From the NCBI RefSeq assembly GCF_013031355.1, contig NZ_WPZO01000007.1, positions 124,001-188,000 of the forward strand: 64,000 nucleotides of DNA, written 5' to 3'. This document shows, in pieces, positions 1 to 64,000 of the stretch. Position 1 is the first letter of the stretch. Each line of letters begins with the position of its first letter. The notes beneath the pieces were generated by a model. The model had not been told where the DNA came from and searched no databases. It saw nothing but the letters and a program-made list of their open reading frames with translations. A program made the position numbers and the translations under genes. Source of the DNA: Ruegeria arenilitoris. Lineage in GTDB: Bacteria > Pseudomonadota > Alphaproteobacteria > Rhodobacterales > Rhodobacteraceae.

Positions 1-144
1 TTGACGACATTTTCGCGCACGAACCCGCTTGCGGCGCAAGTTGCAATTGCATTCCAGTTGGATAGCTGATTAGAAAAAACGTACGAGGTAAGTCTTGGAT
101 GTGCGGTTTCGCTATTTGGAACCGTGCAAATTCTGGAGGTTAAT

Positions 145-327
145 ATGAAGAAACTCGTTCTCGCCGCTGCACTGACCGCTGCTGCTTCGACCGCTTATGC
201 CGGTAACCTGGAAGAGCCGGTTGTAGAAGCACCGGTTGTTGTTGAGGAAACTCAAGGTTCGTCGCAGGGCATCATCCTGCCGCTGATCCTGCTGGTCGTA
301 GTTGCCGCAGCTGTTGCAGCAAGCTAA
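145..327 (+). CDS. Small exported peptide with C-terminal membrane segment
   Basis: A 60-residue protein of unknown function. Residues 1-21 form a Sec-type signal peptide (MKK, hydrophobic Ala/Leu core, AYA cleavage site). A Val/Pro/Glu-rich stretch follows (about 24-43), then a hydrophobic C-terminal helix (about 47-60) that could anchor the mature peptide in the inner membrane. The ATG is preceded at 7 bp by a strong ribosome binding site (GGAGGT, 135-140), which decides the start over an upstream in-frame codon. The gene stands alone and ends in a strong hairpin terminator shared with the convergent hemH. I do not recognise a characterised family. The signal plus helix architecture is seen directly; membrane location is inferred. 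Confidence 0.75.
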   Translation: MKKLVLAAALTAAASTAYAGNLEEPVVEAPVVVEETQGSSQGIILPLILLVVVAAAVAAS

Positions 328-350
328 TTTGACAGGCGTCATCTAGAGAA

Positions 351-380
351 AAGGCGGTGGAGCAATCCACCGCCTTTTTT
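351..380. terminator. Bidirectional rho-independent terminator
   Basis: A perfect 10-bp stem (351-360 pairing with 367-376) with a 6-nt loop, followed by a T run on the + strand and preceded by an A-rich stretch, so it can end both the small exported peptide gene and the convergent hemH. Confidence 0.85.
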
Positions 381-416
381 CATGTCTGGTTGAGTGGGCC
401 TGATTGATGGGGCCGG

Positions 417-1466
417 TCAGTCCAGCCAGCCCTTCAGGTTGTCTTCGATCACCTTGCCGAGCGCCGCGATATGCGAATCATCGTCGTTGAGGCAGGGGAT
501 GTAGGTGAAGCTCTCACCGCCCGCCTCTTCAAAGCTTTCCCGGATCTCTTCGTTGATCTCTTCCAGCGTTTCGATGCAATCGGCGGAAAACGCCGGTGCA
601 ATCACGGCGATGTTCTTCTTGCCCTGCTTGGCCAATTCGGCGACGTGGTCGACCGTATAGGGCTTCAGCCATTCCTCGGGTCCGAATCGGGACTGGAAGG
701 TTGACACAAGCTGGTCGTCCGACCAGCCCAGCCGTTCTTTCAGCAACCGCGAGGTTTTCGCGCATTGGCAGTGATAGGGGTCACCCTGCTGCAAATAGCG
801 TTCCGGCATCCCGTGGTACGAGACGACCAGAATATCCGGCTTGGTCTCCATCGCCGCATAGGCCTGTTCCACCGATCCGGCCAAAGCGTCGATGTAGGCG
901 GGTTCATCGAAATAGGCGGGCACGGTGCGCGTGGCGGGCTGCCAGGCTTCCTCCATCAGCGCGCGGAAGAACTGGTCGTTTGCGGTGGCGGTCGTGGCTC
1001 CGGCGTATTGCGGATAGAGCGGGAAGAACAGGACGCGGTCGCAGCCTGCGGCCACCATCTCGCGCACTTTGGATTTGGTTGAGGGGTTGCCGTAGCGCAT
1101 GCAGAAATCGACAAGCACACGATCGCCATAGCGCGCCTGCATCACGTCGCGCAGCTTGGCGGTCTGGTCCTTGGTGATCGTCATCAGCGGGCTTTCGCCC
1201 TTGTCGTGGTTCCAGATCGACTTGTAGGCCTCGCCCGAGCTGAAGGGGCGTTTGGTCAGGATGATGCCCTGCAGGATCGGCTGCCATTTCCACTTGGGAT
1301 AGTCGATGACGCGCTGATCCGACAGGAACTCGTTCAGGTAGCGGCGCATCGGCCAATAGCTGTAATCGTCCGGCGTGCCCAGATTGGCCAGCAGGATGCC
1401 GACGCGGCCCATCTTGACCTTGGGATGGTCGGCGGGGGCGTGGGAGGGGCGAGTGGCGTCAAACAT
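417..1466 (-). CDS. hemH: Ferrochelatase
   Basis: Inserts Fe2+ into protoporphyrin IX, the last step of protoheme synthesis, at the inner membrane. The protein has the family landmarks: the N-terminal LLANLGTP stretch (about 25-32), the SYHGMP active-site motif (His218) and a C-terminal SADCIETLEEI segment with the conserved acidic metal-path residues. The ATG at 1466 gives 349 residues, a normal bacterial length, and has AGGAAG 6 bp upstream; a TTG start ten codons earlier is possible but has no better ribosome binding site. It lies convergent to the small exported gene and downstream of a methyltransferase-like gene on the same strand. Heme made here would be needed by the di-heme cytochromes encoded near 46-48 kb, though nothing links their regulation. 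Confidence 0.96.
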   Translation of the reverse strand: MFDATRPSHAPADHPKVKMGRVGILLANLGTPDDYSYWPMRRYLNEFLSDQRVIDYPKWKWQPILQGIILTKRPFSSGEAYKSIWNHDKGESPLMTITKDQTAKLRDVMQARYGDRVLVDFCMRYGNPSTKSKVREMVAAGCDRVLFFPLYPQYAGATTATANDQFFRALMEEAWQPATRTVPAYFDEPAYIDALAGSVEQAYAAMETKPDILVVSYHGMPERYLQQGDPYHCQCAKTSRLLKERLGWSDDQLVSTFQSRFGPEEWLKPYTVDHVAELAKQGKKNIAVIAPAFSADCIETLEEINEEIRESFEEAGGESFTYIPCLNDDDSHIAALGKVIEDNLKGWLD

Positions 1467-1523
1467 GTCGAGCTTCCTGAGATTTCTCTGTGCCAAGCTG
1501 AGATAACCGGAAAAACCCGGCCG

Positions 1524-2354
1524 TCAATCGGGCAGTTTGCCTTCTTTTGCACCCAGCGCATCGGCAAGACGTGCTTTGGCCGATCCGGGACGCAGGGGTT
1601 TCTGCTGGCTGTCGTCGGGCGACCAGCCGGTCAGGCAGATCAGCTCGAACGTGGCGGCCAGACGGCCCTGAGGGGTGGTGAAGTGGTCGGCATAGATCTG
1701 CTGCGCCCGGGCAAAGACCTGCCGCCTGGTGGGGTGTTTCACGCGGCCGGACAGGCTGTTGGTCTCTCCCATCGCCCGAAGATCACGCATCAGGTGGGTC
1801 AGGTCGCGGTATTCCGCCGTCAGTCGCGCGGTGTCGGCCACCGGCAGCGCAAGCCCCGCCCGTTGCAGCAAACCGCCCAGATCGCGAAGCTCGGCCATCG
1901 GCGCGATGCGCGGGCTGAGGCCGCCTGCGATTTCGATCTCGGCCTGCCCAAGGGCGGCGCGCAACTCGTGCAGGGTTTCCCCGCCCAGACAGACCACCAG
2001 CAGCAGCCCATCGGGCCGCAGGGCGCGGTGGCATTGGATCAGCTGCCCGACCGGATCATTGGCCCAGTGCAGCGCCATAGCGTGTATCACCAGATCATGG
2101 GCTCCGGGCGTCAGGTCCAGCACCTCATCATCCGCAACAATCCGCGCCCCGGGCAACACAACCTGCCAAACCTGTGCAAACGGCGTCACCACTGCTGGTG
2201 CCGTAAAGGTTTTGTTAACCATAGTGAGCCGATCCTGCACCTCGTCCATGGCGGCGTGGTGCAGAAACAGCGCGTCATCCTGCGCGCGGGCGCGGTGCCG
2301 GGTCAGGGCCAGGCGGTCGAACAGAGAGGGTGCATTGGAGTCAGGCAGCTTCAT
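1524..2354 (-). CDS. Methyltransferase-like protein (BioC/NDUFAF5-like), degenerate motif I
   Basis: A 276-residue class I methyltransferase-fold protein. The central part (HDLVIHAMALHWANDPVG, then LIQCHRALRPDGLLLVV) and the C-terminal block (LMRDLRAMGETN) match the alphaproteobacterial BioC/NDUFAF5-like group. The glycine-rich SAM-binding loop expected before this (motif I, GxGxG) is not visible: the corresponding segment reads TAPAVVTPFAQVWQ. In the mitochondrial relative NDUFAF5 the protein acts on complex I, but that role is not shown here. ATG at 2354 is chosen over one three codons upstream. It is divergent from comF with only a 16-bp gap, so the two promoters must overlap the coding regions. 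Loss of motif I suggests altered cofactor use or a non-catalytic role. Confidence 0.8.
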   Translation of the reverse strand: MKLPDSNAPSLFDRLALTRHRARAQDDALFLHHAAMDEVQDRLTMVNKTFTAPAVVTPFAQVWQVVLPGARIVADDEVLDLTPGAHDLVIHAMALHWANDPVGQLIQCHRALRPDGLLLVVCLGGETLHELRAALGQAEIEIAGGLSPRIAPMAELRDLGGLLQRAGLALPVADTARLTAEYRDLTHLMRDLRAMGETNSLSGRVKHPTRRQVFARAQQIYADHFTTPQGRLAATFELICLTGWSPDDSQQKPLRPGSAKARLADALGAKEGKLPD

Positions 2355-2370
2355 AGGGCGCAATTATCGC

Positions 2371-3099
2371 ATGTGGCAGCGGATTCAAACCGCTGTTCAA
2401 CTGATCTATCCACCGCGTTGCCTGGGATGCGGCGATCTGACCGAACAGGATTTCGGTCTGTGTGGCCAATGCTGGCGCGACACGCCCTTTATTGGTGGGG
2501 TGGTGTGCGAAAGCTGTGGCGTGCCCCTGCCGGGTGAGGCGGACGGCCACCGGATCGAGTGTGACGACTGCATGAAAACGCCCCGCCCCTGGCAGGACGG
2601 GCGCGCGGCGCTTTTGTACGACGGCAAAGCGCGGTCCCTGATTCTGGCGTTGAAGCATGGGGACAGGCCGGAACTGGCAAAGCCGGCGGCCCGCTGGATG
2701 GCGCAGGCGGGGCGCGAGTTGTTCCGTGACGACATGCTGATTGCTCCGGTGCCGCTGCATTGGTCGCGGCTGTTGAAACGGCGTTACAACCAGTCGGCCT
2801 TATTGGCGCAGCATCTGGGGCGGCAGACCGAGCTGGATGTCTGTCCGGATCTGTTGGTGCGGCGGGTGCGGACCCCGGTCCTGGATGGCAAAACCGCGTC
2901 GGAACGGGCCGAGACTCTGGCGGATGCAATTGTGACGCATCCCAAACGGCTTCACCGGATGCAGGGGCGGGATGTTTTGCTGGTGGATGATGTGATGACC
3001 TCGGGGGCCACGCTGTCGGCCTGTGCGCGTGTCTGCCTTGCCGCGGGAGCAAATCATATTTTCGTGTTGTTACTGGCGCGCGTTGCCAAGGATGCCTAA
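2371..3099 (+). CDS. comF: ComF family phosphoribosyltransferase-like protein
   Basis: A 242-residue ComF-family protein. The N-terminus has four closely spaced Cys pairs (CLGC, CGQC, CESC, CDDC within about residues 16-65) that form the expected zinc-binding region, and the C-terminal PRTase domain carries the PRPP loop VLLVDDVMTSGATL. In naturally transformable bacteria ComF works in uptake or processing of single-stranded DNA; in other bacteria the role is unclear. The ATG at 2371 fits the family N-terminus (hydrophobic, then PPRCLGC), but no clear ribosome binding site is visible. It is the first gene of a probable co-directional run comF, grxC, nitrilase, marR. Confidence 0.88.
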   Translation: MWQRIQTAVQLIYPPRCLGCGDLTEQDFGLCGQCWRDTPFIGGVVCESCGVPLPGEADGHRIECDDCMKTPRPWQDGRAALLYDGKARSLILALKHGDRPELAKPAARWMAQAGRELFRDDMLIAPVPLHWSRLLKRRYNQSALLAQHLGRQTELDVCPDLLVRRVRTPVLDGKTASERAETLADAIVTHPKRLHRMQGRDVLLVDDVMTSGATLSACARVCLAAGANHIFVLLLARVAKDA

Positions 3100-3136
3100 T
3101 TCGCTCAGGATTGCGCGAAACCCGAAGGGACGGAAT

Positions 3137-3394
3137 ATGAAGCCGGTTGAACTCTACACCTCGCCGCTGTGCGGTTATTGCCATGCGGCCAAGCGGTTGC
3201 TGAAACAAAAAGGCGTCGAATTTAAAGAGATTGACGTCTTGCTGCACCCGAAACGCAAGCCCGAGATGATCCAGCGCGCGGGCGGCAAACGCACCGTGCC
3301 GCAGATTTTCATCGGCACCGAACATGTGGGCGGCTGCGATGACCTTTATGAGCTGGAGCGTCAGGGCAAGCTGGATCGCCTGCTGGCGGCCTGA
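3137..3394 (+). CDS. grxC: Glutaredoxin 3
   Basis: An 85-residue dithiol glutaredoxin. The thioredoxin-fold redox motif is CGYC (Cys12, Cys15), with the cis-proline segment TVPQIFI and the glutathione-binding GGCDDLYELE near the C-terminus. It reduces protein disulfides and mixed disulfides with glutathione in the cytoplasm. GGAACGGA-type purines lie just upstream of the ATG. Its stop codon overlaps the start of the next gene (TGATG), so translation is probably coupled to the nitrilase-like hydrolase. Confidence 0.95.
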   Translation: MKPVELYTSPLCGYCHAAKRLLKQKGVEFKEIDVLLHPKRKPEMIQRAGGKRTVPQIFIGTEHVGGCDDLYELERQGKLDRLLAA

Positions 3395-4224
3395 TGAAAA
3401 CCGCGCTGCTGCAACTTTGTTCGTCGGATGATCCGGCCGAAAACCTGGCAACCGTGCGCGACATGATGGCCGAGGCTGCCGGGCAAGGCACGCGGTTCAT
3501 CCTGACGCCCGAGGTGACGAATTGCGTGTCCACCAGCACAACACGGCAGCGCGAGGTGTTGCAGCACGAAGAAGATGACCAGACGTTGGCGGGCCTGCAG
3601 GATCAGGCCGCCGCGCTGGGCGTATGGCTGCTGATCGGCTCATTGGGGATCAAGACCCACGATGCCGACGGGCGCTTTGCCAACCGCTCTTTCATGATCG
3701 ACCCGCAGGGCCAGATCGTAGCGCGGTACGACAAGATCCACATGTTCGACGTACAGGTCTCTGACGCCGAGACCTTCCGCGAATCCAAGAACTACCGCCC
3801 CGGCGACCGCGCGGTGCTGGCGCAGACCGATTTCGGCGCGGTCGGCATGACCATCTGCTATGACATCCGGTTCCCGCATCTTTATACGGCTCTGGCGCAG
3901 GCCGGGGCGCGTATCCTGACCGTTCCGGCGGCGTTTTCGCCGGTGACCGGCGCGGCCCATTGGCAATCTCTGCTGCGCGCCCGGGCGATTGAAAACGGCT
4001 GTTGGGTGCTGGCGCCCGCGCAGACCGGTACGCATCCGAAAACCCGCGGCAAGACGCGCCACACTTACGGTCACAGCATGGTTGTGGCCCCGTGGGGAGA
4101 GGTCGTCATCGACGCAGGCAACGATCCGGGCATTCACTTTTTCGATTTGGATGATAGTTCTGTGACAGAGGCGCGCCGTCGCGTGCCCTCACTGACTCAC
4201 GTGCGGCCTTTCGACGGGCCCTGA
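3394..4224 (+). CDS. Carbon-nitrogen hydrolase (Nit1 type)
   Basis: A 276-residue nitrilase-superfamily amidase. The Glu-Lys-Cys triad is visible: Glu40 in LTPEVTN, Lys114 in YDKIHMFDV, and Cys155 in TICYDIRFP. The sequence is closest to the Nit1/NitFhit branch, whose bacterial and eukaryotic members hydrolyse deaminated glutathione, a side product of transaminases. Its direct coupling to glutaredoxin (1-nt overlap) fits a role in glutathione repair. That substrate is an inference from family and neighbour; other omega-amidase activities are possible. Confidence 0.9.
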   Translation: MKTALLQLCSSDDPAENLATVRDMMAEAAGQGTRFILTPEVTNCVSTSTTRQREVLQHEEDDQTLAGLQDQAAALGVWLLIGSLGIKTHDADGRFANRSFMIDPQGQIVARYDKIHMFDVQVSDAETFRESKNYRPGDRAVLAQTDFGAVGMTICYDIRFPHLYTALAQAGARILTVPAAFSPVTGAAHWQSLLRARAIENGCWVLAPAQTGTHPKTRGKTRHTYGHSMVVAPWGEVVIDAGNDPGIHFFDLDDSSVTEARRRVPSLTHVRPFDGP

Positions 4225-4238
4225 CCCAGAACCGAGAC

Positions 4239-4679
4239 ATGACTGACGAACACAATGCCCTTGCGGTCACGCTGTTCAGCGAGATCCTGACTGCCGACCA
4301 GCTGTTGCGGAACCGGCTGAGCCGGGTGCTGCCCAAGGGCATGGAAATCTCGCATTTCTCGGTGCTGAACCATCTGGTGTTTGTGGGCGACGAGCGCACC
4401 CCGGCGCAACTGGCCAGCACCTTCCACGTCACGCGCGGGGCGATGACCAACACCTTGGCCAAGCTGGAATGGGCCGGATATATCCACATCCGCCCCGACT
4501 GGGACGACGCCCGCCGCAAGATGGTCGCGATCAGCCCCGCCGGTCGCCGGGCGCGGGATCAGGCCATTTCCTCGATCGCGCCGCTGATCAACCGCGTGGT
4601 CGGAGAACTGGGGCTGGAGCGGGTGCGTAGCACGCTGCCCGTGCTGCGGGATTTGCGGTTGCAGTTGGAGGGGGAGTAG
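4239..4679 (+). CDS. MarR family transcriptional regulator
   Basis: A 146-residue winged-helix regulator. The HTH lies at about 45-75 (TPAQLASTFHVTRGAMTNTLAKLEWAGYI), followed by the wing with the typical DDARRKMVAISPAGR segment; helices at both ends would form the dimer interface. It starts 14 bp after the nitrilase-like gene and is probably cotranscribed. The ligand and target genes cannot be read from the sequence; self-regulation of the comF-grxC-nit run is possible. Confidence 0.9.
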   Translation: MTDEHNALAVTLFSEILTADQLLRNRLSRVLPKGMEISHFSVLNHLVFVGDERTPAQLASTFHVTRGAMTNTLAKLEWAGYIHIRPDWDDARRKMVAISPAGRRARDQAISSIAPLINRVVGELGLERVRSTLPVLRDLRLQLEGE

Positions 4680-4736
4680 GGGCTAGACGCTCAGTCTTGA
4701 CGCCTATCGAAATCTCCACGGGCACGAAACAATACT

Positions 4737-5054
4737 CTAATCCCCAACTTTTTTGCGGCTCCGAATAGGGCGCCCCTCAATCCCCAGAAGGTTATAGATT
4801 CCGAGTGATTTCCACAGGGATTCGTTCGCTAAGAAAATCACCATCGTCAAAGGTTTGAGCAACATGACGAAAAAGGGAGTTAGAGCGAAAATCACTACGA
4901 GTGTTGGAAAACCAGCAAGTTCTTTCATAGCGGCGGTAAAGGAACCAATTACAGCGAATGCGAAGATAATGCAGGCCAAGCCCAACATGCTTCCGAAAAA
5001 TGGGCTGCGGTCATAGAGCGGGAGAAACCAGTTCTTTGTCCAGTCATTTACCAA
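4737..5054 (-). CDS. Small membrane protein, unknown
   Basis: About 105 residues with two predicted transmembrane segments (roughly 20-40 and 48-70) and a basic C-terminal tail (RPIRSRKKVGD). No family is recognised. No ATG is available near the N-terminus: a TTG is used, after an in-frame TAA nine codons upstream, and only a weak purine stretch (AAGACGAG) precedes it. Base composition is lower in GC than the neighbours, which suggests an acquired or fast-evolving gene. It lies alone between marR and ubiG. Confidence 0.5.
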   Translation of the reverse strand: MVNDWTKNWFLPLYDRSPFFGSMLGLACIIFAFAVIGSFTAAMKELAGFPTLVVIFALTPFFVMLLKPLTMVIFLANESLWKSLGIYNLLGIEGRPIRSRKKVGD

Positions 5055-5125
5055 TTTGTTGCTCGTCTTCAGTTTGAACTTTTAGTTCCCGGTGGAAGGA
5101 TTTTCATCTTCACCCTTTGTTGAGA

Positions 5126-5872
5126 TCACCCGGGCTTCACGCTCGCAGTCACATAATTCACGCTCAGATCGCGATCCGAGATCGACCAGCTCCACAGGAT
5201 TGGGTTGAACACGAACCCCTTACGGTCCACCGGGTCCATCCCGGCCTGACGCAGCAGGTCGAACAATTCGTCGGGGGTGATGAACTTGTTCCATTCATGC
5301 GTGCCGCGCGGCAGCCAGCGCATGACGACCTCGGCCCCGAAAATGGCCATCGCATAGGATTTCGGGTTGCGGTTGATGGTCGAGCAGATCAGCAGACCGC
5401 CCGGTTTCAGCAAGTGCTGCGACGCAGTCAAAAATCCCGCGGGGTCGGCGACGTGTTCGACCACCTCCATGTTCAGAACCACGTCGAACTGCTCGCCCGC
5501 GGCAGCCATGTCCTCGGCGGTGGTGTGACGATAGTCGATTTCCAGCCCCGATTGCTCGGCATGAATGCGGGCGACGGGCAGGTTGCCCTCGGCAGCATCG
5601 GCGCCGACCACCGTGGCCCCAAGGCGCGCCATCGGTTCGCTCAGCAACCCACCACCGCAGCCAATATCCAGCAGGCGCAGTCCTTCGAACGGGCGCGGGG
5701 CCTTCAGATCAAGGTCAAATTCGCCAGCGATCTGTTGTGTGATATAGTCCAGACGGCACGGATTCAGCATGTGCAGGGGCTTGAATTTCCCATGAGGGTC
5801 CCACCACTCGGCCGCCATCGCTTCGAATTTTGCGATCTCGGAAGGGTCCACCGTGTTCGGATGCGCTTGCAT
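5126..5872 (-). CDS. ubiG: Ubiquinone biosynthesis O-methyltransferase
   Basis: A 248-residue SAM-dependent methyltransferase that performs both O-methylations of ubiquinone synthesis. Motif I is [18 protein letters not shown], and the N-terminal block ([23 protein letters not shown]) and the VEHVADP segment are characteristic of UbiG. It acts at the membrane on polyprenylated phenols. It is divergent from the peptidase gene with a 48-bp gap that must hold both promoters. ubiB and ubiE lie elsewhere in the window (21.9-24.2 kb), so the ubiquinone genes are dispersed. Confidence 0.96.
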
Positions 5873-5920
5873 TCCTGTCTCCGTATGCTCTTTTACGTTT
5901 AAGGACTATATAGGGCCATA

Positions 5921-6898
5921 ATGGACAAGTACCCGGACCAAAAGCGCGCAGTTCAATATCTGTACCCGCCGATCGATCCTTTCGATCAGCGCATGGTCGA
6001 TGTGGGCGACGGGCACCGTATCTATATGGAACAATGCGGCAATCCCAACGGCAAACCAGTGGTGATCCTGCACGGTGGACCGGGCGGCGGTTGCAGCCCG
6101 GCGATGCGGCGTTATTTCGACCCTGCCGTCTTTCGGGTGATTCTGTTCGATCAGCGCGGCTGTGGCCGGTCGCGGCCGCATGCGTCGGTGACCGACAACA
6201 CGACGTGGCATCTGGTCGCTGATATCGAGCGGTTGCGGACCTTGCTGGATATCGAGGATTGGACCGTGTTCGGCGGCAGCTGGGGCGCGACCCTTGCGCT
6301 GGTCTATGCGCAAACCCATCCTGACCGGGTGAACCGACTGGTGCTGCGCGGCGTGTTTCTGGCCACCAAGGCCGAGCTGGACTGGTTCTATGGCGGCGGC
6401 GCGGGCAAGTTCTGGCCCGAGCCATGGGCGAAATTCACCGCTCTGCTGTCTGAGGATGAGCTGTCCGACACCATCGGGGCCTACAACAAACGCCTGTTCT
6501 CGGGGGATCGCGCAACGGAAATCCTGTACGCGCGGGCGTGGTCGGCATGGGAAAATGCGCTGGCCTCGATTCACACAAATGGAATGACGGGGGAAAGCCC
6601 AGGCGAATACGCACGCGCCTTTGCGCGGCTTGAGAATCACTATTTCATCAACGGCGCTTTCCTTGAGAAAGATGGGCAGATTCTGGATCAGGTCGAGAAG
6701 ATCGCCCATATACCCGGCCATATCGTGCAGGGGCGCTATGACATGATCTGCCCGCCGCAGGCCGCCTGGAATTTGGCGGAACGCTGGCCCAACGCGGACC
6801 TGAGGATGGTGCGCAACGCAGGTCACGCCTTGTCCGAACCCGGTATCAGCGCCGAGCTGGTCCGGATCATGGACCGCGTGGCCGAGGGGGTGGCATGA
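5921..6898 (+). CDS. pip: Proline iminopeptidase
   Basis: A 325-residue alpha/beta hydrolase of peptidase family S33. The oxyanion segment HGGPGGG, nucleophile elbow GGSWGATLAL, acid region QGRYDMICP and catalytic His in NAGHALSEP are all present in order, along with the prolyl-aminopeptidase N-terminus. It removes N-terminal proline from peptides in the cytoplasm. The last four bases overlap the start of the following solute-binding-like gene (ATGA), pointing to translational coupling and perhaps a shared role in peptide use. Confidence 0.93.
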   Translation: MDKYPDQKRAVQYLYPPIDPFDQRMVDVGDGHRIYMEQCGNPNGKPVVILHGGPGGGCSPAMRRYFDPAVFRVILFDQRGCGRSRPHASVTDNTTWHLVADIERLRTLLDIEDWTVFGGSWGATLALVYAQTHPDRVNRLVLRGVFLATKAELDWFYGGGAGKFWPEPWAKFTALLSEDELSDTIGAYNKRLFSGDRATEILYARAWSAWENALASIHTNGMTGESPGEYARAFARLENHYFINGAFLEKDGQILDQVEKIAHIPGHIVQGRYDMICPPQAAWNLAERWPNADLRMVRNAGHALSEPGISAELVRIMDRVAEGVA

Positions 6899-7716
6899 CC
6901 CGGATTGACCGCCGTGCACTGTTTGCCTCGGGTGCTGCCGCTGCATTGTTGGCGGCCACGGGAGCCTCGTTGGCGGATACGCCCAAGAAAGGCGGCACGC
7001 TGCGCCTTGCCGTGCCGCGCGACGACAGTCTGGAACAGGTGGCCCGCGGGGCTGTGTTCGACACCCTGACCGAGATTGCGCCCGACGGCACCTTGCGCGG
7101 CGAATTGGCGACCGGCTGGCAGACCGATTCCGATGCGCGCGTCTGGCGTTTTGACCTGCGTAGCGACGTGGCGTTCCACGATGGCGCGGCGCTGAATGTG
7201 GCCGACGTGGTCTCGGTGCTGCGCGAGGTCGGACGGGCCGAAGCGCTGACACCCGACTCGGTGCGGTTGGAACTGGCTGAGGCCAACCCGGGCCTGCCTT
7301 TCCTGTTGGCCGACAGCCGCTTTGTCATCACGCGCGAGGGTCAGGGCGTGACGCCTCTGCACGCGGCCAATGGCACAGGTTGTTATCTTGTCGAACGGGC
7401 CGAGGATGATCGCCATTTCCTGGGCCGCAAGGTTGCCGGGCATTACAAGGACGGTGCCGCCGGGTGGGTCGACACGTTCGAAATCATTGTCATTCCCGAT
7501 GCCCGTGTCCGGGCCGAGGCGTTGCGGGACGGCTACGTAGAAGTGGCGGCCCTGCCCGAAGGCGATGATCTGAAAGGCCAGCGCGGTCTGCGATATCACC
7601 CCAGCGAATCGGATATGGCGCTGGCCGTGGCCCCGCATGTGGGTATGCCGCGCCAGATCGCGGCAAGGCGCGCGCTGGACGACGGACGTATTGCCGAACG
7701 GTGGTGGCGGGCGTAA
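6895..7716 (+). CDS. Half-length family 5 extracellular solute-binding protein
   Basis: A 273-residue protein with an N-terminal signal (MTRIDRRALFASGAAAALLA, twin-arginine-like) and the start of a dipeptide/oligopeptide-binding protein: KGGTLRLAVP, DTLTEIAPDGTLRGELATGW, and WRFDLRSDVAFHDGAALNVADVV. Family 5 binding proteins are usually around 500 residues; this one ends at roughly half that, and no matching continuation is seen downstream. No permease or ATPase genes lie nearby. It is translationally coupled to the proline iminopeptidase. It could be a shortened stand-alone peptide binder or a gene that lost its second half. Confidence 0.8.
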   Translation: MTRIDRRALFASGAAAALLAATGASLADTPKKGGTLRLAVPRDDSLEQVARGAVFDTLTEIAPDGTLRGELATGWQTDSDARVWRFDLRSDVAFHDGAALNVADVVSVLREVGRAEALTPDSVRLELAEANPGLPFLLADSRFVITREGQGVTPLHAANGTGCYLVERAEDDRHFLGRKVAGHYKDGAAGWVDTFEIIVIPDARVRAEALRDGYVEVAALPEGDDLKGQRGLRYHPSESDMALAVAPHVGMPRQIAARRALDDGRIAERWWRA

Positions 7717-7741
7717 ATCCGTTCACGAAACCCACCGGGGG

Positions 7742-7770
7742 TTGCAGTTTCGGCAAACCCTGCGTATATG
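7742..7770 (+). promoter_or_regulatory. Candidate promoter for rimP-nusA-infB
   Basis: TTGCAG and TATATG separated by 17 bp, both close to sigma-70 consensus, about 105 bp upstream of rimP. The octamer GCAGTTTC occurs twice here (7744-7751 and 7770-7777). Transcription would begin near 7777 and pass through the hairpin at 7825. Confidence 0.4.
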
Positions 7771-7824
7771 CAGTTTCAACAGCGGCGTGTCGGGCTTCGG
7801 TCCGGGGCTCCACCGGAAATTTCG

Positions 7825-7847
7825 ACGGGCCGCGCGCCCGTTTTTTT
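7825..7847 (+). terminator. Terminator-like hairpin in the rimP leader
   Basis: A perfect 6-bp GC stem (7825-7830 with 7836-7841), 5-nt loop and a run of seven T. It may simply end the upstream solute-binding gene, but if the promoter at 7742-7770 is real it sits inside the rimP-nusA leader as an attenuator. Confidence 0.75.
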
Positions 7848-7874
7848 GTGCCCGGCTGAAGGGTAGAGAACCTG

Positions 7875-8465
7875 ATGACAAACGACCTTATTGCCAAAGC
7901 TGCCATTGACCGGCGACTGGCCGAGATCATCACCCCCGTGATCGAGGATCTGGGGTATGAACTCGTCCGCATCCGCCTGATGAGCGGCAAGCAGACCACG
8001 CTGCAGATCATGGCCGACAAGCCTGATGGCGGTATCGAAGTGGATGACTGCGCCGATATTTCCAACGCCGTCAGCGCCACGCTGGATGTCGAGGACCCGA
8101 TCCTTGACGCCTATACGCTTGAGGTGTCCAGCCCTGGCATCGACCGCCCTCTGACCCGTCTCAAGGATTTTGAGACATTCGAAGGGTATGAGGCCAAGAT
8201 CGAGACCGCCGAGCTGATCGACGGCCGCCGCCGGTTCAAAGGTGAATTGGCCGGGATCGAAGGGGATGAGGTTTTGATCAACATCCCCGAAGGGGCCGAG
8301 ACCATCACCATCGGTCTGCAGTTCGACTGGCTGAGCGACGCCAAGCTGGTCCTGACCGATGACCTGATCAAGGAAATGCTGCGCCAGCGCAAGGACGCAG
8401 GTGCCCTGAACGAAAACGCTTTCGACGAGATTGAGACCGAAGGGTCCGAAGAGGAGACGAACTGA
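7875..8465 (+). CDS. rimP: Ribosome maturation factor RimP
   Basis: A 196-residue RimP protein needed for 30S subunit maturation. The N-terminal domain ([27 protein letters not shown]) and the conserved SPGIDRPL segment (about 94-101) identify the family; the last 25 residues are an acidic tail. A purine stretch (GAAGGG then AGAGAA) precedes the ATG. Stop and start of the next gene overlap by one base (TGATG), the standard rimP-nusA arrangement. Confidence 0.97.
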
Positions 8466-10081
8466 TGGCAATCACCTCAGCCAACCAGCTGGAGCTGCTG
8501 CAGACCGCCGAGGCCGTGGCCCGCGAAAAGATGATCGACCCCGGTCTGGTTGTCGAAGCGATGGAAGAATCGCTCGCCCGTGCCGCCAAGAGCCGCTACG
8601 GCGCCGAGATGGACATTCGCGTCTCGATCGACCGCAAGACCGGCAAAGCGACCTTCACTCGCGTCCGCACCGTTGTCGAAGATGACGAGCTGGAAAACTA
8701 CCAGGCCGAGATGACCGTCGAGCAGGCGAAACAGTACATGGAATCGCCCGAAGTTGGTGACGTCTTCGTTGAAGAAGTACCGCCGGTTGAGATGGGCCGC
8801 ATCGCAGCCCAATCTGCCAAGCAGGTCATCCTGCAAAAGGTTCGCGAAGCGGAACGTGACCGTCAGTACGAAGAATTCAAGGATCGCGCAGGCACCATCA
8901 TCAACGGTGCCGTCAAGCGCGAGGAATTCGGCAATGTCATCGTCGATCTGGGCGGTGCCGAGGCCGTTCTGCGTCGCAACGACAAGATCGGTCGCGAAAG
9001 CTATCGCCCGAATGACCGTGTGCGCGCCTACATCAAGGAAGTCCGCCGCGAGGTTCGTGGTCACCAGATTTTCCTGTCGCGCACCGCGCCGGAATTCATG
9101 GCCGAGCTGTTCAAGATGGAAGTTCCGGAAATCTATGACGGCATCATCGAGGTTAAAGCCGTGGCCCGTGACCCCGGTTCGCGCGCGAAGATCGCTGTGA
9201 TTTCTTATGATGGCTCGATTGACCCTGTGGGTGCCTGCGTTGGTATGCGCGGCAGCCGCGTACAGGCCGTTGTGAACGAACTGCAGGGTGAAAAGATCGA
9301 CATCATCCCGTGGAACGAAGACCAGCCGACCTTCCTGGTGAACGCGCTGCAGCCCGCCGAGGTTTCCAAGGTGGTTCTGGACGAAGAAGCCGGCAAGATC
9401 GAAGTGGTTGTGCCCGAGGAGCAACTGAGCCTCGCTATTGGCCGCCGCGGTCAGAACGTGCGCTTGGCCAGCCAGCTGACAGGCCTGGATATCGACATCA
9501 TGACCGAGGCCGAAGAATCGGCGCGTCGTCAGAAAGAATTCGAAGCCCGCACCAAGCTGTTCATGGACAGCCTGGATCTGGACGAATTCTTTGCGCAGCT
9601 GCTGGTGTCGGAAGGCTTCACCAACCTTGAAGAGGTCGCCTATGTCGAGCTCGACGAGCTGCTGGTGATCGACGGCGTCGACGAAGGCACCGCACAAGAG
9701 CTGCAGACCCGCGCCCGCGAATTCCTGGAAGCACAGGCCAAAGCGGCGCTGGACAGCGCCCGCAGCTTGGGTGCCGAGGACAGCCTTATTGAATTCGAAG
9801 GCCTGACACCCCAGATGGTAGAAGCTCTGGCAAAGGACGACGTGAAAACGCTGGAAGACTTTGCCACCTGCGCCGACTGGGAGCTGGCCGGTGGTTGGAC
9901 CACGGTTGATGGCGAGCGTATCAAGGATGACGGTGTGCTTGAGCCTTTCGGCGTGACGCTGGAAGAGGCACAGGATCTGGTTATGACCGCCCGCATCATG
10001 CTGGGTTGGGTTGATCCGGCTGAGCTGGAGCAAGAAGCCGAAGAAGAAGGCGATGTTGCCGAAGAGGAGGCCGAGGCCTGA
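8465..10081 (+). CDS. nusA: Transcription termination/antitermination protein NusA
   Basis: A 538-residue NusA. Order of domains: N-terminal RNA-polymerase-binding domain (about 1-130), S1 domain (about 135-200), two KH domains (about 205-345, with [20 protein letters not shown] and [17 protein letters not shown]), then C-terminal helix-hairpin-helix type repeats (about 365-500) and an acidic end. It controls pausing, intrinsic termination and antitermination. Coupled to rimP, followed by the YlxR-type gene. Confidence 0.97.
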
Positions 10082-10095
10082 TCTCAGGGCCTCGG

Positions 10096-10728
10096 GTGGC
10101 GCACATGGGTCGCGGTGGCGTCCATAAGGATCGGTCTGAAGGACCTGAGCGCAAGTGCATCGCCACGGGCGAGGTTCAGCCTAAATACGGGCTGATCCGC
10201 TTTGTGACGGGGCCGGACGGTCAGGTCTACCCGGATGTCGCGGCGAAATTGCCGGGACGTGGGGTCTATGTGGCGGCGGACCGCGCTGCGCTGGACAAGG
10301 CCGTGGGCAAGAAGCTGTTCGCCCGCGGGTTCAAGGCGCAGGTGAACGTGCCCAAGGACCTGACCGATGAGGTCGAAAAGCAGGTTGCGCGTCGCGTGGT
10401 TGAACTTCTCAGCCTAGCGCGCAAGTCCGGTGACGCGGTCGCCGGGTATGAAAAAGTCAAGACGTGGCTGGACCGGGAAGAGGCCCAGGTACTGATTCAG
10501 GCCTCTGATGGATCGGGGCGCGGTAAGTCGAAACTCAGCACGCCGCACTTCGGAAAATACATCGGATGGCTCACTGCGGACGAGTTGGGACAGGCATTTG
10601 GGCGCCAAACGGTGATTCATGCGGCCTTGGCCTCTGGTGGACTCGCCAAACGTGTTGTAGAGGAAGCGCAGCGCCTGCGTGGCTTGCGCGAAACGGATGA
10701 CGGCGGCAGGGGCCGCGCGGAAGGGTAA
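10096..10728 (+). CDS. RNA-binding protein: YlxR (DUF448) domain fused to L7Ae-like domain
   Basis: 210 residues. The N-terminal half is a YlxR domain ([19 protein letters not shown], then [13 protein letters not shown]), the C-terminal half an L7Ae/L30e-like domain ([24 protein letters not shown]). The two are separate genes in Firmicutes but fused in many alphaproteobacteria. Both bind RNA or ribosome-related targets, and the nusA-ylxR-infB order is conserved. The GTG start at 10096 has AGGG 6 bp upstream; the ATG three codons later is too far from it. Confidence 0.9.
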
Positions 10729-10736
10729 GAAGCTTT

Positions 10737-13211
10737 ATGAGCGATAATGACGGCAAAAAGACATTGGGTCTTCGTGGCGGGGCACGCCCCGGAAATGTGA
10801 AACAGAGTTTCAGCCACGGACGTACCAAGAATGTCGTGGTGGAAACCAAACGCAAGCGCGTGGTGGTTCCCAAGCCGGGCGCCGGCAAGCCGGGTGGCGG
10901 AGCAACGCCCTCGGGTGATCCGTCGCGCCGCCCTGCCGGGATTTCCGACGCGGAAATGGCCCGCCGGATGAAGGCGCTGCAGGCCGCCAAGGCGCGCGAG
11001 GCCGAAGAGGCCGCCGCCCGCGAGGCCGCCGAAAAGGCGCGTGAAGAAGAACGCGCCCGCCGTCGTGCCGAGCAGGAAGCCAAGGAACGCGAACAGCGTG
11101 AAGCTGAAGAGCGCGCACGCGCCAAGGCCGAAGAGGAAGAGCGCAAGCGCAAAGAGGCAGAAGAAGCTGCTAAACGCGCCGCTGCAGCCCCGGCCCCCGA
11201 AGAACCCAAAGCCGCCCGTGCTCCGGCCAGTAAGCCGGCGCCTGCTGCGGCTCCGCGCAAGCAGGAGCGTGAACGCGAACAGCGTGGCCGTGGCAAAGGC
11301 CGTGACGACAACCGCCGCTCGGGCAAGCTGACACTGGGTCAGGCCACCGGTGGCGAAGGCAACCGCCAACGTTCGATGGCGTCGATGAAGCGCAAGCAGG
11401 AGCGTGCGCGTCAGAAAGCCATGGGCGGCCCGGTCGAGCGGGAAAAGGTAATTCGCGACGTTCAGCTGCCCGAGGCGATCGTGGTCTCGGAACTGGCCAA
11501 CCGTATGGCCGAGCGTGTGGCTGATGTCGTCAAGGCGCTGATGCAGATGGGCATGATGGTCACGCAGAACCAGACCATCGACGCCGACACCGCCGAGCTG
11601 ATCATCGAAGAGTTTGGCCACAAGGTCACCCGCGTATCCGATTCGGATGTTGAAGACGTCATCAAAGAGGTCGAAGACAGCGAAGAAGATCTGCAGCCGC
11701 GTCCGCCGGTCATTACCATCATGGGCCACGTTGACCACGGTAAGACCTCGCTGCTGGATGCGATCCGCGACGCACGCGTTGTGGCAGGTGAGGCCGGTGG
11801 CATCACCCAGCATATCGGCGCCTATCAGGTGAAAACCGATGGTGGCACCACGCTGACCTTCCTGGATACGCCGGGCCACGCGGCCTTTACCTCGATGCGT
11901 TCGCGCGGGGCTCAGGTCACGGATATTGTGGTTCTGGTTGTTGCTGCGGATGACGCGGTGATGCCGCAGACGATCGAGGCGATCAACCACGCCAAAGCGG
12001 CCGAAGTGCCGATGATCGTGGCGATCAACAAGGTCGACAAGCCGGGCGCGAACCCGGACAAGGTGCGTACCGATCTGCTCCAGCACGAAGTCATCGTTGA
12101 GAAAATGTCGGGTGAGGTTCAGGACGTCGAAGTGTCCGCCATCACCGGTCAGGGTCTGGACGAACTGCTGGAAGCCATCGCACTGCAATCCGAAATTCTG
12201 GAACTGAAAGCTAACCCGAATCGCGCCGCCCAAGGTGCCGTGATCGAGGCGCAGCTGGACGTGGGCCGCGGTCCCGTGGCCACCGTTCTGGTTCAGAACG
12301 GCACGTTGCGTCAGGGCGATATCTTCGTTGTGGGTGAGCAATACGGTAAGGTCCGTGCGCTGATCAACGACAAGGGTGAACGCGTCCAGGAAGCTGGCCC
12401 CTCGGTTCCGGTCGAGGTTCTGGGTCTCAACGGCACGCCCGAGGCCGGTGACGTTCTGAACGTGACCGAGACCGAAGCGCAGGCCCGTGAGATCGCCGCC
12501 TATCGTGAGCAGGCCGCCAAGGACAAACGCGCCGCCGCTGGTGCCGCGACCACCCTTGAGCAACTGATGCAGAAGGCCAAGGAAGACGAGAACGTGGCCG
12601 AGCTGCCGATCCTCGTCAAAGCCGACGTTCAGGGTTCCGCCGAGGCCATCGTTCAGGCGATGGAAAAGATTGGCAACGACGAAGTGCGCGTGCGTGTGCT
12701 GCACTCGGGCGTGGGTGCGATCACCGAGACGGATGTCGGTCTGGCCGAAGCGTCGGGCGCACCGATCATGGGCTTTAACGTCCGTGCCAACGCATCGGCA
12801 CGGAACACCGCGAACCAGAAAGGTGTCGAGATCCGCTATTACTCGGTGATCTATGACCTTGTGGACGACGTGAAAGCGGCCGCATCCGGCCTGCTGAGCG
12901 CTGAGATCCGCGAGAAGTTCATCGGTTACGCCGAGATTCGCGAAGTCTTCAAGGTCACCGGTGTTGGCAAGGTTGCTGGCTGTCTGGTTACCGAAGGCGT
13001 TGCCCGCCGTTCCGCAGGTGTCCGCCTGCTGCGCGACAACGTGGTAATCCACGAAGGCACGCTGAAGACGCTGAAACGCTTTAAGGACGAAGTGGCCGAG
13101 GTTCAGTCGGGTCAGGAATGCGGTATGGCGTTCGAAAACTACGACGATATCCGCGCAGGCGACGTGATCGAAATCTTCGAGCGCGAAGAAGTCACCCGCA
13201 CACTGGACTGA
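10737..13211 (+). CDS. infB: Translation initiation factor IF-2
   Basis: An 824-residue IF-2. The first 220 residues are a highly charged Ala/Glu/Arg/Lys region, probably a long helix, typical of alphaproteobacterial IF-2. The GTPase core starts near residue 325: G1 GHVDHGKT (about 330-337), G3 DTPGH, G4 NKVD, followed by domains II, III and the fMet-tRNA-binding domain IV at the C-terminus. It places initiator tRNA on the 30S subunit. It closes the rimP operon and is followed by a strong terminator. Confidence 0.97.
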
Positions 13212-13237
13212 TCCGGTACGGAATAGAAAAAGAAAAC

Positions 13238-13263
13238 AGCGGCCCCCTCGGGCCGCTTTTTTT
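13238..13263 (+). terminator. Rho-independent terminator after infB
   Basis: Perfect 8-bp stem (13238-13245 with 13250-13257), 4-nt loop and a T run to 13263, 26 bp after the infB stop. Confidence 0.9.
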
Positions 13264-13456
13264 GTCGGCTGTTAAATACCTTTGTTCTTGTCCGCGAGTT
13301 TTGGCATCTCAGCAACACTTCGCGTCATGCAATCCTGACATGAACACGGGTTGAATTTGATTTAACACCGGTTGAGCGGACCCAGCTGCCTGAAACTGCT
13401 GTGGCGGAAATCTTCTTGAGATGCGGTTAAGAAGCCGGAAAAGCGCGCTTGCAAAT

Positions 13457-13485
13457 TTGACATTTCACCCAGGTCGATTTAAAAT
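13457..13485 (+). promoter_or_regulatory. Near-consensus sigma-70 promoter
   Basis: A perfect -35 TTGACA, 17-bp spacer and -10 TAAAAT, about 57 bp upstream of the small peptide gene at 13543. A 13-bp inverted repeat (CGATTT, A, AAATCG, 13475-13487) covers the -10 box and could be an operator. Such a strong match is unusual in this GC-rich genome. Confidence 0.55.
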
Positions 13486-13542
13486 CGGGCTATTATTATA
13501 TTCGACTAAAATCACAATCTATCGGTTATCTGGGGGTATAAT

Positions 13543-13833
13543 ATGAATATCCATCAAACGACAGAGTCTGATGACGCCGTTGAGCGTAGAGAAGTATTGG
13601 CCGCACTTATGAAGTACTCAGCCGCAGTGGGCGCTGCATCCACTGTAGCACTTTCAGCATCTGAAGTTGTCGCTAAGTCAGCGGCAAGCGGAAGGGTAAA
13701 GTGTGATAATGGCTGGGGCAACGGAAACGATTGCGTGCCCGGAAACTCATGGCCTAACCAAGCAGAAAATGTTGGAGCAGACCCAGTTACCAACCCTAAT
13801 CCGGATAACACTGCGGACAAACCTGGAAACTGA
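13543..13833 (+). CDS. Small Tat-type exported peptide with Gly/Asn/Pro-rich C-terminus
   Basis: 96 residues, function unknown. Residues 15-45 look like a twin-arginine leader (ERREVLAALMKY, then an Ala/Ser/Val-rich hydrophobic stretch). The mature part begins near 47 with CDNGWGNGNDCVPGNSW, containing two Cys eight residues apart, and continues as an Asn/Pro/Asp-rich tail ending DKPGN. I recall similar NGWGNGD..PGNS..N.AEN motifs in small proteins of marine alphaproteobacteria, but cannot name a family. A good ribosome binding site (GGGGG) and a near-consensus promoter precede it. The gene is less GC-rich than its surroundings and is flanked by non-coding, hairpin-bearing DNA, suggesting acquisition. 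Confidence 0.65.
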   Translation: MNIHQTTESDDAVERREVLAALMKYSAAVGAASTVALSASEVVAKSAASGRVKCDNGWGNGNDCVPGNSWPNQAENVGADPVTNPNPDNTADKPGN

Positions 13834-14207
13834 AACTAAAATAACAACACCTGCAGAGAGCCTCATACGAGCGATCTAAGAAGACGGCGAACCCACTGCT
13901 GTTCCCGGTGGGTTTAGTCCGCACTCCAGCGGTCCAATAGGTGTGATTGGACCAAGAGTATACACGGATTGTTCTGGTCGGCGGAAACCCGATTGAGGGA
14001 AACGAAATCCCAGTGAGCTGTCAGGATACCCTCCACCTAATTGCAAAGGGCTGTGTTATCTACAAAAACACACTTGATTGACCTTTGAACAGGTGCTGCT
14101 TTGCGCTCAACGCAGGCATTCCTTATCCTACCAAAACGTTCAAGTTGAAATGATTGCGTTGCTTCGTGGTGCAAAGACCAAATCGGTCTAACGCCCAATG
14201 CCCTCAA
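13834..14207. other. 374-bp intergenic region with two perfect hairpins
   Basis: No convincing gene. It holds two perfect inverted repeats: a 7-bp stem (13890-13896 with 13908-13914) followed by only three T, and an 8-bp stem (13931-13938 with 13946-13953). The first may be a weak terminator for the small peptide gene. The composition is AT-richer than the flanks. Confidence 0.5.
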
Positions 14208-15035
14208 CTATCGATATACGGGCAGAAACGTCCCCGGATGCATGATAATGTCGAAATGCTGCATCCCCTTTTTTAGATCGAAACTGACCGAATGCCCGCC
14301 CTTGCGCAGCAATTCGGCATAGTCGCGGCTCTGACGGATGAACTCGGGCGTGTCCCGTTCGGCCACGGTTACGTGATAGCGCGGGCCGGGGGCGGGGAGG
14401 TGCAGGATGGGGGACAAGTCGTGTATCTCGACCGGGGTCAGTTGCAGCGGATCGTTGACAGGCGTCAGGCTGATCGGCTCCAGATCGTAGACGCCGCTGA
14501 TCAGGATCACATCGCGCACCCGCATCCCGGCGCGGGCTAGCGTATCGGCCGACTCCGCCATGACCATGCTGACCAGATGCGCACCAGCACTGTGGCCGGA
14601 CAGGGTGACGCGGGAGGGATCGAACCCCAGGTCAATTGCGTTCTCCGCCAGCCAGAGCAGGGCGTTGCGACATTCCTCGATCATGTCTCCGATACGCGCA
14701 TCCGGGGCGAGCGTGTAGTTGAGGGTAGCAAAGGACTGCTCGGCCTCGACCAGCGCCGGGGCCATCATCGCCGACTCGCGCTGGCTGAGGGCCTGCCAAT
14801 AGCCACCGTGGATAAAGACATGCAGTGGGGCGCCTGCGCCTTTGGCAGGAAAGAAATCCAGAACCTGCGCCGGGCTGTCGCCATAGGCCAGGTTCTCTTT
14901 CACCTTCATCTGCGCCCGGTGCTGTGCGCTGAGCGCGGCGTAGCTGTCGATATAGGGGGTCAGATCACCGCCGATCATCGACCGGGGCGAATATTCCTGA
15001 TCCAGTTCCTCCTGAGTGAAACCCCGGTACAGCAT
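14208..15035 (-). CDS. Alpha/beta hydrolase, probable kynurenine formamidase
   Basis: A 275-residue esterase/lipase-type alpha/beta hydrolase with the HGGYW oxyanion motif typical of kynurenine formamidases of the hydrolase fold, nucleophile elbow SGHSAGAH, and a C-terminal His in GMQHFDII. It starts 3 bp after the tryptophan 2,3-dioxygenase stop codon on the same strand, so N-formylkynurenine hydrolysis is the natural role (second step of tryptophan breakdown). The formamidase assignment rests on motif plus context; a general esterase is the alternative. It is not related in sequence to the metal-dependent KynB family. Confidence 0.85.
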   Translation of the reverse strand: MLYRGFTQEELDQEYSPRSMIGGDLTPYIDSYAALSAQHRAQMKVKENLAYGDSPAQVLDFFPAKGAGAPLHVFIHGGYWQALSQRESAMMAPALVEAEQSFATLNYTLAPDARIGDMIEECRNALLWLAENAIDLGFDPSRVTLSGHSAGAHLVSMVMAESADTLARAGMRVRDVILISGVYDLEPISLTPVNDPLQLTPVEIHDLSPILHLPAPGPRYHVTVAERDTPEFIRQSRDYAELLRKGGHSVSFDLKKGMQHFDIIMHPGTFLPVYR

Positions 15036-15038
15036 CGC

Positions 15039-15917
15039 TTACTCCTGCTCGGTATACATCAGTTCGGTGCGCATGTCGTAGAGATCATGGAAAAAGCGCA
15101 AATCCAAGGCCTTGCGCAGGAAGGACACGCCGCTGGACCCGCCCGTGCCGGGCTGGTTGCCGATCACCCGTTCGACCGCCGTGACATGATCGAAGCGCCA
15201 GCGCTGAAACAGAGATTCCACGTCCATCAGCTTTTCAGCCAGCGCGTAGAGGTCCCAATACCGGTCGGTGTCGCGATAGACCTGCACCCAGATTTTAACC
15301 ACGCGCGGATCGCCGGAATAGGGCTGCGCATAGTCGCGATCCAGCAGGTCCTGCGGGACGTCGAACCCCTGACGCGCCAGCATGAACAGAACCTCGTCAT
15401 AGAGCGACGGCTTGGTCAAAGCAGCGTCCAGCATCTCCATGACCTCTGGATCATGTTCATGCACTTTCAGGGTCGAGGCATCCTTGTTGCCCAGAATGAA
15501 CTCGATCTGGCGATAGCCGTAGCTTTGGAACCCCGAAGAGCTCCCCAATGCCTGTCGGAAGGTCATGTAATCTGCGGGTGTCATGGTCAGCAGGGTTTCC
15601 CATGCCGCGATCAACTGCCGCTGGATCGCCTTCACCCGGTCAAGGTTCTTCATCGCCGGGCCAAACGCATCCTGTTGCAGGAAGTGGCGTGTCTCGACCA
15701 GTTGGTGGTGCATCAGTTTCAGCCACAGCTCGCTGACCTGATGGATGATGATGAACAGCATCTCATCAGGTTGGGCGGGGTCCTGAAAGGTTTTTTGCAG
15801 GTTCAGCAAGGTTTTGAGCTGTAGAAAATCGCCATAGCTCTTGCGATGGGTCTGCGCGAAATCCGTGACCAGCGAGTCCTCGATCCCGCGTTCCAGATAC
15901 CTGTCTTTATCGCCCAT
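15039..15917 (-). CDS. kynA: Tryptophan 2,3-dioxygenase
   Basis: A 292-residue heme dioxygenase that opens the indole ring of L-tryptophan to N-formylkynurenine. Family landmarks include FIIIHQVSELWLKLMHHQL, the TFRQALGSSSGFQSYGYRQIEF block that lines the active site, and the C-terminal GTGGSSGVSFLRKAL stretch. The ATG at 15917 is preceded by GGAGGAG at 6 bp, which decides it over an upstream codon. Forms a two-gene operon with the formamidase-like hydrolase. The kynurenine made here could feed either alanine/anthranilate catabolism or NAD synthesis, but this genome also has the aspartate route (nadABC at 40-43.6 kb). Confidence 0.96.
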   Translation of the reverse strand: MGDKDRYLERGIEDSLVTDFAQTHRKSYGDFLQLKTLLNLQKTFQDPAQPDEMLFIIIHQVSELWLKLMHHQLVETRHFLQQDAFGPAMKNLDRVKAIQRQLIAAWETLLTMTPADYMTFRQALGSSSGFQSYGYRQIEFILGNKDASTLKVHEHDPEVMEMLDAALTKPSLYDEVLFMLARQGFDVPQDLLDRDYAQPYSGDPRVVKIWVQVYRDTDRYWDLYALAEKLMDVESLFQRWRFDHVTAVERVIGNQPGTGGSSGVSFLRKALDLRFFHDLYDMRTELMYTEQE

Positions 15918-15980
15918 GTGCTCCTCCAAACGCGCAGGTTTTTCCCTGTTTAGGATCAAAACCCGCGCGGTGCCAGAGCG

Positions 15981-17024
15981 TTAGGTCCAGTCGAGCACCA
16001 CCTTGCCCGACCGACCCGATTTCATTGCGGCAAAGCCTTCGGCGAAATCGTCGACTTTCATCTCGTGCGTGATCACCCGGCTGACGTCCAGACCGTTCTG
16101 CAACATGGCAATCATCTTGTACCAGGTCTCGAACATCTCGCGCCCATAGACGCCTTTGATTGTGATGGCCTTGAACACGATACGGGACCAGTCGACCGGA
16201 GATTTTCCGGGTGGAATGCCCAGCAATGCGATCTTGCCTCCCATCACCAGCGCCTCGACCATCTGGTCCAGCGCGATTTGGGAACCGGACATTTCGAGGC
16301 CCACATCGAAGCCTTCCTTCATGCCCAGTTCGGTGATGACGTCCTGCAAGTCTTCTTTGGAGACATCGACAGTGCGGACGGTCGGCACCACATGCTCGGC
16401 CAGTTTCAGGCGATCCGGGTTGATATCGGTGATCACCACGTGTCGTGCGCCTGCGTGGCGCGCGACGGCAGCAGCCATGATCCCGATCGGGCCTGCGCCG
16501 GTGATCAGAACATCCTCGCCCAGCAGATCGAAGCTGAGGGCAGTGTGCACGGCGTTGCCCAGCGGATCCAAGATCGCTCCGATCTCATCAGGGACATCAT
16601 CCGGCAGAGGCACCACGTTGAAGGCAGGCAATTTCAGATATTGCGCAAAAGCCCCCTGTTCATTCACGCCAATCCCGCGCGTGCCCGGGTCCAGATGGAA
16701 CTTGCCCGCGCGGCTCTGACGGCTGTCGGTGGTGATCAGGTGGCCTTCGCCGGAACAGCGTTGACCAATCTCAAGTCCGGTGACGTTGCGCCCGAGCTCG
16801 ACGATTTCACCGGCGAATTCGTGCCCGGTGATCATCGGAATCGGCACGGTCGCGGCGGCCCACTCATCCCAGTTCCAGATATGGATGTCGGTGCCGCAGA
16901 TACCGGTCTTGTTGACGCGGATCAGCACCTCTTCCGGGCCGATTTCGGGCACCGGGGCCTGTATCATCCAAAGGCCCTCTTCGGGCTTGGACTTCTCAAG
17001 TGCTTTCATGGTGTTGGCTCGCAT
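15981..17024 (-). CDS. tdh: L-threonine 3-dehydrogenase
   Basis: A 347-residue zinc-dependent medium-chain dehydrogenase that oxidises L-threonine to 2-amino-3-ketobutyrate with NAD+. Seen: catalytic-zinc Cys and the [12 protein letters not shown] segment, the Rossmann motif [18 protein letters not shown], and the near-C-terminal [14 protein letters not shown] stretch specific to Tdh. Unlike the E. coli enzyme the structural-zinc lobe region reads [25 protein letters not shown] and lacks the usual four-Cys cluster, as in some relatives. The ATG at 17024 has GGGAG 8 bp upstream and begins 4 bp after the stop of the upstream gene; a second ATG five codons in is possible. Last gene of the kbl operon. 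Confidence 0.95.
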
Positions 17025-17028
17025 GAGT

Positions 17029-17979
17029 TTACTCCCACAAATCGGTGGACAGGTATTTGAGGCCGCTGTCACACATCACAATCGCAACGCAGCCGCCCTT
17101 TTCGGGCCCGCGTAACAGGTCGATGGCCGCAGCAAGGTTGGCCCCTGCTGAGAAGCCCGCGAAAATGCCTTCGGTCCGGGCCAGCAATCGCGCGCTGTCC
17201 CGTGCTGCGTCACCCGAGACCGACAGATGCCCGGCCAGAGCCGTTCCGTTCAGGTGGACCAGATCGCCCATGGCATAGCCGCCGCCCTGAATCGGGTGAT
17301 CGGGGTTGTTGATGGCTTCTCCGGCGATGGCCCGCGCGCCTTCGGGTTCGACCGCATAGCAGCGCACACCCAGCGGGGTCAGGTACTCTGCCGCCCCGGC
17401 CAAAGTGCCGCCGGACCCTGCAAAATCGCAGAACGCCGTCACAGACCCGCCGGACTGATGCCAGATTTCTGGCCCTGTGCCGGTGGCATGGGCTTTGGGG
17501 TTGCCCGAATGACCGAACTGATCGGCGCGAAACGCATTGCGTTCGGTGGTGATGCGCTGCGCGGCCTCATCCACCAATGCCAGATCGGCCCCCGAGACTT
17601 CACCGGGTTTGCTGCCTTCGGCTTGCGGGACAATCACGACCTCGGCTCCCAAGGCCCGCATCATGCGCGCGCGTTCGACCGAGTTTCCGGCGCTCATGAC
17701 CGCGACGAAGGGATGCCCCAGAATACCGCAGACAATCGCCAGACCCGTGCCCATATTGCCCGAAGTCAGTTCAACCACCGTCTGCCCCGGTGACAATGTA
17801 CCATCGGCCCGCGCAAGTTCGATGATGGACTTCGCAGCCCGGTCCTTTTTCGAAAACCCCGGCAGCAGGTAATCCAGCTTGGCCAGAATGCGACCGTCCA
17901 GATCAAGCTGCCGGCAAACGCGCGAAAGGTCGACCAGCGGCGTGTCTCCGATAGCGTCGATCACAGAGGGCAGGATCAC
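17029..17979 (-). CDS. PLP-dependent cysteine synthase-family enzyme
   Basis: A 316-residue fold-type II PLP enzyme. The PLP lysine lies in [13 protein letters not shown] (the usual SVKDR motif is altered) and the phosphate/substrate loop is [10 protein letters not shown]; the C-terminal SAGANLAAA segment is also conserved. Relatives make cysteine from O-acetylserine or act on serine/threonine derivatives. It is embedded between kbl and tdh, overlapping kbl by 4 nt and ending 4 nt before tdh, so it is made together with the threonine-to-glycine enzymes. A role in handling threonine, serine or a reactive intermediate is an inference from this position. Confidence 0.85.
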
Positions 17980-19163
17980 GAAATCACTCCCAGTTCTTTG
18001 CCAACTTTTCCAAATGCGGCCAGTGCGCGGTCCAGTTCATCCTTTGTTAGAGCCGCATTCATCTGCGTTCTGATCCGCGCTTGTCCACGCGGGACGACCG
18101 GGAAGAAGAAGCCCGAGACATAGACGCCCTCGTCAAACAGCTTGGCAGCCATGTCCTGTGCCAGCGTCGCCTCACCCAGCATCACCGGGATGATCGGGTG
18201 TTCACCGGGCAGCAGGTCAAAACCCAGCTTTTCCAGCCCCGCACGCCAGTATTTGGCGTTGCCGAACAGTTGCGCGCGCAGCATGCTGCCTTCTTCGACC
18301 AGACGGATGGCCTCCAGACCAGCAGCGACGATAGAGGGTGGCAGCGAGTTCGAGAACAGATAGGGCCGCGCCCGCTGCCGCAGCAGATCAATCACTGGCT
18401 GCGGCCCGGCGATGTAACCGCCGATTGCCCCCCCAAGTGCCTTGCCCAAGGTTCCCGTCAGAATATCCACATTGACGCCGAAATGATCCGGTGTGCCCGC
18501 GCCGTTCGGCCCCATGAAGCCAGTGGCGTGGCAGTCATCGACCATAACGATGGCATCGTATTTGTCGGCCAGCTCACGAATCTTCGGCAGGTTGGCCAGA
18601 TAGCCGTCCATCGAGAAGACGCCGTCGGTCGCGATCATGATATGCCGCGCGCCATCCTCGCGCGCCTGTTTCAACCAGGCCTCCAGGTCGTTCATGTCGT
18701 TGTTCATGTAGCGATAGCGCTTGGCCTTGCACAGCCGCACCCCGTCGATGATAGAGGCATGGTTCAGACTGTCTGAGATAATGGCGTCTTCAGGCCCTAA
18801 CAAAGGCTCAAACAGCCCGCCATTGGCGTCAAAACAGGCCGCGAACAGGATCGCATCGTCCTTGTTCAGGAATTTGGCCAGCTTCTGCTCCAACTCGCGG
18901 TGAATGTCCTGCGTACCGCAGATGAACCGGACCGAGGCCATGCCGAAGCCTTTGGGCTCCATCGCGCCCTTGGCGGCGTCGATCAGCGCCGGGTGATCGG
19001 CCAGACCCAGATAGTTGTTGGCGCACAGGTTGATCACCTGCTTGTCGCCCACCGTAATCTCACCGCCCTGAGGCGAGGTGATCATTCGTTCGTTTTTGTA
19101 CAGGCCTTCCGCCCGGATCTGGCCGAGCGTTTCGGTGATGTGGTTCAGGAAATCTTGAGACAT
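17976..19163 (-). CDS. kbl: Glycine C-acetyltransferase (2-amino-3-ketobutyrate CoA ligase)
   Basis: A 395-residue alpha-oxoamine synthase that splits 2-amino-3-ketobutyrate with CoA into glycine and acetyl-CoA. The PLP lysine is in [18 protein letters not shown], with the conserved [12 protein letters not shown] near the N-terminus and [11 protein letters not shown] in the cofactor domain. The start at 19163 has GGAGGA 6 bp upstream; in-frame sequence further upstream is AT-rich and contains the operator-like repeats, so it is not coding. First gene of kbl-[PLP enzyme]-tdh. Confidence 0.96.
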
Positions 19164-19199
19164 CGAATCCTCCTTGCGCAGGGCATTATCTATCATAGC

Positions 19200-19261
19200 G
19201 GAATTGATTCCGGAATACGGGAATTTCTGTATTGCGGAATAAAATCCGAAATATTGGAATT
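19200..19261 (-). promoter_or_regulatory. Repeated GGAAT operator array upstream of kbl
   Basis: Five GGAAT elements on the + strand begin at 19200, 19212, 19220, 19236 and 19256. The first forms GGAATTGATTCC with an inverted copy, and an exact palindrome ATTCCGGAAT lies at 19207-19216. The array is 37-98 bp upstream of the kbl start, where a regulator or promoter would sit. The XRE-cupin protein encoded at 20003-20566 or an Lrp-type protein are candidate binders. Confidence 0.45.
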
Positions 19262-19292
19262 GCAAGAGGTGCGCTCCGTCAGATATGCCTAA

Positions 19293-19925
19293 CTATTTTC
19301 GATCGTTGATCTTTTTCTGAAATTCCTTGGTCGAATTGGTCAGGGGATAGGACTCGTCAGGGGTGTCGACCCCAAGAAAAGTGCACAGAGGATCCCAACC
19401 GCTCCCGGTTTCATAGATCAGCAGCCGACCCGCCGGGATTGTTTTGCGGACCGTGTCGATATGTGTTTCAAACACGCGTGTTGCGTGGTCGCGATCATTC
19501 AATTGACCACCAAAGATATCCTGCACAATGAACTTGCTGCACATTTCGGCAATGGCATTCAAATGCGGTTGATCGTGTTTGCCCCGCATCGTCGTCATGA
19601 AGGGGCCGATGGTGGCCTGCACACTGTCAAACCACGCGTCTGGGTTGCGGACACTCAGGATGACTTTGGCGTCAGGATAGTGCGCGGCCAGTTGCTGCCA
19701 ATAGGCCGCGCCGGGCCAATCGACCTGCGCACGATAGCCTCGGAACATGGTATCCCAATCCGAAGCCTCACCCCGTGCGGCGGCTTCCCACGCGGGCAAT
19801 TGTTCGGGATTGTCCCGAACTTCGAACATGTGATGACAAGGGCCAAAGCCCAGACGTTCCAAAGCGATTTTTAATGAATTGGTTCCCGTGCGGCCAAAAC
19901 CGGCCCCAATAACTTCTAGTCCCAT
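19293..19925 (-). CDS. P-loop sulfotransferase family protein
   Basis: 210 residues. The 5'-phosphosulfate-binding loop is at the N-terminus (GAGFGRTGTNSLKIALERLG, residues 7-26), and the 3'-phosphate-binding SVRNPDAWFDSV lies near residues 110-121. This matches the short bacterial sulfotransferase branch common in marine alphaproteobacteria. The acceptor is unknown; candidates are small metabolites or surface glycans. The gene is alone on its strand between kbl and the XRE regulator, with no sulfate-activation genes nearby. Confidence 0.85.
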   Translation of the reverse strand: MGLEVIGAGFGRTGTNSLKIALERLGFGPCHHMFEVRDNPEQLPAWEAAARGEASDWDTMFRGYRAQVDWPGAAYWQQLAAHYPDAKVILSVRNPDAWFDSVQATIGPFMTTMRGKHDQPHLNAIAEMCSKFIVQDIFGGQLNDRDHATRVFETHIDTVRKTIPAGRLLIYETGSGWDPLCTFLGVDTPDESYPLTNSTKEFQKKINDRK

Positions 19926-20002
19926 TCGGATGCCCCCAATGGTTGAGAAAGCTCCAAGCTAGCACGGATTCAGAGTTTTTCCCAATTTCGGGGCGGAATT
20001 TG

Positions 20003-20566
20003 TCATGCGTTCTTGACGATCAGGAAGACGCGTGCGGGGCTTTCAGCCGTGATTGAATGGGCCACGTCGGCGGCATAGCGCGCCGTGTCACCCTGCTGCA
20101 AGTTGTTGGAAGCCGCGCCTGAAGTCACGCGGACCGACCCTTCCAGCACCGTCAGTTGCTCGCGGGCGCCCCGCGCATGGGGCTGGCTTGTCAATGCGCC
20201 GCCTGCGTCGAATTCGATATCATAGACCTCATGCCCGCCGGCCTCTTCGGGCGGGGACAGAATGCGGATTCGGCAGTTTTGGCCCATATTGTCGATGCTG
20301 GGCACTTCGGCCTTGCGCAGTACCTCGATCTGGTCGGCGGTGTTGGCCTCTTCCAGCAGGCCCGCGAAATCCACCTGCAGGGCACGGGTCAGGTTCCAAA
20401 GTGTTGAGATGGTCGGGCTGCTTTCGCCCCGTTCGATCTGGCTGACCATCGAGCGGGACACACCGCTGAGATTGGCCACGGCTTCCAGCGACAGGCCCTT
20501 TGCGCGGCGCGCTTCTTTCAGGCGGGCGGGCAGGCGTGTCAGGATATCGTCAGTGTTGTCCGTCAT
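20003..20566 (-). CDS. XRE-type regulator with C-terminal cupin domain
   Basis: 187 residues. An N-terminal helix-turn-helix of the Cro/CI type (about 14-68; LSLEAVANLSGVSRSMVSQIERGESSPT) is joined to a small cupin barrel (about 110-185) that could bind a small ligand. Such proteins often control amino-acid or polyamine catabolism. It is divergent from the thiolase gene with a 117-bp gap and lies downstream of the kbl-tdh operon, so either may be its target. The ligand is not evident. Confidence 0.9.
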   Translation of the reverse strand: MTDNTDDILTRLPARLKEARRAKGLSLEAVANLSGVSRSMVSQIERGESSPTISTLWNLTRALQVDFAGLLEEANTADQIEVLRKAEVPSIDNMGQNCRIRILSPPEEAGGHEVYDIEFDAGGALTSQPHARGAREQLTVLEGSVRVTSGAASNNLQQGDTARYAADVAHSITAESPARVFLIVKNA

Positions 20567-20683
20567 GACGGAATTTCATGCGCTTTGCGGGGATGGATGT
20601 CAATTCCAACCGTGACGGGACGTCCCATAGGACATGTCTTTGCTGCAGGTGCATACTGTCTGCGAATCCCGGAGGAGACTGAC

Positions 20684-21859
20684 ATGACCGATATCGTATT
20701 GCTGGACGGTGCCCGCACCGCAATTGGAACCTTTGGCGGCGCGCTGGCGTCGACCGCACCCATCGACCTGGCGACCGTTGCCACCGAAGCTGCGTTGGAA
20801 CGCTCGGGTGTTGAAGGTGCTCAGATCGGGCATGTGGTGTTCGGGCACGTGATCAATACCGAGCCGCGCGACATGTACCTGTCGCGTGTTGCTGCAATGC
20901 AGGCGGGGATACCCAACGGGACGCCTGCGATGAATGTGAACCGGCTGTGTGGGTCGGGCGCGCAGGCGATTGTCTCGGCGGTGCAGTCCCTGATGCTGGG
21001 CGATGCCGACTTTGCTGTGGCAGGCGGGGCCGAGAGCATGTCGCGCAGCCCTTACATCGTGCCGCAGGCGCGGTGGGGGGCAAAGATGGGCGATGTGACG
21101 TCGCTGGACATGATGCTGGGGGCGCTGAACTGTCCCTTCGGCACCGGTCACATGGGGGTGACCGCTGAGAATGTCGCCGATGAGCATCAGATCAGCCGCG
21201 AGCAGATGGACGAATTTGCGATGACCAGCCAGACCCGCGCGGCGGCGGCAATCGAGGCGGGGTATTTCGACAGCCAGATCGCGCCGGTGCAGGTCAAGGT
21301 CAAGCGGGACATGGTCGACTTCAAGGTCGATGAACACCCCAAGGCCACCACGGCCGAGGCTTTGGCCGGTCTGCGGCCCGTGTTCAAGAAAGACGGTCGT
21401 GTGACGGCGGGCAATGCCTCGGGCATCAATGACGGCGCAGCGGCGATGGTTCTGGCCACGGCTGATGCGGCCGAGAAAGCCGGGCTGAAACCCAAGGCGC
21501 GCATTCTGGGCTATGCCCACGCTGGTGTACGCCCCGAGGTGATGGGCATCGGGCCGGTTCCGGCGGTGCGGAACCTGCTGGACAAGACCGGTTTGTCAGT
21601 CGACGACTTTGACGTGATTGAAAGCAATGAGGCCTTTGCAGCGCAGGCTCTAGCCGTGAATCAGGAGCTTGGTCTGGACGCGGCAAAGGTGAACCCGAAT
21701 GGCGGCGCAATTGCTTTGGGTCACCCGGTGGGTGCGACCGGGGCAATTATCACGCTGAAGGCGCTGTATGAGCTGGAGCGCACGGGTGGGTCCAAAGGGC
21801 TGATCACCATGTGCATCGGTGGCGGGCAGGGGATCGCCATCGCCATCGAGCGGCTCTGA
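20684..21859 (+). CDS. Acetyl-CoA C-acyltransferase (thiolase)
   Basis: A 391-residue thiolase. The nucleophilic Cys is in [12 protein letters not shown], the second active-site block is [18 protein letters not shown] (His), and the C-terminal catalytic Cys is in [12 protein letters not shown]. The length and sequence fit biosynthetic or beta-ketothiolases that join or cleave acyl-CoA. No phaB or bdhA gene is adjacent, so polyhydroxybutyrate synthesis cannot be claimed. The start at 20684 has GGAGGAG upstream. The acetyl-CoA made by kbl next door would be a substrate, but that is context only. Confidence 0.9.
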
Positions 21860-21869
21860 GCCGAAGCCT

Positions 21870-21909
21870 GGCAGGGGGCTGTCTGCCCCCCCATCGCGCG
21901 GGGCGCGAT
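21870..21909. repeat. GC-rich intergenic palindrome element
   Basis: Two adjacent hairpins in the gap between the convergent thiolase and ubiB genes: GGGGG pairing with CCCCC (21874-21878, 21886-21890), then a perfect 7-bp stem ATCGCGC/GCGCGAT with a GGG loop (21893-21909). I recall elements of this style being repeated between genes in Rhodobacterales genomes; only one copy is seen here. Confidence 0.4.
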
Positions 21910-21955
21910 TCCCTCCGAAGGTAGTCCCGGCCAGATAAAACGGGCGGGCTTTTTG

Positions 21956-23485
21956 CTAGCTGAGCGCGTTGAGCAGCAGAACCAGCGCGGCCCCTGCCGC
22001 AGCGCCGATACCGGCGGGCAGGGCGGCGGACCACATAGGCGATTTCCGCGGCTCGTCCTTCTGGGTCTGGGCGATCAGGGCGTTTTCGACCAATCCCGGC
22101 AGGCGGGGGCCGAAGCGGGCCAGAACCCACGCGGTTTTGCTGAAATCGCGCAGCGCCGCGCGGGGGCCGATGGATTGCTTGATGTAATCCTCGACCACGG
22201 GGCGGGCGACCTCCCAGATGTTCGTATGTGGATCGAGTGAGCGTGCGACGCCTTCGACCACCACCATGGTGCGTTGCAGCAGGATCAACTCGGTCCGGGT
22301 TTCCATCCCGAACCGTTCGGTGACCTCGAACAGGTAGTTCAGCAGGCGGCCCATCGAGATATTCGAAGCGTCCATGCCGAAGATCGGCTCACCCACTGCG
22401 CGCAGGGCGCGGGCGAATTCATCGACATCCTGATTGGCGGGGACATAGCCGGCCTCGAAATGCACCTCGGCCACGCGTTTGTAGTCGCGGCGGATGAAGC
22501 CGAAGAGGATCTCGGCATAAACCCGGCGGGTGTATTCATCGATATGGCCCATGATGCCGTAGTCATAGGCGATGATGTCACCATTGGCGGCAACCTTCAG
22601 GTTGCCTTGATGCATGTCGGCGTGGAAATAACCGTCGCGCAGCGCGTGCTGCAGGAACAGGCGCAGGACCCGTTCGGCCAGATCGCGGCGATTGTGACCT
22701 GCGGCATCAAGCGCTTCGTTTTCGCCCAGTGGAATCCCGTCGGCCCAGCTGAGTGTCATCACCCGTCGCGCCGACAGAGACCAGACCACAGGAGGCAGCC
22801 AGAACCCGGCGTCATCCTTGGTGTTGGCGGCGTATTCCGAGGCGGCGGCGCTTTCCAGACGCAGGTCCAGCTCGCCGCGCACGACGCCGTCGAAATGTTC
22901 GATCACTTCCATCGGGCGCAGGCGGCGCGCGCCGGGTGCGAACAACTGGGCGATGCGGGCGGCGAAATAGAACGCGTCCACGTCCTTGCGGAACGCGCGT
23001 TCGATGCCGGGGCGCAGAACCTTGACGGCGACATCCTCACCCGTGCTGGTCAGCTTGGCCTTGTGGACCTGTGCGATCGAGGCTGCGGCGATGGGTTCGC
23101 TGAATTCCGAGAACACCTGATCCACCGACTGGCCGAGTTCCTTTTCGACCTCGGCCATTGCCTCGGCTCGGGAAAACGGCGGCAGTTTGTCCTGCAACAC
23201 GCGCAATTGGGCGGCCAAGTCATTGCCCACCACGTCCGGGCGGGTCGAAAGGACCTGACCGAACTTGATATAGGCCGGACCCAGCGCCGTCAGCGCCCGG
23301 GTGGCTGGAGGCATGTCAGGATCGCCCTTATAGCCCAGCCATTGGAACGGTTTGCCCAAAGCGTGAGCAATAAAGCGCAAAGGACGGGGGGCTTCGAAAG
23401 CGTCCAACACCACGTTCATTGCGCCAGTGCGCTCTAGCGTGGCGCCTGTGCGGATCAGGCGGATGATATTGTGAGGGCCGCGCAT
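21956..23485 (-). CDS. ubiB: Ubiquinone biosynthesis protein UbiB (atypical kinase)
   Basis: A 509-residue UbiB-family protein. Seen: the PPATRALTALGPAYIKFGQVLSTRPD block (the family-specific KxGQ loop), ATP-site lysine in VAVKVLRPG, the GYFHADMHQGNL catalytic loop, and a hydrophobic C-terminal hairpin (about 482-508) that anchors it in the membrane. UbiB proteins are atypical kinase/ATPases needed for coenzyme Q production. The start is 3 bp after the ubiE stop, so ubiE-ubiB form an operon. Confidence 0.95.
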   Translation of the reverse strand: MRGPHNIIRLIRTGATLERTGAMNVVLDAFEAPRPLRFIAHALGKPFQWLGYKGDPDMPPATRALTALGPAYIKFGQVLSTRPDVVGNDLAAQLRVLQDKLPPFSRAEAMAEVEKELGQSVDQVFSEFSEPIAAASIAQVHKAKLTSTGEDVAVKVLRPGIERAFRKDVDAFYFAARIAQLFAPGARRLRPMEVIEHFDGVVRGELDLRLESAAASEYAANTKDDAGFWLPPVVWSLSARRVMTLSWADGIPLGENEALDAAGHNRRDLAERVLRLFLQHALRDGYFHADMHQGNLKVAANGDIIAYDYGIMGHIDEYTRRVYAEILFGFIRRDYKRVAEVHFEAGYVPANQDVDEFARALRAVGEPIFGMDASNISMGRLLNYLFEVTERFGMETRTELILLQRTMVVVEGVARSLDPHTNIWEVARPVVEDYIKQSIGPRAALRDFSKTAWVLARFGPRLPGLVENALIAQTQKDEPRKSPMWSAALPAGIGAAAGAALVLLLNALS

Positions 23486-23488
23486 GGA

Positions 23489-24241
23489 TCAGATCTTCCA
23501 GCCGGAATGCAGCGCAGCGATACCCATGCTGAGGTTTCGGTATTTGGCATTTTCGAACCCGGCGGTGCGGACCATGTTCAGGAAGGTCTCCTGATCCGGG
23601 AATTTGCGGATCGATTCCACCAGATACTGATAGCTGTCGTAGTCGTTGGCGATCAGCTTGCCCATGCGCGGGATGACATTGAAACTGTACAGATCATAGA
23701 GCTTCTGCAGCCCATCATTTGGTAATTGGCTGAATTCCAGCACCATCAGGCGGCCACCGGGTTTGAGCACGCGGAAGGCCTCGTTCAGGGCCTCTTGCGG
23801 GCGGGTCACGTTCCGAATGCCGAAAGAGATGGTGTAGACGTCAAAGGTATTGTCGTCGAAGGGCAGGGACATCGCGTCGCCGACCACCCAGTTCAGGCTG
23901 TCGGACATCTGATCGGCCTCGGCGCGTTGGCGGCCTTCGACCAGCATCGGCTCGGTCAGGTCCAGCACGGTGGCGTGGCCGTATCCCGCGCGTTTGAGGA
24001 AGCGAAACGAGATATCGCCCGTACCACCCGCCACATCCAGCAGGCGTTGACCGGGGCGCGGGGCCAGCCAATCCATCATCGCGTCTTTCCAAACCCGGTG
24101 GATGCCCATCGACATGACATCGTTCATCACGTCGTATTTCGAAGCGACCGAGTTGAACACGCCCTGTACGCGCCCGGCCTTGTCGGCCTCGCGTACGGTT
24201 TCGAACCCGAAATGTGTGGTCTTGTCGTTGCTGTCGGACAT
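23489..24241 (-). CDS. ubiE: Ubiquinone/menaquinone C-methyltransferase
   Basis: A 250-residue UbiE/COQ5 methyltransferase. The N-terminus (THFGFETV, then [26 protein letters not shown]) and motif I ([19 protein letters not shown]) are diagnostic, as is the [14 protein letters not shown] block. It C-methylates the quinone ring. The ATG at 24241 was chosen because it fits the family N-terminus; no strong ribosome binding site is visible, and an ATG ten codons upstream is possible. Heads the ubiE-ubiB operon, divergent from the membrane protein gene at 24431. Confidence 0.96.
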
Positions 24242-24430
24242 TGAAAGGACGCCTTTGCCTGTGTTGCTCATCCTTATAGGCCTCAGCGCGGGGAAGACAA
24301 TCGCGCCCCGCCTGGACGGACAGATTGGCGCAGTTTGGTGCGCTCCAAAGTCACAAATGTGCCCCATTGACGGTAGATGTTCGCGGCGGGTCGTACACGG
24401 CAGCCCGCGTGATAGGATATTGCTGACAAA

Positions 24431-25123
24431 ATGATTGAGGTTACTCCGCTTCTTGTGTTCCAGACGTCGGTGTTTGTCATACTGGTCGTCTTGTTTGTCC
24501 GGGCGATCCGCCTTGGGCGCCGGTATTTCGCGAAATGGCGCGGTCCGAATGAATGGAACGACATACGTGATCAGAGCAAGGAACTGCCAATATGGGATCG
24601 CGGCTTCGAAAGAACGGTCATGCGCGGCAGCCAAGACTCACCCGAACACACACTGAATAAAACCACCTATCGGACGACCTATGGGCTGCGTTTTAAAACT
24701 CTGTTTGTGCTCGTGGCGGTTTATCTGGCTCTCGCTTACAAACTCGATGTTTACGCGATGGGAGCGCTTGAGGCGGAATTCGGCAGTTATCCCGTCACCC
24801 TTTTCAAGGTCGCGCTGATAGCAGTGCTTGCCTTCAATGTGTTGCACCATTTCGTATATCGGTTGACCATCGATGGAAAGGAACTGACTGTGACCGGGGC
24901 GTTTTTTCAACGCTATTCCTTTGATCTGGGCAAGCTAGTGGCGGTCGAACACCGCAACGGTCCGATGTATCGTTTGCGTTTTTCGGATGGGAAGACGGCG
25001 CGGATTCTGAAATATGTAACCGGACATGATGAAATGGTGCAGGCGTTTGAAAACGCGCTTGCGGCAAATCAGGAGAGCACATGCCGGAGCTTCCCGAAGT
25101 CGAAACGGTCCGCCGTGGGCTGA
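24431..25123 (+). CDS. Membrane protein of unknown function overlapping mutM
   Basis: 230 residues with three likely transmembrane helices (about 6-24, 92-109, 121-142) and a soluble C-terminal domain of about 80 residues that has a PH-like pattern ([30 protein letters not shown], then [17 protein letters not shown]). No named family is recognised. Its 3' end overlaps the first 43 bp of mutM in another frame, so mutM translation may be coupled. The last residues ([14 protein letters not shown]) are dictated by the mutM reading frame. Confidence 0.7.
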
Positions 25124-25932
25124 CGCCCGCGATGGAAGGGGTGGTGATCGAACGGGCGGATGTGAACCGCCCAGATCTGCGCTGGCCCTTTCCCGACCGC
25201 ATGGCGGAACGGCTGACCGGACAGCGGGTCGACCGGCTGCGGCGGCGCTCGAAATACATTCTGGCCGATCTCAGCAGTGGGGAAACCTTGCTGATCCATC
25301 TGGGTATGTCCGGACGGATGACAGTGTCGGGCGATCCGCTGGGACAGTTCGTCCACGAACATCCGATGCCGGAAAAACATGACCACGTGGTGTTCCACAT
25401 GGCCAATGGCGCGCGGGTCACCTTCAACGACCCGCGTCGGTTCGGCGCGATGGACCTGCTGCCAACCGCCACCGCCGAGGCGCATAAGCTGTTGTCGGTT
25501 CTGGGGCCGGAACCGCTGGGCAACGATTTCCACGAGCAACATCTGATCGAGGCGTTCAGGGGCAAGAACACTCCGGTCAAATCGGCGTTGCTGGATCAGG
25601 GAATCGTTGCCGGATTGGGCAATATCTACGTCTGCGAGGCGCTTTATCGCGCAGGCGTGTCGCCACGTCGCAAAGCCAGACAGATTTCTGCGGCCCGTGT
25701 CGCGGCACTGGTCCCGATCATTCGGCAGGTGTTGCAGGACGCCATCGAGGCCGGTGGCTCGTCCCTGCGCGATTTCCGCCAAGCCGATGGAGAACTTGGA
25801 TATTTTCAGCACAGCTTTGACGTCTACGGCCGCGAAGGCGAACCCTGCCGCACCGAAGGCTGCGATGCGGTTGTGAAAAGAATCACACAGTCCGGTCGGT
25901 CATCCTTCTATTGCGCGCAATGCCAAAGATAG
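25081..25932 (+). CDS. mutM: Formamidopyrimidine-DNA glycosylase
   Basis: A 283-residue Fpg/MutM base-excision enzyme that removes 8-oxoguanine and opened purines and cuts the abasic site. The catalytic N-terminus is [13 protein letters not shown] (Pro after Met removal), the conserved Lys and [16 protein letters not shown] helix-two-turn-helix follow, and the C-terminal zinc finger has four Cys (CRTEGC ... CAQC). Length is normal for the family. It overlaps the upstream membrane protein gene by 43 bp. Confidence 0.96.
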
Positions 25933-25998
25933 CTTGATCCAGCTTCCTCGCGTGATAAGGAATCGTAACTGAACGGAACAACCGGAAGCTTACACCTC

Positions 25999-26775
25999 AT
26001 GGCTTTTGAGACGATCATCGTCGAAATCGAAGACCACGTCGCACTTATCAAGCTCGACAGACCCGATGCACTGAACGCGCTGAACGCCCAACTCACGCAA
26101 GAGCTTTGCTCGGCGCTGGAAGAGGCGGACCAGAACGATAAGGTGCGCTGCATCATCATCACCGGATCGGACAAGGCCTTTGCGGCTGGTGCGGACATCA
26201 AAGAGATGTCCGAGATGAGCTTTGTCGACGTCTATGCGTCCAATCTGTTTGGCGGCTTCAATGACCGCATCTGTGCGATCCGCAAACCGATCATTGCTGC
26301 CGTTTCCGGCTATGCGCTGGGCGGCGGGTGCGAACTGGCCATGCTGTGTGACTTCATCATTGCCGCCGACACCGCCAAGTTCGGTCAGCCCGAGATCAAT
26401 CTGGGCGTCATTGCCGGGCTGGGTGGCACGCAGCGCCTGACCCGTTTCGTCGGCAAGTCCAAGGCAATGGACATGAACCTGACCGGTCGCTTCATGGACG
26501 CCGAAGAAGCGGAACGTGCCGGGCTGGTCAGCCGGGTCGTTCCGGCCAAGAAGCTTATGGAAGAAGCGATTGGCGCGGCCCAAAAGATCGCCGAGAAATC
26601 CCAGCTGAGCGCGATGGCCGCCAAAGAGGCCGTCAACCGCAGCTATGAGGTCACGCTGAGCGAAGGCCTGCTGTTCGAACGCCGCGTCTTTCATTCCATG
26701 TTCGCGACCGAAGATCAGAAAGAAGGCATGGCCGCGTTCCAGGAAAAACGCGCCGCCCAGTTCCGCGACAAGTAA
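25999..26775 (+). CDS. Enoyl-CoA hydratase
   Basis: A 258-residue crotonase-fold hydratase of beta-oxidation. The oxyanion-hole segments are [15 protein letters not shown] and [15 protein letters not shown], and the two catalytic glutamates are in the expected places (ELAMLCD, and [17 protein letters not shown]). It hydrates trans-2-enoyl-CoA to 3-hydroxyacyl-CoA. It stands alone and ends in a strong terminator; the thiolase at 20.7 kb could act in the same pathway. Confidence 0.93.
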
Positions 26776-26798
26776 GGCGCGCGTATTGGATCGAGATC

Positions 26799-26821
26799 AG
26801 GCGGGCCATGCCCGCCTTTTT
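26799..26821 (+). terminator. Rho-independent terminator after enoyl-CoA hydratase
   Basis: Perfect 8-bp stem (26799-26806 with 26810-26817), 3-nt loop and T run, 23 bp after the stop codon. Confidence 0.88.
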
Positions 26822-26852
26822 CATGCCTGTCCTGTTCAGTGAAAGAATCGGC

Positions 26853-26881
26853 TTGGCAAAGCACGCAATCTTGGATAACTA
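26853..26881 (+). promoter_or_regulatory. Candidate rpsT promoter
   Basis: TTGGCA, 17-bp spacer, TAACTA. Transcription from about 26888 would give a leader of roughly 115 nt before rpsT that contains a short hairpin (ATCCG/CGGAT around 26938-26950), a plausible place for S20 feedback control. Confidence 0.4.
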
Positions 26882-27002
26882 GCGCCGCTATACATGCGCG
26901 TGCGGCCCGCTTGGCCCGACTCACACCCGTGATTCTGATCCGGTGCGGATAATCCGTGACGCGTAACCGAATATAACCGTACCGAACGAAGGTCAGAAAC
27001 AC

Positions 27003-27266
27003 ATGGCAAACTCGCCCCAGGCTAAGAAACGCGCGCGTCAGAATGACAAGCGCTTCGCAATCAACAAAGCACGTCGCTCGCGCATCCGTACCTACCTGCG
27101 CAAAGTCGAAGAAGCGATCGCATCCGGCGACAAAGACGCAGCGACCGCAGCCCTGCGTGCCGCTCAGCCCGAACTGATGCGCGGCGTCACCAAAGGCGTC
27201 TTCCACAAGAACACCGCCTCGCGCAAGATGTCGCGCCTGTCGGCCCGGGTCAAAGCGCTGGGCTAA
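27003..27266 (+). CDS. rpsT: 30S ribosomal protein S20
   Basis: An 87-residue, very basic S20. The N-terminus ([38 protein letters not shown]) and the C-terminal [22 protein letters not shown] match the family. S20 binds 16S rRNA helices 9 and 44 early in 30S assembly. Its place just before dnaA is common in this order of bacteria. Followed by a terminator. Confidence 0.97.
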
Positions 27267-27316
27267 GCCCAAGGGTTGACCTTAGGTCAACAATTCACGG
27301 CTGAATTGTTCACAAA

Positions 27317-27343
27317 AGCGTCACAATTCGTGGCGCTTTTTTT
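27317..27343 (+). terminator. Rho-independent terminator after rpsT
   Basis: An 8-bp stem with one G-U pair (27317-27324 with 27330-27337), 5-nt loop and a run of seven T. Confidence 0.85.
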
Positions 27344-27825
27344 GTGCTGTTGCCGGAAAGCCGCGTCTTCACGAAGACGAGAGATTCTTTCGGCCAAAGA
27401 CCCGAGTCAACATCAGAGTTTCGTTGCCGTACGCCTTGGCCTCTTGTTACCACTAAGTCAGCGATTCACTCGCTTGGGGGGACAGGCTGTTTCATTGATC
27501 AAACTGACGGGCATCAGGATGGTCGCGAAACGAATGTTGGCAAACGGATACTGCCCGTTTGTTGATCTGCTAAAGGTCTTCGGGTCACCGAAGATCTGAG
27601 CCCTGTCTAAAAAAATATGTTTGCGACGCGCAACCCGGCTCATGGGGTGCCCTCTTTTCGGGTGGCCACTTGTCAGGCTGTGCTGAGTTCTGGGGACAGT
27701 CCCGCCAGACCAACGTGGTTTGGCGTGTGGGTATCCTGTTGCGAGTGAACGCAAAATAACCGGGTAACCGGAACTGGGTAATAAGGCCGACAGGCCAATA
27801 AAGAATGGGATGCGTGAGGCGCTTG
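27344..27825. other. 482-bp region upstream of dnaA
   Basis: No gene is supported. Two good hairpins are present: a 7-bp stem with 2-nt loop (27364-27370 with 27373-27379) and a 7-bp stem (27577-27583 with 27588-27594). I looked for DnaA boxes (TTATNCACA and close variants) on both strands and saw none, so I do not call an origin here. It must contain the dnaA promoter; I could not pick one confidently. Confidence 0.5.
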
Positions 27826-29223
27826 ATGACACAAGAAAAATGGGGACAACTACGTAACAAATTGCTCAAGGCAGTCGGCAAGAACAACTACACCACCTGG
27901 ATCGAACCTCTTGAATTCCAAGAGCTGCAGGATGGCGTAGCCGTTTTTTCGGTGCCGACGAATTTCATGGGCAATTATGTAAGCCAGAACTTTGCGGATC
28001 TCATCCTGTACGAGATGAACACCGCAGGGGAAACGGTGCAGCGCCTGGCCTTTCGCGTTGCCGCCAATTCGCCAGTGCGACCGTCCAACGAATCCGTATC
28101 CGCGCCCGCGGTCGCGCAGGTCGCGCCGCAACCCCAGTCTCTGTCACAGCAGGCCGAGGTGTCAGGTGATGCGCTGGAATCACTGCAGGCCGCACCATTG
28201 GACGCGCGTTTCACCTTTGACAGCTTCGTGGTCGGCAAACCCAACGAGCTGGCGCATGCCGCCGCGCGCCGTGTCGCGGAAGGTGGTCCCGTCACTTTCA
28301 ACCCGCTGGTTCTCTATGGTGGCGTCGGTCTGGGTAAAACCCACCTGATGCACGCTATTGCATGGGAGCTGAAAACCAAGCGGCCCGAACTGAATGTGCT
28401 GTACCTGTCCGCTGAACAGTTCATGTACCGCTTCGTGCGCGCGCTGCGTGAGCGCCGGATGATGGATTTCAAACATCTGTTCCGTTCGGTCGATGTGCTG
28501 ATGGTGGATGACGTGCAGTTCATCGCGGGCAAGGATTCGACTCAGGAAGAATTCTTCCACACCTTCAACGCGCTGGTGGACCAGAACAAGCAGATCATCA
28601 TCTCGGCCGACCGCGCCCCCGGCGAGATCAAGGATCTGGAAGACCGCGTGAAATCTCGTCTGCAATGCGGTCTGGTCGTCGACCTGCACCCGACCGATTA
28701 CGAATTGCGTCTGGGCATCCTGCAGAACAAGGTGCAGCAGTACAGCAATACATATCCCGACCTGACCATTGCCGATGGCGTGTTGGAATTCCTTGCTCAT
28801 CGCATCTCGACCAACGTTCGCGTGCTGGAAGGTGCCCTGACCCGTCTGTTCGCTTTTGCCTCGCTGGTGGGGCGTGAGATCGACATGGAGCTGACGCAGG
28901 ATTGTCTGGCTGACGTGCTGCGCGCGTCCGAGCGAAAGATCACTGTCGAAGAGATTCAGCGCAAAGTCTCCGACTATTACAACATCCGTCTGTCAGACAT
29001 CATCGGCCCCAAGCGCCTGCGGTCCTATGCCCGCCCGCGTCAGGTGGCAATGTATCTGTGCAAGCAACTGACCAGCCGCTCGCTGCCCGAGATTGGCCGC
29101 CGTTTTGGCGGGCGTGACCACACCACTGTCATGCATGGTGTAAAACGCATCGAAGAGCTTAAAACCACCGACGGCCAGATTGCCGAAGACGTGGAAATGC
29201 TGCGCCGCGCGCTGGAAGCCTGA
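27826..29223 (+). CDS. dnaA: Chromosomal replication initiator protein DnaA
   Basis: A 465-residue DnaA. Domain I (about 1-85) starts MTQEKWGQLRNKLLKAVG; a short linker; the AAA+ domain has Walker A GGVGLGKTHL (165-174) and Walker B LMVDDVQFIAGK; the C-terminal DNA-binding domain carries the DnaA signature GRDHTTVMHGVKRIEEL. The ATG at 27826 follows GAGG at 7 bp and gives the standard N-terminus; an ATG seven codons upstream lacks this spacing. ATP-bound DnaA opens the origin and also acts as a transcription factor. Followed by a terminator and then dnaN. Confidence 0.97.
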   Translation: MTQEKWGQLRNKLLKAVGKNNYTTWIEPLEFQELQDGVAVFSVPTNFMGNYVSQNFADLILYEMNTAGETVQRLAFRVAANSPVRPSNESVSAPAVAQVAPQPQSLSQQAEVSGDALESLQAAPLDARFTFDSFVVGKPNELAHAAARRVAEGGPVTFNPLVLYGGVGLGKTHLMHAIAWELKTKRPELNVLYLSAEQFMYRFVRALRERRMMDFKHLFRSVDVLMVDDVQFIAGKDSTQEEFFHTFNALVDQNKQIIISADRAPGEIKDLEDRVKSRLQCGLVVDLHPTDYELRLGILQNKVQQYSNTYPDLTIADGVLEFLAHRISTNVRVLEGALTRLFAFASLVGREIDMELTQDCLADVLRASERKITVEEIQRKVSDYYNIRLSDIIGPKRLRSYARPRQVAMYLCKQLTSRSLPEIGRRFGGRDHTTVMHGVKRIEELKTTDGQIAEDVEMLRRALEA

Positions 29224-29249
29224 GACTTACCTCAAGCCCCTCAGGAAAC

Positions 29250-29279
29250 GCCCCGGACCTTCGTGCCCGGGGCTTTTTT
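29250..29279 (+). terminator. Rho-independent terminator after dnaA
   Basis: Perfect 7-bp GC stem (29250-29256 with 29267-29273), 10-nt loop and six T. It separates dnaA from dnaN transcription. Confidence 0.85.
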
Positions 29280-29401
29280 GTGCGCTTTAATCCACGTTTA
29301 CCCTGGAACTGTGCCCGCCGGGCCACGCGGCCCTTGACGCATTGGGCGTTCCGACCCAGAAAACCATAAAAAATCCTTGTGCCTCAGGGTGGAACCGCTA
29401 A

Positions 29402-29428
29402 CGTGCCAGTCCCGCCCATGTTGGCACG
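29402..29428 (+). promoter_or_regulatory. Hairpin in the dnaN leader
   Basis: Perfect inverted repeat CGTGCCA/TGGCACG (29402-29408 and 29422-29428) with a 13-nt loop, 20 bp before the dnaN start. It could be a protein-binding site or an mRNA hairpin near the ribosome binding site. Confidence 0.4.
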
Positions 29429-29448
29429 CAAGTCAGAGGAATTAGGGT

Positions 29449-30570
29449 ATGAAGATCAGCATCGAACGCGGCACCCTTCTCAAGGCCGTTTCCCAGGCCC
29501 AATCTGTTGTCGAACGTCGCAACACCATTCCCATACTTGCCAACGTGTTGATCGAGGCCGAAGGCGATCAGGCCATGTTCCGCGCCACCGACCTGGATAT
29601 CGAAGTGGTCGACAAGGCCCCGGCGCAGGTGGAGAAGGCAGGTGCAACCACGGTAGCGGCCACCACTCTGCATGAGATCGTGCGCAAACTTCCCGATGGC
29701 GCGCTGGTAACTCTGACTGCCGACAGTGCCGCTGGCCGCCTGACCGTTGAGGCGGGCCGGTCGAACTTCTCGCTGGCGACTTTGCCGAAAGAGGATTTCC
29801 CGGTGATGGCGTCCTCGGAATATCAGTCGAACTTTACGGCTTCGGCCGCGCTGCTGCGGCGGCTGTTCGACAAATCGAAATTTGCCATCTCGACCGAAGA
29901 GACCCGGTATTACCTGAACGGTGTCTATATGCACGTGGCCGATGGGTCCGAAGGCGGCAAGGTGCTGCGCTGCGTGGCCACCGATGGCCACCGTCTGGCC
30001 CGCATCGACGCCGACCTGCCGGATGGCGCCGCAGACATGCCTGGCGTGATTGTGCCGCGCAAGACCGTAGGCGAACTGCGCAAGTTGCTGGATGATGATG
30101 AGATGGACATCGCCGTTTCGGTCAGCGAAACCAAAATCCGTTTCGCAACACCCGACATCACGCTGACGTCGAAAGTGATCGACGGCACGTTCCCCGACTA
30201 CACCCGCGTGATTCCGCAGGGCAATACCCGCCAGCTGGAAGTGGACGCCGCCGAGTTCGCGCAGGCCGTTGACCGGGTTGCCACCGTTTCGTCCGAACGC
30301 TCGCGCGCGGTGAAACTGCAATTGGATGCGGACAAGCTGGTTCTGTCGGTCAACGCACCGGACAGTGGTGCCGCCGAGGAAGAACTGGCCGTGGCCTATG
30401 GCGATGAGCGGCTGGAGATCGGCTTCAACGCCAAGTACCTGCTCGAGATTGCCTCGCAGGTGGACCGTGAGAACGCGGTGTTCCTGTTCAACTCGGCCGG
30501 TGATCCGACGCTGATGCGCGAAGGCAATGATCAGAGCGCGGTCTACGTTGTCATGCCGATGCGCGTCTGA
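29449..30570 (+). CDS. dnaN: DNA polymerase III subunit beta (sliding clamp)
   Basis: A 373-residue beta clamp. The N-terminus MKISIERGTLLKAVSQAQSVVERRNTIPILANVLIEA and the C-terminal ...SAVYVVMPMRV are typical, and the three repeated clamp domains fill the length. The ring tethers Pol III and other enzymes to DNA. A purine-rich site (GAGGAATTAGGG) precedes the start. recF follows 39 bp later on the same strand. Confidence 0.97.
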   Translation: MKISIERGTLLKAVSQAQSVVERRNTIPILANVLIEAEGDQAMFRATDLDIEVVDKAPAQVEKAGATTVAATTLHEIVRKLPDGALVTLTADSAAGRLTVEAGRSNFSLATLPKEDFPVMASSEYQSNFTASAALLRRLFDKSKFAISTEETRYYLNGVYMHVADGSEGGKVLRCVATDGHRLARIDADLPDGAADMPGVIVPRKTVGELRKLLDDDEMDIAVSVSETKIRFATPDITLTSKVIDGTFPDYTRVIPQGNTRQLEVDAAEFAQAVDRVATVSSERSRAVKLQLDADKLVLSVNAPDSGAAEEELAVAYGDERLEIGFNAKYLLEIASQVDRENAVFLFNSAGDPTLMREGNDQSAVYVVMPMRV

Positions 30571-30609
30571 TCGACCCTGCGGGGTGATCCTTAACGGAAG
30601 GGAGGGGTC

Positions 30610-31707
30610 ATGACTTTGGCCCTGACCGAACTTACGGTCTCGCATTTCCGGTCTCACAAGCTGGCGCGGCTGTCTTTGGATGGGCGGCCGGTGGCCATTC
30701 ATGGGCCGAACGGGGCCGGCAAGACCAATATTCTTGAAGCGGTGTCGTTGTTCTCACCCGGTCGCGGGATGCGCCGGGCGAGTGCGGCCGAGATGACCCG
30801 GCGTCCCGAGGCGCTGGGCTGGAAGCTGTCCGGGTTGCTGAATGCACAGGGGCAGAATTACGAAATCGAAACATGGTCCGAAGGGGGCGCGGCGCGTCAG
30901 GTCCGGATTGATGGCAAGGCGGTTAGCCAGATCGATTTGGGTAAGCTGGCGCGCGTGGTCTGGCTGATCCCGTCGATGGATCGGTTGTGGATCGAAGGTG
31001 CGGAAGGGCGGCGGCGGTTTTTGGATCGCATCGCGCTGAGCTTCGACCCGGCTCATGCCGAAGCGTCCCTGACTTATGAAAAATCCATGCGCGAACGGAA
31101 CCGTCTATTGAAAGAGCAGGTGCGCGATGCGCATTGGTACGCGGCGCTTGAGGGGCAGATGGCCGCAACCGGTCATCGCATTCACGTGGCGCGCTTGGCG
31201 GCGTTGGGTCACTTGAGGGCGGCGCAGGAGCAGGCGGAAACCGCTTTCCCGTCGGCCGATCTGGAGCTGGTACAGACTGAAGGGGCGATGCCCGAATCGG
31301 CCGAGGATCTGCGCGAGGCGCTGAATGAAAGCCGGTTCCGCGATCTGGGGGCAGGGCGCACGTTGGTCGGGCCGCATCGGTCGGATCTGTATGGCGTATT
31401 CGCCGCCAAGGGCGTTCCGGCCAAGGATTGCTCGACCGGAGAGCAGAAGGCGCTGCTTGTCTCGCTGATCTTGTCGAACGCGCGGGCGCTGGCCGGAATG
31501 GTAGGGGCGCCTCCGATCGTGTTGCTGGATGAGGTAGCCGCACACTTGGATGCCCGGCGGCGCGCGGCGCTTTATGATGAGATTTGCGCGCTGGGGGCTC
31601 AGGCCTGGATGACAGGCACCGGGCCTGAGCTGTTTGCGGAGTTGGGTGACCGGGCCCAAACGCTGATCGTGACTGAAGGCGATGAGGGCTCGGTTGTCGC
31701 CACTTAG
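30610..31707 (+). CDS. recF: DNA replication and repair protein RecF
   Basis: A 365-residue SMC-like ATPase. Walker A is GPNGAGKTNILEA (about 32-44), the signature motif DCSTGEQKALLVSLIL lies near residue 276, and Walker B IVLLDEVAAHLD follows. It loads RecA at gaps with RecO and RecR. The ribosome binding site GGAGGGG is very strong. It converges with the AhpD-like gene, overlapping its stop by 4 bp. Confidence 0.96.
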   Translation: MTLALTELTVSHFRSHKLARLSLDGRPVAIHGPNGAGKTNILEAVSLFSPGRGMRRASAAEMTRRPEALGWKLSGLLNAQGQNYEIETWSEGGAARQVRIDGKAVSQIDLGKLARVVWLIPSMDRLWIEGAEGRRRFLDRIALSFDPAHAEASLTYEKSMRERNRLLKEQVRDAHWYAALEGQMAATGHRIHVARLAALGHLRAAQEQAETAFPSADLELVQTEGAMPESAEDLREALNESRFRDLGAGRTLVGPHRSDLYGVFAAKGVPAKDCSTGEQKALLVSLILSNARALAGMVGAPPIVLLDEVAAHLDARRRAALYDEICALGAQAWMTGTGPELFAELGDRAQTLIVTEGDEGSVVAT

Positions 31708-32270
31708 GCTGGTTCGCCGACTTTGCGTTCCCACAAGAAGCCGCGCATGACCTCATCCACCGGTGTTTTTGCCATGTGGTTGACGTAGTTCGACATGGTT
31801 TTCTGTGCCAAACCCAGCACCACGTCCAGAACGGCGCGGTGCGAGTAACCGGCGTCAAAGAACGCCTGCAACTGTTCCTCGGTCGGGTTGCCGCGGGTCT
31901 CCATCACTTGCAGGGTGAAGGTGCGGAGCGCTTCCAGCTTGGCGCTCGGCAGCGGTGTTTCGTTGCGCAGGGCTTCGGTGATCTCGTCCGAGACCTTCAT
32001 CATTTTGGCGATGCCAGTGTGGGCGGGCACGCAGTAGTGGCACTCGTTTTCAACGTTGATGGTCTGCCAGACGACGGTTTTCTCGTCATTGTCGAAATCG
32101 GTCTGCATGAACAGGCCGTGCAGAACCTGATAGCCTTCCAGATGCTGCGGGCTTTCTGCCATTACCTTGTGCAGGCCGGGCAGGCGACCGAATGCGGCCT
32201 GAGATTTCTCGAGCAGCGGTTTGGACCCTTCGGGCGCGGATTCGAGGTCATGAGACGGGAAATTGGCCAT
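31704..32270 (-). CDS. Carboxymuconolactone decarboxylase-family (AhpD-like) protein
   Basis: 188 residues, all-helical AhpD-like fold. The peroxidase-type motif is ENECHYCVPAHTG: Glu, a CxxC pair and a downstream His, as in AhpD and related alkylhydroperoxidases. Divergent from a TetR gene with two palindromic sites between them, so it is probably the repressor's target and is likely induced by a reactive or toxic compound. The actual substrate is unknown. The gene pair sits between recF and gyrB. Confidence 0.88.
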   Translation of the reverse strand: MANFPSHDLESAPEGSKPLLEKSQAAFGRLPGLHKVMAESPQHLEGYQVLHGLFMQTDFDNDEKTVVWQTINVENECHYCVPAHTGIAKMMKVSDEITEALRNETPLPSAKLEALRTFTLQVMETRGNPTEEQLQAFFDAGYSHRAVLDVVLGLAQKTMSNYVNHMAKTPVDEVMRGFLWERKVGEPA

Positions 32271-32315
32271 GTCGGAACTCCTGTTTCTGGCGTGATGAGA
32301 CAGAAATAGGGTTTC

Positions 32316-32355
32316 TTGAGTGATCGCTCAAGTATATATTTGAGCGGACGTTCAA
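32316..32355. promoter_or_regulatory. Tandem TetR operators between ahpD-like and tetR genes
   Basis: Two 16-bp imperfect palindromes with the same outer half-sites: TTGAGTGATCGCTCAA (32316-32331) and TTGAGCGGACGTTCAA (32340-32355), with centres 24 bp apart, separated by an AT-rich TATATAT that could be the -10 of either promoter. They lie in the 96-bp divergent gap, exactly where a TetR dimer pair would act. Confidence 0.7.
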
Positions 32356-32366
32356 GTATTGGTGAG

Positions 32367-32942
32367 ATGATGCCCCGCAAACCTTCCTATGATCGCGATG
32401 CGCTGATCGCGCAGGCACGTGACATTTTCTGGCGTCAAGGCTGGGCCGGGACATCGTTGAAGGATCTGGAGCGGGAGTTGAAGCTGAAGCCGGGCAGCTT
32501 TTATGCGGCGTTCGGGTCCAAAGATGCGCTCTATGCCCTCGCGCTGGAGCGCTATGCGCAGGACGGGGTCGCAAACATGATGGCACTGGCAGAGGAACTC
32601 GGGCCGCTCGGTGCACTCAAGGCGCAGCCGCGTCGCGTGGTCGAGGCGTCGGAACTGCCGACCAAAGCGTGTATGTTGGCCAAGACCTATGCCGAATTGC
32701 AGGCCAAGGATCATGATCTGGCCGGTCAGGCGCGCATCCATATGGTTGCGATGAAGTCCTGCTTTGCGGACCTGTTTCGCCGCGCACAGGAGGCCGGAGA
32801 GATCGCCCCCGGCCGCGACCCAAACCGCCTTGCAGCGCGGTATCAATCCGACCTTCTGGGGCTGCGCTTGTCCGCCGAGCGCGACGATGTGAACGCGGCG
32901 GAAATCGCCGAGGATATCGCGGCGGACCTCGATCGGCTTTGA
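32367..32942 (+). CDS. TetR family transcriptional regulator
   Basis: About 191 residues. The N-terminal HTH is RDALIAQARDIFWRQGWAGTSLKDLERELKLKPGSFYAAFGSKDALYALAL in shortened terms (about 8-57), followed by the ligand-binding helical domain. The Met-Met start at 32367/32370 is preceded by GGTGAG. It probably represses itself and the divergent AhpD-like gene through the two palindromes in the gap. Confidence 0.9.
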   Translation: MMPRKPSYDRDALIAQARDIFWRQGWAGTSLKDLERELKLKPGSFYAAFGSKDALYALALERYAQDGVANMMALAEELGPLGALKAQPRRVVEASELPTKACMLAKTYAELQAKDHDLAGQARIHMVAMKSCFADLFRRAQEAGEIAPGRDPNRLAARYQSDLLGLRLSAERDDVNAAEIAEDIAADLDRL

Positions 32943-35462
<2,520 letters not shown>

Positions 35463-35489
35463 TCCTGTTGTCTGGTCTAAGATAATTGG

Positions 35490-35530
35490 CGGCAATCGCG
35501 ACCTGAGGTGTCACCCCAGCGCGGTTGCCG
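35490..35530 (+). terminator. Long hairpin after gyrB
   Basis: An 11-bp stem with one G-U pair (35490-35500 with 35520-35530) and a 19-nt loop, 28 bp after the gyrB stop. There is no T run, so it is more likely a 3'-end stabiliser or a rho-linked structure than an intrinsic terminator. Confidence 0.45.
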
Positions 35531-35582
35531 ATACTACAGTTTCGTCGTCGGTTTATTTCCAACTGCTTGTCGGACCGGTACA

Positions 35583-35777
35583 TCAGGTGCTTTGCGTTTT
35601 CGCGGCTACACGCTGGTCATATGCCGCGCGGGAATTATCGATGTCTTCTCTCTTTTCGGCTGCCCATTCCCAGAGAGTGTGAAGCGGCAATATCAGTGAT
35701 CTGCCCGTAGGGGTCAAATCATACTCGATGCGGTGCCGATATTTCATCAAAGGCTGTTCTTCTTCTTTCGCAGGCAT
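35583..35777 (-). pseudogene. Truncated HxlR family regulator (HTH lost)
   Basis: A 64-residue reading frame. Residues 12-45 (KYRHRIEYDLTPTGRSLILP, then LHTLWEWA) match the C-terminal wing and helix of HxlR-type winged-helix regulators, which are about 110-130 residues long. The DNA-recognition helices that should come first are absent: the frame begins MPAKEEEQPL directly before the wing. A very good ribosome binding site (AGGAGAGG) still precedes the ATG, so this looks like an internal deletion that fused the original start to the 3' part. Divergent from the broken DoxX-like gene, the usual partner of HxlR regulators. Confidence 0.7.
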
Positions 35778-35841
35778 TTTCCTCTCCTTTCTTCATGCGA
35801 GCAAAAAAGTGCGTAAGGAAATCAACAGGAACAAAATCAAA

Positions 35842-36216
35842 ATGGTGTATTGGAGTTCAACCGGCCTGATTGCTCTTATGTACTTTGGAGGAGCTGCCCT
35901 CGATGCGACTCAGAGGGATATGGTCAACGCGGCATAAACCGCACTCGGGGCTCCGCTGTACCTTGTTTCCGTTCTGATGTTCGCAAAGGTTCTTGGCGCA
36001 ATCGCAATTTTGGTGCGTCGCCCGGTTTAGCTGCCCGACCTTGCCGATGCGGCCATGTTCTTCCTTCTGCTGCTGGCGGTTTCGGCGCATGTCAACGTCA
36101 GTGACGGTGGATTTATCCCAGCGCTGGTTGGTGTCGTGCTATTGGCCGTATCGTTCTTTACACAAAACAGGGCACGCGAAACCCCCTCGCCCTATGCATG
36201 TTCCGCAAGCGTCTGA
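35842..36216 (+). pseudogene. DoxX-like membrane protein gene with two in-frame stop codons
   Basis: One continuous frame of 124 codons reads as a four-helix DoxX-like protein: VYWSSTGLIALMYFGGAALD, then APLYLVSVLMFAKVLGAIAI, LPDLADAAMFFLLLLAVSAH, and FIPALVGVVLLAVSFF. It is interrupted by TAA at 35935-35937 (after ...RDMVNAA) and TAG at 36028-36030 (after ...LVRRPV), and closes at TGA 36214-36216. No frameshift is needed to join the parts. In intact relatives these positions appear, from memory, to be Tyr-like and Ser-like, each one substitution from a stop. The gene is therefore dead or needs readthrough. Confidence 0.85.
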
Positions 36217-36466
36217 CCCGACACCTCAACCAGCCGCACAACACGACAAACGGCAATGACCTCACACCGTGTTAACTGGTGGGCGCCGTCATACCACTGT
36301 TCGGGTGGCGGACGTTTGCGCGCGCACTTGCGGCTTTGCTAGATATGGGCACTAAGTCGTGTTCTGTATTGAGTATCATTTACCGACTGCAGCCTGAAGC
36401 AGAGATTCAAGCCATTAATTTTCTTCGATTTATTTGCCCAAAGAAGCTGCCATTCGCAATGGCTGG

Positions 36467-37057
36467 TCAAACGTCAGCTTTGTAGTGTGCCAGGAACATC
36501 GCGACGCAATCGTCCAACACGTCTTTGGATGTCGGGCTCTCGCCGAGGAAAAACTCCGGCCAGAAAAAGAAGCCTTTGACGAGCATCAGAAGCTGATTGG
36601 TCGCGAAACCCGGATCGGCTTTCCGGATCACGCCTGCATCCATGGCTTCGCTGATCAGCCTCGTTATTGGATAATTGTGCGTTTCGCTTTCTTTGAAGAA
36701 CTGCCGGGAACGGTCAAGGTCACGGATCAGTTCTGAGATGACCATCCTGTTCAATCCTATGGCAGTCTCTTCCGTGATCACTTCGACATAGCGCCATAAA
36801 GCATCCTTCAATTGCTCGACGAAGTCGCGATCCGGGTCATAGGGTACCGGGTCCATGCTCCAGTTCCGCTCGATCATGATCTCAGAAATTGCTTCGAACA
36901 GGGCCTCCTTGCTCTCGAAGTGATTGTAGAGCGTGCGACTCGATACGTTCGCTTTTTTGGCAATGGAGGTTGTCGTTGCCCCGAGAAAGCCCTGCTCACG
37001 GAACTCATCGATAGCTGCATCGATGATGTCTTTTCGTTTTTTTTCAGTGCGTTTCAC
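36467..37057 (-). CDS. TetR family transcriptional regulator
   Basis: 196 residues. HTH at about 8-58 (KDIIDAAIDEFREQGFLGATTTSIAKKANVSSRTLYNHF in outline, ending FESKEALFEAI), then a helical effector domain resembling the AcrR/TetR_C type. Divergent from the exported alpha/beta hydrolase with a 120-bp gap containing an 18-bp palindrome, so the hydrolase gene is the likely target. Ligand unknown. Confidence 0.9.
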   Translation of the reverse strand: MKRTEKKRKDIIDAAIDEFREQGFLGATTTSIAKKANVSSRTLYNHFESKEALFEAISEIMIERNWSMDPVPYDPDRDFVEQLKDALWRYVEVITEETAIGLNRMVISELIRDLDRSRQFFKESETHNYPITRLISEAMDAGVIRKADPGFATNQLLMLVKGFFFWPEFFLGESPTSKDVLDDCVAMFLAHYKADV

Positions 37058-37073
37058 GATTTCAACCTTAAAA

Positions 37074-37091
37074 GTAAATAGCCTTATTTAC
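37074..37091. promoter_or_regulatory. Palindromic operator between tetR and hydrolase genes
   Basis: A perfect inverted repeat GTAAATA-GCCT-TATTTAC (7-bp arms) 16 bp upstream of the tetR start. A second, weaker pair AAGTA...TACTT spans 37111-37132, nearer the hydrolase gene, and shares the AAGTAAA core, so it may be a second site for the same regulator. Confidence 0.65.
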
Positions 37092-37177
37092 AAGTTGTGT
37101 GTGATGCCATAAGTAAACACCATCATGTACTTTTGCAAGGCAAGGTGCCGACCAACCCGAGAAAGCGGAGCATGACC

Positions 37178-38239
37178 ATGATCAAACTTTCACGACGCAA
37201 TGTCCTCCAAACCGCCTCCATCGCTTCCTTGTTGTCTCTCGCGGGCTGGGGAGCAAATGCAAAACAAACCTCACAACCCTCTAACGAAGGACTTTCTGAT
37301 ATGGCCCTTACTGCTGGCAAAAATAAAGTAGCGTTCAAATCCTTTGGTGTGGATTTGGTTGGCGATCTTTACCTTCCCGAAGGTTTCGATGAGACCAAAA
37401 AGTACAAGGCAATCGTGGGCGCCAGCCCGTTCCCACAGGTCAAGGACCAAATTCCGGCAACCTACGGCCCGGAAATGGCCGCGCGTGGCTTCATCTATCT
37501 GGGTTTTGATTATCTGGGCATGGGTGAATCCCCGGCGCTTCCGGGTGAGTTCAAGCAGGCGCGCTACATGTTCCGTCTGATCGAAAACACCTGGGACGCG
37601 GTGTCTTACCTGGGCACTCTGCCCTTCGTTGAAGAAATCCACGGCCTGGGCGTCTGCCAGGGCGGCTCGATCATCGCATCGGCCGCCGTGACAGACCACC
37701 GCATCAAGAAAATCGCGATGGTGTCGGGCATGATGGCGACAGATGCGTTCCAGTGGACCGACCGCGATATGGTCAACCAGATGATCGCCGGTGCCAACAC
37801 ATCGATGCAGAAGCAATATGAGACCGGTGAGCCGGACTATGTCGCCCCGTTCGGTCTGAACGACGAAATGTCCCGCGAAGAGTTCACTGCAGCGGCCGCC
37901 TATCCGGCCATGGCTGGCGAGACCTATGACTACTACGGTCGTGACGGTGTCAAAGGTCCGGTTGCGGTTGCGACCTACACCAATATGCACATCGGCGATC
38001 AGGCCATGCAGTCACTGTTCTCGATCTGCGAAGCCTATGCCGACAAGATCGCGCAGCCGTCACTGACCATCTACGGCACCTCTGCTTCGACGGCGATCTG
38101 CTCAACCGCATTCGTTGAGAAGCTGACCAATGACCACCAAGAACTGGCCTTCGACGAATTCAGCCACGTGGACTTCTACTACAAACCCGAGGCGGTCAAG
38201 GCTTCCACCGACGCTGTGGCAGAGTTCTTCAACGCGTAA
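37178..38239 (+). CDS. Tat-exported alpha/beta hydrolase with cysteine nucleophile elbow
   Basis: 353 residues. The N-terminus MIKLSRRNVLQTASIASLLS is a twin-arginine signal. The hydrolase core runs from about 45; the nucleophile elbow is GVCQGGS with Cys160 in the nucleophile place, as in dienelactone hydrolase, and the C-terminal His is in FSHVDFYY. The second ATG (37178) has GGAG at a good distance, while the first (37172) is too close to it. Probably controlled by the divergent TetR protein. Substrate unknown; an ester or lactone in the periplasm is the reasonable guess. Confidence 0.82.
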   Translation: MIKLSRRNVLQTASIASLLSLAGWGANAKQTSQPSNEGLSDMALTAGKNKVAFKSFGVDLVGDLYLPEGFDETKKYKAIVGASPFPQVKDQIPATYGPEMAARGFIYLGFDYLGMGESPALPGEFKQARYMFRLIENTWDAVSYLGTLPFVEEIHGLGVCQGGSIIASAAVTDHRIKKIAMVSGMMATDAFQWTDRDMVNQMIAGANTSMQKQYETGEPDYVAPFGLNDEMSREEFTAAAAYPAMAGETYDYYGRDGVKGPVAVATYTNMHIGDQAMQSLFSICEAYADKIAQPSLTIYGTSASTAICSTAFVEKLTNDHQELAFDEFSHVDFYYKPEAVKASTDAVAEFFNA

Positions 38240-38317
38240 ACAGGCTAGGCAGAGGTCATGGTATGAGTTCTGCCTTCCATTCGCGCCTGGTTTGCCCTTG
38301 CAGCAGCCTATGACATA

Positions 38318-38342
38318 AGCCCGTCGAGTTTGACGGGCTTTT
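38318..38342. terminator. Hairpin terminator between convergent genes
   Basis: Perfect 8-bp stem (38318-38325 with 38332-38339), 6-nt loop, four T on the + strand and a shorter T stretch on the - strand. It serves the hydrolase gene and possibly the convergent metallo-beta-lactamase-fold gene. Confidence 0.75.
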
Positions 38343-38466
38343 CGAACAGCGCAACGTTATGAGCGCAGCTACATCCTTTGTCCGCTGTGCCCAAGGGAAC
38401 CGCCAGCCAAGCGGACAAAACAGCGTTAGAGAGCTCAAATCGAGGGCTTTTGGGCGCCATTTTTGA

Positions 38467-39723
38467 CTATTCGGCAAAGGGAAGGCTGGTATATGCCCCT
38501 ACCTCATTATTTCCCGAGCGTTCGTTGAACGCATCGATCATATCGTTCGTGGCTTGTGCGGCGCCGCGGTCGATACTCTCAAGATCAAACTCAGAGAAAG
38601 GGAACTCCGCGGCAGAGTCCGGGGGCTGCTTGGCCATCTGAACCGGCGCCGGGAACGATTCCTCATTCGGTACGCCCTGACGCGTACGAATTGCATCTTT
38701 CGTTACGTTCCACGTCATGAAATCAGCTGCCAGATCCAAGGGGCCGTCGTAGGTTTCCCGGATTGCCGAATAGACGGCCAACGCGATGTCATGGTCGTTT
38801 TGGAAGTGATAGCAAACCGCCAGCCGCGGCGCAGTATCAGACATAATCTTGCCGAAGGCTTGCGCAGCGGTGTGCCCTTGTGAGCCCACAAAAATCGCTT
38901 CCGATGGTGCAAATCCGTATTTCTCGATCATGAACTCAGGCGGGGTGAAGCACTCATGGATGGCCAGATCCGCACCGACTGCATGCTCTCTCCACCATCG
39001 CGTCGGAAGCGTATCGGACGAAAACGCAAATTTGAGGCCATTCCATTCCAGCAGAAAACTCACAGCCTGCTCACCGTGAATGGCTGGTAGCGTTCGGACC
39101 TGAACACCGTTTTCGTCATAGATGACGTTGTTTACAGCTTTCCAGTCGAACTCGTTCACTTCAAGCTGCAAGCCGCGCGGGTCGACCGCCGCGCCTCGGG
39201 TCGCTTCTTCCCAAGCCCACATCTTCATCATGTGGTCTGCCCAGGACTTTGTTCCCCATTCGGGCTTGATCCCCGCAGGGCCCCAAAGACGTACAGGTGT
39301 CAGGCGGTTGTTCACAGGGCCGGTGAAATAGAACGCCGGAAAATCGCCTGCGTGATCAAGGTGCAAATGGCCTAAAAAGACCTTATCCAACTGATCCAAG
39401 GGAATCCCAAGCGCCATAATCCGTTCATACGACCCTTCACCCATATCGAAGATGAACTTTTCACCATTGCCCAACTCGACCAGGAAACACGCAGCAGCCT
39501 GTTTCAGGCGCGGCTGCGGCATGCCCGTTCCACAAGCGACGACCCTCATTTCGTCAGGGCCAAGGGTTTCTGTTCCAGGGTAATATACGGTCTGGTTGGG
39601 ATAAGGCTCGGTTCTAGACCATTCAGTAGGACCTTGGTTTTCCGCAACCAAACTCGTGGCAGACGAAGCGAATATCCCCGCTCCAAGTGCCATTGCGCGT
39701 ACAAAAAACTTAGAAAACAACAT
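38467..39723 (-). CDS. Exported MBL-fold metallohydrolase
   Basis: 418 residues. A Sec signal (MLFSKFFVRAMALGAGIFASS) is followed by a complete MBL domain: VVACGTGMPQPRLKQAAACF, the metal-binding FLGHLHLDHAGDFP (HxHxDH), and later His/Asp ligands in FSSDTLP and SQGHTAAQAF. About 100 residues of less typical sequence close the protein. It resembles a group that databases label guanitoxin-biosynthesis GntH-like, but no other such genes are present, so I keep the general name. GGGGGAG lies 8 bp before the start. It ends next to the shared terminator. Confidence 0.87.
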   Translation of the reverse strand: MLFSKFFVRAMALGAGIFASSATSLVAENQGPTEWSRTEPYPNQTVYYPGTETLGPDEMRVVACGTGMPQPRLKQAAACFLVELGNGEKFIFDMGEGSYERIMALGIPLDQLDKVFLGHLHLDHAGDFPAFYFTGPVNNRLTPVRLWGPAGIKPEWGTKSWADHMMKMWAWEEATRGAAVDPRGLQLEVNEFDWKAVNNVIYDENGVQVRTLPAIHGEQAVSFLLEWNGLKFAFSSDTLPTRWWREHAVGADLAIHECFTPPEFMIEKYGFAPSEAIFVGSQGHTAAQAFGKIMSDTAPRLAVCYHFQNDHDIALAVYSAIRETYDGPLDLAADFMTWNVTKDAIRTRQGVPNEESFPAPVQMAKQPPDSAAEFPFSEFDLESIDRGAAQATNDMIDAFNERSGNNEVGAYTSLPFAE

Positions 39724-40098
39724 TGAAAATCTCCCCCACTAGGACTCTGACAGAACGTACAACTGTGCGGATTCGACTCATCAAAGCATCGCAATTTTGG
39801 AATGCACATGGCAAGTCTTGCTCTGACAGGCCAAGTGGACAGCCTTATGCAGGTTGCTGTTGGGATTCGGTCCCGTCATCAGGATGGGGTTGATCCGCAG
39901 CGGGCGGTTAAGATGGTCATGACGACCACGGCGACCCTCGCCACGTGTGAGTGTAAGGCCTTGGGATTACACGCTTCGGCAAGATAATTCCGCCGACGCT
40001 AGCGATATCAGAACATTCTTCTGGTCTGGGTGGTGGTAAATTCGCCACAAACACCATATGAACAGCGTCACGAGTTCATCAGGCAGAAAAACAGTCCC
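39724..40098. other. 375-bp region upstream of nadA
   Basis: No gene is supported. A short + frame starting near 39802 has no ribosome binding site and no recognisable product. The region must hold the nadA promoter and the promoter of the divergent MBL gene; no clear -35/-10 pair stands out. Confidence 0.45.
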
Positions 40099-41151
40099 GT
40101 GTTCGACCTACCCGCGCAGCGCGCGCATCTCTCCGAAAAGTATGACCTAGCCCCGTCGCCCGAGCTTGCCGAAAGCATGAGCGATATCTACGACCGCATG
40201 TCGCGCGTGGTCTCGCCCGTGGATTGGGCGATCTATGCGCCCTATGTGAAGGCGATCAACGACCTGAAAACCGAGCGCAACGCGGTCATTCTGGGTCATA
40301 ACTATATGACGCCCGAGATTTACCACGGCATTTCCGATTTTGGCGGCGACAGCCTGCAACTGGCGATCAAGGCAACCGAGGTCGAGGTGGATGTAATCGT
40401 GCAATGCGGTGTGCATTTCATGGCCGAAACCTCCAAAATCCTCAGCCCGCAGAAAACAGTGCTGATGCCGGATATGGAGGCTGGATGCTCGCTGGCGGAA
40501 TCGATCACCGCCGAGGGGATCGAGGAAATGCGCCGCCGCTATCCCGGCGCACCAGTGGTGTCCTATGTGAACACCACGGCCGAGGTCAAAGCGGCCTCGG
40601 ACATCTGCTGTACATCGTCCAACGCGGCACAGATCGTTGCCGCGCAGGACAGCGACACGGTCATCATGACCCCGGACCAGTATCTGGCGCAGAACGTGGC
40701 CCGTGACGTTCCACAGAAGAACGTGGTCTGGTGGGAAGGCTCGTGCATCGTCCATGAACAGTACAGCGCCAATGACCTGCGCGACTTCCGCGAATGGAAT
40801 CCGGGCACGCGCCTGATCGCGCATCCCGAATGTCCGCCGGACGTTGTGGCCGAGGCCGACTTCTCGGGTTCGACCAGCGGCATCATCAAATATGTCACCG
40901 ATGAGAAGCCGGAAAAGGCGCTGCTGATCACGGAATGCTCGATGGCGTCCAACATCGCCGACGAATTGCCCGAGGTCGAGTTTGTCGGCCCCTGTAACAT
41001 GTGCCCGTACATGAAGAAGATCACGCTGGAAAAGGTGCTGTTCGCGCTGGACACCATGACCGGGCAGGTCGAGGTTGACGCGGACGTGGCCGACAAGGCG
41101 CGCCTGTCGGTGCAGCGCATGATCGATTTGTCACGTAAACTGGGTATTTGA
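40099..41151 (+). CDS. nadA: Quinolinate synthase
   Basis: About 350 residues. NadA condenses iminoaspartate with dihydroxyacetone phosphate to quinolinate using a [4Fe-4S] cluster. Its three cluster cysteines lie in QCGVHFMAET, ICCTSSNAAQ and GPCNMCPYMKKITLE; VILGHNYMTPEIY is also characteristic. The start is uncertain: the GTG at 40099 gives the family-typical length, while a GTG at 40030 would add 23 residues; neither has a strong ribosome binding site. First gene of nadA-nadB-nadC. Confidence 0.95.
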   Translation: MFDLPAQRAHLSEKYDLAPSPELAESMSDIYDRMSRVVSPVDWAIYAPYVKAINDLKTERNAVILGHNYMTPEIYHGISDFGGDSLQLAIKATEVEVDVIVQCGVHFMAETSKILSPQKTVLMPDMEAGCSLAESITAEGIEEMRRRYPGAPVVSYVNTTAEVKAASDICCTSSNAAQIVAAQDSDTVIMTPDQYLAQNVARDVPQKNVVWWEGSCIVHEQYSANDLRDFREWNPGTRLIAHPECPPDVVAEADFSGSTSGIIKYVTDEKPEKALLITECSMASNIADELPEVEFVGPCNMCPYMKKITLEKVLFALDTMTGQVEVDADVADKARLSVQRMIDLSRKLGI

Positions 41152-41159
41152 TCGGCGAC

Positions 41160-42725
41160 ATGCAGATCGTTGAGACGCCGCGTGTGGTCATCATCGGGGC
41201 CGGGCTGGCGGCGGTTTATACCGCGCTGAAGCTGGCCCCTTGTCCGGTCGTGATGATCTCGCCCGAGCCTTTGGGGTCAGGCGCAAGCTCGGCCTGGGCG
41301 CAGGGTGGCGTCGCAGCGGCGATGGCGCGGACGGACAGCCCCGAAGCCCATGCAGAGGATACCATGCGCGCTGGCGCCGGGTCGGTTCTGCGTGAGGTGG
41401 CCGAGTTCGTAACCCAGGCCGCACCCGAGCATATCTATGACCTGTCCGACCTTGGTACCGGGTTCGACCGCACCGCCGATGGCGGGTTTGTGCAGTCGCG
41501 AGAGGCCGCGCATTCCGCGGCGCGGGTGGTGCGGGTCAAGGGCGATCAGGCCGGGTCCGAGATCATGCGTGCGCTGATCGAGGAACTGAGCCAGACCCCT
41601 CAGATTCAGGTGATCGAAGGCGTGCAGGCCGTCGGATTGGAAAGTGACGGCGCCCAGGTCACCGGCGTTTACCTGACCAATGCAGATATGGCCGCAGCGC
41701 CAACCGTTCTGTTGCGCGGTGCGGCGCATGTACTGGCCACCGGCGGATCATCTGGCCTCTATGCCCAGACCACCAATCCGGCGCGTATCCGGGGGCAGGG
41801 GATCGGCATGGCTGCCCGTGCCGGTGCCCGGATTGCCGACGCGGAATTCGTGCAGTTTCATCCCACCGCAATCGATGTGGGTGAAGACCCGACGCCATTG
41901 GCAACTGAGGCGCTGCGCGGTGAAGGCGCTATTCTGATCGACCGTGATGGCCACCGCTTCATGTCCGACATCCACCCCGATGCCGAACTGGCCCCGCGCG
42001 ACACGGTTGCACGCGCCGTCTACCAGCAGGCGCAGGCGGGCAAACGCCCTGCTTTGGACACGTGCAAAGCCATCGGGGCCGAGATCGCGACGCAATTCCC
42101 CGCCGTGACCGAGGCCTGTCTGCGTAATGGTGTTGACCCCGCGCACGACCCGATCCCGGTGACCGCCTCGGCGCATTATCACATGGGCGGCGTTGAAACC
42201 GATCTGGCAGGGCGCTGTTCTCTGACGGGACTTTGGGTCTGTGGCGAGGCGGCCTCGACCGGGTTGCATGGCGCGAACCGCTTGGCCTCGAACGGATTGC
42301 TCGAGGCGCTGGTTTTTGCCCGCTCTTGCGCGCGGGACATTGCAGATGAGATGACCACGCAGGCGGCGCCCGAAGTGAATGTCCACCTGACCTCCGGCGA
42401 CGAAGCCGCGTTGGATCAGGATGTAGCCGCCCTGCGCCGCACCATGACGGAACATGTGGGCGTGGTGCGCGACGAAACGGGCCTGCGCCACGCCTTGACG
42501 CAGATCGCTGCGCTTGAGGCCAAGCACGCCGAGTCCGAAGTGTTCCTCAACATGACCGCCACGGCCACGCTGATCACCGCCGCCGCTTTGCTGCGCGAGG
42601 AAAGCCGCGGCGCGCATTACCGATCCGACTTCCCCGACCTTATTCCCGGCCCCGGCCAACGCTCGGCCCTGACACTGACCGAGGCACTGGCCCTGCGGGA
42701 CCGCATTGCAAAGGATGCAGCATGA
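41160..42725 (+). CDS. nadB: L-aspartate oxidase
   Basis: A 521-residue flavoprotein. FAD-binding VVIIGAGLAAVYTALKLAP at the N-terminus, SSAWAQGGVAAA, the HPTAI segment and the succinate dehydrogenase-like GLHGANRLASNGLLEALVFA mark the family. It oxidises L-aspartate to iminoaspartate for NadA. The ATG at 41160 is preferred over a TTG overlapping the nadA stop. The stop overlaps the nadC start (ATGA). Confidence 0.95.
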   Translation: MQIVETPRVVIIGAGLAAVYTALKLAPCPVVMISPEPLGSGASSAWAQGGVAAAMARTDSPEAHAEDTMRAGAGSVLREVAEFVTQAAPEHIYDLSDLGTGFDRTADGGFVQSREAAHSAARVVRVKGDQAGSEIMRALIEELSQTPQIQVIEGVQAVGLESDGAQVTGVYLTNADMAAAPTVLLRGAAHVLATGGSSGLYAQTTNPARIRGQGIGMAARAGARIADAEFVQFHPTAIDVGEDPTPLATEALRGEGAILIDRDGHRFMSDIHPDAELAPRDTVARAVYQQAQAGKRPALDTCKAIGAEIATQFPAVTEACLRNGVDPAHDPIPVTASAHYHMGGVETDLAGRCSLTGLWVCGEAASTGLHGANRLASNGLLEALVFARSCARDIADEMTTQAAPEVNVHLTSGDEAALDQDVAALRRTMTEHVGVVRDETGLRHALTQIAALEAKHAESEVFLNMTATATLITAAALLREESRGAHYRSDFPDLIPGPGQRSALTLTEALALRDRIAKDAA

Positions 42726-43570
42726 ACTACCCGGCTTTGCCCGACATGATCCTGGAACCCATGGTGCGCGCGGCGCTGATGGAGGATCTGGGCACCAATG
42801 GCGATATCACCACCCTGACCGTGATCCCGGCGGATGCCACCTATAACGCGCGGCTGAACGCACGCGAGGATGCGGTGGTGTCGGGGATGCAGATTGCCGC
42901 GCTGGCATTCCGTCTGGTCGATCCGTCGCTGCAGATCACGACCCATATTGCCGACGGTCAGCGCTGCGCTACGGGTGATACGCTGATGGAAATCAAAGGC
43001 AGCGCGGCCTCAATCCTGTCGGGCGAGAGGGTGGCGCTGAACTATGCCGGGCGCATGACCGGTGTGGCGACCGCAACGGCGGCGCTGGTGGCCGAGACCA
43101 AAGGCACCGAGGCTCGGATCACTTGCACCCGCAAGACCACGCCCGGCCTGCGCATTGTCGAAAAACAGGCGGTGCTGCATGGCGGTGGTTTCAATCACCG
43201 ATTCTCTTTGTCCGACGCGATCCTGATCAAGGATAATCACATCGCCGCCGCCGGGGGCGTGCGGGCGGTGCTCGAGGCCACTAAGGCTCGCGCTTCGCAC
43301 ATGATGAAAGTCGAGATCGAAGTGGACACGCTGGACCAACTGGCCGAAGTGCTTGAGGTCGGCGGCGCGGACGTGGTGCTGCTGGACAACATGCCGCCCG
43401 AGACCCTGAAACAGGCGGTCGCGCTGGTAGATGGCCGGATCGTCACTGAAGCCTCGGGCAATATCAGCCGTGACACGGTGGCGGCCGTGGCGGCGACCGG
43501 GGTGGATTACATCTCGTCCGGGGCGCTGACTCATTCCTACCGCACCATCGATATCGGGCTGGACTTCTAA
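42722..43570 (+). CDS. nadC: Nicotinate-nucleotide pyrophosphorylase (carboxylating)
   Basis: A 282-residue quinolinate phosphoribosyltransferase. Seen: EDLGTNGDITT, the CTRKTTPGLRIVEKQAVLHGGG active-site stretch in two parts, KDNHIAAAGG, and DVVLLDNMPPETL. It converts quinolinate and PRPP to nicotinate mononucleotide and CO2. Overlaps nadB by 4 bp, completing the de novo NAD operon. Confidence 0.96.
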   Translation: MNYPALPDMILEPMVRAALMEDLGTNGDITTLTVIPADATYNARLNAREDAVVSGMQIAALAFRLVDPSLQITTHIADGQRCATGDTLMEIKGSAASILSGERVALNYAGRMTGVATATAALVAETKGTEARITCTRKTTPGLRIVEKQAVLHGGGFNHRFSLSDAILIKDNHIAAAGGVRAVLEATKARASHMMKVEIEVDTLDQLAEVLEVGGADVVLLDNMPPETLKQAVALVDGRIVTEASGNISRDTVAAVAATGVDYISSGALTHSYRTIDIGLDF

Positions 43571-43655
43571 GCCGCACAGCCTGAACAAAAGTGGCGCGCA
43601 TCTTCAAAACGTGACACACCCTAGGCCTGAAAGATGTTCTGGTCAGGGTGCAGGC

Positions 43656-45908
43656 ATGAAAGACGTCCCCGAAGTGGTCGAGGGTTATCCAGGGCGGTCG
43701 CTTGCCGTGGCCTTTGCAATCGGCATCGCGCTGGTGATCATCCTGTCGGTGTTTCTGTATATGTCGCGCGAAACCGGCAATCGCATTGGCGAGATGCGGC
43801 AGGCCTGGCACAGCTATTCGGTCGAGACCACGCCGCGCGGCTATTGGATTTCCGACATCCGTGCGGATTTCGGCTATGGCGGTCTGATTCACAACTTCAA
43901 GAACTACGTGCTGCGGCAGGACCCGGATTATGGCCCGATCCTGCGCCAGCAGTCGGCCCGCTTGCTGGGGACGATTCAGGCCTATCGCAACTCGGACCCA
44001 TCGCAGGTGGAACTGGACGCCTTGCGGCAGATCGAAGATGTTGCCCTGGAATACACCGGCAACATCCCCTTGATCGAAGAGGGTATCGCCGCAGGCCAGA
44101 CCGCCGAACAGATCGATACCCGAGTGCGCGTCGATGACAGCGGCGCGCTGGCGGCTTTGGCGACGCTGGAAACCCTGTGGGTCGAAGAGCGGGATCGCAG
44201 CCTCTCGGGCATGGTGCGGGCGTTTTCCGATGGCGAGCGGCTGGTGCGTAACTTCTCGGTTCTGCTGGTCGGGCTGATCGTTCTTGTCGGGGTGGTCGCC
44301 ATTCTGACCACATTGCTGATCGCCAACATCCTGCGCACCAACCGGCGCCTGCAGGCCGAACTGACCTTGCGCGAGCAGGTTGAACTGGCCGAACGCAAAT
44401 TGGCCCGTGCGGTTGAACAAAGCCCGACCTCGATCCTGATCACCGATACCGATCTGAATATCGAATACGCCAACCGCAAATTCTTTGACCTCAGCGGGTA
44501 CACGGCGGATGAGGTCTATGGCCATACGCCCAAAATGCTGCAGTCGGGCTATTCCGGGCAGGGGGTCTACAAGGACCTGATGGTGCGGCTGAAACAAGGC
44601 CAAAGCTGGTACGGCGTGTTTCGGAACCTGCGCAAGGATGGCGCGCATTATTGGGTCTCGACGGCCATTTTCCCGCTGGTGGATCAAAACGGTTCTGTCA
44701 CGCATTACATCGGTATCGGCGAGGATATCACCGAGACCCGTCGCACCCGGGAACAATTCGCTCAGGTGCAGAAGATGGAGGCCGTCAACATCCTTGCGGG
44801 CTCGGTCGCGCATGATTTCAACAACGTGCTGATGAGCGTGATCGGCAACGCCGATCTGATCGAATTGGATGCCGACGGGAACGAGGACGTCCAGACCTCG
44901 GTCAGTCATATCCGGATTGCGGCGCGGCGGGCGCAAGCGCTGGTGCGCAAGATGCTGACCTTTGCCCGCCAGCGCCCCCGCAACCCGCAGCGCGGTGACT
45001 TGGTGAAAGCTACGCAAGAGGCGCTGGAGCTGATCAAGGTCTCGGCCCCGCCCAGCATTGAGACCCGCTTTGACGTTGAGATCGACGCTGCCTTTTCTGA
45101 CTTCGACACCACCCTGTTTTTCCAGACCCTGCTGAACCTGTGTCACAACGCGTTTGAGGCGATGGGTGACCAGCCCGGTGAGGTGGTGCTGCGGATCAGC
45201 CGGGCGGATGACGACGCGCTCGATGATTTGCCGGACGAGGCGATCGGCGTGATCCGTCTGGATGTCGCCGACACCGGGCCGGGCATGAGCGACGAGGTAC
45301 AGCAAAAGGTGTTCGAGCCGTTTTTCTCGACCAAACCGGTGGGCAAAGGGACCGGTCTGGGGCTGACCATCGTGCATAATAGTGTCGAGGAATCCCACGG
45401 CCGAGTTGAGCTGCATTCGGAACCCGGTAAGGGCACCCGGTTCAGTCTGTTTTATCCGATGATGCCCGCGCTCAGCCCCGAACAGCAGGCCGAGCTTCGC
45501 GCGGTGGCCGGGGATGAACACGTTCTGCTGGTCGATGACGATGAAAACGTCCTGTATGTTACGCGCCGGTTGCTGACCCGCTATGGCTATCGGGTCGAAG
45601 CCTATTCCGATCCGCAACGGGCGCTGGAGGCGTTTCGCGCAGCACCCGAGAGCTATGATGTCCTTTTGACGGACCTGATGATGCCGGGGCTGACCGGTAC
45701 CGATCTGATCGCCGCAGCGCGGTCTCTGCGGCCCGATATTCCGACCATTTTGGTCAGCAGTTACTTTGACGATGCAGAAACGCCGGATGATGGCGACTCG
45801 ACCGTACGCGTTCAGAAACCTGTTGATGTCCAAAGTCTTGCACGCATTATCCGCACATCTTTGCATCAGGTTTCGAAACAAAAATTAACAACTCTTCACA
45901 GACCTTAA
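43656..45908 (+). CDS. Membrane-bound hybrid histidine kinase (PAS, HisKA, HATPase, REC)
   Basis: 750 residues. TM1 about 15-36, a periplasmic sensor of about 160 residues (38-199), TM2 about 202-226, a PAS domain (about 248-365), dimerisation domain with phospho-His386 (AGSVAHDFNNVLMSVIG), ATPase with LCHNAFEAMG, DTGPGM and GTGLGLTIVHN, and a C-terminal receiver with phospho-acceptor Asp673 (LLTDLMMPG). The periplasmic domain has no family I recognise. It sits just upstream of the di-heme peroxidase/Rieske/Mo-enzyme genes on the same strand, 98 bp from the first of them, and is a good candidate sensor for that cluster. AGGG is well placed before the ATG. Confidence 0.92.
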   Translation: MKDVPEVVEGYPGRSLAVAFAIGIALVIILSVFLYMSRETGNRIGEMRQAWHSYSVETTPRGYWISDIRADFGYGGLIHNFKNYVLRQDPDYGPILRQQSARLLGTIQAYRNSDPSQVELDALRQIEDVALEYTGNIPLIEEGIAAGQTAEQIDTRVRVDDSGALAALATLETLWVEERDRSLSGMVRAFSDGERLVRNFSVLLVGLIVLVGVVAILTTLLIANILRTNRRLQAELTLREQVELAERKLARAVEQSPTSILITDTDLNIEYANRKFFDLSGYTADEVYGHTPKMLQSGYSGQGVYKDLMVRLKQGQSWYGVFRNLRKDGAHYWVSTAIFPLVDQNGSVTHYIGIGEDITETRRTREQFAQVQKMEAVNILAGSVAHDFNNVLMSVIGNADLIELDADGNEDVQTSVSHIRIAARRAQALVRKMLTFARQRPRNPQRGDLVKATQEALELIKVSAPPSIETRFDVEIDAAFSDFDTTLFFQTLLNLCHNAFEAMGDQPGEVVLRISRADDDALDDLPDEAIGVIRLDVADTGPGMSDEVQQKVFEPFFSTKPVGKGTGLGLTIVHNSVEESHGRVELHSEPGKGTRFSLFYPMMPALSPEQQAELRAVAGDEHVLLVDDDENVLYVTRRLLTRYGYRVEAYSDPQRALEAFRAAPESYDVLLTDLMMPGLTGTDLIAAARSLRPDIPTILVSSYFDDAETPDDGDSTVRVQKPVDVQSLARIIRTSLHQVSKQKLTTLHRP

Positions 45909-46006
45909 CCTGGATCAAATCACCACGAAACATCTGCCCTCTAAGGTTTGCTCAGCCGGTCCTCGGCCAACCCGTGTGATCGGAATAGCGATAAAGGGGC
46001 TTTCAG

Positions 46007-47113
46007 ATGATGACCAAAGCCAGAACGTGGTTCTCGGCGCTGTCGACAGTTTCATTGCTGACGATCTGCGCTGCGTTACCGGTACACCAGGCCCAGGCCG
46101 ATGAGCCGGGCCCGGTAGAAGCCATAGAGTTCGACCCAGCCAAGGCGGCCCTTGGCAAACGTTTGTTTTTTGATCCAAGACTTTCCGGCGATACCGAGCT
46201 GTCCTGCGCCAGCTGCCACCAGCCGGAATTGGGTTTCACCGACGGGCAGGCCCTGTCGGATGCCTATGCGGGCAACCTGCATTTCCGCAACGTGCCGACG
46301 CTGATCAACAGCGCCAAGCGCGCGGCGTGGTTCCATGATGGGCGGATCGGCACCAACCTGAATGACGTGACCCGCGAAAGTATCACCGAGACATATTCCA
46401 TGAACATGGACATGCGTCTGATGCAGGAACGCATCAAGCAGGACCCGGTCTATGTCGAGATGTTTGAAGCTGCCGGATTTGGCGAGCCCTCGAACGGCGG
46501 CGTCCGCAACGCAATCCCGGAATATCTGAAAACGCTGATCTCGCGTGGCGCTCCGTTCGACACGGGTGAGATGTCGGAGGAAGCCAAGGCGGGCTATGAG
46601 CTGTTCAAGGCCAGCGGCTGTAACTCCTGCCACGCGGGCGAGCGGTTCACCGATGACCTGCCGCACAATATCGGTGTGGGCGACAACCCCGATATCTGGG
46701 CGACCCCCGAACGTCACATCACCTTTGTGGCGATGATGAAGTTCCTGGGCGTTGCGAACTACATGAACCTGCGCGCCGACCCCGGAGCGTACATCCGCAC
46801 CCACACCGCCGACACGTTCGGCACCTTCATGACCCCCACACTGCGCGAACTGACCTATACCGCGCCGTATATGCACAACGGCTCGCTGGCAACGCTCGAG
46901 GACGTGGTGGCCTTCTACAACGCCGGTGGCGGTGACGATGAAAACAAGGATCCGCGCATCAAGCCGCTGAACCTGAACGAAACCGAGCAAGCGCAGCTGG
47001 TGGCCTTCCTCAAGGCGTTGTCCGGCGAGCCGCTGACCGGCCCCGACTTCGTCGCCGAGGGTATCGATACGGACTATGCGCCGATCGAAAACTGGCAAGA
47101 CGCGACAAACTGA
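46007..47113 (+). CDS. Di-heme cytochrome c peroxidase-family protein (IdrP-type)
   Basis: 368 residues. A Sec signal (about 1-31) is followed by two heme c sites: CASCH (Cys67, Cys70, His71) and CNSCH (Cys205, Cys208, His209), in the spacing of bacterial di-heme peroxidases (MauG/CcpA family). The C-terminal block FMTPTLRELTYTAPYMHNGSLATLEDVV is typical. It would reduce H2O2 in the periplasm. Next to a second peroxidase, a Rieske protein and a molybdopterin oxidoreductase, it corresponds to IdrP1 or IdrP2 of iodate-reducing bacteria; which one cannot be told by eye. The ATG pair at 46007/46010 follows AAAGGGG. Confidence 0.9.
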   Translation: MMTKARTWFSALSTVSLLTICAALPVHQAQADEPGPVEAIEFDPAKAALGKRLFFDPRLSGDTELSCASCHQPELGFTDGQALSDAYAGNLHFRNVPTLINSAKRAAWFHDGRIGTNLNDVTRESITETYSMNMDMRLMQERIKQDPVYVEMFEAAGFGEPSNGGVRNAIPEYLKTLISRGAPFDTGEMSEEAKAGYELFKASGCNSCHAGERFTDDLPHNIGVGDNPDIWATPERHITFVAMMKFLGVANYMNLRADPGAYIRTHTADTFGTFMTPTLRELTYTAPYMHNGSLATLEDVVAFYNAGGGDDENKDPRIKPLNLNETEQAQLVAFLKALSGEPLTGPDFVAEGIDTDYAPIENWQDATN

Positions 47114-47124
47114 GGAGTGGACCC

Positions 47125-48312
47125 ATGAAAGACCTTTCGTCTTACTTCAAAGGCACAATCGCCACCGCTGCCCTGTTTGCCGTCCTGGGATCACAGGCCA
47201 TTGCGGAAACCAGCATGGAGATTGAGGCCGGTATTGGCGGGGCAGACCCCGACCCGGATGCGCCATTGGTGGCATTGGGCGAGCCTCCAATTCCGCTGGA
47301 CAACCCGCAGACCGACGCCAAGATCGAACTGGGCAAGATGCTGTTCTTCGATCCGCGTCTGGGTGGCAACCCGTCGACACCGTGCTCGGCCTGTCACATG
47401 CCGGATATCGGTTGGGATGTCGAAGCTCCGATTTCATTCGGGTATCCCGGCACGACCCACTGGCGCAACAGCCAGACCATCGTGAACTCGGCCTATTACG
47501 GCAAACTGTTCTGGGCGGGCTCGTCCAAGAGCCTTGAGAGCCAGGCCAAATCCGCCGCAGGCGGTGCGGTCGCCGGGAACGGCGAGGCCGACATGATGGA
47601 GGCCCGACTGGCCTTCGTTCCGGAATATGTGGAGCGGTTCAACGATGTCTTCGGCGATCAGTGGCCGCGCGTCGGTAACGCATGGCGGGCCATCGCCGCG
47701 TTTGAGCGAACCATCGTTCAGACCGACACGCCCTTCGACAACTACCTGCGCGGGGATGATGCGGCGCTGACCGAGGAACAGAAACGCGGGCTGGAGCTGT
47801 TCACCGGCAAGGCGCAATGTTCCGAATGCCACAACGGCGCGCTGCTGTCGGATGAGAAATACTACAACACCGGCGTGCCCGCTTTTGACGGGTGGCAGGA
47901 TGACGGTCTGGCGCAGGTTACCTTCCGGTATGAGCTGTATGCCAAAGGCTCGACCGAAGAGATGTATCGCCACACCAAGGACGACCCCGGCTTCTATTTC
48001 CGCACCAAGGAAAAGGCCGACAAGGGCAAGTTCCGCACACCGTCTCTGCGCTATACCCTCTATACCGAACCCTACATGCACAACGGCATGTTGGCGACGC
48101 TTGAGGATGTGGTCGAATTCTACAACCAAGGCGGCGGCGAGAACGAGTTCTCGGCCAACAAGTCCCAGCTGATCCAACCCCTTGGTCTGAATGACCAGGA
48201 GAAATCGGATCTGGTGGCCTTCCTGAAATCCCTGTCCGGCGAGGAAATCCTGATCGAGGAACCCGACCTGCCGGACTACCAGCCGCTTCCTGCGGTTGCA
48301 GCAGAGGAGTAA
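47125..48312 (+). CDS. Second di-heme cytochrome c peroxidase-family protein (IdrP-type)
   Basis: 395 residues. Sec signal (about 1-28, ending AIAETS), then CSACH (Cys87, Cys90, His91) and CSECH (Cys232, Cys235, His236), with the C-terminal FRTPSLRYTLYTEPYMHNGMLATLEDVVEFYNQGG block. It shares the family with the previous gene but is clearly not a recent duplicate. In the iodate reductase model the two peroxidases remove the H2O2 released during iodate reduction. It starts 11 bp after its neighbour and ends 5 bp before the Rieske gene, so all are one operon. Confidence 0.9.
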   Translation: MKDLSSYFKGTIATAALFAVLGSQAIAETSMEIEAGIGGADPDPDAPLVALGEPPIPLDNPQTDAKIELGKMLFFDPRLGGNPSTPCSACHMPDIGWDVEAPISFGYPGTTHWRNSQTIVNSAYYGKLFWAGSSKSLESQAKSAAGGAVAGNGEADMMEARLAFVPEYVERFNDVFGDQWPRVGNAWRAIAAFERTIVQTDTPFDNYLRGDDAALTEEQKRGLELFTGKAQCSECHNGALLSDEKYYNTGVPAFDGWQDDGLAQVTFRYELYAKGSTEEMYRHTKDDPGFYFRTKEKADKGKFRTPSLRYTLYTEPYMHNGMLATLEDVVEFYNQGGGENEFSANKSQLIQPLGLNDQEKSDLVAFLKSLSGEEILIEEPDLPDYQPLPAVAAEE

Positions 48313-48317
48313 GCGTC

Positions 48318-48887
48318 ATGACAGATCATAACGCAACCGGATGCAGCTGTTCGGGCGAGGCCAAAAAAGCCTGCACCGTGAACCGCCGCCAGTTCCTGTT
48401 CGCCTCGGGTGCCACGACCTTTGCCGTGATGGTGGCGATGCCCACCCGTCACGGTCAGGCCGAACAGGTTCCCGCCTTGGTCTCCACCTATCCGCGCAAG
48501 CTGATCGGCAAACTTTCCGAACTGGAGCAGGATGTCCCGGTCGAATTCTACTACCCGGATGAGGGCGACTATTCAGATTCGATCCTGGTCAAGACCGGCG
48601 TGGAGAGCGGCGGCGGCATCGGTCCGCAAAAGGATGTTGTGGCGTTCAACCTGACCTGCACGCATCAGGGCGGATCGCTCTATGACACCTACAAAGCGGA
48701 TCACAAGGTGCTGGGCCCGTGCCCGCTGCACCTTTCCACCTATGACGTGACACGGCACGGCATCCTCGTCTCGGGGCAGGCCTACCAGTCGCTGCCGCAG
48801 GTCCTTTTGGAACTGGACGGCGATGACATCTACGCCGTTGGCATGTTCGGCCTGATCTACGGCCGTTACGACAACCTGATTGCATAA
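48318..48887 (+). CDS. idrB: Rieske [2Fe-2S] subunit, IdrB/AioB-type, with Tat signal
   Basis: 189 residues. The N-terminus has a twin-arginine signal (NRRQFLFASGATTFAVMVA, 22-40). The Rieske cluster ligands are CTH (Cys114, His116) and CPLH (Cys135, His138), as in the small subunit of arsenite oxidase and of iodate reductase. It would pass electrons between the large subunit and periplasmic carriers. The large subunit has no signal of its own, so this one probably carries the folded pair through the Tat system. Iodate versus arsenite specificity is inferred from the two peroxidase neighbours. Confidence 0.88.
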   Translation: MTDHNATGCSCSGEAKKACTVNRRQFLFASGATTFAVMVAMPTRHGQAEQVPALVSTYPRKLIGKLSELEQDVPVEFYYPDEGDYSDSILVKTGVESGGGIGPQKDVVAFNLTCTHQGGSLYDTYKADHKVLGPCPLHLSTYDVTRHGILVSGQAYQSLPQVLLELDGDDIYAVGMFGLIYGRYDNLIA

Positions 48888-48901
48888 GGGGAGACGGTAT
48901 C

Positions 48902-51583
48902 ATGGCAACCCCGTATTACGTACCCGAAACCAACGTCCCGCTGCCGCCCAAAGGCGCCGAGGTCATCTCGACCGCCTGCGATTACTGCATCGTGGCCTGT
49001 GGTTACAAAGTCTATCGCTGGCCCGTAACGGCCAAACCCGGCGGCCCTTCCGCGGACGAAAACGCATTCGGCGAGGATTTCCCCGTTGCACCGCTGGGTG
49101 CCTGGGTCGCGCCGAACCAGCACAATATCGTTCTGCACAAAGGTCAGCCCCACCACGTGGTGATCATTCCCGACAAGGACACGCAATACGTCAACACCGA
49201 CGGCGACAGCTCCTTGCGGGGCGGGTGTATCGCGCAGAAATGCTATAACCCGCAGACACCGACGCGCGACCGTCTGAAGACGCCACTGATGCGGATCTAT
49301 GGCACCCTGATGCCGGTTCCGTGGGATCTGGCGCTGGATGTGGCGGCTGAGGTGGGCAACCATGTCATCGCCAAACACGGCACCAATGCCTATGGCGTGA
49401 AGACCTTCAGCTATCAGTATATCGAGAACACCTATGCGATTTCGAAATACGCGCTGCGCCATATCAACACCGCGAACTTCACCTTCCACGACACGCCATC
49501 CGACGTGACCTCGACCCCCGGTTTCCGGGATGCAGGTTTCGACAATTTCGGCCCGTCGTATGAGGATTGGCGGGATGCGGAAACTCTGTTGGTCTGCGGT
49601 ACTGATCCGTATGAGACCAAGACGATCCTCTATACCCAGTGGATGATGAAGGGGATGCAGAACGGTCAGAAGGAAATCTATCTGATCCCGCGCCGCTCCG
49701 CTGGTGTGGCCCATGCGGAAAAGATGGGTGGCCTGCATATAGATGTTTTGCCCGGCACCGACCTGCTGGTCGTCAACGCCATCGCCCGCGTCATCGTGGA
49801 AAATGGCTGGGAAGACAGCGACTGGATTCAGAAATGGGTCAACAACAAGTGGGAAAGCTCGTCGGGCTTCGGCCAGGGCACCCGGAACACGCCATGGCAG
49901 TGGCGCACGACCTGGGGCAAATTCCAGACCAAAGGGTTTGAGGACTGGAAAGAGTGGCTGCTGTCGCAGGACGAATTCTCGCCCGAGAACGCAGCCGCCA
50001 TGGCCGAGATCGACGTGCAGAAAATCTATACTGCTGCCGAATGGCTTGCCAAACCAAAGGATGACGGCTCGCGCCCCAAAACCTCGATCATGATCGAGAA
50101 AGGGTTCTACTGGTCGAACAACACCGGCAACACGCAGGCGATCTCCGCGCTGGGCATCATCTGTGGCTGTGGTGGACGTCCGGGTCAGGTCATTGGCCGG
50201 GCCGGGGGGCACCAGCGGGGCGGTGTGAAGGGCGGGAAATACCCGCGCAACAAATCGCCCGAGAAACTGCCGGGTCGCCGTCGCCGCGCCATGGATACCG
50301 ACCGGTATCTGATCGCAGGTCATACCCGTATGGCCCATGTGATCGGCACCACCTGGATCCAGTCCATGTGCGGATCGCAGCAACTGGCCGACAAGTTTGA
50401 GGAGCTCACTGTCCGCAACCCGAACCAGATCGCCTCTTTCGACAAGCAAGAGATGATCGACACGCTGAAGGCCCGCGCCGACAGCGGCGGTATGGTGGTG
50501 ATCAATCAGGACATCTACCTGCAGGACCCGATCGGCAACCGCTACGCTGACATCGTGTTCCCCGCAGCGACCTGGGGTGAAGAGGATTTCCTGCGGGCCA
50601 ACGGCGAACGCCGCCTGCGTCTGTATCAGAAGTTCTATGACGCCCCCGGTGCAGCCAAGCCCGATTGGTGGATCATCGCGCAACTCGCACAGCGAATGGG
50701 CTTTGACGGGTTCGACTGGCAGAACTCGAACGAGGTCGCCGAAGAGGCCGTGCGCTTTACCCGCGGGTCGCGCAAGGACTTCCACGCGGTCTACCGACTG
50801 GCCAAGATGGAAGGCAAAGGGCTGCATCAGAAGGTCCGTGAGTTTGGCACCGACGGTGTGCAATGCCCGGTCATGCTGGATGCCGATGGTGTCACGCTGA
50901 TTGAAACCAAGCGTCTGCACGACACGACCCGAACCCTGCCCGATACCGGCGCAGCGGGTAAGGATGTGTTCAACAAGAAGCTGACGCATTTCAACAGTCA
51001 GACCGGCAAGTGCAACATCCAGAAATCGCCATGGGGTCTGTTCTCGGATTATTGGGAATGGCTGAAACCCAACAAGGAAGAAGGCGAGCTTTGGGCCACC
51101 TCCGGCCGGATCAACGAACGCTGGCAATCCGGCTTCGACGACCGCCGCCGCCCGTATATCGTGCAGCGCTGGCCGGAAAACTGGGTTGAGATTCACCCCG
51201 ACGATGCGGCCGAGCGTGGCATCGAAAGCGGCGACTATGTGATGGTCTATTCGGAACGGGTTCCGGGCAACAAGACCACGCTGCTGGGTGTGGAAGGCGA
51301 TGACTTCCAGTTCTCGAAACTGATGGAGAACGGGCATATCGAACTGACCAAAGCGGCGATCACCGCCGTGGCCATGGTCACGCCCGCCATCAAGAAGAGC
51401 GTGGTCTACATGGACTTCCTGCACATGCAGCAGCCCGCCAACGCGCTTGAGGGCCGGATCGTCGACTGGATCAGTGGCAACTACAACTACAAGATGGGCG
51501 TTGCCAAGCTGCGCAAACTGGGGCCGAGCCCCTACAAGACCTCGTTCCGTACGATGTCCTTTGCACCGCGCGACATCGCCTGA
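48902..51583 (+). CDS. idrA: Molybdopterin oxidoreductase large subunit, IdrA-type (iodate reductase)
   Basis: 893 residues, DMSO reductase superfamily, arsenite oxidase-like branch. The N-terminal [3Fe-4S] site is Cys26-x2-Cys29-x3-Cys33 with Ser104 in the fourth place (x70 spacing), exactly the pattern of AioA. The remaining domains bind bis-MGD. It has no signal peptide, as expected for a partner of a Tat-targeted Rieske subunit. In arsenite oxidisers the neighbours are usually a cytochrome c and arsenic genes; here two di-heme peroxidases precede it, as in the idrABP1P2 set of dissimilatory iodate reducers. I therefore favour periplasmic iodate reduction (IO3- to iodide). AioA remains the alternative until tested phylogenetically. 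Confidence 0.85.
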   Translation: MATPYYVPETNVPLPPKGAEVISTACDYCIVACGYKVYRWPVTAKPGGPSADENAFGEDFPVAPLGAWVAPNQHNIVLHKGQPHHVVIIPDKDTQYVNTDGDSSLRGGCIAQKCYNPQTPTRDRLKTPLMRIYGTLMPVPWDLALDVAAEVGNHVIAKHGTNAYGVKTFSYQYIENTYAISKYALRHINTANFTFHDTPSDVTSTPGFRDAGFDNFGPSYEDWRDAETLLVCGTDPYETKTILYTQWMMKGMQNGQKEIYLIPRRSAGVAHAEKMGGLHIDVLPGTDLLVVNAIARVIVENGWEDSDWIQKWVNNKWESSSGFGQGTRNTPWQWRTTWGKFQTKGFEDWKEWLLSQDEFSPENAAAMAEIDVQKIYTAAEWLAKPKDDGSRPKTSIMIEKGFYWSNNTGNTQAISALGIICGCGGRPGQVIGRAGGHQRGGVKGGKYPRNKSPEKLPGRRRRAMDTDRYLIAGHTRMAHVIGTTWIQSMCGSQQLADKFEELTVRNPNQIASFDKQEMIDTLKARADSGGMVVINQDIYLQDPIGNRYADIVFPAATWGEEDFLRANGERRLRLYQKFYDAPGAAKPDWWIIAQLAQRMGFDGFDWQNSNEVAEEAVRFTRGSRKDFHAVYRLAKMEGKGLHQKVREFGTDGVQCPVMLDADGVTLIETKRLHDTTRTLPDTGAAGKDVFNKKLTHFNSQTGKCNIQKSPWGLFSDYWEWLKPNKEEGELWATSGRINERWQSGFDDRRRPYIVQRWPENWVEIHPDDAAERGIESGDYVMVYSERVPGNKTTLLGVEGDDFQFSKLMENGHIELTKAAITAVAMVTPAIKKSVVYMDFLHMQQPANALEGRIVDWISGNYNYKMGVAKLRKLGPSPYKTSFRTMSFAPRDIA

Positions 51584-51596
51584 TGACAGCTTTCCA

Positions 51597-51718
51597 GGGG
51601 GCGGACGCCATGCCGCCCCCCGGGTTCGGCCCCACTGCAGAAGGGGCCTTGAACCGGCCCCCCGGTTCACCTGGAAGGCAGGCATCGGTTGGGAAACCTG
51701 CCTTCCACTTTCCCAACC
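51597..51718 (+). promoter_or_regulatory. Five perfect inverted repeats with a possible H-type pseudoknot
   Basis: Between the idrA-like stop and the likely start of the HEAT gene: 8-bp stem 51597-51604/51613-51620; 6-bp stem 51628-51633/51643-51648; 7-bp stem 51651-51657/51662-51668; 10-bp stem 51673-51682/51697-51706; 10-bp stem 51687-51696/51709-51718. The last two interlock: the 5' arm of the fifth lies in the loop of the fourth, so together they make an H-type pseudoknot or two mutually exclusive hairpins. All pairings are perfect Watson-Crick. There is no T run, so it is not an intrinsic terminator; an mRNA processing, stability or translation-control element is more likely. Confidence 0.75.
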
Positions 51719-51747
51719 TCTCCCAACCGCAGACATGGCAGCTTGAT

Positions 51748-53949
51748 ATGAACATGCATTCCGATACCGCATTGCGCGACGAGGCCACCGGCCTGTTTTC
51801 CGAATACGCAAAATCCGACTATGACGTGATCCGCCTGCGCGCCATTCAGGCCCTGACTGCCATTGGCGCAAGTAACAGCCCGGCGCTGGTCGAGGCGCTG
51901 CTGGATGATGATGAAGACGTGCGCCAGGACGCTGCCCAAGCGCTGGGCGCGCTGGGCGTGCAAGAGGCCGCGCCGCAACTGCTTGAAAACCTGATCCACG
52001 ATCCCTGCGGCGAGGTGAAACTGGCCTGTGTGACCGCCTTGGCCGAGCTGAAATCCGAAGACGCCGCACCGTACCTGCGCACCCTTGTGACCGGACGCGG
52101 GGATGAGATCACCTGGGACGAGGATGAGCTGCATCAGGACGAGTGGGACGACTGGCTGGATACTCAGATCGCCGCGATCAAGGCGCTGGGCAAGATGGGT
52201 GACGCAACTGCGATTGAACCCATCGTCATGGCCCTGATGGACGAAGACGGGCAGGAATTGGGAGATGTGGCCTGTGAGGCGCTGGGCCGGATTGGGGAAC
52301 CGTCGGTGCCGACTTTGGGCGTGTTCACGCAGTCTTCCAACCGCCGCTTGCGCCACCGCGCCCTGCGGACGTTGGCCGCGATTGGAGGGGCCGAAGCCGA
52401 AGCCATTTTGCGCAAGGCCGTCACCGACAAGGACGGGGCCGTGCGCCTGATCGCCTATGAGGCGCTGATGCCGAACGATCCGGCTCTGGTCGAACAGGCC
52501 CTGACTGACACGGTCGAAGACATCCGCATCGCGGCGCTGAACCTCTCGGGCTTTTCCGAACCCGAACTGCTGGACCGCATGATGCGCGACCCCGGTGCCA
52601 AGGTGCAGCTGGCGCTGATCGAACGGTTGGACCGAACCACGCCGATCACCGATCAGGAGGACCTGCGCTGGCAGGTGCTGGATTTCCTTGCCACCGGCCA
52701 ACAGCCTGAGGTTTCGGCGCAGGCGCTGGGCCTGTTGGCCGCGCTGGCCCCGGAATTGGTGGCGGATCGTCTGAACGCGCTGTTTTCGGTCGATGCGGAT
52801 GATCTCATGGCCGAACGTCTGCAATGGGCCATCGTCGATGCGCTGGCAACGTCTCCTCTGCGCGAAGCGGCCGAGTGGTTGCAGCGCGCCTGCCGGTCTC
52901 CGTTCCGGTCGGTGCGGCTGAAGGCCGTGGCATCGCTGGCGATGATCGTCACCGATGCAGAGCGCCCGCATGTGAACCAGCAGCAGGGCCGCGAATTGCT
53001 GCTGTCTTTTGCTTTGGCACCGATGCCCGTTTCGGAAGAAGACCCCATCGACACGCCGCAAACCGACATCGCCGCGCTGGAAGAAGCCGGTCTGGACGTG
53101 TCCGAGGGTGGGGAAAACGGCCCGACCTCCAGCCTTGGCGCAATCCTCGGCCATGATGCCATCGCCGCCGAGATGACACAGGAGGCCGAGGAGGACGAAG
53201 TCCAACCCCTGACCCCGCGCGAACAGGCGTTGCTGGCCAAGGCGACACGCCACCCCAAACGCCGCCGCGTCGCGCTGGATGACAATGCCGAAGCGTTGGA
53301 GCGTGAAACCCGCATGTCCGCCATCCGCCTGCTGGGAGAGGTGAAGGGGATGCAGATCATGCTGGCGCAGATCGCCAAGGACCCCGAGACCGAGATCGCG
53401 CAACAGACCCTTGCCGCGCTGGGTGTTGCCGTGGCGCGTCACGGCTCGGAACTGGATGAAACCCAACTGGTCGATCTAATCACCCAAGGGTTATCGCACA
53501 CGGATTCCGCGCTATCGCTGCAGGCGCTGAAGCTGCTGCAACAGGCCGATCTGCCACCGCAAGACGCATTGCGCGGTAAGCTACGGGCGATTCTGAAAAC
53601 CGGAGACACCCCATTCCGCATCGATGCCATGCACATTCTGACCAGATGGGATAGCACTCCGGATGTGGCGCGCAGTCTGCTGGACGACGTCTCGGCCCCG
53701 GTACGGCAGGCGGCGATGCGGCTGTTGTCGGAAACCGCCCCGGATCAGGCGGGGGCGGCCATCGTGCCCTTCCTGCTGGCCAATCCCGAGCAGCGGATCG
53801 TGACCTATGTCAATGACAGCGCCCCCGCGGTCGTGACAATTGGGCGGGAATTGCTGACCGGGCTGCGCGACGAAGACCGCCGTGCCCTATGGCCGGTGAT
53901 GATCAGCGCGCTGGCCGATCTGCTGGGGAAACCCTCGCGGGTGGCCTGA
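51748..53949 (+). CDS. HEAT-repeat protein of the oxidoreductase cluster
   Basis: About 733 residues, almost entirely made of HEAT/PBS-lyase-type helical repeats: VRQDAAQALGALGVQEAAPQL, VKLACVTALAELKSEDAAPYL, LGDVACEALGRIGEPSVP and many more. No signal peptide is seen, so it is probably cytoplasmic and could be an assembly or maturation chaperone for the molybdoenzyme. An ATG at 51583 overlapping the idrA stop would add 55 residues, but that stretch consists of the hairpin DNA and is low in sense, so the ATG at 51748 is preferred. Neither start has a strong ribosome binding site. The role is an inference from position. Confidence 0.8.
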   Translation: MNMHSDTALRDEATGLFSEYAKSDYDVIRLRAIQALTAIGASNSPALVEALLDDDEDVRQDAAQALGALGVQEAAPQLLENLIHDPCGEVKLACVTALAELKSEDAAPYLRTLVTGRGDEITWDEDELHQDEWDDWLDTQIAAIKALGKMGDATAIEPIVMALMDEDGQELGDVACEALGRIGEPSVPTLGVFTQSSNRRLRHRALRTLAAIGGAEAEAILRKAVTDKDGAVRLIAYEALMPNDPALVEQALTDTVEDIRIAALNLSGFSEPELLDRMMRDPGAKVQLALIERLDRTTPITDQEDLRWQVLDFLATGQQPEVSAQALGLLAALAPELVADRLNALFSVDADDLMAERLQWAIVDALATSPLREAAEWLQRACRSPFRSVRLKAVASLAMIVTDAERPHVNQQQGRELLLSFALAPMPVSEEDPIDTPQTDIAALEEAGLDVSEGGENGPTSSLGAILGHDAIAAEMTQEAEEDEVQPLTPREQALLAKATRHPKRRRVALDDNAEALERETRMSAIRLLGEVKGMQIMLAQIAKDPETEIAQQTLAALGVAVARHGSELDETQLVDLITQGLSHTDSALSLQALKLLQQADLPPQDALRGKLRAILKTGDTPFRIDAMHILTRWDSTPDVARSLLDDVSAPVRQAAMRLLSETAPDQAGAAIVPFLLANPEQRIVTYVNDSAPAVVTIGRELLTGLRDEDRRALWPVMISALADLLGKPSRVA

Positions 53950-53963
53950 ACCCGGAGGGACAG

Positions 53964-54449
53964 ATGACGATTTCGCTGAAACTGAGTGCAGCGATCCTTG
54001 CGGGGGTGATGACCTTTGCCCCCGCCGCACAGGCCGAGGATATTCCCGAAGTTGCCGTGGTGCACCAGATCATAGACCTGAACGCCGACACCCCGGCTCA
54101 TGCCTTTCGGTTCGAGCCCAAGCTGCTGCAGGTACCGGCCGGATCGACCGTCCGTTTCAAAGGCTCGACCGGGCGGCATACGGTGACCTCGATCATTCGC
54201 ATGATCCCGGTGGGCGCGCGCGCGTTCGAGATCCGCGGCCAGCCCGAAATGGACCTGACCTTCGACAAAGAAGGCGTCTATGGCATCCGTTGCCGCGTGC
54301 ATGGGCGACATGGCATGGTGATGTTGCTGATTGTGGGTGATCCCAGCTCGAACCTGGAAGAGGCGCGCGCCTATTTGCCGAAATTGGGCGAGGCCGAACA
54401 GGCCGGGTTTGAAGAGCTGTTCGAACAATTGGAGGATCAAAATGGCTGA
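53964..54449 (+). CDS. Pseudoazurin-like cupredoxin
   Basis: 161 residues with a Sec signal (1-24, ending AQA). The type 1 copper ligands are in the exact pseudoazurin spacing: His72, Cys110, His113, Met118 (38, 3 and 5 residues apart). The C-terminus has an extra helical tail of about 35 residues. Such proteins shuttle single electrons in the periplasm, here probably to or from the Rieske/Mo enzyme or the peroxidases. It starts 14 bp after the HEAT gene behind a good GGAGGGA site and overlaps moeA by 8 bp, so it belongs to the same operon. Confidence 0.88.
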   Translation: MTISLKLSAAILAGVMTFAPAAQAEDIPEVAVVHQIIDLNADTPAHAFRFEPKLLQVPAGSTVRFKGSTGRHTVTSIIRMIPVGARAFEIRGQPEMDLTFDKEGVYGIRCRVHGRHGMVMLLIVGDPSSNLEEARAYLPKLGEAEQAGFEELFEQLEDQNG

Positions 54450-55686
54450 TGGATGCGCCTGCGACCGGCACGCTCAAATGTATTTGACGGTGTCCGAGGC
54501 TCTGACCCGGGGTCTGGCCGTGGCCGATCCGGTTGCCGATACCGAGGTGTTGCCGCTGATCGATGCCATCGGCCGAGTGCTGGCCGAGGATTGCACCAGC
54601 AAGGTGGACATGCCGGCCTTCGACAATTCGGCCATGGATGGCTATGCGGTTCGGACGGTTGAACTGGGCGATGGTCCGACCTTTGATATGCCCGTCGCCG
54701 GGCGCGTGGCCGCCGGGGACAGCGGTGCCCATGATGCGCCCGTGGGTACCGCTCTGCGGATATTTACCGGCGCTCCGGTGCCGGCGGATTTCGATGCCGT
54801 TTTGATGCAGGAGGATTGCGAGACCACCGCCGACGGCATCCGCTTTGCCCGCCGTCCCAAGCCCGGCCAGCATATTCGCCGCGCAGGCGAGGACCTGAAG
54901 GCCGGTGCCCCTATCCTGCGGCGCGGATGCGAAATCACCGCGCGTGAGGCCGCCGCACTGGCCTCGGCCGGGTATGGCGAGGTCAAGGTGTATCGCAAGC
55001 TGAGGGTCACGATCTTTTCGACCGGCAGCGAGCTGCGTCAGCCCGGTGAGGCATTGGGCCCCGGCCAGATTTACAACTCGAACCGCTACATGCTGCGGGC
55101 GCTGTTGGACAAGCCGTGGATCGACCTTAACGACAAAGGCCCGGTTGAGGATGATCCCGAACTGTTGGAGCAGGTGCTGCGTGAGGCCTGCGATACCTCT
55201 GACCTGATCGTCACCACGGGGGGTGTGTCGGTGGGCGACGAAGACCACATGCCGCGCCTGTTTGCCGAGATCGGCGGCCAGACCGATGTGATGAAGGTGG
55301 CGATGAAGCCGGGCAAACCGATTATGTTCGGCCGTAGGGGCGATGCGCTCTATGTCGGGCTGCCGGGCAATCCGGTTTCGGCCTATGTGACATGGCAGAT
55401 CATCGGATCGCATATGATGGCGCGCCGGGCCGGTCTGTACCACGCCCCGCATACTCCGGAACAGGCGGTTCTGGCCGAACCGCTGGAGCGTCGCGCCGGG
55501 CGTCAGGAATACCGACCCGTAACGATCGAGGGCTCGGCACCTGACGGCACCCCGCGGCTGCGCCTGATGGCAGCATCCTATAGCGGTCGGGTCGCGTTGC
55601 TGGCGCAGGCGGATGGTCTGGCGATCATTCCGGCCGAAACCGAGACGCTGCCGCAAGGCCACGGGTTGCAGTTTCTGCGTTTCTGA
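54442..55686 (+). CDS. moeA: Molybdopterin molybdenumtransferase MoeA
   Basis: 414 residues. MoeA inserts molybdate into adenylylated molybdopterin. Seen: MPAFDNSAMDGYAVRT, FTGAPVPADFDAVLMQED, the MoCF motif TTGGVSVGDEDHMP and GLPGNPVSAYV. Preceded by GGAGGATC, overlapping the cupredoxin gene by 8 bp. It lies at the end of the molybdoenzyme operon, where it could supply cofactor at the same time as the enzyme is made. Whether the genome has a second moeA cannot be seen here. Confidence 0.94.
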   Translation: MADGCACDRHAQMYLTVSEALTRGLAVADPVADTEVLPLIDAIGRVLAEDCTSKVDMPAFDNSAMDGYAVRTVELGDGPTFDMPVAGRVAAGDSGAHDAPVGTALRIFTGAPVPADFDAVLMQEDCETTADGIRFARRPKPGQHIRRAGEDLKAGAPILRRGCEITAREAAALASAGYGEVKVYRKLRVTIFSTGSELRQPGEALGPGQIYNSNRYMLRALLDKPWIDLNDKGPVEDDPELLEQVLREACDTSDLIVTTGGVSVGDEDHMPRLFAEIGGQTDVMKVAMKPGKPIMFGRRGDALYVGLPGNPVSAYVTWQIIGSHMMARRAGLYHAPHTPEQAVLAEPLERRAGRQEYRPVTIEGSAPDGTPRLRLMAASYSGRVALLAQADGLAIIPAETETLPQGHGLQFLRF

Positions 55687-55781
55687 CGCTGCTGAATAGG
55701 GCAGCCGCGTTCTTGCATGAAACGATCAGCAGCAGCTACAACTGTTCCGCGCCAGCTTAACACGCCCGCTTGGATCTGATT

Positions 55782-56507
55782 ATGGTTAAAGAACATATCC
55801 TTGTCGTCGATGATGACCCGCAGATAACGTCCTTTCTGCAGCGCTACCTTGAAAAGCAGGGTTGCCGGGTCAGCTGCGCCGCAGACGGCAATGCGATGGA
55901 CGCTGTTCTGGAAACCTCAGAGATCGACCTGATCCTGCTGGATATCGGTCTGCCTGGCCGCAACGGGTTCGACATCACGCGAGAGCTGCGGGTGAGTTCC
56001 AACATTCCGATCATCGTTCTTTCGGGCCGGGATGAGATTTTCGATCGGGTTGTCGGGTTGGAGTTTGGGGCCGATGACTACATCACCAAACCGTTTGAGG
56101 CGCGTGAGGTTCTGGCCCGCATCCGCACCGTTCTGCGCCGGGCTCGACCCGAAGAGAAAGCGGCCAACGGGGACGAGATGCCTCAGGTCAAGTTCGGTGA
56201 CTGGGTTCTGAATGTGAATGAGCGCACCCTGACCGCCGCAGGTGCGTCCGGGGCCACGCCTTTGACGACCACCGAATTTGATGTGCTGCTGGCCTTTGTG
56301 ACGAACCCGCACATGGTCTTTTCCCGCGATCAGCTGCTGGATAAGGCCCGCGGGCGCGAAACTATTGTTGGCGACCGGACCATCGACGTGCATGTCGCGC
56401 GGCTGCGCAAGAAGATCGAGCCCGATCCCGCCGCGCCGACCTTTATCAAAACGGTGCACGGGATCGGCTATTGTTTTGCCGCCAATGTGCGCAAAATCTC
56501 GGCCTAG
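55782..56507 (+). CDS. OmpR/PhoB-type response regulator
   Basis: 241 residues. Receiver domain (about 4-117): acidic pocket DDD, phospho-acceptor Asp in LILLDIGLPG, Ser/Thr in IIVLSGRDE, Lys in ITKPFEA. DNA-binding winged helix (about 135-235): LTTTEFDVLLAFVTNPHMVFSRDQLLDKARG and TIDVHVARLRKKIEP. Ninety-five bp after moeA with no kinase gene next to it; the hybrid kinase at 43.7 kb, upstream of the same cluster, is a candidate partner. Converges with the GNAT gene. Confidence 0.92.
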   Translation: MVKEHILVVDDDPQITSFLQRYLEKQGCRVSCAADGNAMDAVLETSEIDLILLDIGLPGRNGFDITRELRVSSNIPIIVLSGRDEIFDRVVGLEFGADDYITKPFEAREVLARIRTVLRRARPEEKAANGDEMPQVKFGDWVLNVNERTLTAAGASGATPLTTTEFDVLLAFVTNPHMVFSRDQLLDKARGRETIVGDRTIDVHVARLRKKIEPDPAAPTFIKTVHGIGYCFAANVRKISA

Positions 56508-57022
56508 CTGAGGTCCTTGAACATATAGGTCGTGGGCTCCAGCCGGTCTTCGAACGGGTTGCGGCAATAGTTCGGAATCTCTCCGGCGATTTGAAACCCC
56601 ATGCTTTGGTACAGGATGCGCGACGGGTCAGTGCTGCGCGTATCCAGCACCAGCAGGGTTCGATTCAGTTGGGTCGCCCGATCCTGTAGCGCGGCCATCA
56701 AAGCACGCCCAAGCCCCCGGCGCCTGGCCTCAGGGTGGACCAGCAATTTGCCCACATCGGCGCGATGCGGTTGGTTGGGCATCGCTGCCGGGACCAACTG
56801 CACCGTCCCCAAAACGCGCCCACTGTCGCGGGCCACGAACAGGTCCAGCGCGCCGGTCTGCAGGTCCGGCCGCACTCGGTTCTGCCAATAGGTGCGGGCC
56901 TGATCCGGAGTAAACGGCAGGACGAACCCGATGCTGGCACCATCCTGCACACAGGCGTGCAGGATATCCGTCAGGTCTTCCAATGCGTCGTCAAATCCGC
57001 TGTCGTCCAGACGCGAGATCAT
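56504..57022 (-). CDS. GNAT family N-acetyltransferase
   Basis: 172 residues. The acetyl-CoA-binding motif A is VGKLLVHPEARRRGLGRALM (about 95-114), followed by the usual C-terminal strand with FYQSMGF-like YQSMGFQIAG. Substrate unknown. The start at 57022 overlaps the stop of the XRE-cupin gene by 4 bp (ATGA), so the two are cotranslated; an upstream in-frame extension runs inside the regulator and is not used. Confidence 0.88.
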   Translation of the reverse strand: MISRLDDSGFDDALEDLTDILHACVQDGASIGFVLPFTPDQARTYWQNRVRPDLQTGALDLFVARDSGRVLGTVQLVPAAMPNQPHRADVGKLLVHPEARRRGLGRALMAALQDRATQLNRTLLVLDTRSTDPSRILYQSMGFQIAGEIPNYCRNPFEDRLEPTTYMFKDLS

Positions 57023-57573
57023 ATCAGCACCAGCAAGTATCGCGCCCCGCGGGCGGGCGGTGTTTCGAACCGGGTCGGACCGGACAGATGATAGCGCAGG
57101 CAATCGCCGCCACTCAGATCATGTGCGACCCCTTCCACCGTCAGGGTCAAGGCGCCGTCCAGCATGATCAGGTGATGTTCCTGCCCGGGCTTGGGCGGCG
57201 TGTCATAGGTAATCACCGTGCCGGGCGGCAGATGGCCTTCCAGAACCTCGGCGCTGAGGCCGGCGGCAGGTGGAGACACCGAGCGGCGCGTGAACCCGGT
57301 TTCCGGGTCGCGCCATTCCGGTTGCCGCTCGAATGGTACGCGCGGGTCGAAACTGTCCTCGACCATCATCAGCAGGCGGGACATCGGCAGGCCATATGCG
57401 GCACACAACCGCCCCAGCGTTTCCGCAGTGGGGCTGACATCCCCCTTCTCCATCCGTGAGAGGGTGGCGCGGCTGACGCCGCTGCGCTCGGCCAGTTGGT
57501 CCAGTGACCATCCGTGGCCCCGGCGCAGCTCGTTCAGGTGGTTGGCAAGGCGGTTTGAGAGGTCGTCCAGCAT
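57019..57573 (-). CDS. XRE-type regulator with cupin domain
   Basis: 184 residues. N-terminal HTH (about 14-68; WSLDQLAERSGVSRATLSRMEKGDVSPT) and C-terminal cupin (about 105-184, ending GARYLLVLI). Same architecture as the protein at 20003-20566 but clearly divergent in sequence. Cotranscribed with the GNAT enzyme, whose gene may be its target. Confidence 0.9.
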   Translation of the reverse strand: MLDDLSNRLANHLNELRRGHGWSLDQLAERSGVSRATLSRMEKGDVSPTAETLGRLCAAYGLPMSRLLMMVEDSFDPRVPFERQPEWRDPETGFTRRSVSPPAAGLSAEVLEGHLPPGTVITYDTPPKPGQEHHLIMLDGALTLTVEGVAHDLSGGDCLRYHLSGPTRFETPPARGARYLLVLI

Positions 57574-57636
57574 GGTTCATATTTGGGAATCACGTTCGTA
57601 TCTGAGAATACTATCTAAAATCATTCGCAGCACAAC

Positions 57637-57664
57637 AAAAAAGGGCGCAGATATATCTGCGCCC
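57637..57664 (-). terminator. Terminator of the iron-binding protein gene
   Basis: A perfect 22-bp palindrome (57643-57664, arms GGGCGCAGATA/TATCTGCGCCC) followed on the - strand by six T (57637-57642). Confidence 0.85.
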
Positions 57665-57692
57665 ACTTCTACTGCTCGGTTTTTTGTCCGGA

Positions 57693-58712
57693 TCAGTTCC
57701 AGCCAACCTCGTTGAAGATTTTCTGCGCCTCGGGCAGGTTCTTGGCGACCTCGGACAGGTTCACGTCATCTGCCTTGAACTCACCCAGTGCCTTGACCGA
57801 GTCCACAAGTTCGACGCCTTCGACTGCCGGGAATTCGTCATTGCCCGCCGAGAAGTATTTCTGGGCCGAGTCGCTGGCTAGGTATTCCAGGAACAGGATC
57901 GCGTTTTCCTTGTTCGGTGCGTTCGCCGCCACACCAGCACCGGACAGGTTCATATGTGCGCCGGTGCTGTCCTGATTGGGAAAGACCCAGCCGATCGAGT
58001 CGATGTCGGCGGACACGCCTTTGACGTCTTTGCGGATGGCGCGGGCAAAGTAATAGGTGTTCGACACGGCGATGTCGCACTCGCCGGAAACGATGCCGCG
58101 CAGCTGGTCGGTGTCGCCGCCCTGCGGGTCGCGCGCCATGTTGGCGACAATGCCTTCGGCCCAGGCTTTGGCCGCCTCGGAGCCCTCATGGGTGATGATC
58201 GAGGCCAGAAGGGTCTGGTTGTAGGTGTTGCTGGACGACCGGATGCAGATCAGGCCCTTGTATTCCGGCTTGGCCAGATCGGCATAGGTGGCCGGCGGGT
58301 TGGCTACGTTTTCCTTGTCGAAAAAGATGATGCGGCCGCGCTGGGAAAAGCCGAACCACTCGTTGTCTGTGTCCTGCAGGTTGGAGGGGATGCGCTCTTC
58401 CAGAACGGCGCTGTCGATGGATTGAAGAACGCCTGCATTCTTGGCCCGCGCCAAACGCGAAGTATCGACGGTCAGCAGGATATCGGCAGGCGAGTTCGCC
58501 CCTTCGGCTTCCATCCGGGCGATCAGCTCATCGGCCTTGCCCTCGATGCGGTTGATGGTGATGCCGGTTGCCTCTTCGAATTCACCGTACAGGTTTTCGT
58601 CGGTGTCGTAGTGGCGCGAGGAATAGAGGTTCAGCTCTCCCTCGGCAGCGGCAGAGGTTGCAATCAGGGCCGTCAGGGCGGCGGCAACGCAGGTAGAGGA
58701 TTTCAGCATCAT
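57693..58712 (-). CDS. Fe(3+) ABC transporter substrate-binding protein
   Basis: 339 residues of the FutA/FbpA family. Sec signal (1-22), mature start EGELNLYSSRHYDTDENLY, and the paired Tyr iron ligands in VSNTYYFARAI. It would deliver ferric iron to an inner-membrane permease, but no permease or ATPase gene is adjacent in this window; the visible upstream gene is a pseudogene. The start is one of two adjacent ATGs (58712, 58709). A possible iron-responsive site lies 36 bp upstream. Confidence 0.92.
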   Translation of the reverse strand: MMLKSSTCVAAALTALIATSAAAEGELNLYSSRHYDTDENLYGEFEEATGITINRIEGKADELIARMEAEGANSPADILLTVDTSRLARAKNAGVLQSIDSAVLEERIPSNLQDTDNEWFGFSQRGRIIFFDKENVANPPATYADLAKPEYKGLICIRSSSNTYNQTLLASIITHEGSEAAKAWAEGIVANMARDPQGGDTDQLRGIVSGECDIAVSNTYYFARAIRKDVKGVSADIDSIGWVFPNQDSTGAHMNLSGAGVAANAPNKENAILFLEYLASDSAQKYFSAGNDEFPAVEGVELVDSVKALGEFKADDVNLSEVAKNLPEAQKIFNEVGWN

Positions 58713-58747
58713 GTTTCCCAACTTTGAAAGCTGTGGTGGTTTATTTC

Positions 58748-58762
58748 TGACTGAAAAGGTCA
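58748..58762 (-). promoter_or_regulatory. Possible iron-rhodo box (RirA-type) upstream of the iron-binding protein
   Basis: TGA-N9-TCA at 58748-58762 with inner symmetry TGAC...GTCA fits the iron-rhodo box used by RirA in alphaproteobacteria. A second near-match, TGA-N9-TTG, lies at 58796-58810. Short pattern, so chance is possible, but the position in front of a ferric-iron transporter gene supports it. Confidence 0.4.
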
Positions 58763-58923
58763 ATGAAACAATTCTTGGAGGGATGCAAGTAAATCTGACA
58801 AATTTAGTTGGGAAAATGGTCGCACGTGAAAACGTCCGTGGCGGACCATCGAATCCACTGCCCGTTTGGCTGAAAGCCGCGTCATGTACCGGCTATCAGA
58901 TTGGATCACTCAGGTGGGGCTGA

Positions 58924-59407
58924 TCAATCGGCCATCAGAATAATCTGTCTCAGGCCGCAGGCTCCGAAAAGGGCGGAACCGAACATTTCACAGGTTTCTT
59001 CGGCGAGCGTCACATAACGCCCATTTTCCATTTCATGAAAAAACATAAAGGCGGCAGTCATCTCGAGCCCGAGTGCGCCTCCCAGATAAACCACTACTGC
59101 AAGGATAAAATACCGTCGTGGCGCAGGCTTCATGCCGTAGATCACAAAGCGAAAACCGAGCAGCACAAGTATTAAGTATAAAGACAACTACAAGGCCGTA
59201 GACAACCCACTCCCACGCAAAGAATCCGGTGCCGTCAAAGTTCCTGGTGAAATACGCGCCAACTGGTTCGTGTACCTAGGCTGCGTCGTCAAGCGCTGCG
59301 AAGAATATGTGGCCGCAAAGCCAAGCCAGTGCCGCAGTTGGTAGAATAGCTGCGGCTGAATAAATCAAGTATTGGATAGGAGTTGGTAAAAAAAATACGC
59401 GAAACAT
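58924..59407 (-). pseudogene. Membrane protein gene with a stop codon and a frameshift
   Basis: The 3' part (58924 to about 59187) encodes 87 residues with hydrophobic helices (YFILAVVVYLGGALGLEMTA) and a conserved-looking EMFGSALFGACGLR end. Reading upstream on the same strand gives, in another frame, a matching N-terminal half: an ATG at 59407, MFRVFFLPTPIQYLIYSAAA, a TAG at 59276-59278 and then GYF-type sequence VHEPVGAYFTRNFDGTGFFA with a hydrophobic helix that runs into the 3' frame only after a one-base shift near 59165-59185. So at least two lesions break a roughly 160-residue membrane protein. The family is not named with confidence. Confidence 0.65.
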
Positions 59408-59727
59408 GTCCACATTTATTCTTTAACTCACCCCACCAAGCTTAAGTGCAGAGTTTTGGCTGTATAGTGAGTTGCGGCATAAGGTAACTGTTGGGCCGAT
59501 TTTTGCCATGAAGTGAGGTCAATTCCTCGATAGTGCATCTATTGTTCCCGTATTGCCAACAATGACGACTCGGTCACTCGAGCGTAGTACTCCGATCTTT
59601 GGCAAAGTAGATGAGCCAGAAACCTGAGCGACACATTGTGGATGCGATCGCAATGACTGCAAGACAGACGTAGCCACAAAAAAACCGCACCCGAAGGCGC
59701 GGTTTCTTTAACAGTTATGCGTAGTTC
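59408..59727. other. Intergenic region before rpmJ terminator
   Basis: No gene supported between the membrane pseudogene and rpmJ, apart from the rpmJ terminator at its right end. AT-richer than the flanks; no clear promoter or repeat seen. Confidence 0.4.
59678..59705 (-). terminator. Terminator after rpmJ
   Basis: On the - strand a 7-bp stem (AAACCGC/GCGGTTT, 59682-59688 with 59699-59705) followed by a run of T (59678-59684). Confidence 0.8.
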
Positions 59728-59853
59728 TTAGCCCTGGCGAGCTTTGAACTTGCGCTGCGTCTTGTTGATCACGTAGACGCGGCCTTTGCGACGCACAATC
59801 CGGCAGTCGCGGTGCCGGTTTTTGAGCGAGCGGAGCGAGTTCTTGACCTTCAT
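59728..59853 (-). CDS. rpmJ: 50S ribosomal protein L36, zinc-free type
   Basis: 41 residues, very basic, [20 protein letters not shown] followed by [21 protein letters not shown]. Only one Cys (Cys17) remains of the four zinc ligands (three Cys, one His) found in the zinc-type L36, so this is the zinc-independent form common in alphaproteobacteria. It stands alone with its own terminator. Confidence 0.95.
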
Positions 59854-59943
59854 GGGTCTGTCTCCAATCTGCGGCGCCTTCATCAAAGACGTGGCCAGCG
59901 CCTGGGTTAGCGGGTGCCCCGGAGCTCCGGAACAGTGAAACGA

Positions 59944-60018
59944 TGGTGGGCGGTACAAGGATCGAACTTGTGACCCCTTCGATGTCAACGAAGTGCTCTA
60001 CCGCTGAGCTAACCGCCC
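59944..60018 (-). tRNA. tRNA-Val (anticodon GAC)
   Basis: 75 nt including an encoded CCA end. All arms fold: acceptor GGGCGGT/ACCGCCC, D stem GCTC/GAGC, anticodon stem CTTCG/CGAAG with loop TTGACAT (anticodon GAC, 59984-59986 on the complement), T stem ACAAG/CTTGT with TTCGATC loop. Confidence 0.95.
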
Positions 60019-60167
60019 ACTTAAACCTTTGCGTGCCCTGCCCCATAACGAAATGGGGCGCGGAACCCCGCGCCGGTAGCGGGGTCTATAAAAGGAGTCG
60101 CAAAGGGGTTCAAGGGGTTTGGTCCAACTATTTTCCAGTCTATGCTGAAACCGAACAAGGAGTCACC

Positions 60168-61028
60168 ATGCAGAACACGCCATATGTATTGGATATGCCC
60201 GCCAGCCGCACGTCCTGCGTGGTATTTTCCTCTCCGCATAGTGGCCGGAACTACCCTGAATCCATGCTCAACCGTACGGTTCTGGGTGAGAATGTGATTC
60301 GATCCTCGGAAGATGCCTTTGTGGATCAGCTGTTTTCTGCGGCGGCCGACTTTGGCGCGCCGTTGATCTCGGCGGTGATGCCGCGCGCCTATCTGGACCT
60401 GAACCGCAGCGCCGAGGAACTGGATCCGGCGCTGATTCAGGGCGCGCGCCGACATGGCCACAATCCGCGTGTGGCCTCGGGGCTGGGGGTGATTCCCCGC
60501 GTGGTGGCCAATGGGCGTGCGATTTATCGCGGCAAGCTGACGATGGATGAGGCCCGGCTGCGCATTGATACCTGCTGGCGACCGTATCACGCCCGGATCA
60601 AGTCTCTGCTCGCCGAATCGCATGATGCGTTCGGACAGGCGATTCTGGTCGATTGCCATTCAATGCCGCATGAGGCCGTTGCCATGGTCAGCAACCCAAG
60701 AGCCCGACGGCCGGATGTGGTGCTTGGTGACAGGTTCGGGGCGTCGGCTTCGGTCGACGTCGTGGACCAGATCGAGGCCGCTTTTGTCGCGGCCGGGCTG
60801 AACGTGGCGCGCAACACGCCCTTTGCCGGGGCCTACTTGACCCAGACTTACGGTCGCCCGACCCGTGATCAGCACGCCGTGCAGATCGAGATCGACCGGG
60901 CGCTTTACATGGACGAAGCCCGAATCGAGCCGAATGAGAACTTCGCCGCGTTTCAGGAGATTCTGCGCGAGGTCATCCGGGACATTGCCGGTATTGGCGA
61001 GGAGTCTCTGCCTCTGGCCGCCGAGTGA
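60168..61028 (+). CDS. N-formylglutamate amidohydrolase family protein
   Basis: 286 residues. The family fold is recognised from SSPHSGRNYPESM, SSEDAFVDQLF, MPRAYLDLNRSAEELDP, the DCHSMPH metal-binding stretch and the C-terminal QHAVQIEIDRALYMDE. Relatives hydrolyse N-formylglutamate in histidine breakdown or act on other formyl/acyl amino acids. No hut genes surround it, so the substrate is open. GGAG lies 6 bp before the ATG. It ends 2 bp from the convergent dinB stop. Confidence 0.88.
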   Translation: MQNTPYVLDMPASRTSCVVFSSPHSGRNYPESMLNRTVLGENVIRSSEDAFVDQLFSAAADFGAPLISAVMPRAYLDLNRSAEELDPALIQGARRHGHNPRVASGLGVIPRVVANGRAIYRGKLTMDEARLRIDTCWRPYHARIKSLLAESHDAFGQAILVDCHSMPHEAVAMVSNPRARRPDVVLGDRFGASASVDVVDQIEAAFVAAGLNVARNTPFAGAYLTQTYGRPTRDQHAVQIEIDRALYMDEARIEPNENFAAFQEILREVIRDIAGIGEESLPLAAE

Positions 61029-61030
61029 TC

Positions 61031-62284
61031 TCAGCGCAGGGCACGGCCTTTCACAATCGCATCGCTGCCAAATCGGCGCCGGATTTCGTCGGTGGCGCGT
61101 TCGGCCTGTGACCGCTGGGTCGCGCCGGGGTCCAGAAGGTCACCCGATATGTCCGCTTGCGATTCAGCGCACAGATCGGACAGGCCAACGCCCAGCAGGC
61201 GGTAGGGCCCCTGATTCCCGACCTGATCGAACAGCCCTCGGGCGGTGCGATAGATTCGGTCAGCGATCTGCGTTGCGTCGCGCAGGGACACGCGGCGGGT
61301 GAGGGTCTTGTGATTGGCGCGTTTCAGTTTCAGAGTGACGACCCGCCCGGCCAGAGCTTTGGCCTTGGCGCGGTCGGCAACCTTTTCCGACATGCGCCAC
61401 AAGTGTCCGTCCAGAATGTCCAGGCTGGCGGTGTCTTCGAAAAACGTGGTCTCGTTGCTGATCGACTTCATCGGCTCATGCGCCGAGACGCGCCGTTTGT
61501 CCTGCCCGCGGGCCAGATGCCACAGCCGATAACCCATAGATCCGAACCGTGCGGTCAGCGCCTCCTGATCCCAGCGCAGCAAATCAGAAAAGCTGCGGAT
61601 GCCGGCGCGGTCCAATGATTCCTGTGCAGCCGGGCCGATGCCCCAGATCAGCCGCACCGGTTTGTCATACAGAAATTCCGCCGTTTCGGCCTGGCCGATC
61701 ACAGAAAATCCGCGTGGTTTGTCCAAATCGGACGCCACCTTGGCCAGAAACTTGTTGTGCGACAGCCCGATCGAGCCGGTCACGCCCAGCTCATCCTTCA
61801 TCCGTTTCACCAAGCGCGCCAGCATCGCGGCAGGCGGAGCACCGTGAAGGCGTTCAGTGCCGGACAGGTCCATGAACGCCTCGTCCAGCGACAGCGGTTC
61901 GACCACCGGGGTCAGTTCATCCATCATCTTGCGGATCTCGCGCGAGACCTCGGCATAAACCGACATGCGCGGCTTGATCACCACCGCGTCGGGGCAGAGT
62001 TGCAGCGCCTTGAACATCGGCATGGCCGAGCGCACCCCGCGAATGCGGGCGACATAGCAGGCGGTGGACACAACGCCCCGCTTGCCGCCACCGATAATTA
62101 CAGGCTTGTCGGCCAGCTCCGGATTGTCGCGTTTCTCGACCGAGGCATAAAAGGCGTCACAATCCATGTGGGCGATGGATAGATCGAACAGTTCGGGATG
62201 TGTCTTTACTCGCGGGCTGCCGCAAGAAGGGCAGCGCCGTTCGTCGGTCAAAGTGGTCAGGCAATCTCGGCAGAGACCGGGCAT
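61031..62284 (-). CDS. dinB: DNA polymerase IV with N-terminal zinc-ribbon
   Basis: 417 residues, Y-family translesion polymerase. Catalytic acids in IAHMDCDAFYASVEKR and SLDEAFMDLSG; little-finger domain follows and the C-terminus ends FGSDAIVKGRALR. Before the polymerase core there are about 45 extra residues with CRDC and CPSC (residues 5-8 and 19-22), a small zinc-ribbon not present in E. coli DinB. Start at 62284 fits the extension. No clear LexA box was seen upstream. Confidence 0.94.
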   Translation of the reverse strand: MPGLCRDCLTTLTDERRCPSCGSPRVKTHPELFDLSIAHMDCDAFYASVEKRDNPELADKPVIIGGGKRGVVSTACYVARIRGVRSAMPMFKALQLCPDAVVIKPRMSVYAEVSREIRKMMDELTPVVEPLSLDEAFMDLSGTERLHGAPPAAMLARLVKRMKDELGVTGSIGLSHNKFLAKVASDLDKPRGFSVIGQAETAEFLYDKPVRLIWGIGPAAQESLDRAGIRSFSDLLRWDQEALTARFGSMGYRLWHLARGQDKRRVSAHEPMKSISNETTFFEDTASLDILDGHLWRMSEKVADRAKAKALAGRVVTLKLKRANHKTLTRRVSLRDATQIADRIYRTARGLFDQVGNQGPYRLLGVGLSDLCAESQADISGDLLDPGATQRSQAERATDEIRRRFGSDAIVKGRALR

Positions 62285-62644
62285 GAAATTTTTCCCGCCT
62301 TCCGTGCGATCCAATCAGCGGATTACTTATACCAGCCCCGGCTGCTACGCAAAGTGGCGGCTGCTACTAAGGTCACAGCGATTTTCAGAAGAAGACCCCC
62401 CGCGAAGTGGCGGGGGGAGGTGACGGACCTCAGGAAGAGACGGTCCGCGGGGAGTATCACAGCCCCAGAATCGCTTAAATTCACCGGTTTCGATAGGACC
62501 CAGGTCACAGAAGAAAAACTCGGGTTTTTCATGTGTGTTTTGGGGCACAGGGACGATTTGGCGCGGATCGGCAGAAAAGTGACGTAAGGTCAACTGCTTG
62601 AGGGCGCTTTTTGTCGCGAAAATCCGCCGATTTACCCAGGCGCT
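62285..62644. other. Intergenic region between dinB and pyrF
   Basis: About 360 bp, no gene supported. A perfect 8-bp GC hairpin (62396-62403 with 62410-62417) and a GGTCACAG direct repeat are the only structure seen. It may hold the dinB promoter and the 3' end of pyrF transcripts. Confidence 0.45.
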
Positions 62645-63361
62645 TCAGTGCCGTGTCAAGGAATTTAACTCGGCAAGAACCGCCTCGGCGGCCGCTTTCG
62701 GGTCCTCTGCCTGATAGATCGGGCGGCCGACGACGATGTGGTCGGCGCCGTCGCCAATGGCGCTGGCCGGGGTGGCGACGCGTTTCTGATCGCCCAAGGC
62801 GGCCCCTGCAGGGCGGACGCCGGGGGTGACGATCAGGCGGCCTTCGGCCTGGGGCAGGGCGCGGATCAGGGCGGCCTCTTGCGGGCTGGCGATGACGCCA
62901 TCGGCCCCGGCCTCCAGCGCGCGCGCCGCGCGTTCGACCACCAGATCCTGAACGTCGCCCTGTTTCAGCAGGCTGGCATCCAGATCGTCGCGGTTCAGCG
63001 AGGTCAGGATGGTCACCGCGAGGATCTTGAGGTCCTTGCCCGAGGCGCCCTCTTTCGCGGCGCGCACCACATGCGGGTCGCCATGCACGGTCAGGAAATC
63101 CAGGTCGAACTGCGCCAGCCCGCGCACGGCGTTTTCTACCGTATTGCCGATATCGAACAGCTTCATATCCAGAAAGATGCGCTTGCCGTGGTCCTGCTTC
63201 AGCTCATTGGCCAGGGCCAGCCCGCCACCTGTCAGCATCCCCAGACCGATCTTGTAAAAGGACACGGCATCGCCCAGCCGCTCGGCCATGGCCAGCCCCT
63301 GCAGGGCGTTCGGAACATCTAGGGCAACGATCAGGCGGTCATCGGACGTGGGAACAGTCAT
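62645..63361 (-). CDS. pyrF: Orotidine 5'-phosphate decarboxylase
   Basis: 238 residues. The catalytic tetrad motif is LDMKLFDIGNT, and VTPGVRP and ADHIVVGRPI phosphate-binding segments close the barrel. Makes UMP from OMP. Start at 63361 has AAGGAG at a good distance; upstream in-frame codons are spurious. Stands alone on its strand. Confidence 0.95.
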   Translation of the reverse strand: MTVPTSDDRLIVALDVPNALQGLAMAERLGDAVSFYKIGLGMLTGGGLALANELKQDHGKRIFLDMKLFDIGNTVENAVRGLAQFDLDFLTVHGDPHVVRAAKEGASGKDLKILAVTILTSLNRDDLDASLLKQGDVQDLVVERAARALEAGADGVIASPQEAALIRALPQAEGRLIVTPGVRPAGAALGDQKRVATPASAIGDGADHIVVGRPIYQAEDPKAAAEAVLAELNSLTRH

Positions 63362-63511
63362 CGGGGCAAGCTCCTTTTTGGCAAACGTCTGCGTCCTAGC
63401 GGGTTCGAGCGCTTCTGTCCATGCAGCGCGGGAGAGATTTAGATCAAGTCGCGAAAACCGGGCTGTGCTATGGTGCCGGTCGAACAGGCGAGCAATTCTG
63501 ATGGGGGGAAT

Positions 63512-63832
63512 ATGAAAGCGCGGTTTGGTGTTGGACTCGTTCTGGTAGTAGCGGCCTGTCAGGATATGCCGTTGGAGACGGAGGCTGCAGATACGCTCAT
63601 CGTGTCGCCAACAAATGATGATCTTCGTTTGGTGCGCGGATACCGGTCCACCGATGATGATTGCCAGCTGACCGGCGAAACGGCTTTTACCATCGATTTT
63701 CTGGATGATGCGGCGGATCTTGTGTCCTGCCCGGCTGGCGGCGATGCGGCGCAATCCCTGGTCGAGATGTACGGCGCGCGACAGGTGGCGAAAACCGGAG
63801 GCTATGCCGTGTATACCGTGCCACGGCGATAG
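63512..63832 (+). CDS. Small lipoprotein, unknown
   Basis: 106 residues. The N-terminus MKARFGVGLVLVVAACQDMP has a lipobox (VAAC, lipidated Cys16; Asp at +3 rather than +2). The mature part has two more Cys (in DDDCQLTG and LVSCPAGG) that could form a disulfide. No family recognised. GGGGGAA precedes the ATG. Confidence 0.72.
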   Translation: MKARFGVGLVLVVAACQDMPLETEAADTLIVSPTNDDLRLVRGYRSTDDDCQLTGETAFTIDFLDDAADLVSCPAGGDAAQSLVEMYGARQVAKTGGYAVYTVPRR

Positions 63833-63854
63833 GCTGCCCTTGGCGCAGCAGAGC

Positions 63855-64000
63855 CTAGGAAAAAAGCGTGGTCAGCCTGTCATCCATTTCCGCCAGAATA
63901 TCGATGTTTCTCAGCCTGCGCGGTGCCACGCGATATTCCTTGCCCTCAACAACCCTCATCGAACTGGCCAGATGGGGCACGGCTTGCAACACGGCTTCGC
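63855..64000 (-). CDS. 3' end of an unidentified gene (cut by window edge)
   Basis: An open frame of 48 codons runs from the right edge to a TAG at 63855-63857, ending ...VEGKEYRVAPRRLRNIDIL and then AEMDDRLTTLFS. Coding-like composition, but too short to name. The start lies beyond the window. Confidence 0.55.
   Translation of the reverse strand, partial: EAVLQAVPHLASSMRVVEGKEYRVAPRRLRNIDILAEMDDRLTTLFS

Follow-up and report, generated by a model that had tools for sequence, protein, structure and literature searches.

The closest described relatives of the locus analysed here are the iodate reductase (IdrABP1P2) systems of Pseudomonas sp. SCT, Denitromonas sp. IR-12, Azoarcus sp. DN11 and Aromatoleum TC-10. 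They combine a molybdoenzyme large subunit with the motif CX2CX3CX70S (IdrA), a Rieske subunit with the motif CXHX18CX2H (IdrB; given for DN11, whose deposited IdrA is AYH44092.1, in PMC10149662) and two di-heme peroxidases, and a probable Tat leader is found on IdrB only. Two peroxidase genes are described as always preceding idrAB (PMC8801600), and the order idrP2, P1, B, A is common to SCT and IR-12 (PMC10989891). Putative idr clusters with the same four genes have been described in marine aerobic members of the alphaproteobacteria, namely Roseovarius azorensis (IdrA WP_093034476.1), Notoacmeibacter marinus and Aliiroseovarius sediminilitoris, where iodate reduction in static culture was demonstrated (PMC11445184). 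The IdrA proteins of these organisms, which belong to the same class as our host, could fall into the lineage described below or into the one that resembles the characterised systems. Arsenite oxidase (AioAB) has its Pfam domains, its [3Fe-4S] motif and its Rieske partner in common with the locus.

Gene set and gene order

The window is a stretch of 64,000 nucleotides from Ruegeria arenilitoris (assembly GCF_013031355.1, contig NZ_WPZO01000007.1, positions 124,001 to 188,000). It contains four closely spaced genes, all on the forward strand and separated by gaps of 11, 5 and 14 bp:

46007..47113, + strand: di-heme peroxidase in the idrP2 position (368 aa; PF03150 CCP_MauG, 3.3e-39; 43% to the peroxidase encoded first in the Azonexus cluster)
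47125..48312, + strand: di-heme peroxidase in the idrP1 position, adjoining idrB (395 aa; PF03150, 3.7e-41; 58% to the second Azonexus peroxidase)
48318..48887, + strand: idrB, Rieske subunit, probably led by a twin-arginine signal (189 aa; PF00355, 4.1e-5; TIGR02694)
48902..51583, + strand: idrA, molybdoenzyme large subunit (893 aa; PF18465, PF00384, PF01568), grouping with Idr in the tree

Open reading frames and Pfam domains agree with the earlier note, which had listed two di-heme peroxidases, a Rieske subunit and an 893-residue molybdoenzyme. The paired CxxCH motifs lie at residues 67 and 205 of the shorter peroxidase and 87 and 232 of the longer one. Judged by eye, both peroxidases have hydrophobic N-termini, no leader is seen on IdrA, and IdrB carries NRRQFLF near its N-terminus, where the Pfam TAT model reaches 19.5 bits (cut-off 22.7). 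The proposal that the order P-P-B-A is unusual was ruled out, as the same order is found in the Azonexus record and in the published descriptions (PMC8801600, PMC10989891).

Neighbouring genes were counted by lineage over distinct loci, with repeats excluded. A peroxidase gene lies upstream in all 89 distinct loci of this lineage that leave 1000 bases or more for it, so the association with Idr is not a matter of chance. As the earlier note had stated, the peroxidase pair has no counterpart in arsenite oxidase clusters: an upstream peroxidase occurs in 0/21 distinct AioA loci with room.

The large subunit and its Rieske partner

Since NCBIfam gives both subunits the name of arsenite oxidase, the reading of the locus as a divergent member of that family, as automatic annotation would have it, was weighed first. 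TIGR02693 scores 404 bits against a cut-off of 359 and TIGR02694 scores 109 against 96, AioA proteins are the closest solved structures, and the MoeA-like gene near idrA (see below) has a parallel in NT-26, where such a gene (glp) adjoins aio. With scores above cut-off at this locus, however, the models evidently reach this Idr too. The motif C-X2-C-X3-C-X70-S noted earlier is indeed present in IdrA, but it is not diagnostic of Idr because AioA carries the same [3Fe-4S] motif (PMC3758308).

Against arsenite oxidase stand the tree, the substrate pocket, the Rieske spacing and the neighbouring genes. A branch of length 3.1 with 100% support divides the tree into 62 Idr rows and 20 AioA rows, and the window enzyme lies on the Idr side. 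This placement, which the earlier note had proposed as a check, thus sets the large subunit apart from all 20 AioA rows in a tree where, in place of a fetched sequence of a proven IdrA, the Azonexus enzyme stands for Idr, chosen by its neighbourhood; a Thiothrix stand-in is assigned from its downstream genes only, its record ending inside the gene. The substrate site of AioA is formed by His195, Glu203, Arg419 and His423 (PMC3758308). Equivalents of His195, Arg419 and His423 are kept in the window enzyme, and Ser204 occupies the position of Glu203, a position that holds Glu in 20/20 AioA rows and 0/62 Idr rows. The Rieske motif of IdrB is CTH-X18-CPLH, which differs from the arsenite oxidase motif CXHX15CX2H; X18 was found in 92/92 IdrB read and X15 in 21/22 AioB. 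This spacing is not strict for IdrB, because X19 occurs in three loci resembling the characterised systems and X20 in three from outside the class. Across the loci compared, identity to AioA is 27–35%. Because tree, pocket residue, neighbours and Rieske spacing agree, sequence comparison supports an enzyme of the Idr type rather than the arsenite oxidase type; the latter was rejected and is very improbable.

On the same comparisons, the window enzyme is not simply the characterised Idr. It shares 48.7% identity with the Azonexus enzyme, the stand-in for the proven lineage, and belongs to a mainly alphaproteobacterial lineage with about 49% identity to that resembling proven iodate respirers. 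The pocket residue is Ser in 51/51 tree rows of the window's lineage and Asp in 6/6 characterised-like rows, one of 53 fixed differences between the two lineages and the only one in the pocket. Both lineages occur in the window's own family. One further characterised-like genome, with an IdrA of 98.9 kDa, was found in the genus of genome G879, the remaining matches in the genus of genome G191 are AioA-like, and the genus of genome G173 contains no genome besides G173. Of 12 genomes compared with the masses published for R. azorensis (IdrA 99.4 kDa, IF-2 89.1 kDa, SecA 99.9 kDa), none agrees in all three, the IF-2 of G256 and the IdrA of G191 being truncated. The two Idr lineages cannot be told apart by IdrA mass on its own.

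A HEAT-repeat gene downstream of idrA

The four-gene Idr set is a known kind of enzyme, and the new finding is a HEAT-repeat gene that follows idrA. It lies outside the interval covered by the earlier note. The flanks of the operon contain the following features:

43611..45908, + strand: PAS hybrid sensor kinase, encoded ahead of the operon (PF13426, PF00512, PF02518, PF00072)
51584..51747, + strand: stretch of structured RNA that separates idrA from the HEAT gene (fold z -3.1)
51748..53949, + strand: HEAT-repeat protein, which we propose as the fifth gene in this Idr lineage (PF13646, 1e-35; open frame from 51583, relatives favour a start at 51748)
53964..54449, + strand: cupredoxin, pseudoazurin-like, candidate electron donor (PF00127, 1.3e-5; TIGR02375 below cut-off; start placed by eye at the signal peptide, open frame from 53889)
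54442..55686, + strand: MoeA-type molybdenum cofactor protein (PF03453, PF00994, PF03454; start placed by eye)
55770..56507, + strand: OmpR-type response regulator that may pair with the kinase (PF00072, PF00486)

The HEAT gene follows idrA in 90/92 loci of this lineage with room and is absent next door in two (L069 and L120). It follows idrA in 0/7 characterised-like loci, 0/3 outside-class relatives with room and 0/22 AioA loci; since the characterised-like loci and the outside-class relatives do without it, the gene is no general need of Idr. Strong genome matches were obtained in 13/14 genomes with this IdrA type against 0/281 others in the family sample (weak in one other), and in 11/12 against 0/373 in the class sample (weak in two others). 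Within the searches made, the gene is thus near-exclusive to this Idr branch. Hosts of the HEAT lineage available from culture collections include Ruegeria halocynthiae DSM 27839, R. intermedia DSM 29341, Roseibium album CECT 5095 and Oricola cellulosilytica JCM 19534. No mention of the gene was found in the literature searched, where papers on HEAT repeats and iodate, or on iodate and Ruegeria, proved unrelated.

TorD, NarJ and DmsD are dedicated molybdoenzyme chaperones, compact helical proteins that bind the cytoplasmic apo-enzyme prior to its export. The HEAT protein, of about 730 residues, resembles them in proposed role only; by description, its repeat architecture differs from theirs. 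Its alignment shows a conserved segment rich in W and D, with no leader seen, and the protein probably resides in the cytoplasm and serves this enzyme alone. We infer that it acts as a dedicated maturation partner of IdrA. It is also quite possible, though we do not favour it, that the protein instead has a regulatory or scaffolding role, with the sensor kinase or the export machinery as conceivable targets. The maturation role is itself inferential and HEAT solenoids have many functions; the best 60 of 90 solved structures matching the profile are designed alpha-Rep proteins and HEAT or armadillo proteins of many functions. The structured RNA ahead of the gene in Ruegeria points the same way, as expression of the HEAT gene may therefore differ from that of idrA. 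In this stretch, 97.3% of cells are paired across 13 Ruegeria rows, compared with 40–64% when slid; an Rfam search gave nothing over the gathering score. Promoter and terminator scans were no richer than shuffles. Against a regulator or scaffold, the HEAT gene stays with idrA in two Ruegeria loci (L013 and L016), in whose fetched flanks no kinase or regulator relatives were found.

The sensor kinase accompanies idr in many, not all, Ruegeria loci, and a similar OmpR-type regulator lies near idr in Cohaesibacter, Pseudovibrio and Oricola. A cupredoxin lies near idrA in only part of the loci, Roseibium-type ones and a Vibrio plasmid among them. Downstream of idrA, Azonexus has a c-type cytochrome gene, directly adjacent, and moaA where the window has the HEAT gene. 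A cytochrome c beside idrA was rejected as a general electron donor: a rough leader-and-CxxCH screen of loci with long flanks found none within 5 kb in the HEAT lineage and one or more at 5–9 kb in seven loci (L041, L054, L057, L061, L072, L077 and L079).

The fixed change from Asp to Ser and the lineage-specific fifth gene could mark a changed function, with an Idr-fold reductase that in nature acts mainly on a different oxyanion or oxidant. The regulators differ as well, OmpR-like here and sigma-54 in Azonexus. We consider this unlikely, however, as the peroxidase genes, whose presumed role lies in iodate chemistry, persist in 89/89 loci with room, many hosts are marine and meet iodate there (PMC11445184), and a published survey counts homologues of 50–80% identity as IdrA (PMC8692401).

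Proposed mechanism and implications

The locus is probably an iodate reductase operon of the alphaproteobacterial Idr lineage, working with the HEAT protein as outlined here. IdrA would hold molybdenum and a [3Fe-4S] cluster and IdrB the Rieske centre, and the Tat leader of IdrB would export both subunits together to the periplasm, where the enzyme would be active. Electrons would come from the quinol/bc1 pool via a small carrier, perhaps the cupredoxin, and pass through IdrB and IdrA to iodate, which would be reduced to hypoiodous acid and on to iodide. The two di-heme peroxidases would remove peroxide or other oxidants. Periplasmic reaction, joint export and peroxide removal are carried over from papers on the other Idr lineage, where peroxide removal is likewise a model. 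The HEAT protein would most likely bind IdrA before export, in cofactor loading or quality control. Iodate reduction by the Ruegeria host, which the earlier note had proposed, is likely, a view tempered by the 48.7% identity to the Azonexus enzyme and by the different pocket. Marine alphaproteobacteria with idr clusters do reduce iodate (PMC11445184). A bolder reading seems rather doubtful to us. In it, the HEAT lineage would form a second reductase for iodate or another oxyanion, distinct in function and with a pocket chemistry of its own based on Ser in place of Asp or Glu. The HEAT protein would then represent a new structural class among dedicated molybdoenzyme maturation factors, occurring with no other enzyme and giving a five-gene marker in ocean data.

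Marine alphaproteobacterial Idr may be a source of iodide in surface water, with consequences for ozone chemistry (PMC11445184). An ocean survey uses IdrA homologues as markers of one function (PMC8692401); as this lineage is set apart by a fixed pocket residue and a fifth gene peculiar to it, the assumption of one function needs testing lineage by lineage. The HEAT gene provides a simple marker of this lineage and may reveal how such enzymes are assembled. Ruegeria and Roseibium hosts are culturable, which makes the role of the HEAT protein accessible by a single deletion.

The idr gene block and its family

The four genes that the earlier note had assigned to iodate reductase (Idr) are real, lie on one strand and are tightly packed (gaps of 11, 5 and 14 bp), and the gene run extends past idrA. 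The same note treated P-P-B-A as a departure from the Idr order, which is wrong. The features are:

40030–43570: genes which we take to be nadA-nadB-nadC
43611–45908: PAS hybrid kinase, before the operon
46007–47113, + strand: di-heme peroxidase
47125–48312, + strand: di-heme peroxidase
48318–48887, + strand: idrB, Rieske subunit
48902–51583, + strand: idrA, large subunit
51584–51747: structured RNA stretch, 164 bases from idrA to the HEAT start, GC-rich, three to four hairpins
51748 (best-placed start): HEAT-repeat protein
53964 (start set by eye at the signal peptide): cupredoxin
54442 (start): MoeA
55770–56507: OmpR-type regulator
56504–58763, − strand: presumably a GNAT acetyltransferase, an XRE-type regulator and an iron-type ABC binding protein

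The large subunit is 99–100% identical to that of a Ruegeria arenilitoris HKCCD9208 record. The three minus-strand genes close the block and are conserved across several Ruegeria. The presumed nad genes adjoin the kinase on its upstream side in some Ruegeria (L005, L006, L011, and L012) and were not found near idr in others. The idr locus is patchy in the genus, since idrA is without a match in one congeneric genome (G043).

Large-subunit loci were drawn from the best 80 of 228 confirmed stretches, further genome loci and plasmid records. The 133 with a frame of at least 780 residues gave, once repeated places and rows more than 93% identical to a kept row had been dropped, 82 rows, all of them in the tree. 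Here, 62 Idr rows, the window included, are split from 20 rows of AioA, of arsenite oxidase (Aio), by a fully supported long branch of 3.1 changes per column. As the tree was built by a quick method, has SH-aLRT as its sole support measure and carries a long-branch warning, above all for L126, only the Idr/AioA split is relied on and not the order within the Idr side.

Three traits follow this split. Among distinct loci with at least 1000 bases available, a peroxidase gene lies upstream in 89/89 of the window's lineage (the IdrA lineage with the HEAT gene), 3/3 of the 57–62% group, 4/4 from outside the class and 4/5 of the characterised-like lineage (IdrA resembling that of proven iodate respirers), the miss being L104, beside a cut idrA; upstream of AioA the count is 0/21. 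In the Rieske motif CXH-Xn-CX2H, n is 18 in 92/92 subunits read from the window's lineage (no subunit could be read in four loci), 18 or 19 in five characterised-like and 18 or 20 in four from outside the class, and 15 in 21/22 AioB, with 13 in Thermus. Lastly, the available text of PMC3758308 names His195, Glu203, Arg419, and His423 as arsenite-site residues of AioA; all 82 rows retain His195, Arg419, and His423, and the Glu203 position holds Glu in 20/20 AioA rows and 0/62 Idr rows. Tree and traits together support the Idr assignment. Counting against it, the window's subunits exceed the cut-offs of the NCBIfam arsenite oxidase models; an Azonexus hydrophilus record bears the NCBIfam arsenite oxidase name too.

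Two Idr lineages

Azonexus hydrophilus serves as stand-in for the proven enzymes, whose own sequences are not in the comparison, because its flanking genes (kinase and sigma-54 regulator upstream, c-type cytochrome and moaA downstream) match accessory genes of characterised islands; as far as the available text of PMC10149662 and PMC8801600 goes, each is present in part of the strains, and DN11 is without the cytochrome. Between its IdrA and the window's, identity is 48.7%.

The characterised-like lineage comprises six tree rows, including three from the same bacterial family as the window, and the window's lineage 51, which record titles and group codes show to be mostly alphaproteobacterial. 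The Glu203 position is Ser in 51/51 of the latter versus Asp in 6/6 of the former, and the two lineages differ by fixed or almost fixed residues in 53 columns. The outside-class rows L080, L083, L085, and L138 (a genome of the same phylum) lie closer to the window's lineage, with Ser (three) or Ala (one) at this position; L126 also has Ser. In three characterised-like loci from the window's family (L100, L104, and L135), another common gene seems to sit directly after idrA. The Idr cluster of L085, on a 1.7 Mb Vibrio sp. THAF190c plasmid, is without a HEAT gene and has a convergent cupredoxin gene 77 bp after idrA.

The HEAT-repeat gene

Among distinct loci where 900 bases or more were available, a same-strand HEAT-repeat gene follows idrA in 90/92 of the window's lineage (misses L069 and L120) and in 2/2 of the 57–62% group, as opposed to 0/3 outside the class, 0/7 characterised-like and 0/22 AioA loci. 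Of the best 80 loci, 76 have the gene; among the remaining four, L078 and L080 stop too near idrA for a call. Alignment of 24 members defines one family. They have in common a segment rich in W and D, with the consensus EEIxWDEDEF..GWDDWLDIQ, and a centrally placed PTSTLxAIL motif that lies within an acidic linker; no leader was seen in these members. One MAG, OFTM323, holds two Idr loci (L060 and L069), one with the HEAT gene and the other without it and without a recognised idrB. On contig C56 of genome G1030 (L173, L174, and L196), idrA is split into two frames and followed by a HEAT gene; the two other idrA genes found in this genus are of the characterised-like type.

Whole genomes were searched with a HEAT profile built from idrA-adjoining genes, which could miss distant relatives elsewhere. 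In the family sample (295 genomes, 294 genera), all 13 matches below 1e-100 fell within the 14 genomes with this IdrA type (71–100% identity) and none in the 281 others, one further genome giving a weak match (8.5e-17). In the class sample (385 genomes), all 11 matches below 1e-20 fell within the 12 genomes with IdrA of at least 57% identity and none in the 373 others, beside two weak matches (1.6e-18 and 1.9e-16). The p-values for the association (Fisher p 9e-22 and p 2e-20, respectively) ignore relatedness, the strong/weak cut was chosen after seeing the matches, and the window's genome is in both samples. The two unmatched IdrA genomes, G095 and G352, each have an idrA truncated at a contig end; G578 has another gene after idrA, with the HEAT gene ~13.5 kb off on the same contig. 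No match was found in five genomes with characterised-like IdrA (G879, G1035, G173, G156, and G691) or in G685, from outside the class.

Expression and proposed function

The 164-base stretch folds better than shuffles (z −3.1). Pairing holds in 97.3% of cells across 13 Ruegeria sequences, a figure favoured by a structure drawn from the window's own row, versus 40–64% with partners slid. Two-sided changes occur in seven cells (reached by 0/500 shuffles) and three pairs (reached by 84/500), and two nearly invariant stretches could pair as a pseudoknot. L018 lacks the stretch, and no Rfam family matches it above the gathering score. The stretch may separate expression of the HEAT gene from that of idrA.

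In the model for the other lineage, as given in the available part of PMC8692401, periplasmic IdrAB reduces iodate to hypoiodous acid, from which iodide arises, and the peroxidases remove peroxide; the window's enzyme would carry out the same periplasmic iodate reduction. This reading is strengthened by three marine aerobes of the Alphaproteobacteria, each carrying an idr cluster, which almost completely reduced 2 mM iodate in static culture, according to the accessible text of PMC11445184; their enzymes could not be placed in either lineage here. Iodate reduction by the host, as the earlier note proposed, is likely.

Within the main text of the literature on iodate reductase, idrA, idrABP1P2 and Ruegeria with iodate, as far as available, we found no report of a HEAT gene beside idr: "heat" refers to heat-killed controls in the portions of PMC8692401 and PMC8801600 covered and is absent from that of PMC10746228. 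Because the protein has no visible leader and is tied to one exported molybdoenzyme, a maturation partner of IdrA is its simplest reading, which we hold about evenly balanced against other roles. The interest of the locus lies in this lineage-specific fifth gene and in the change in the pocket.
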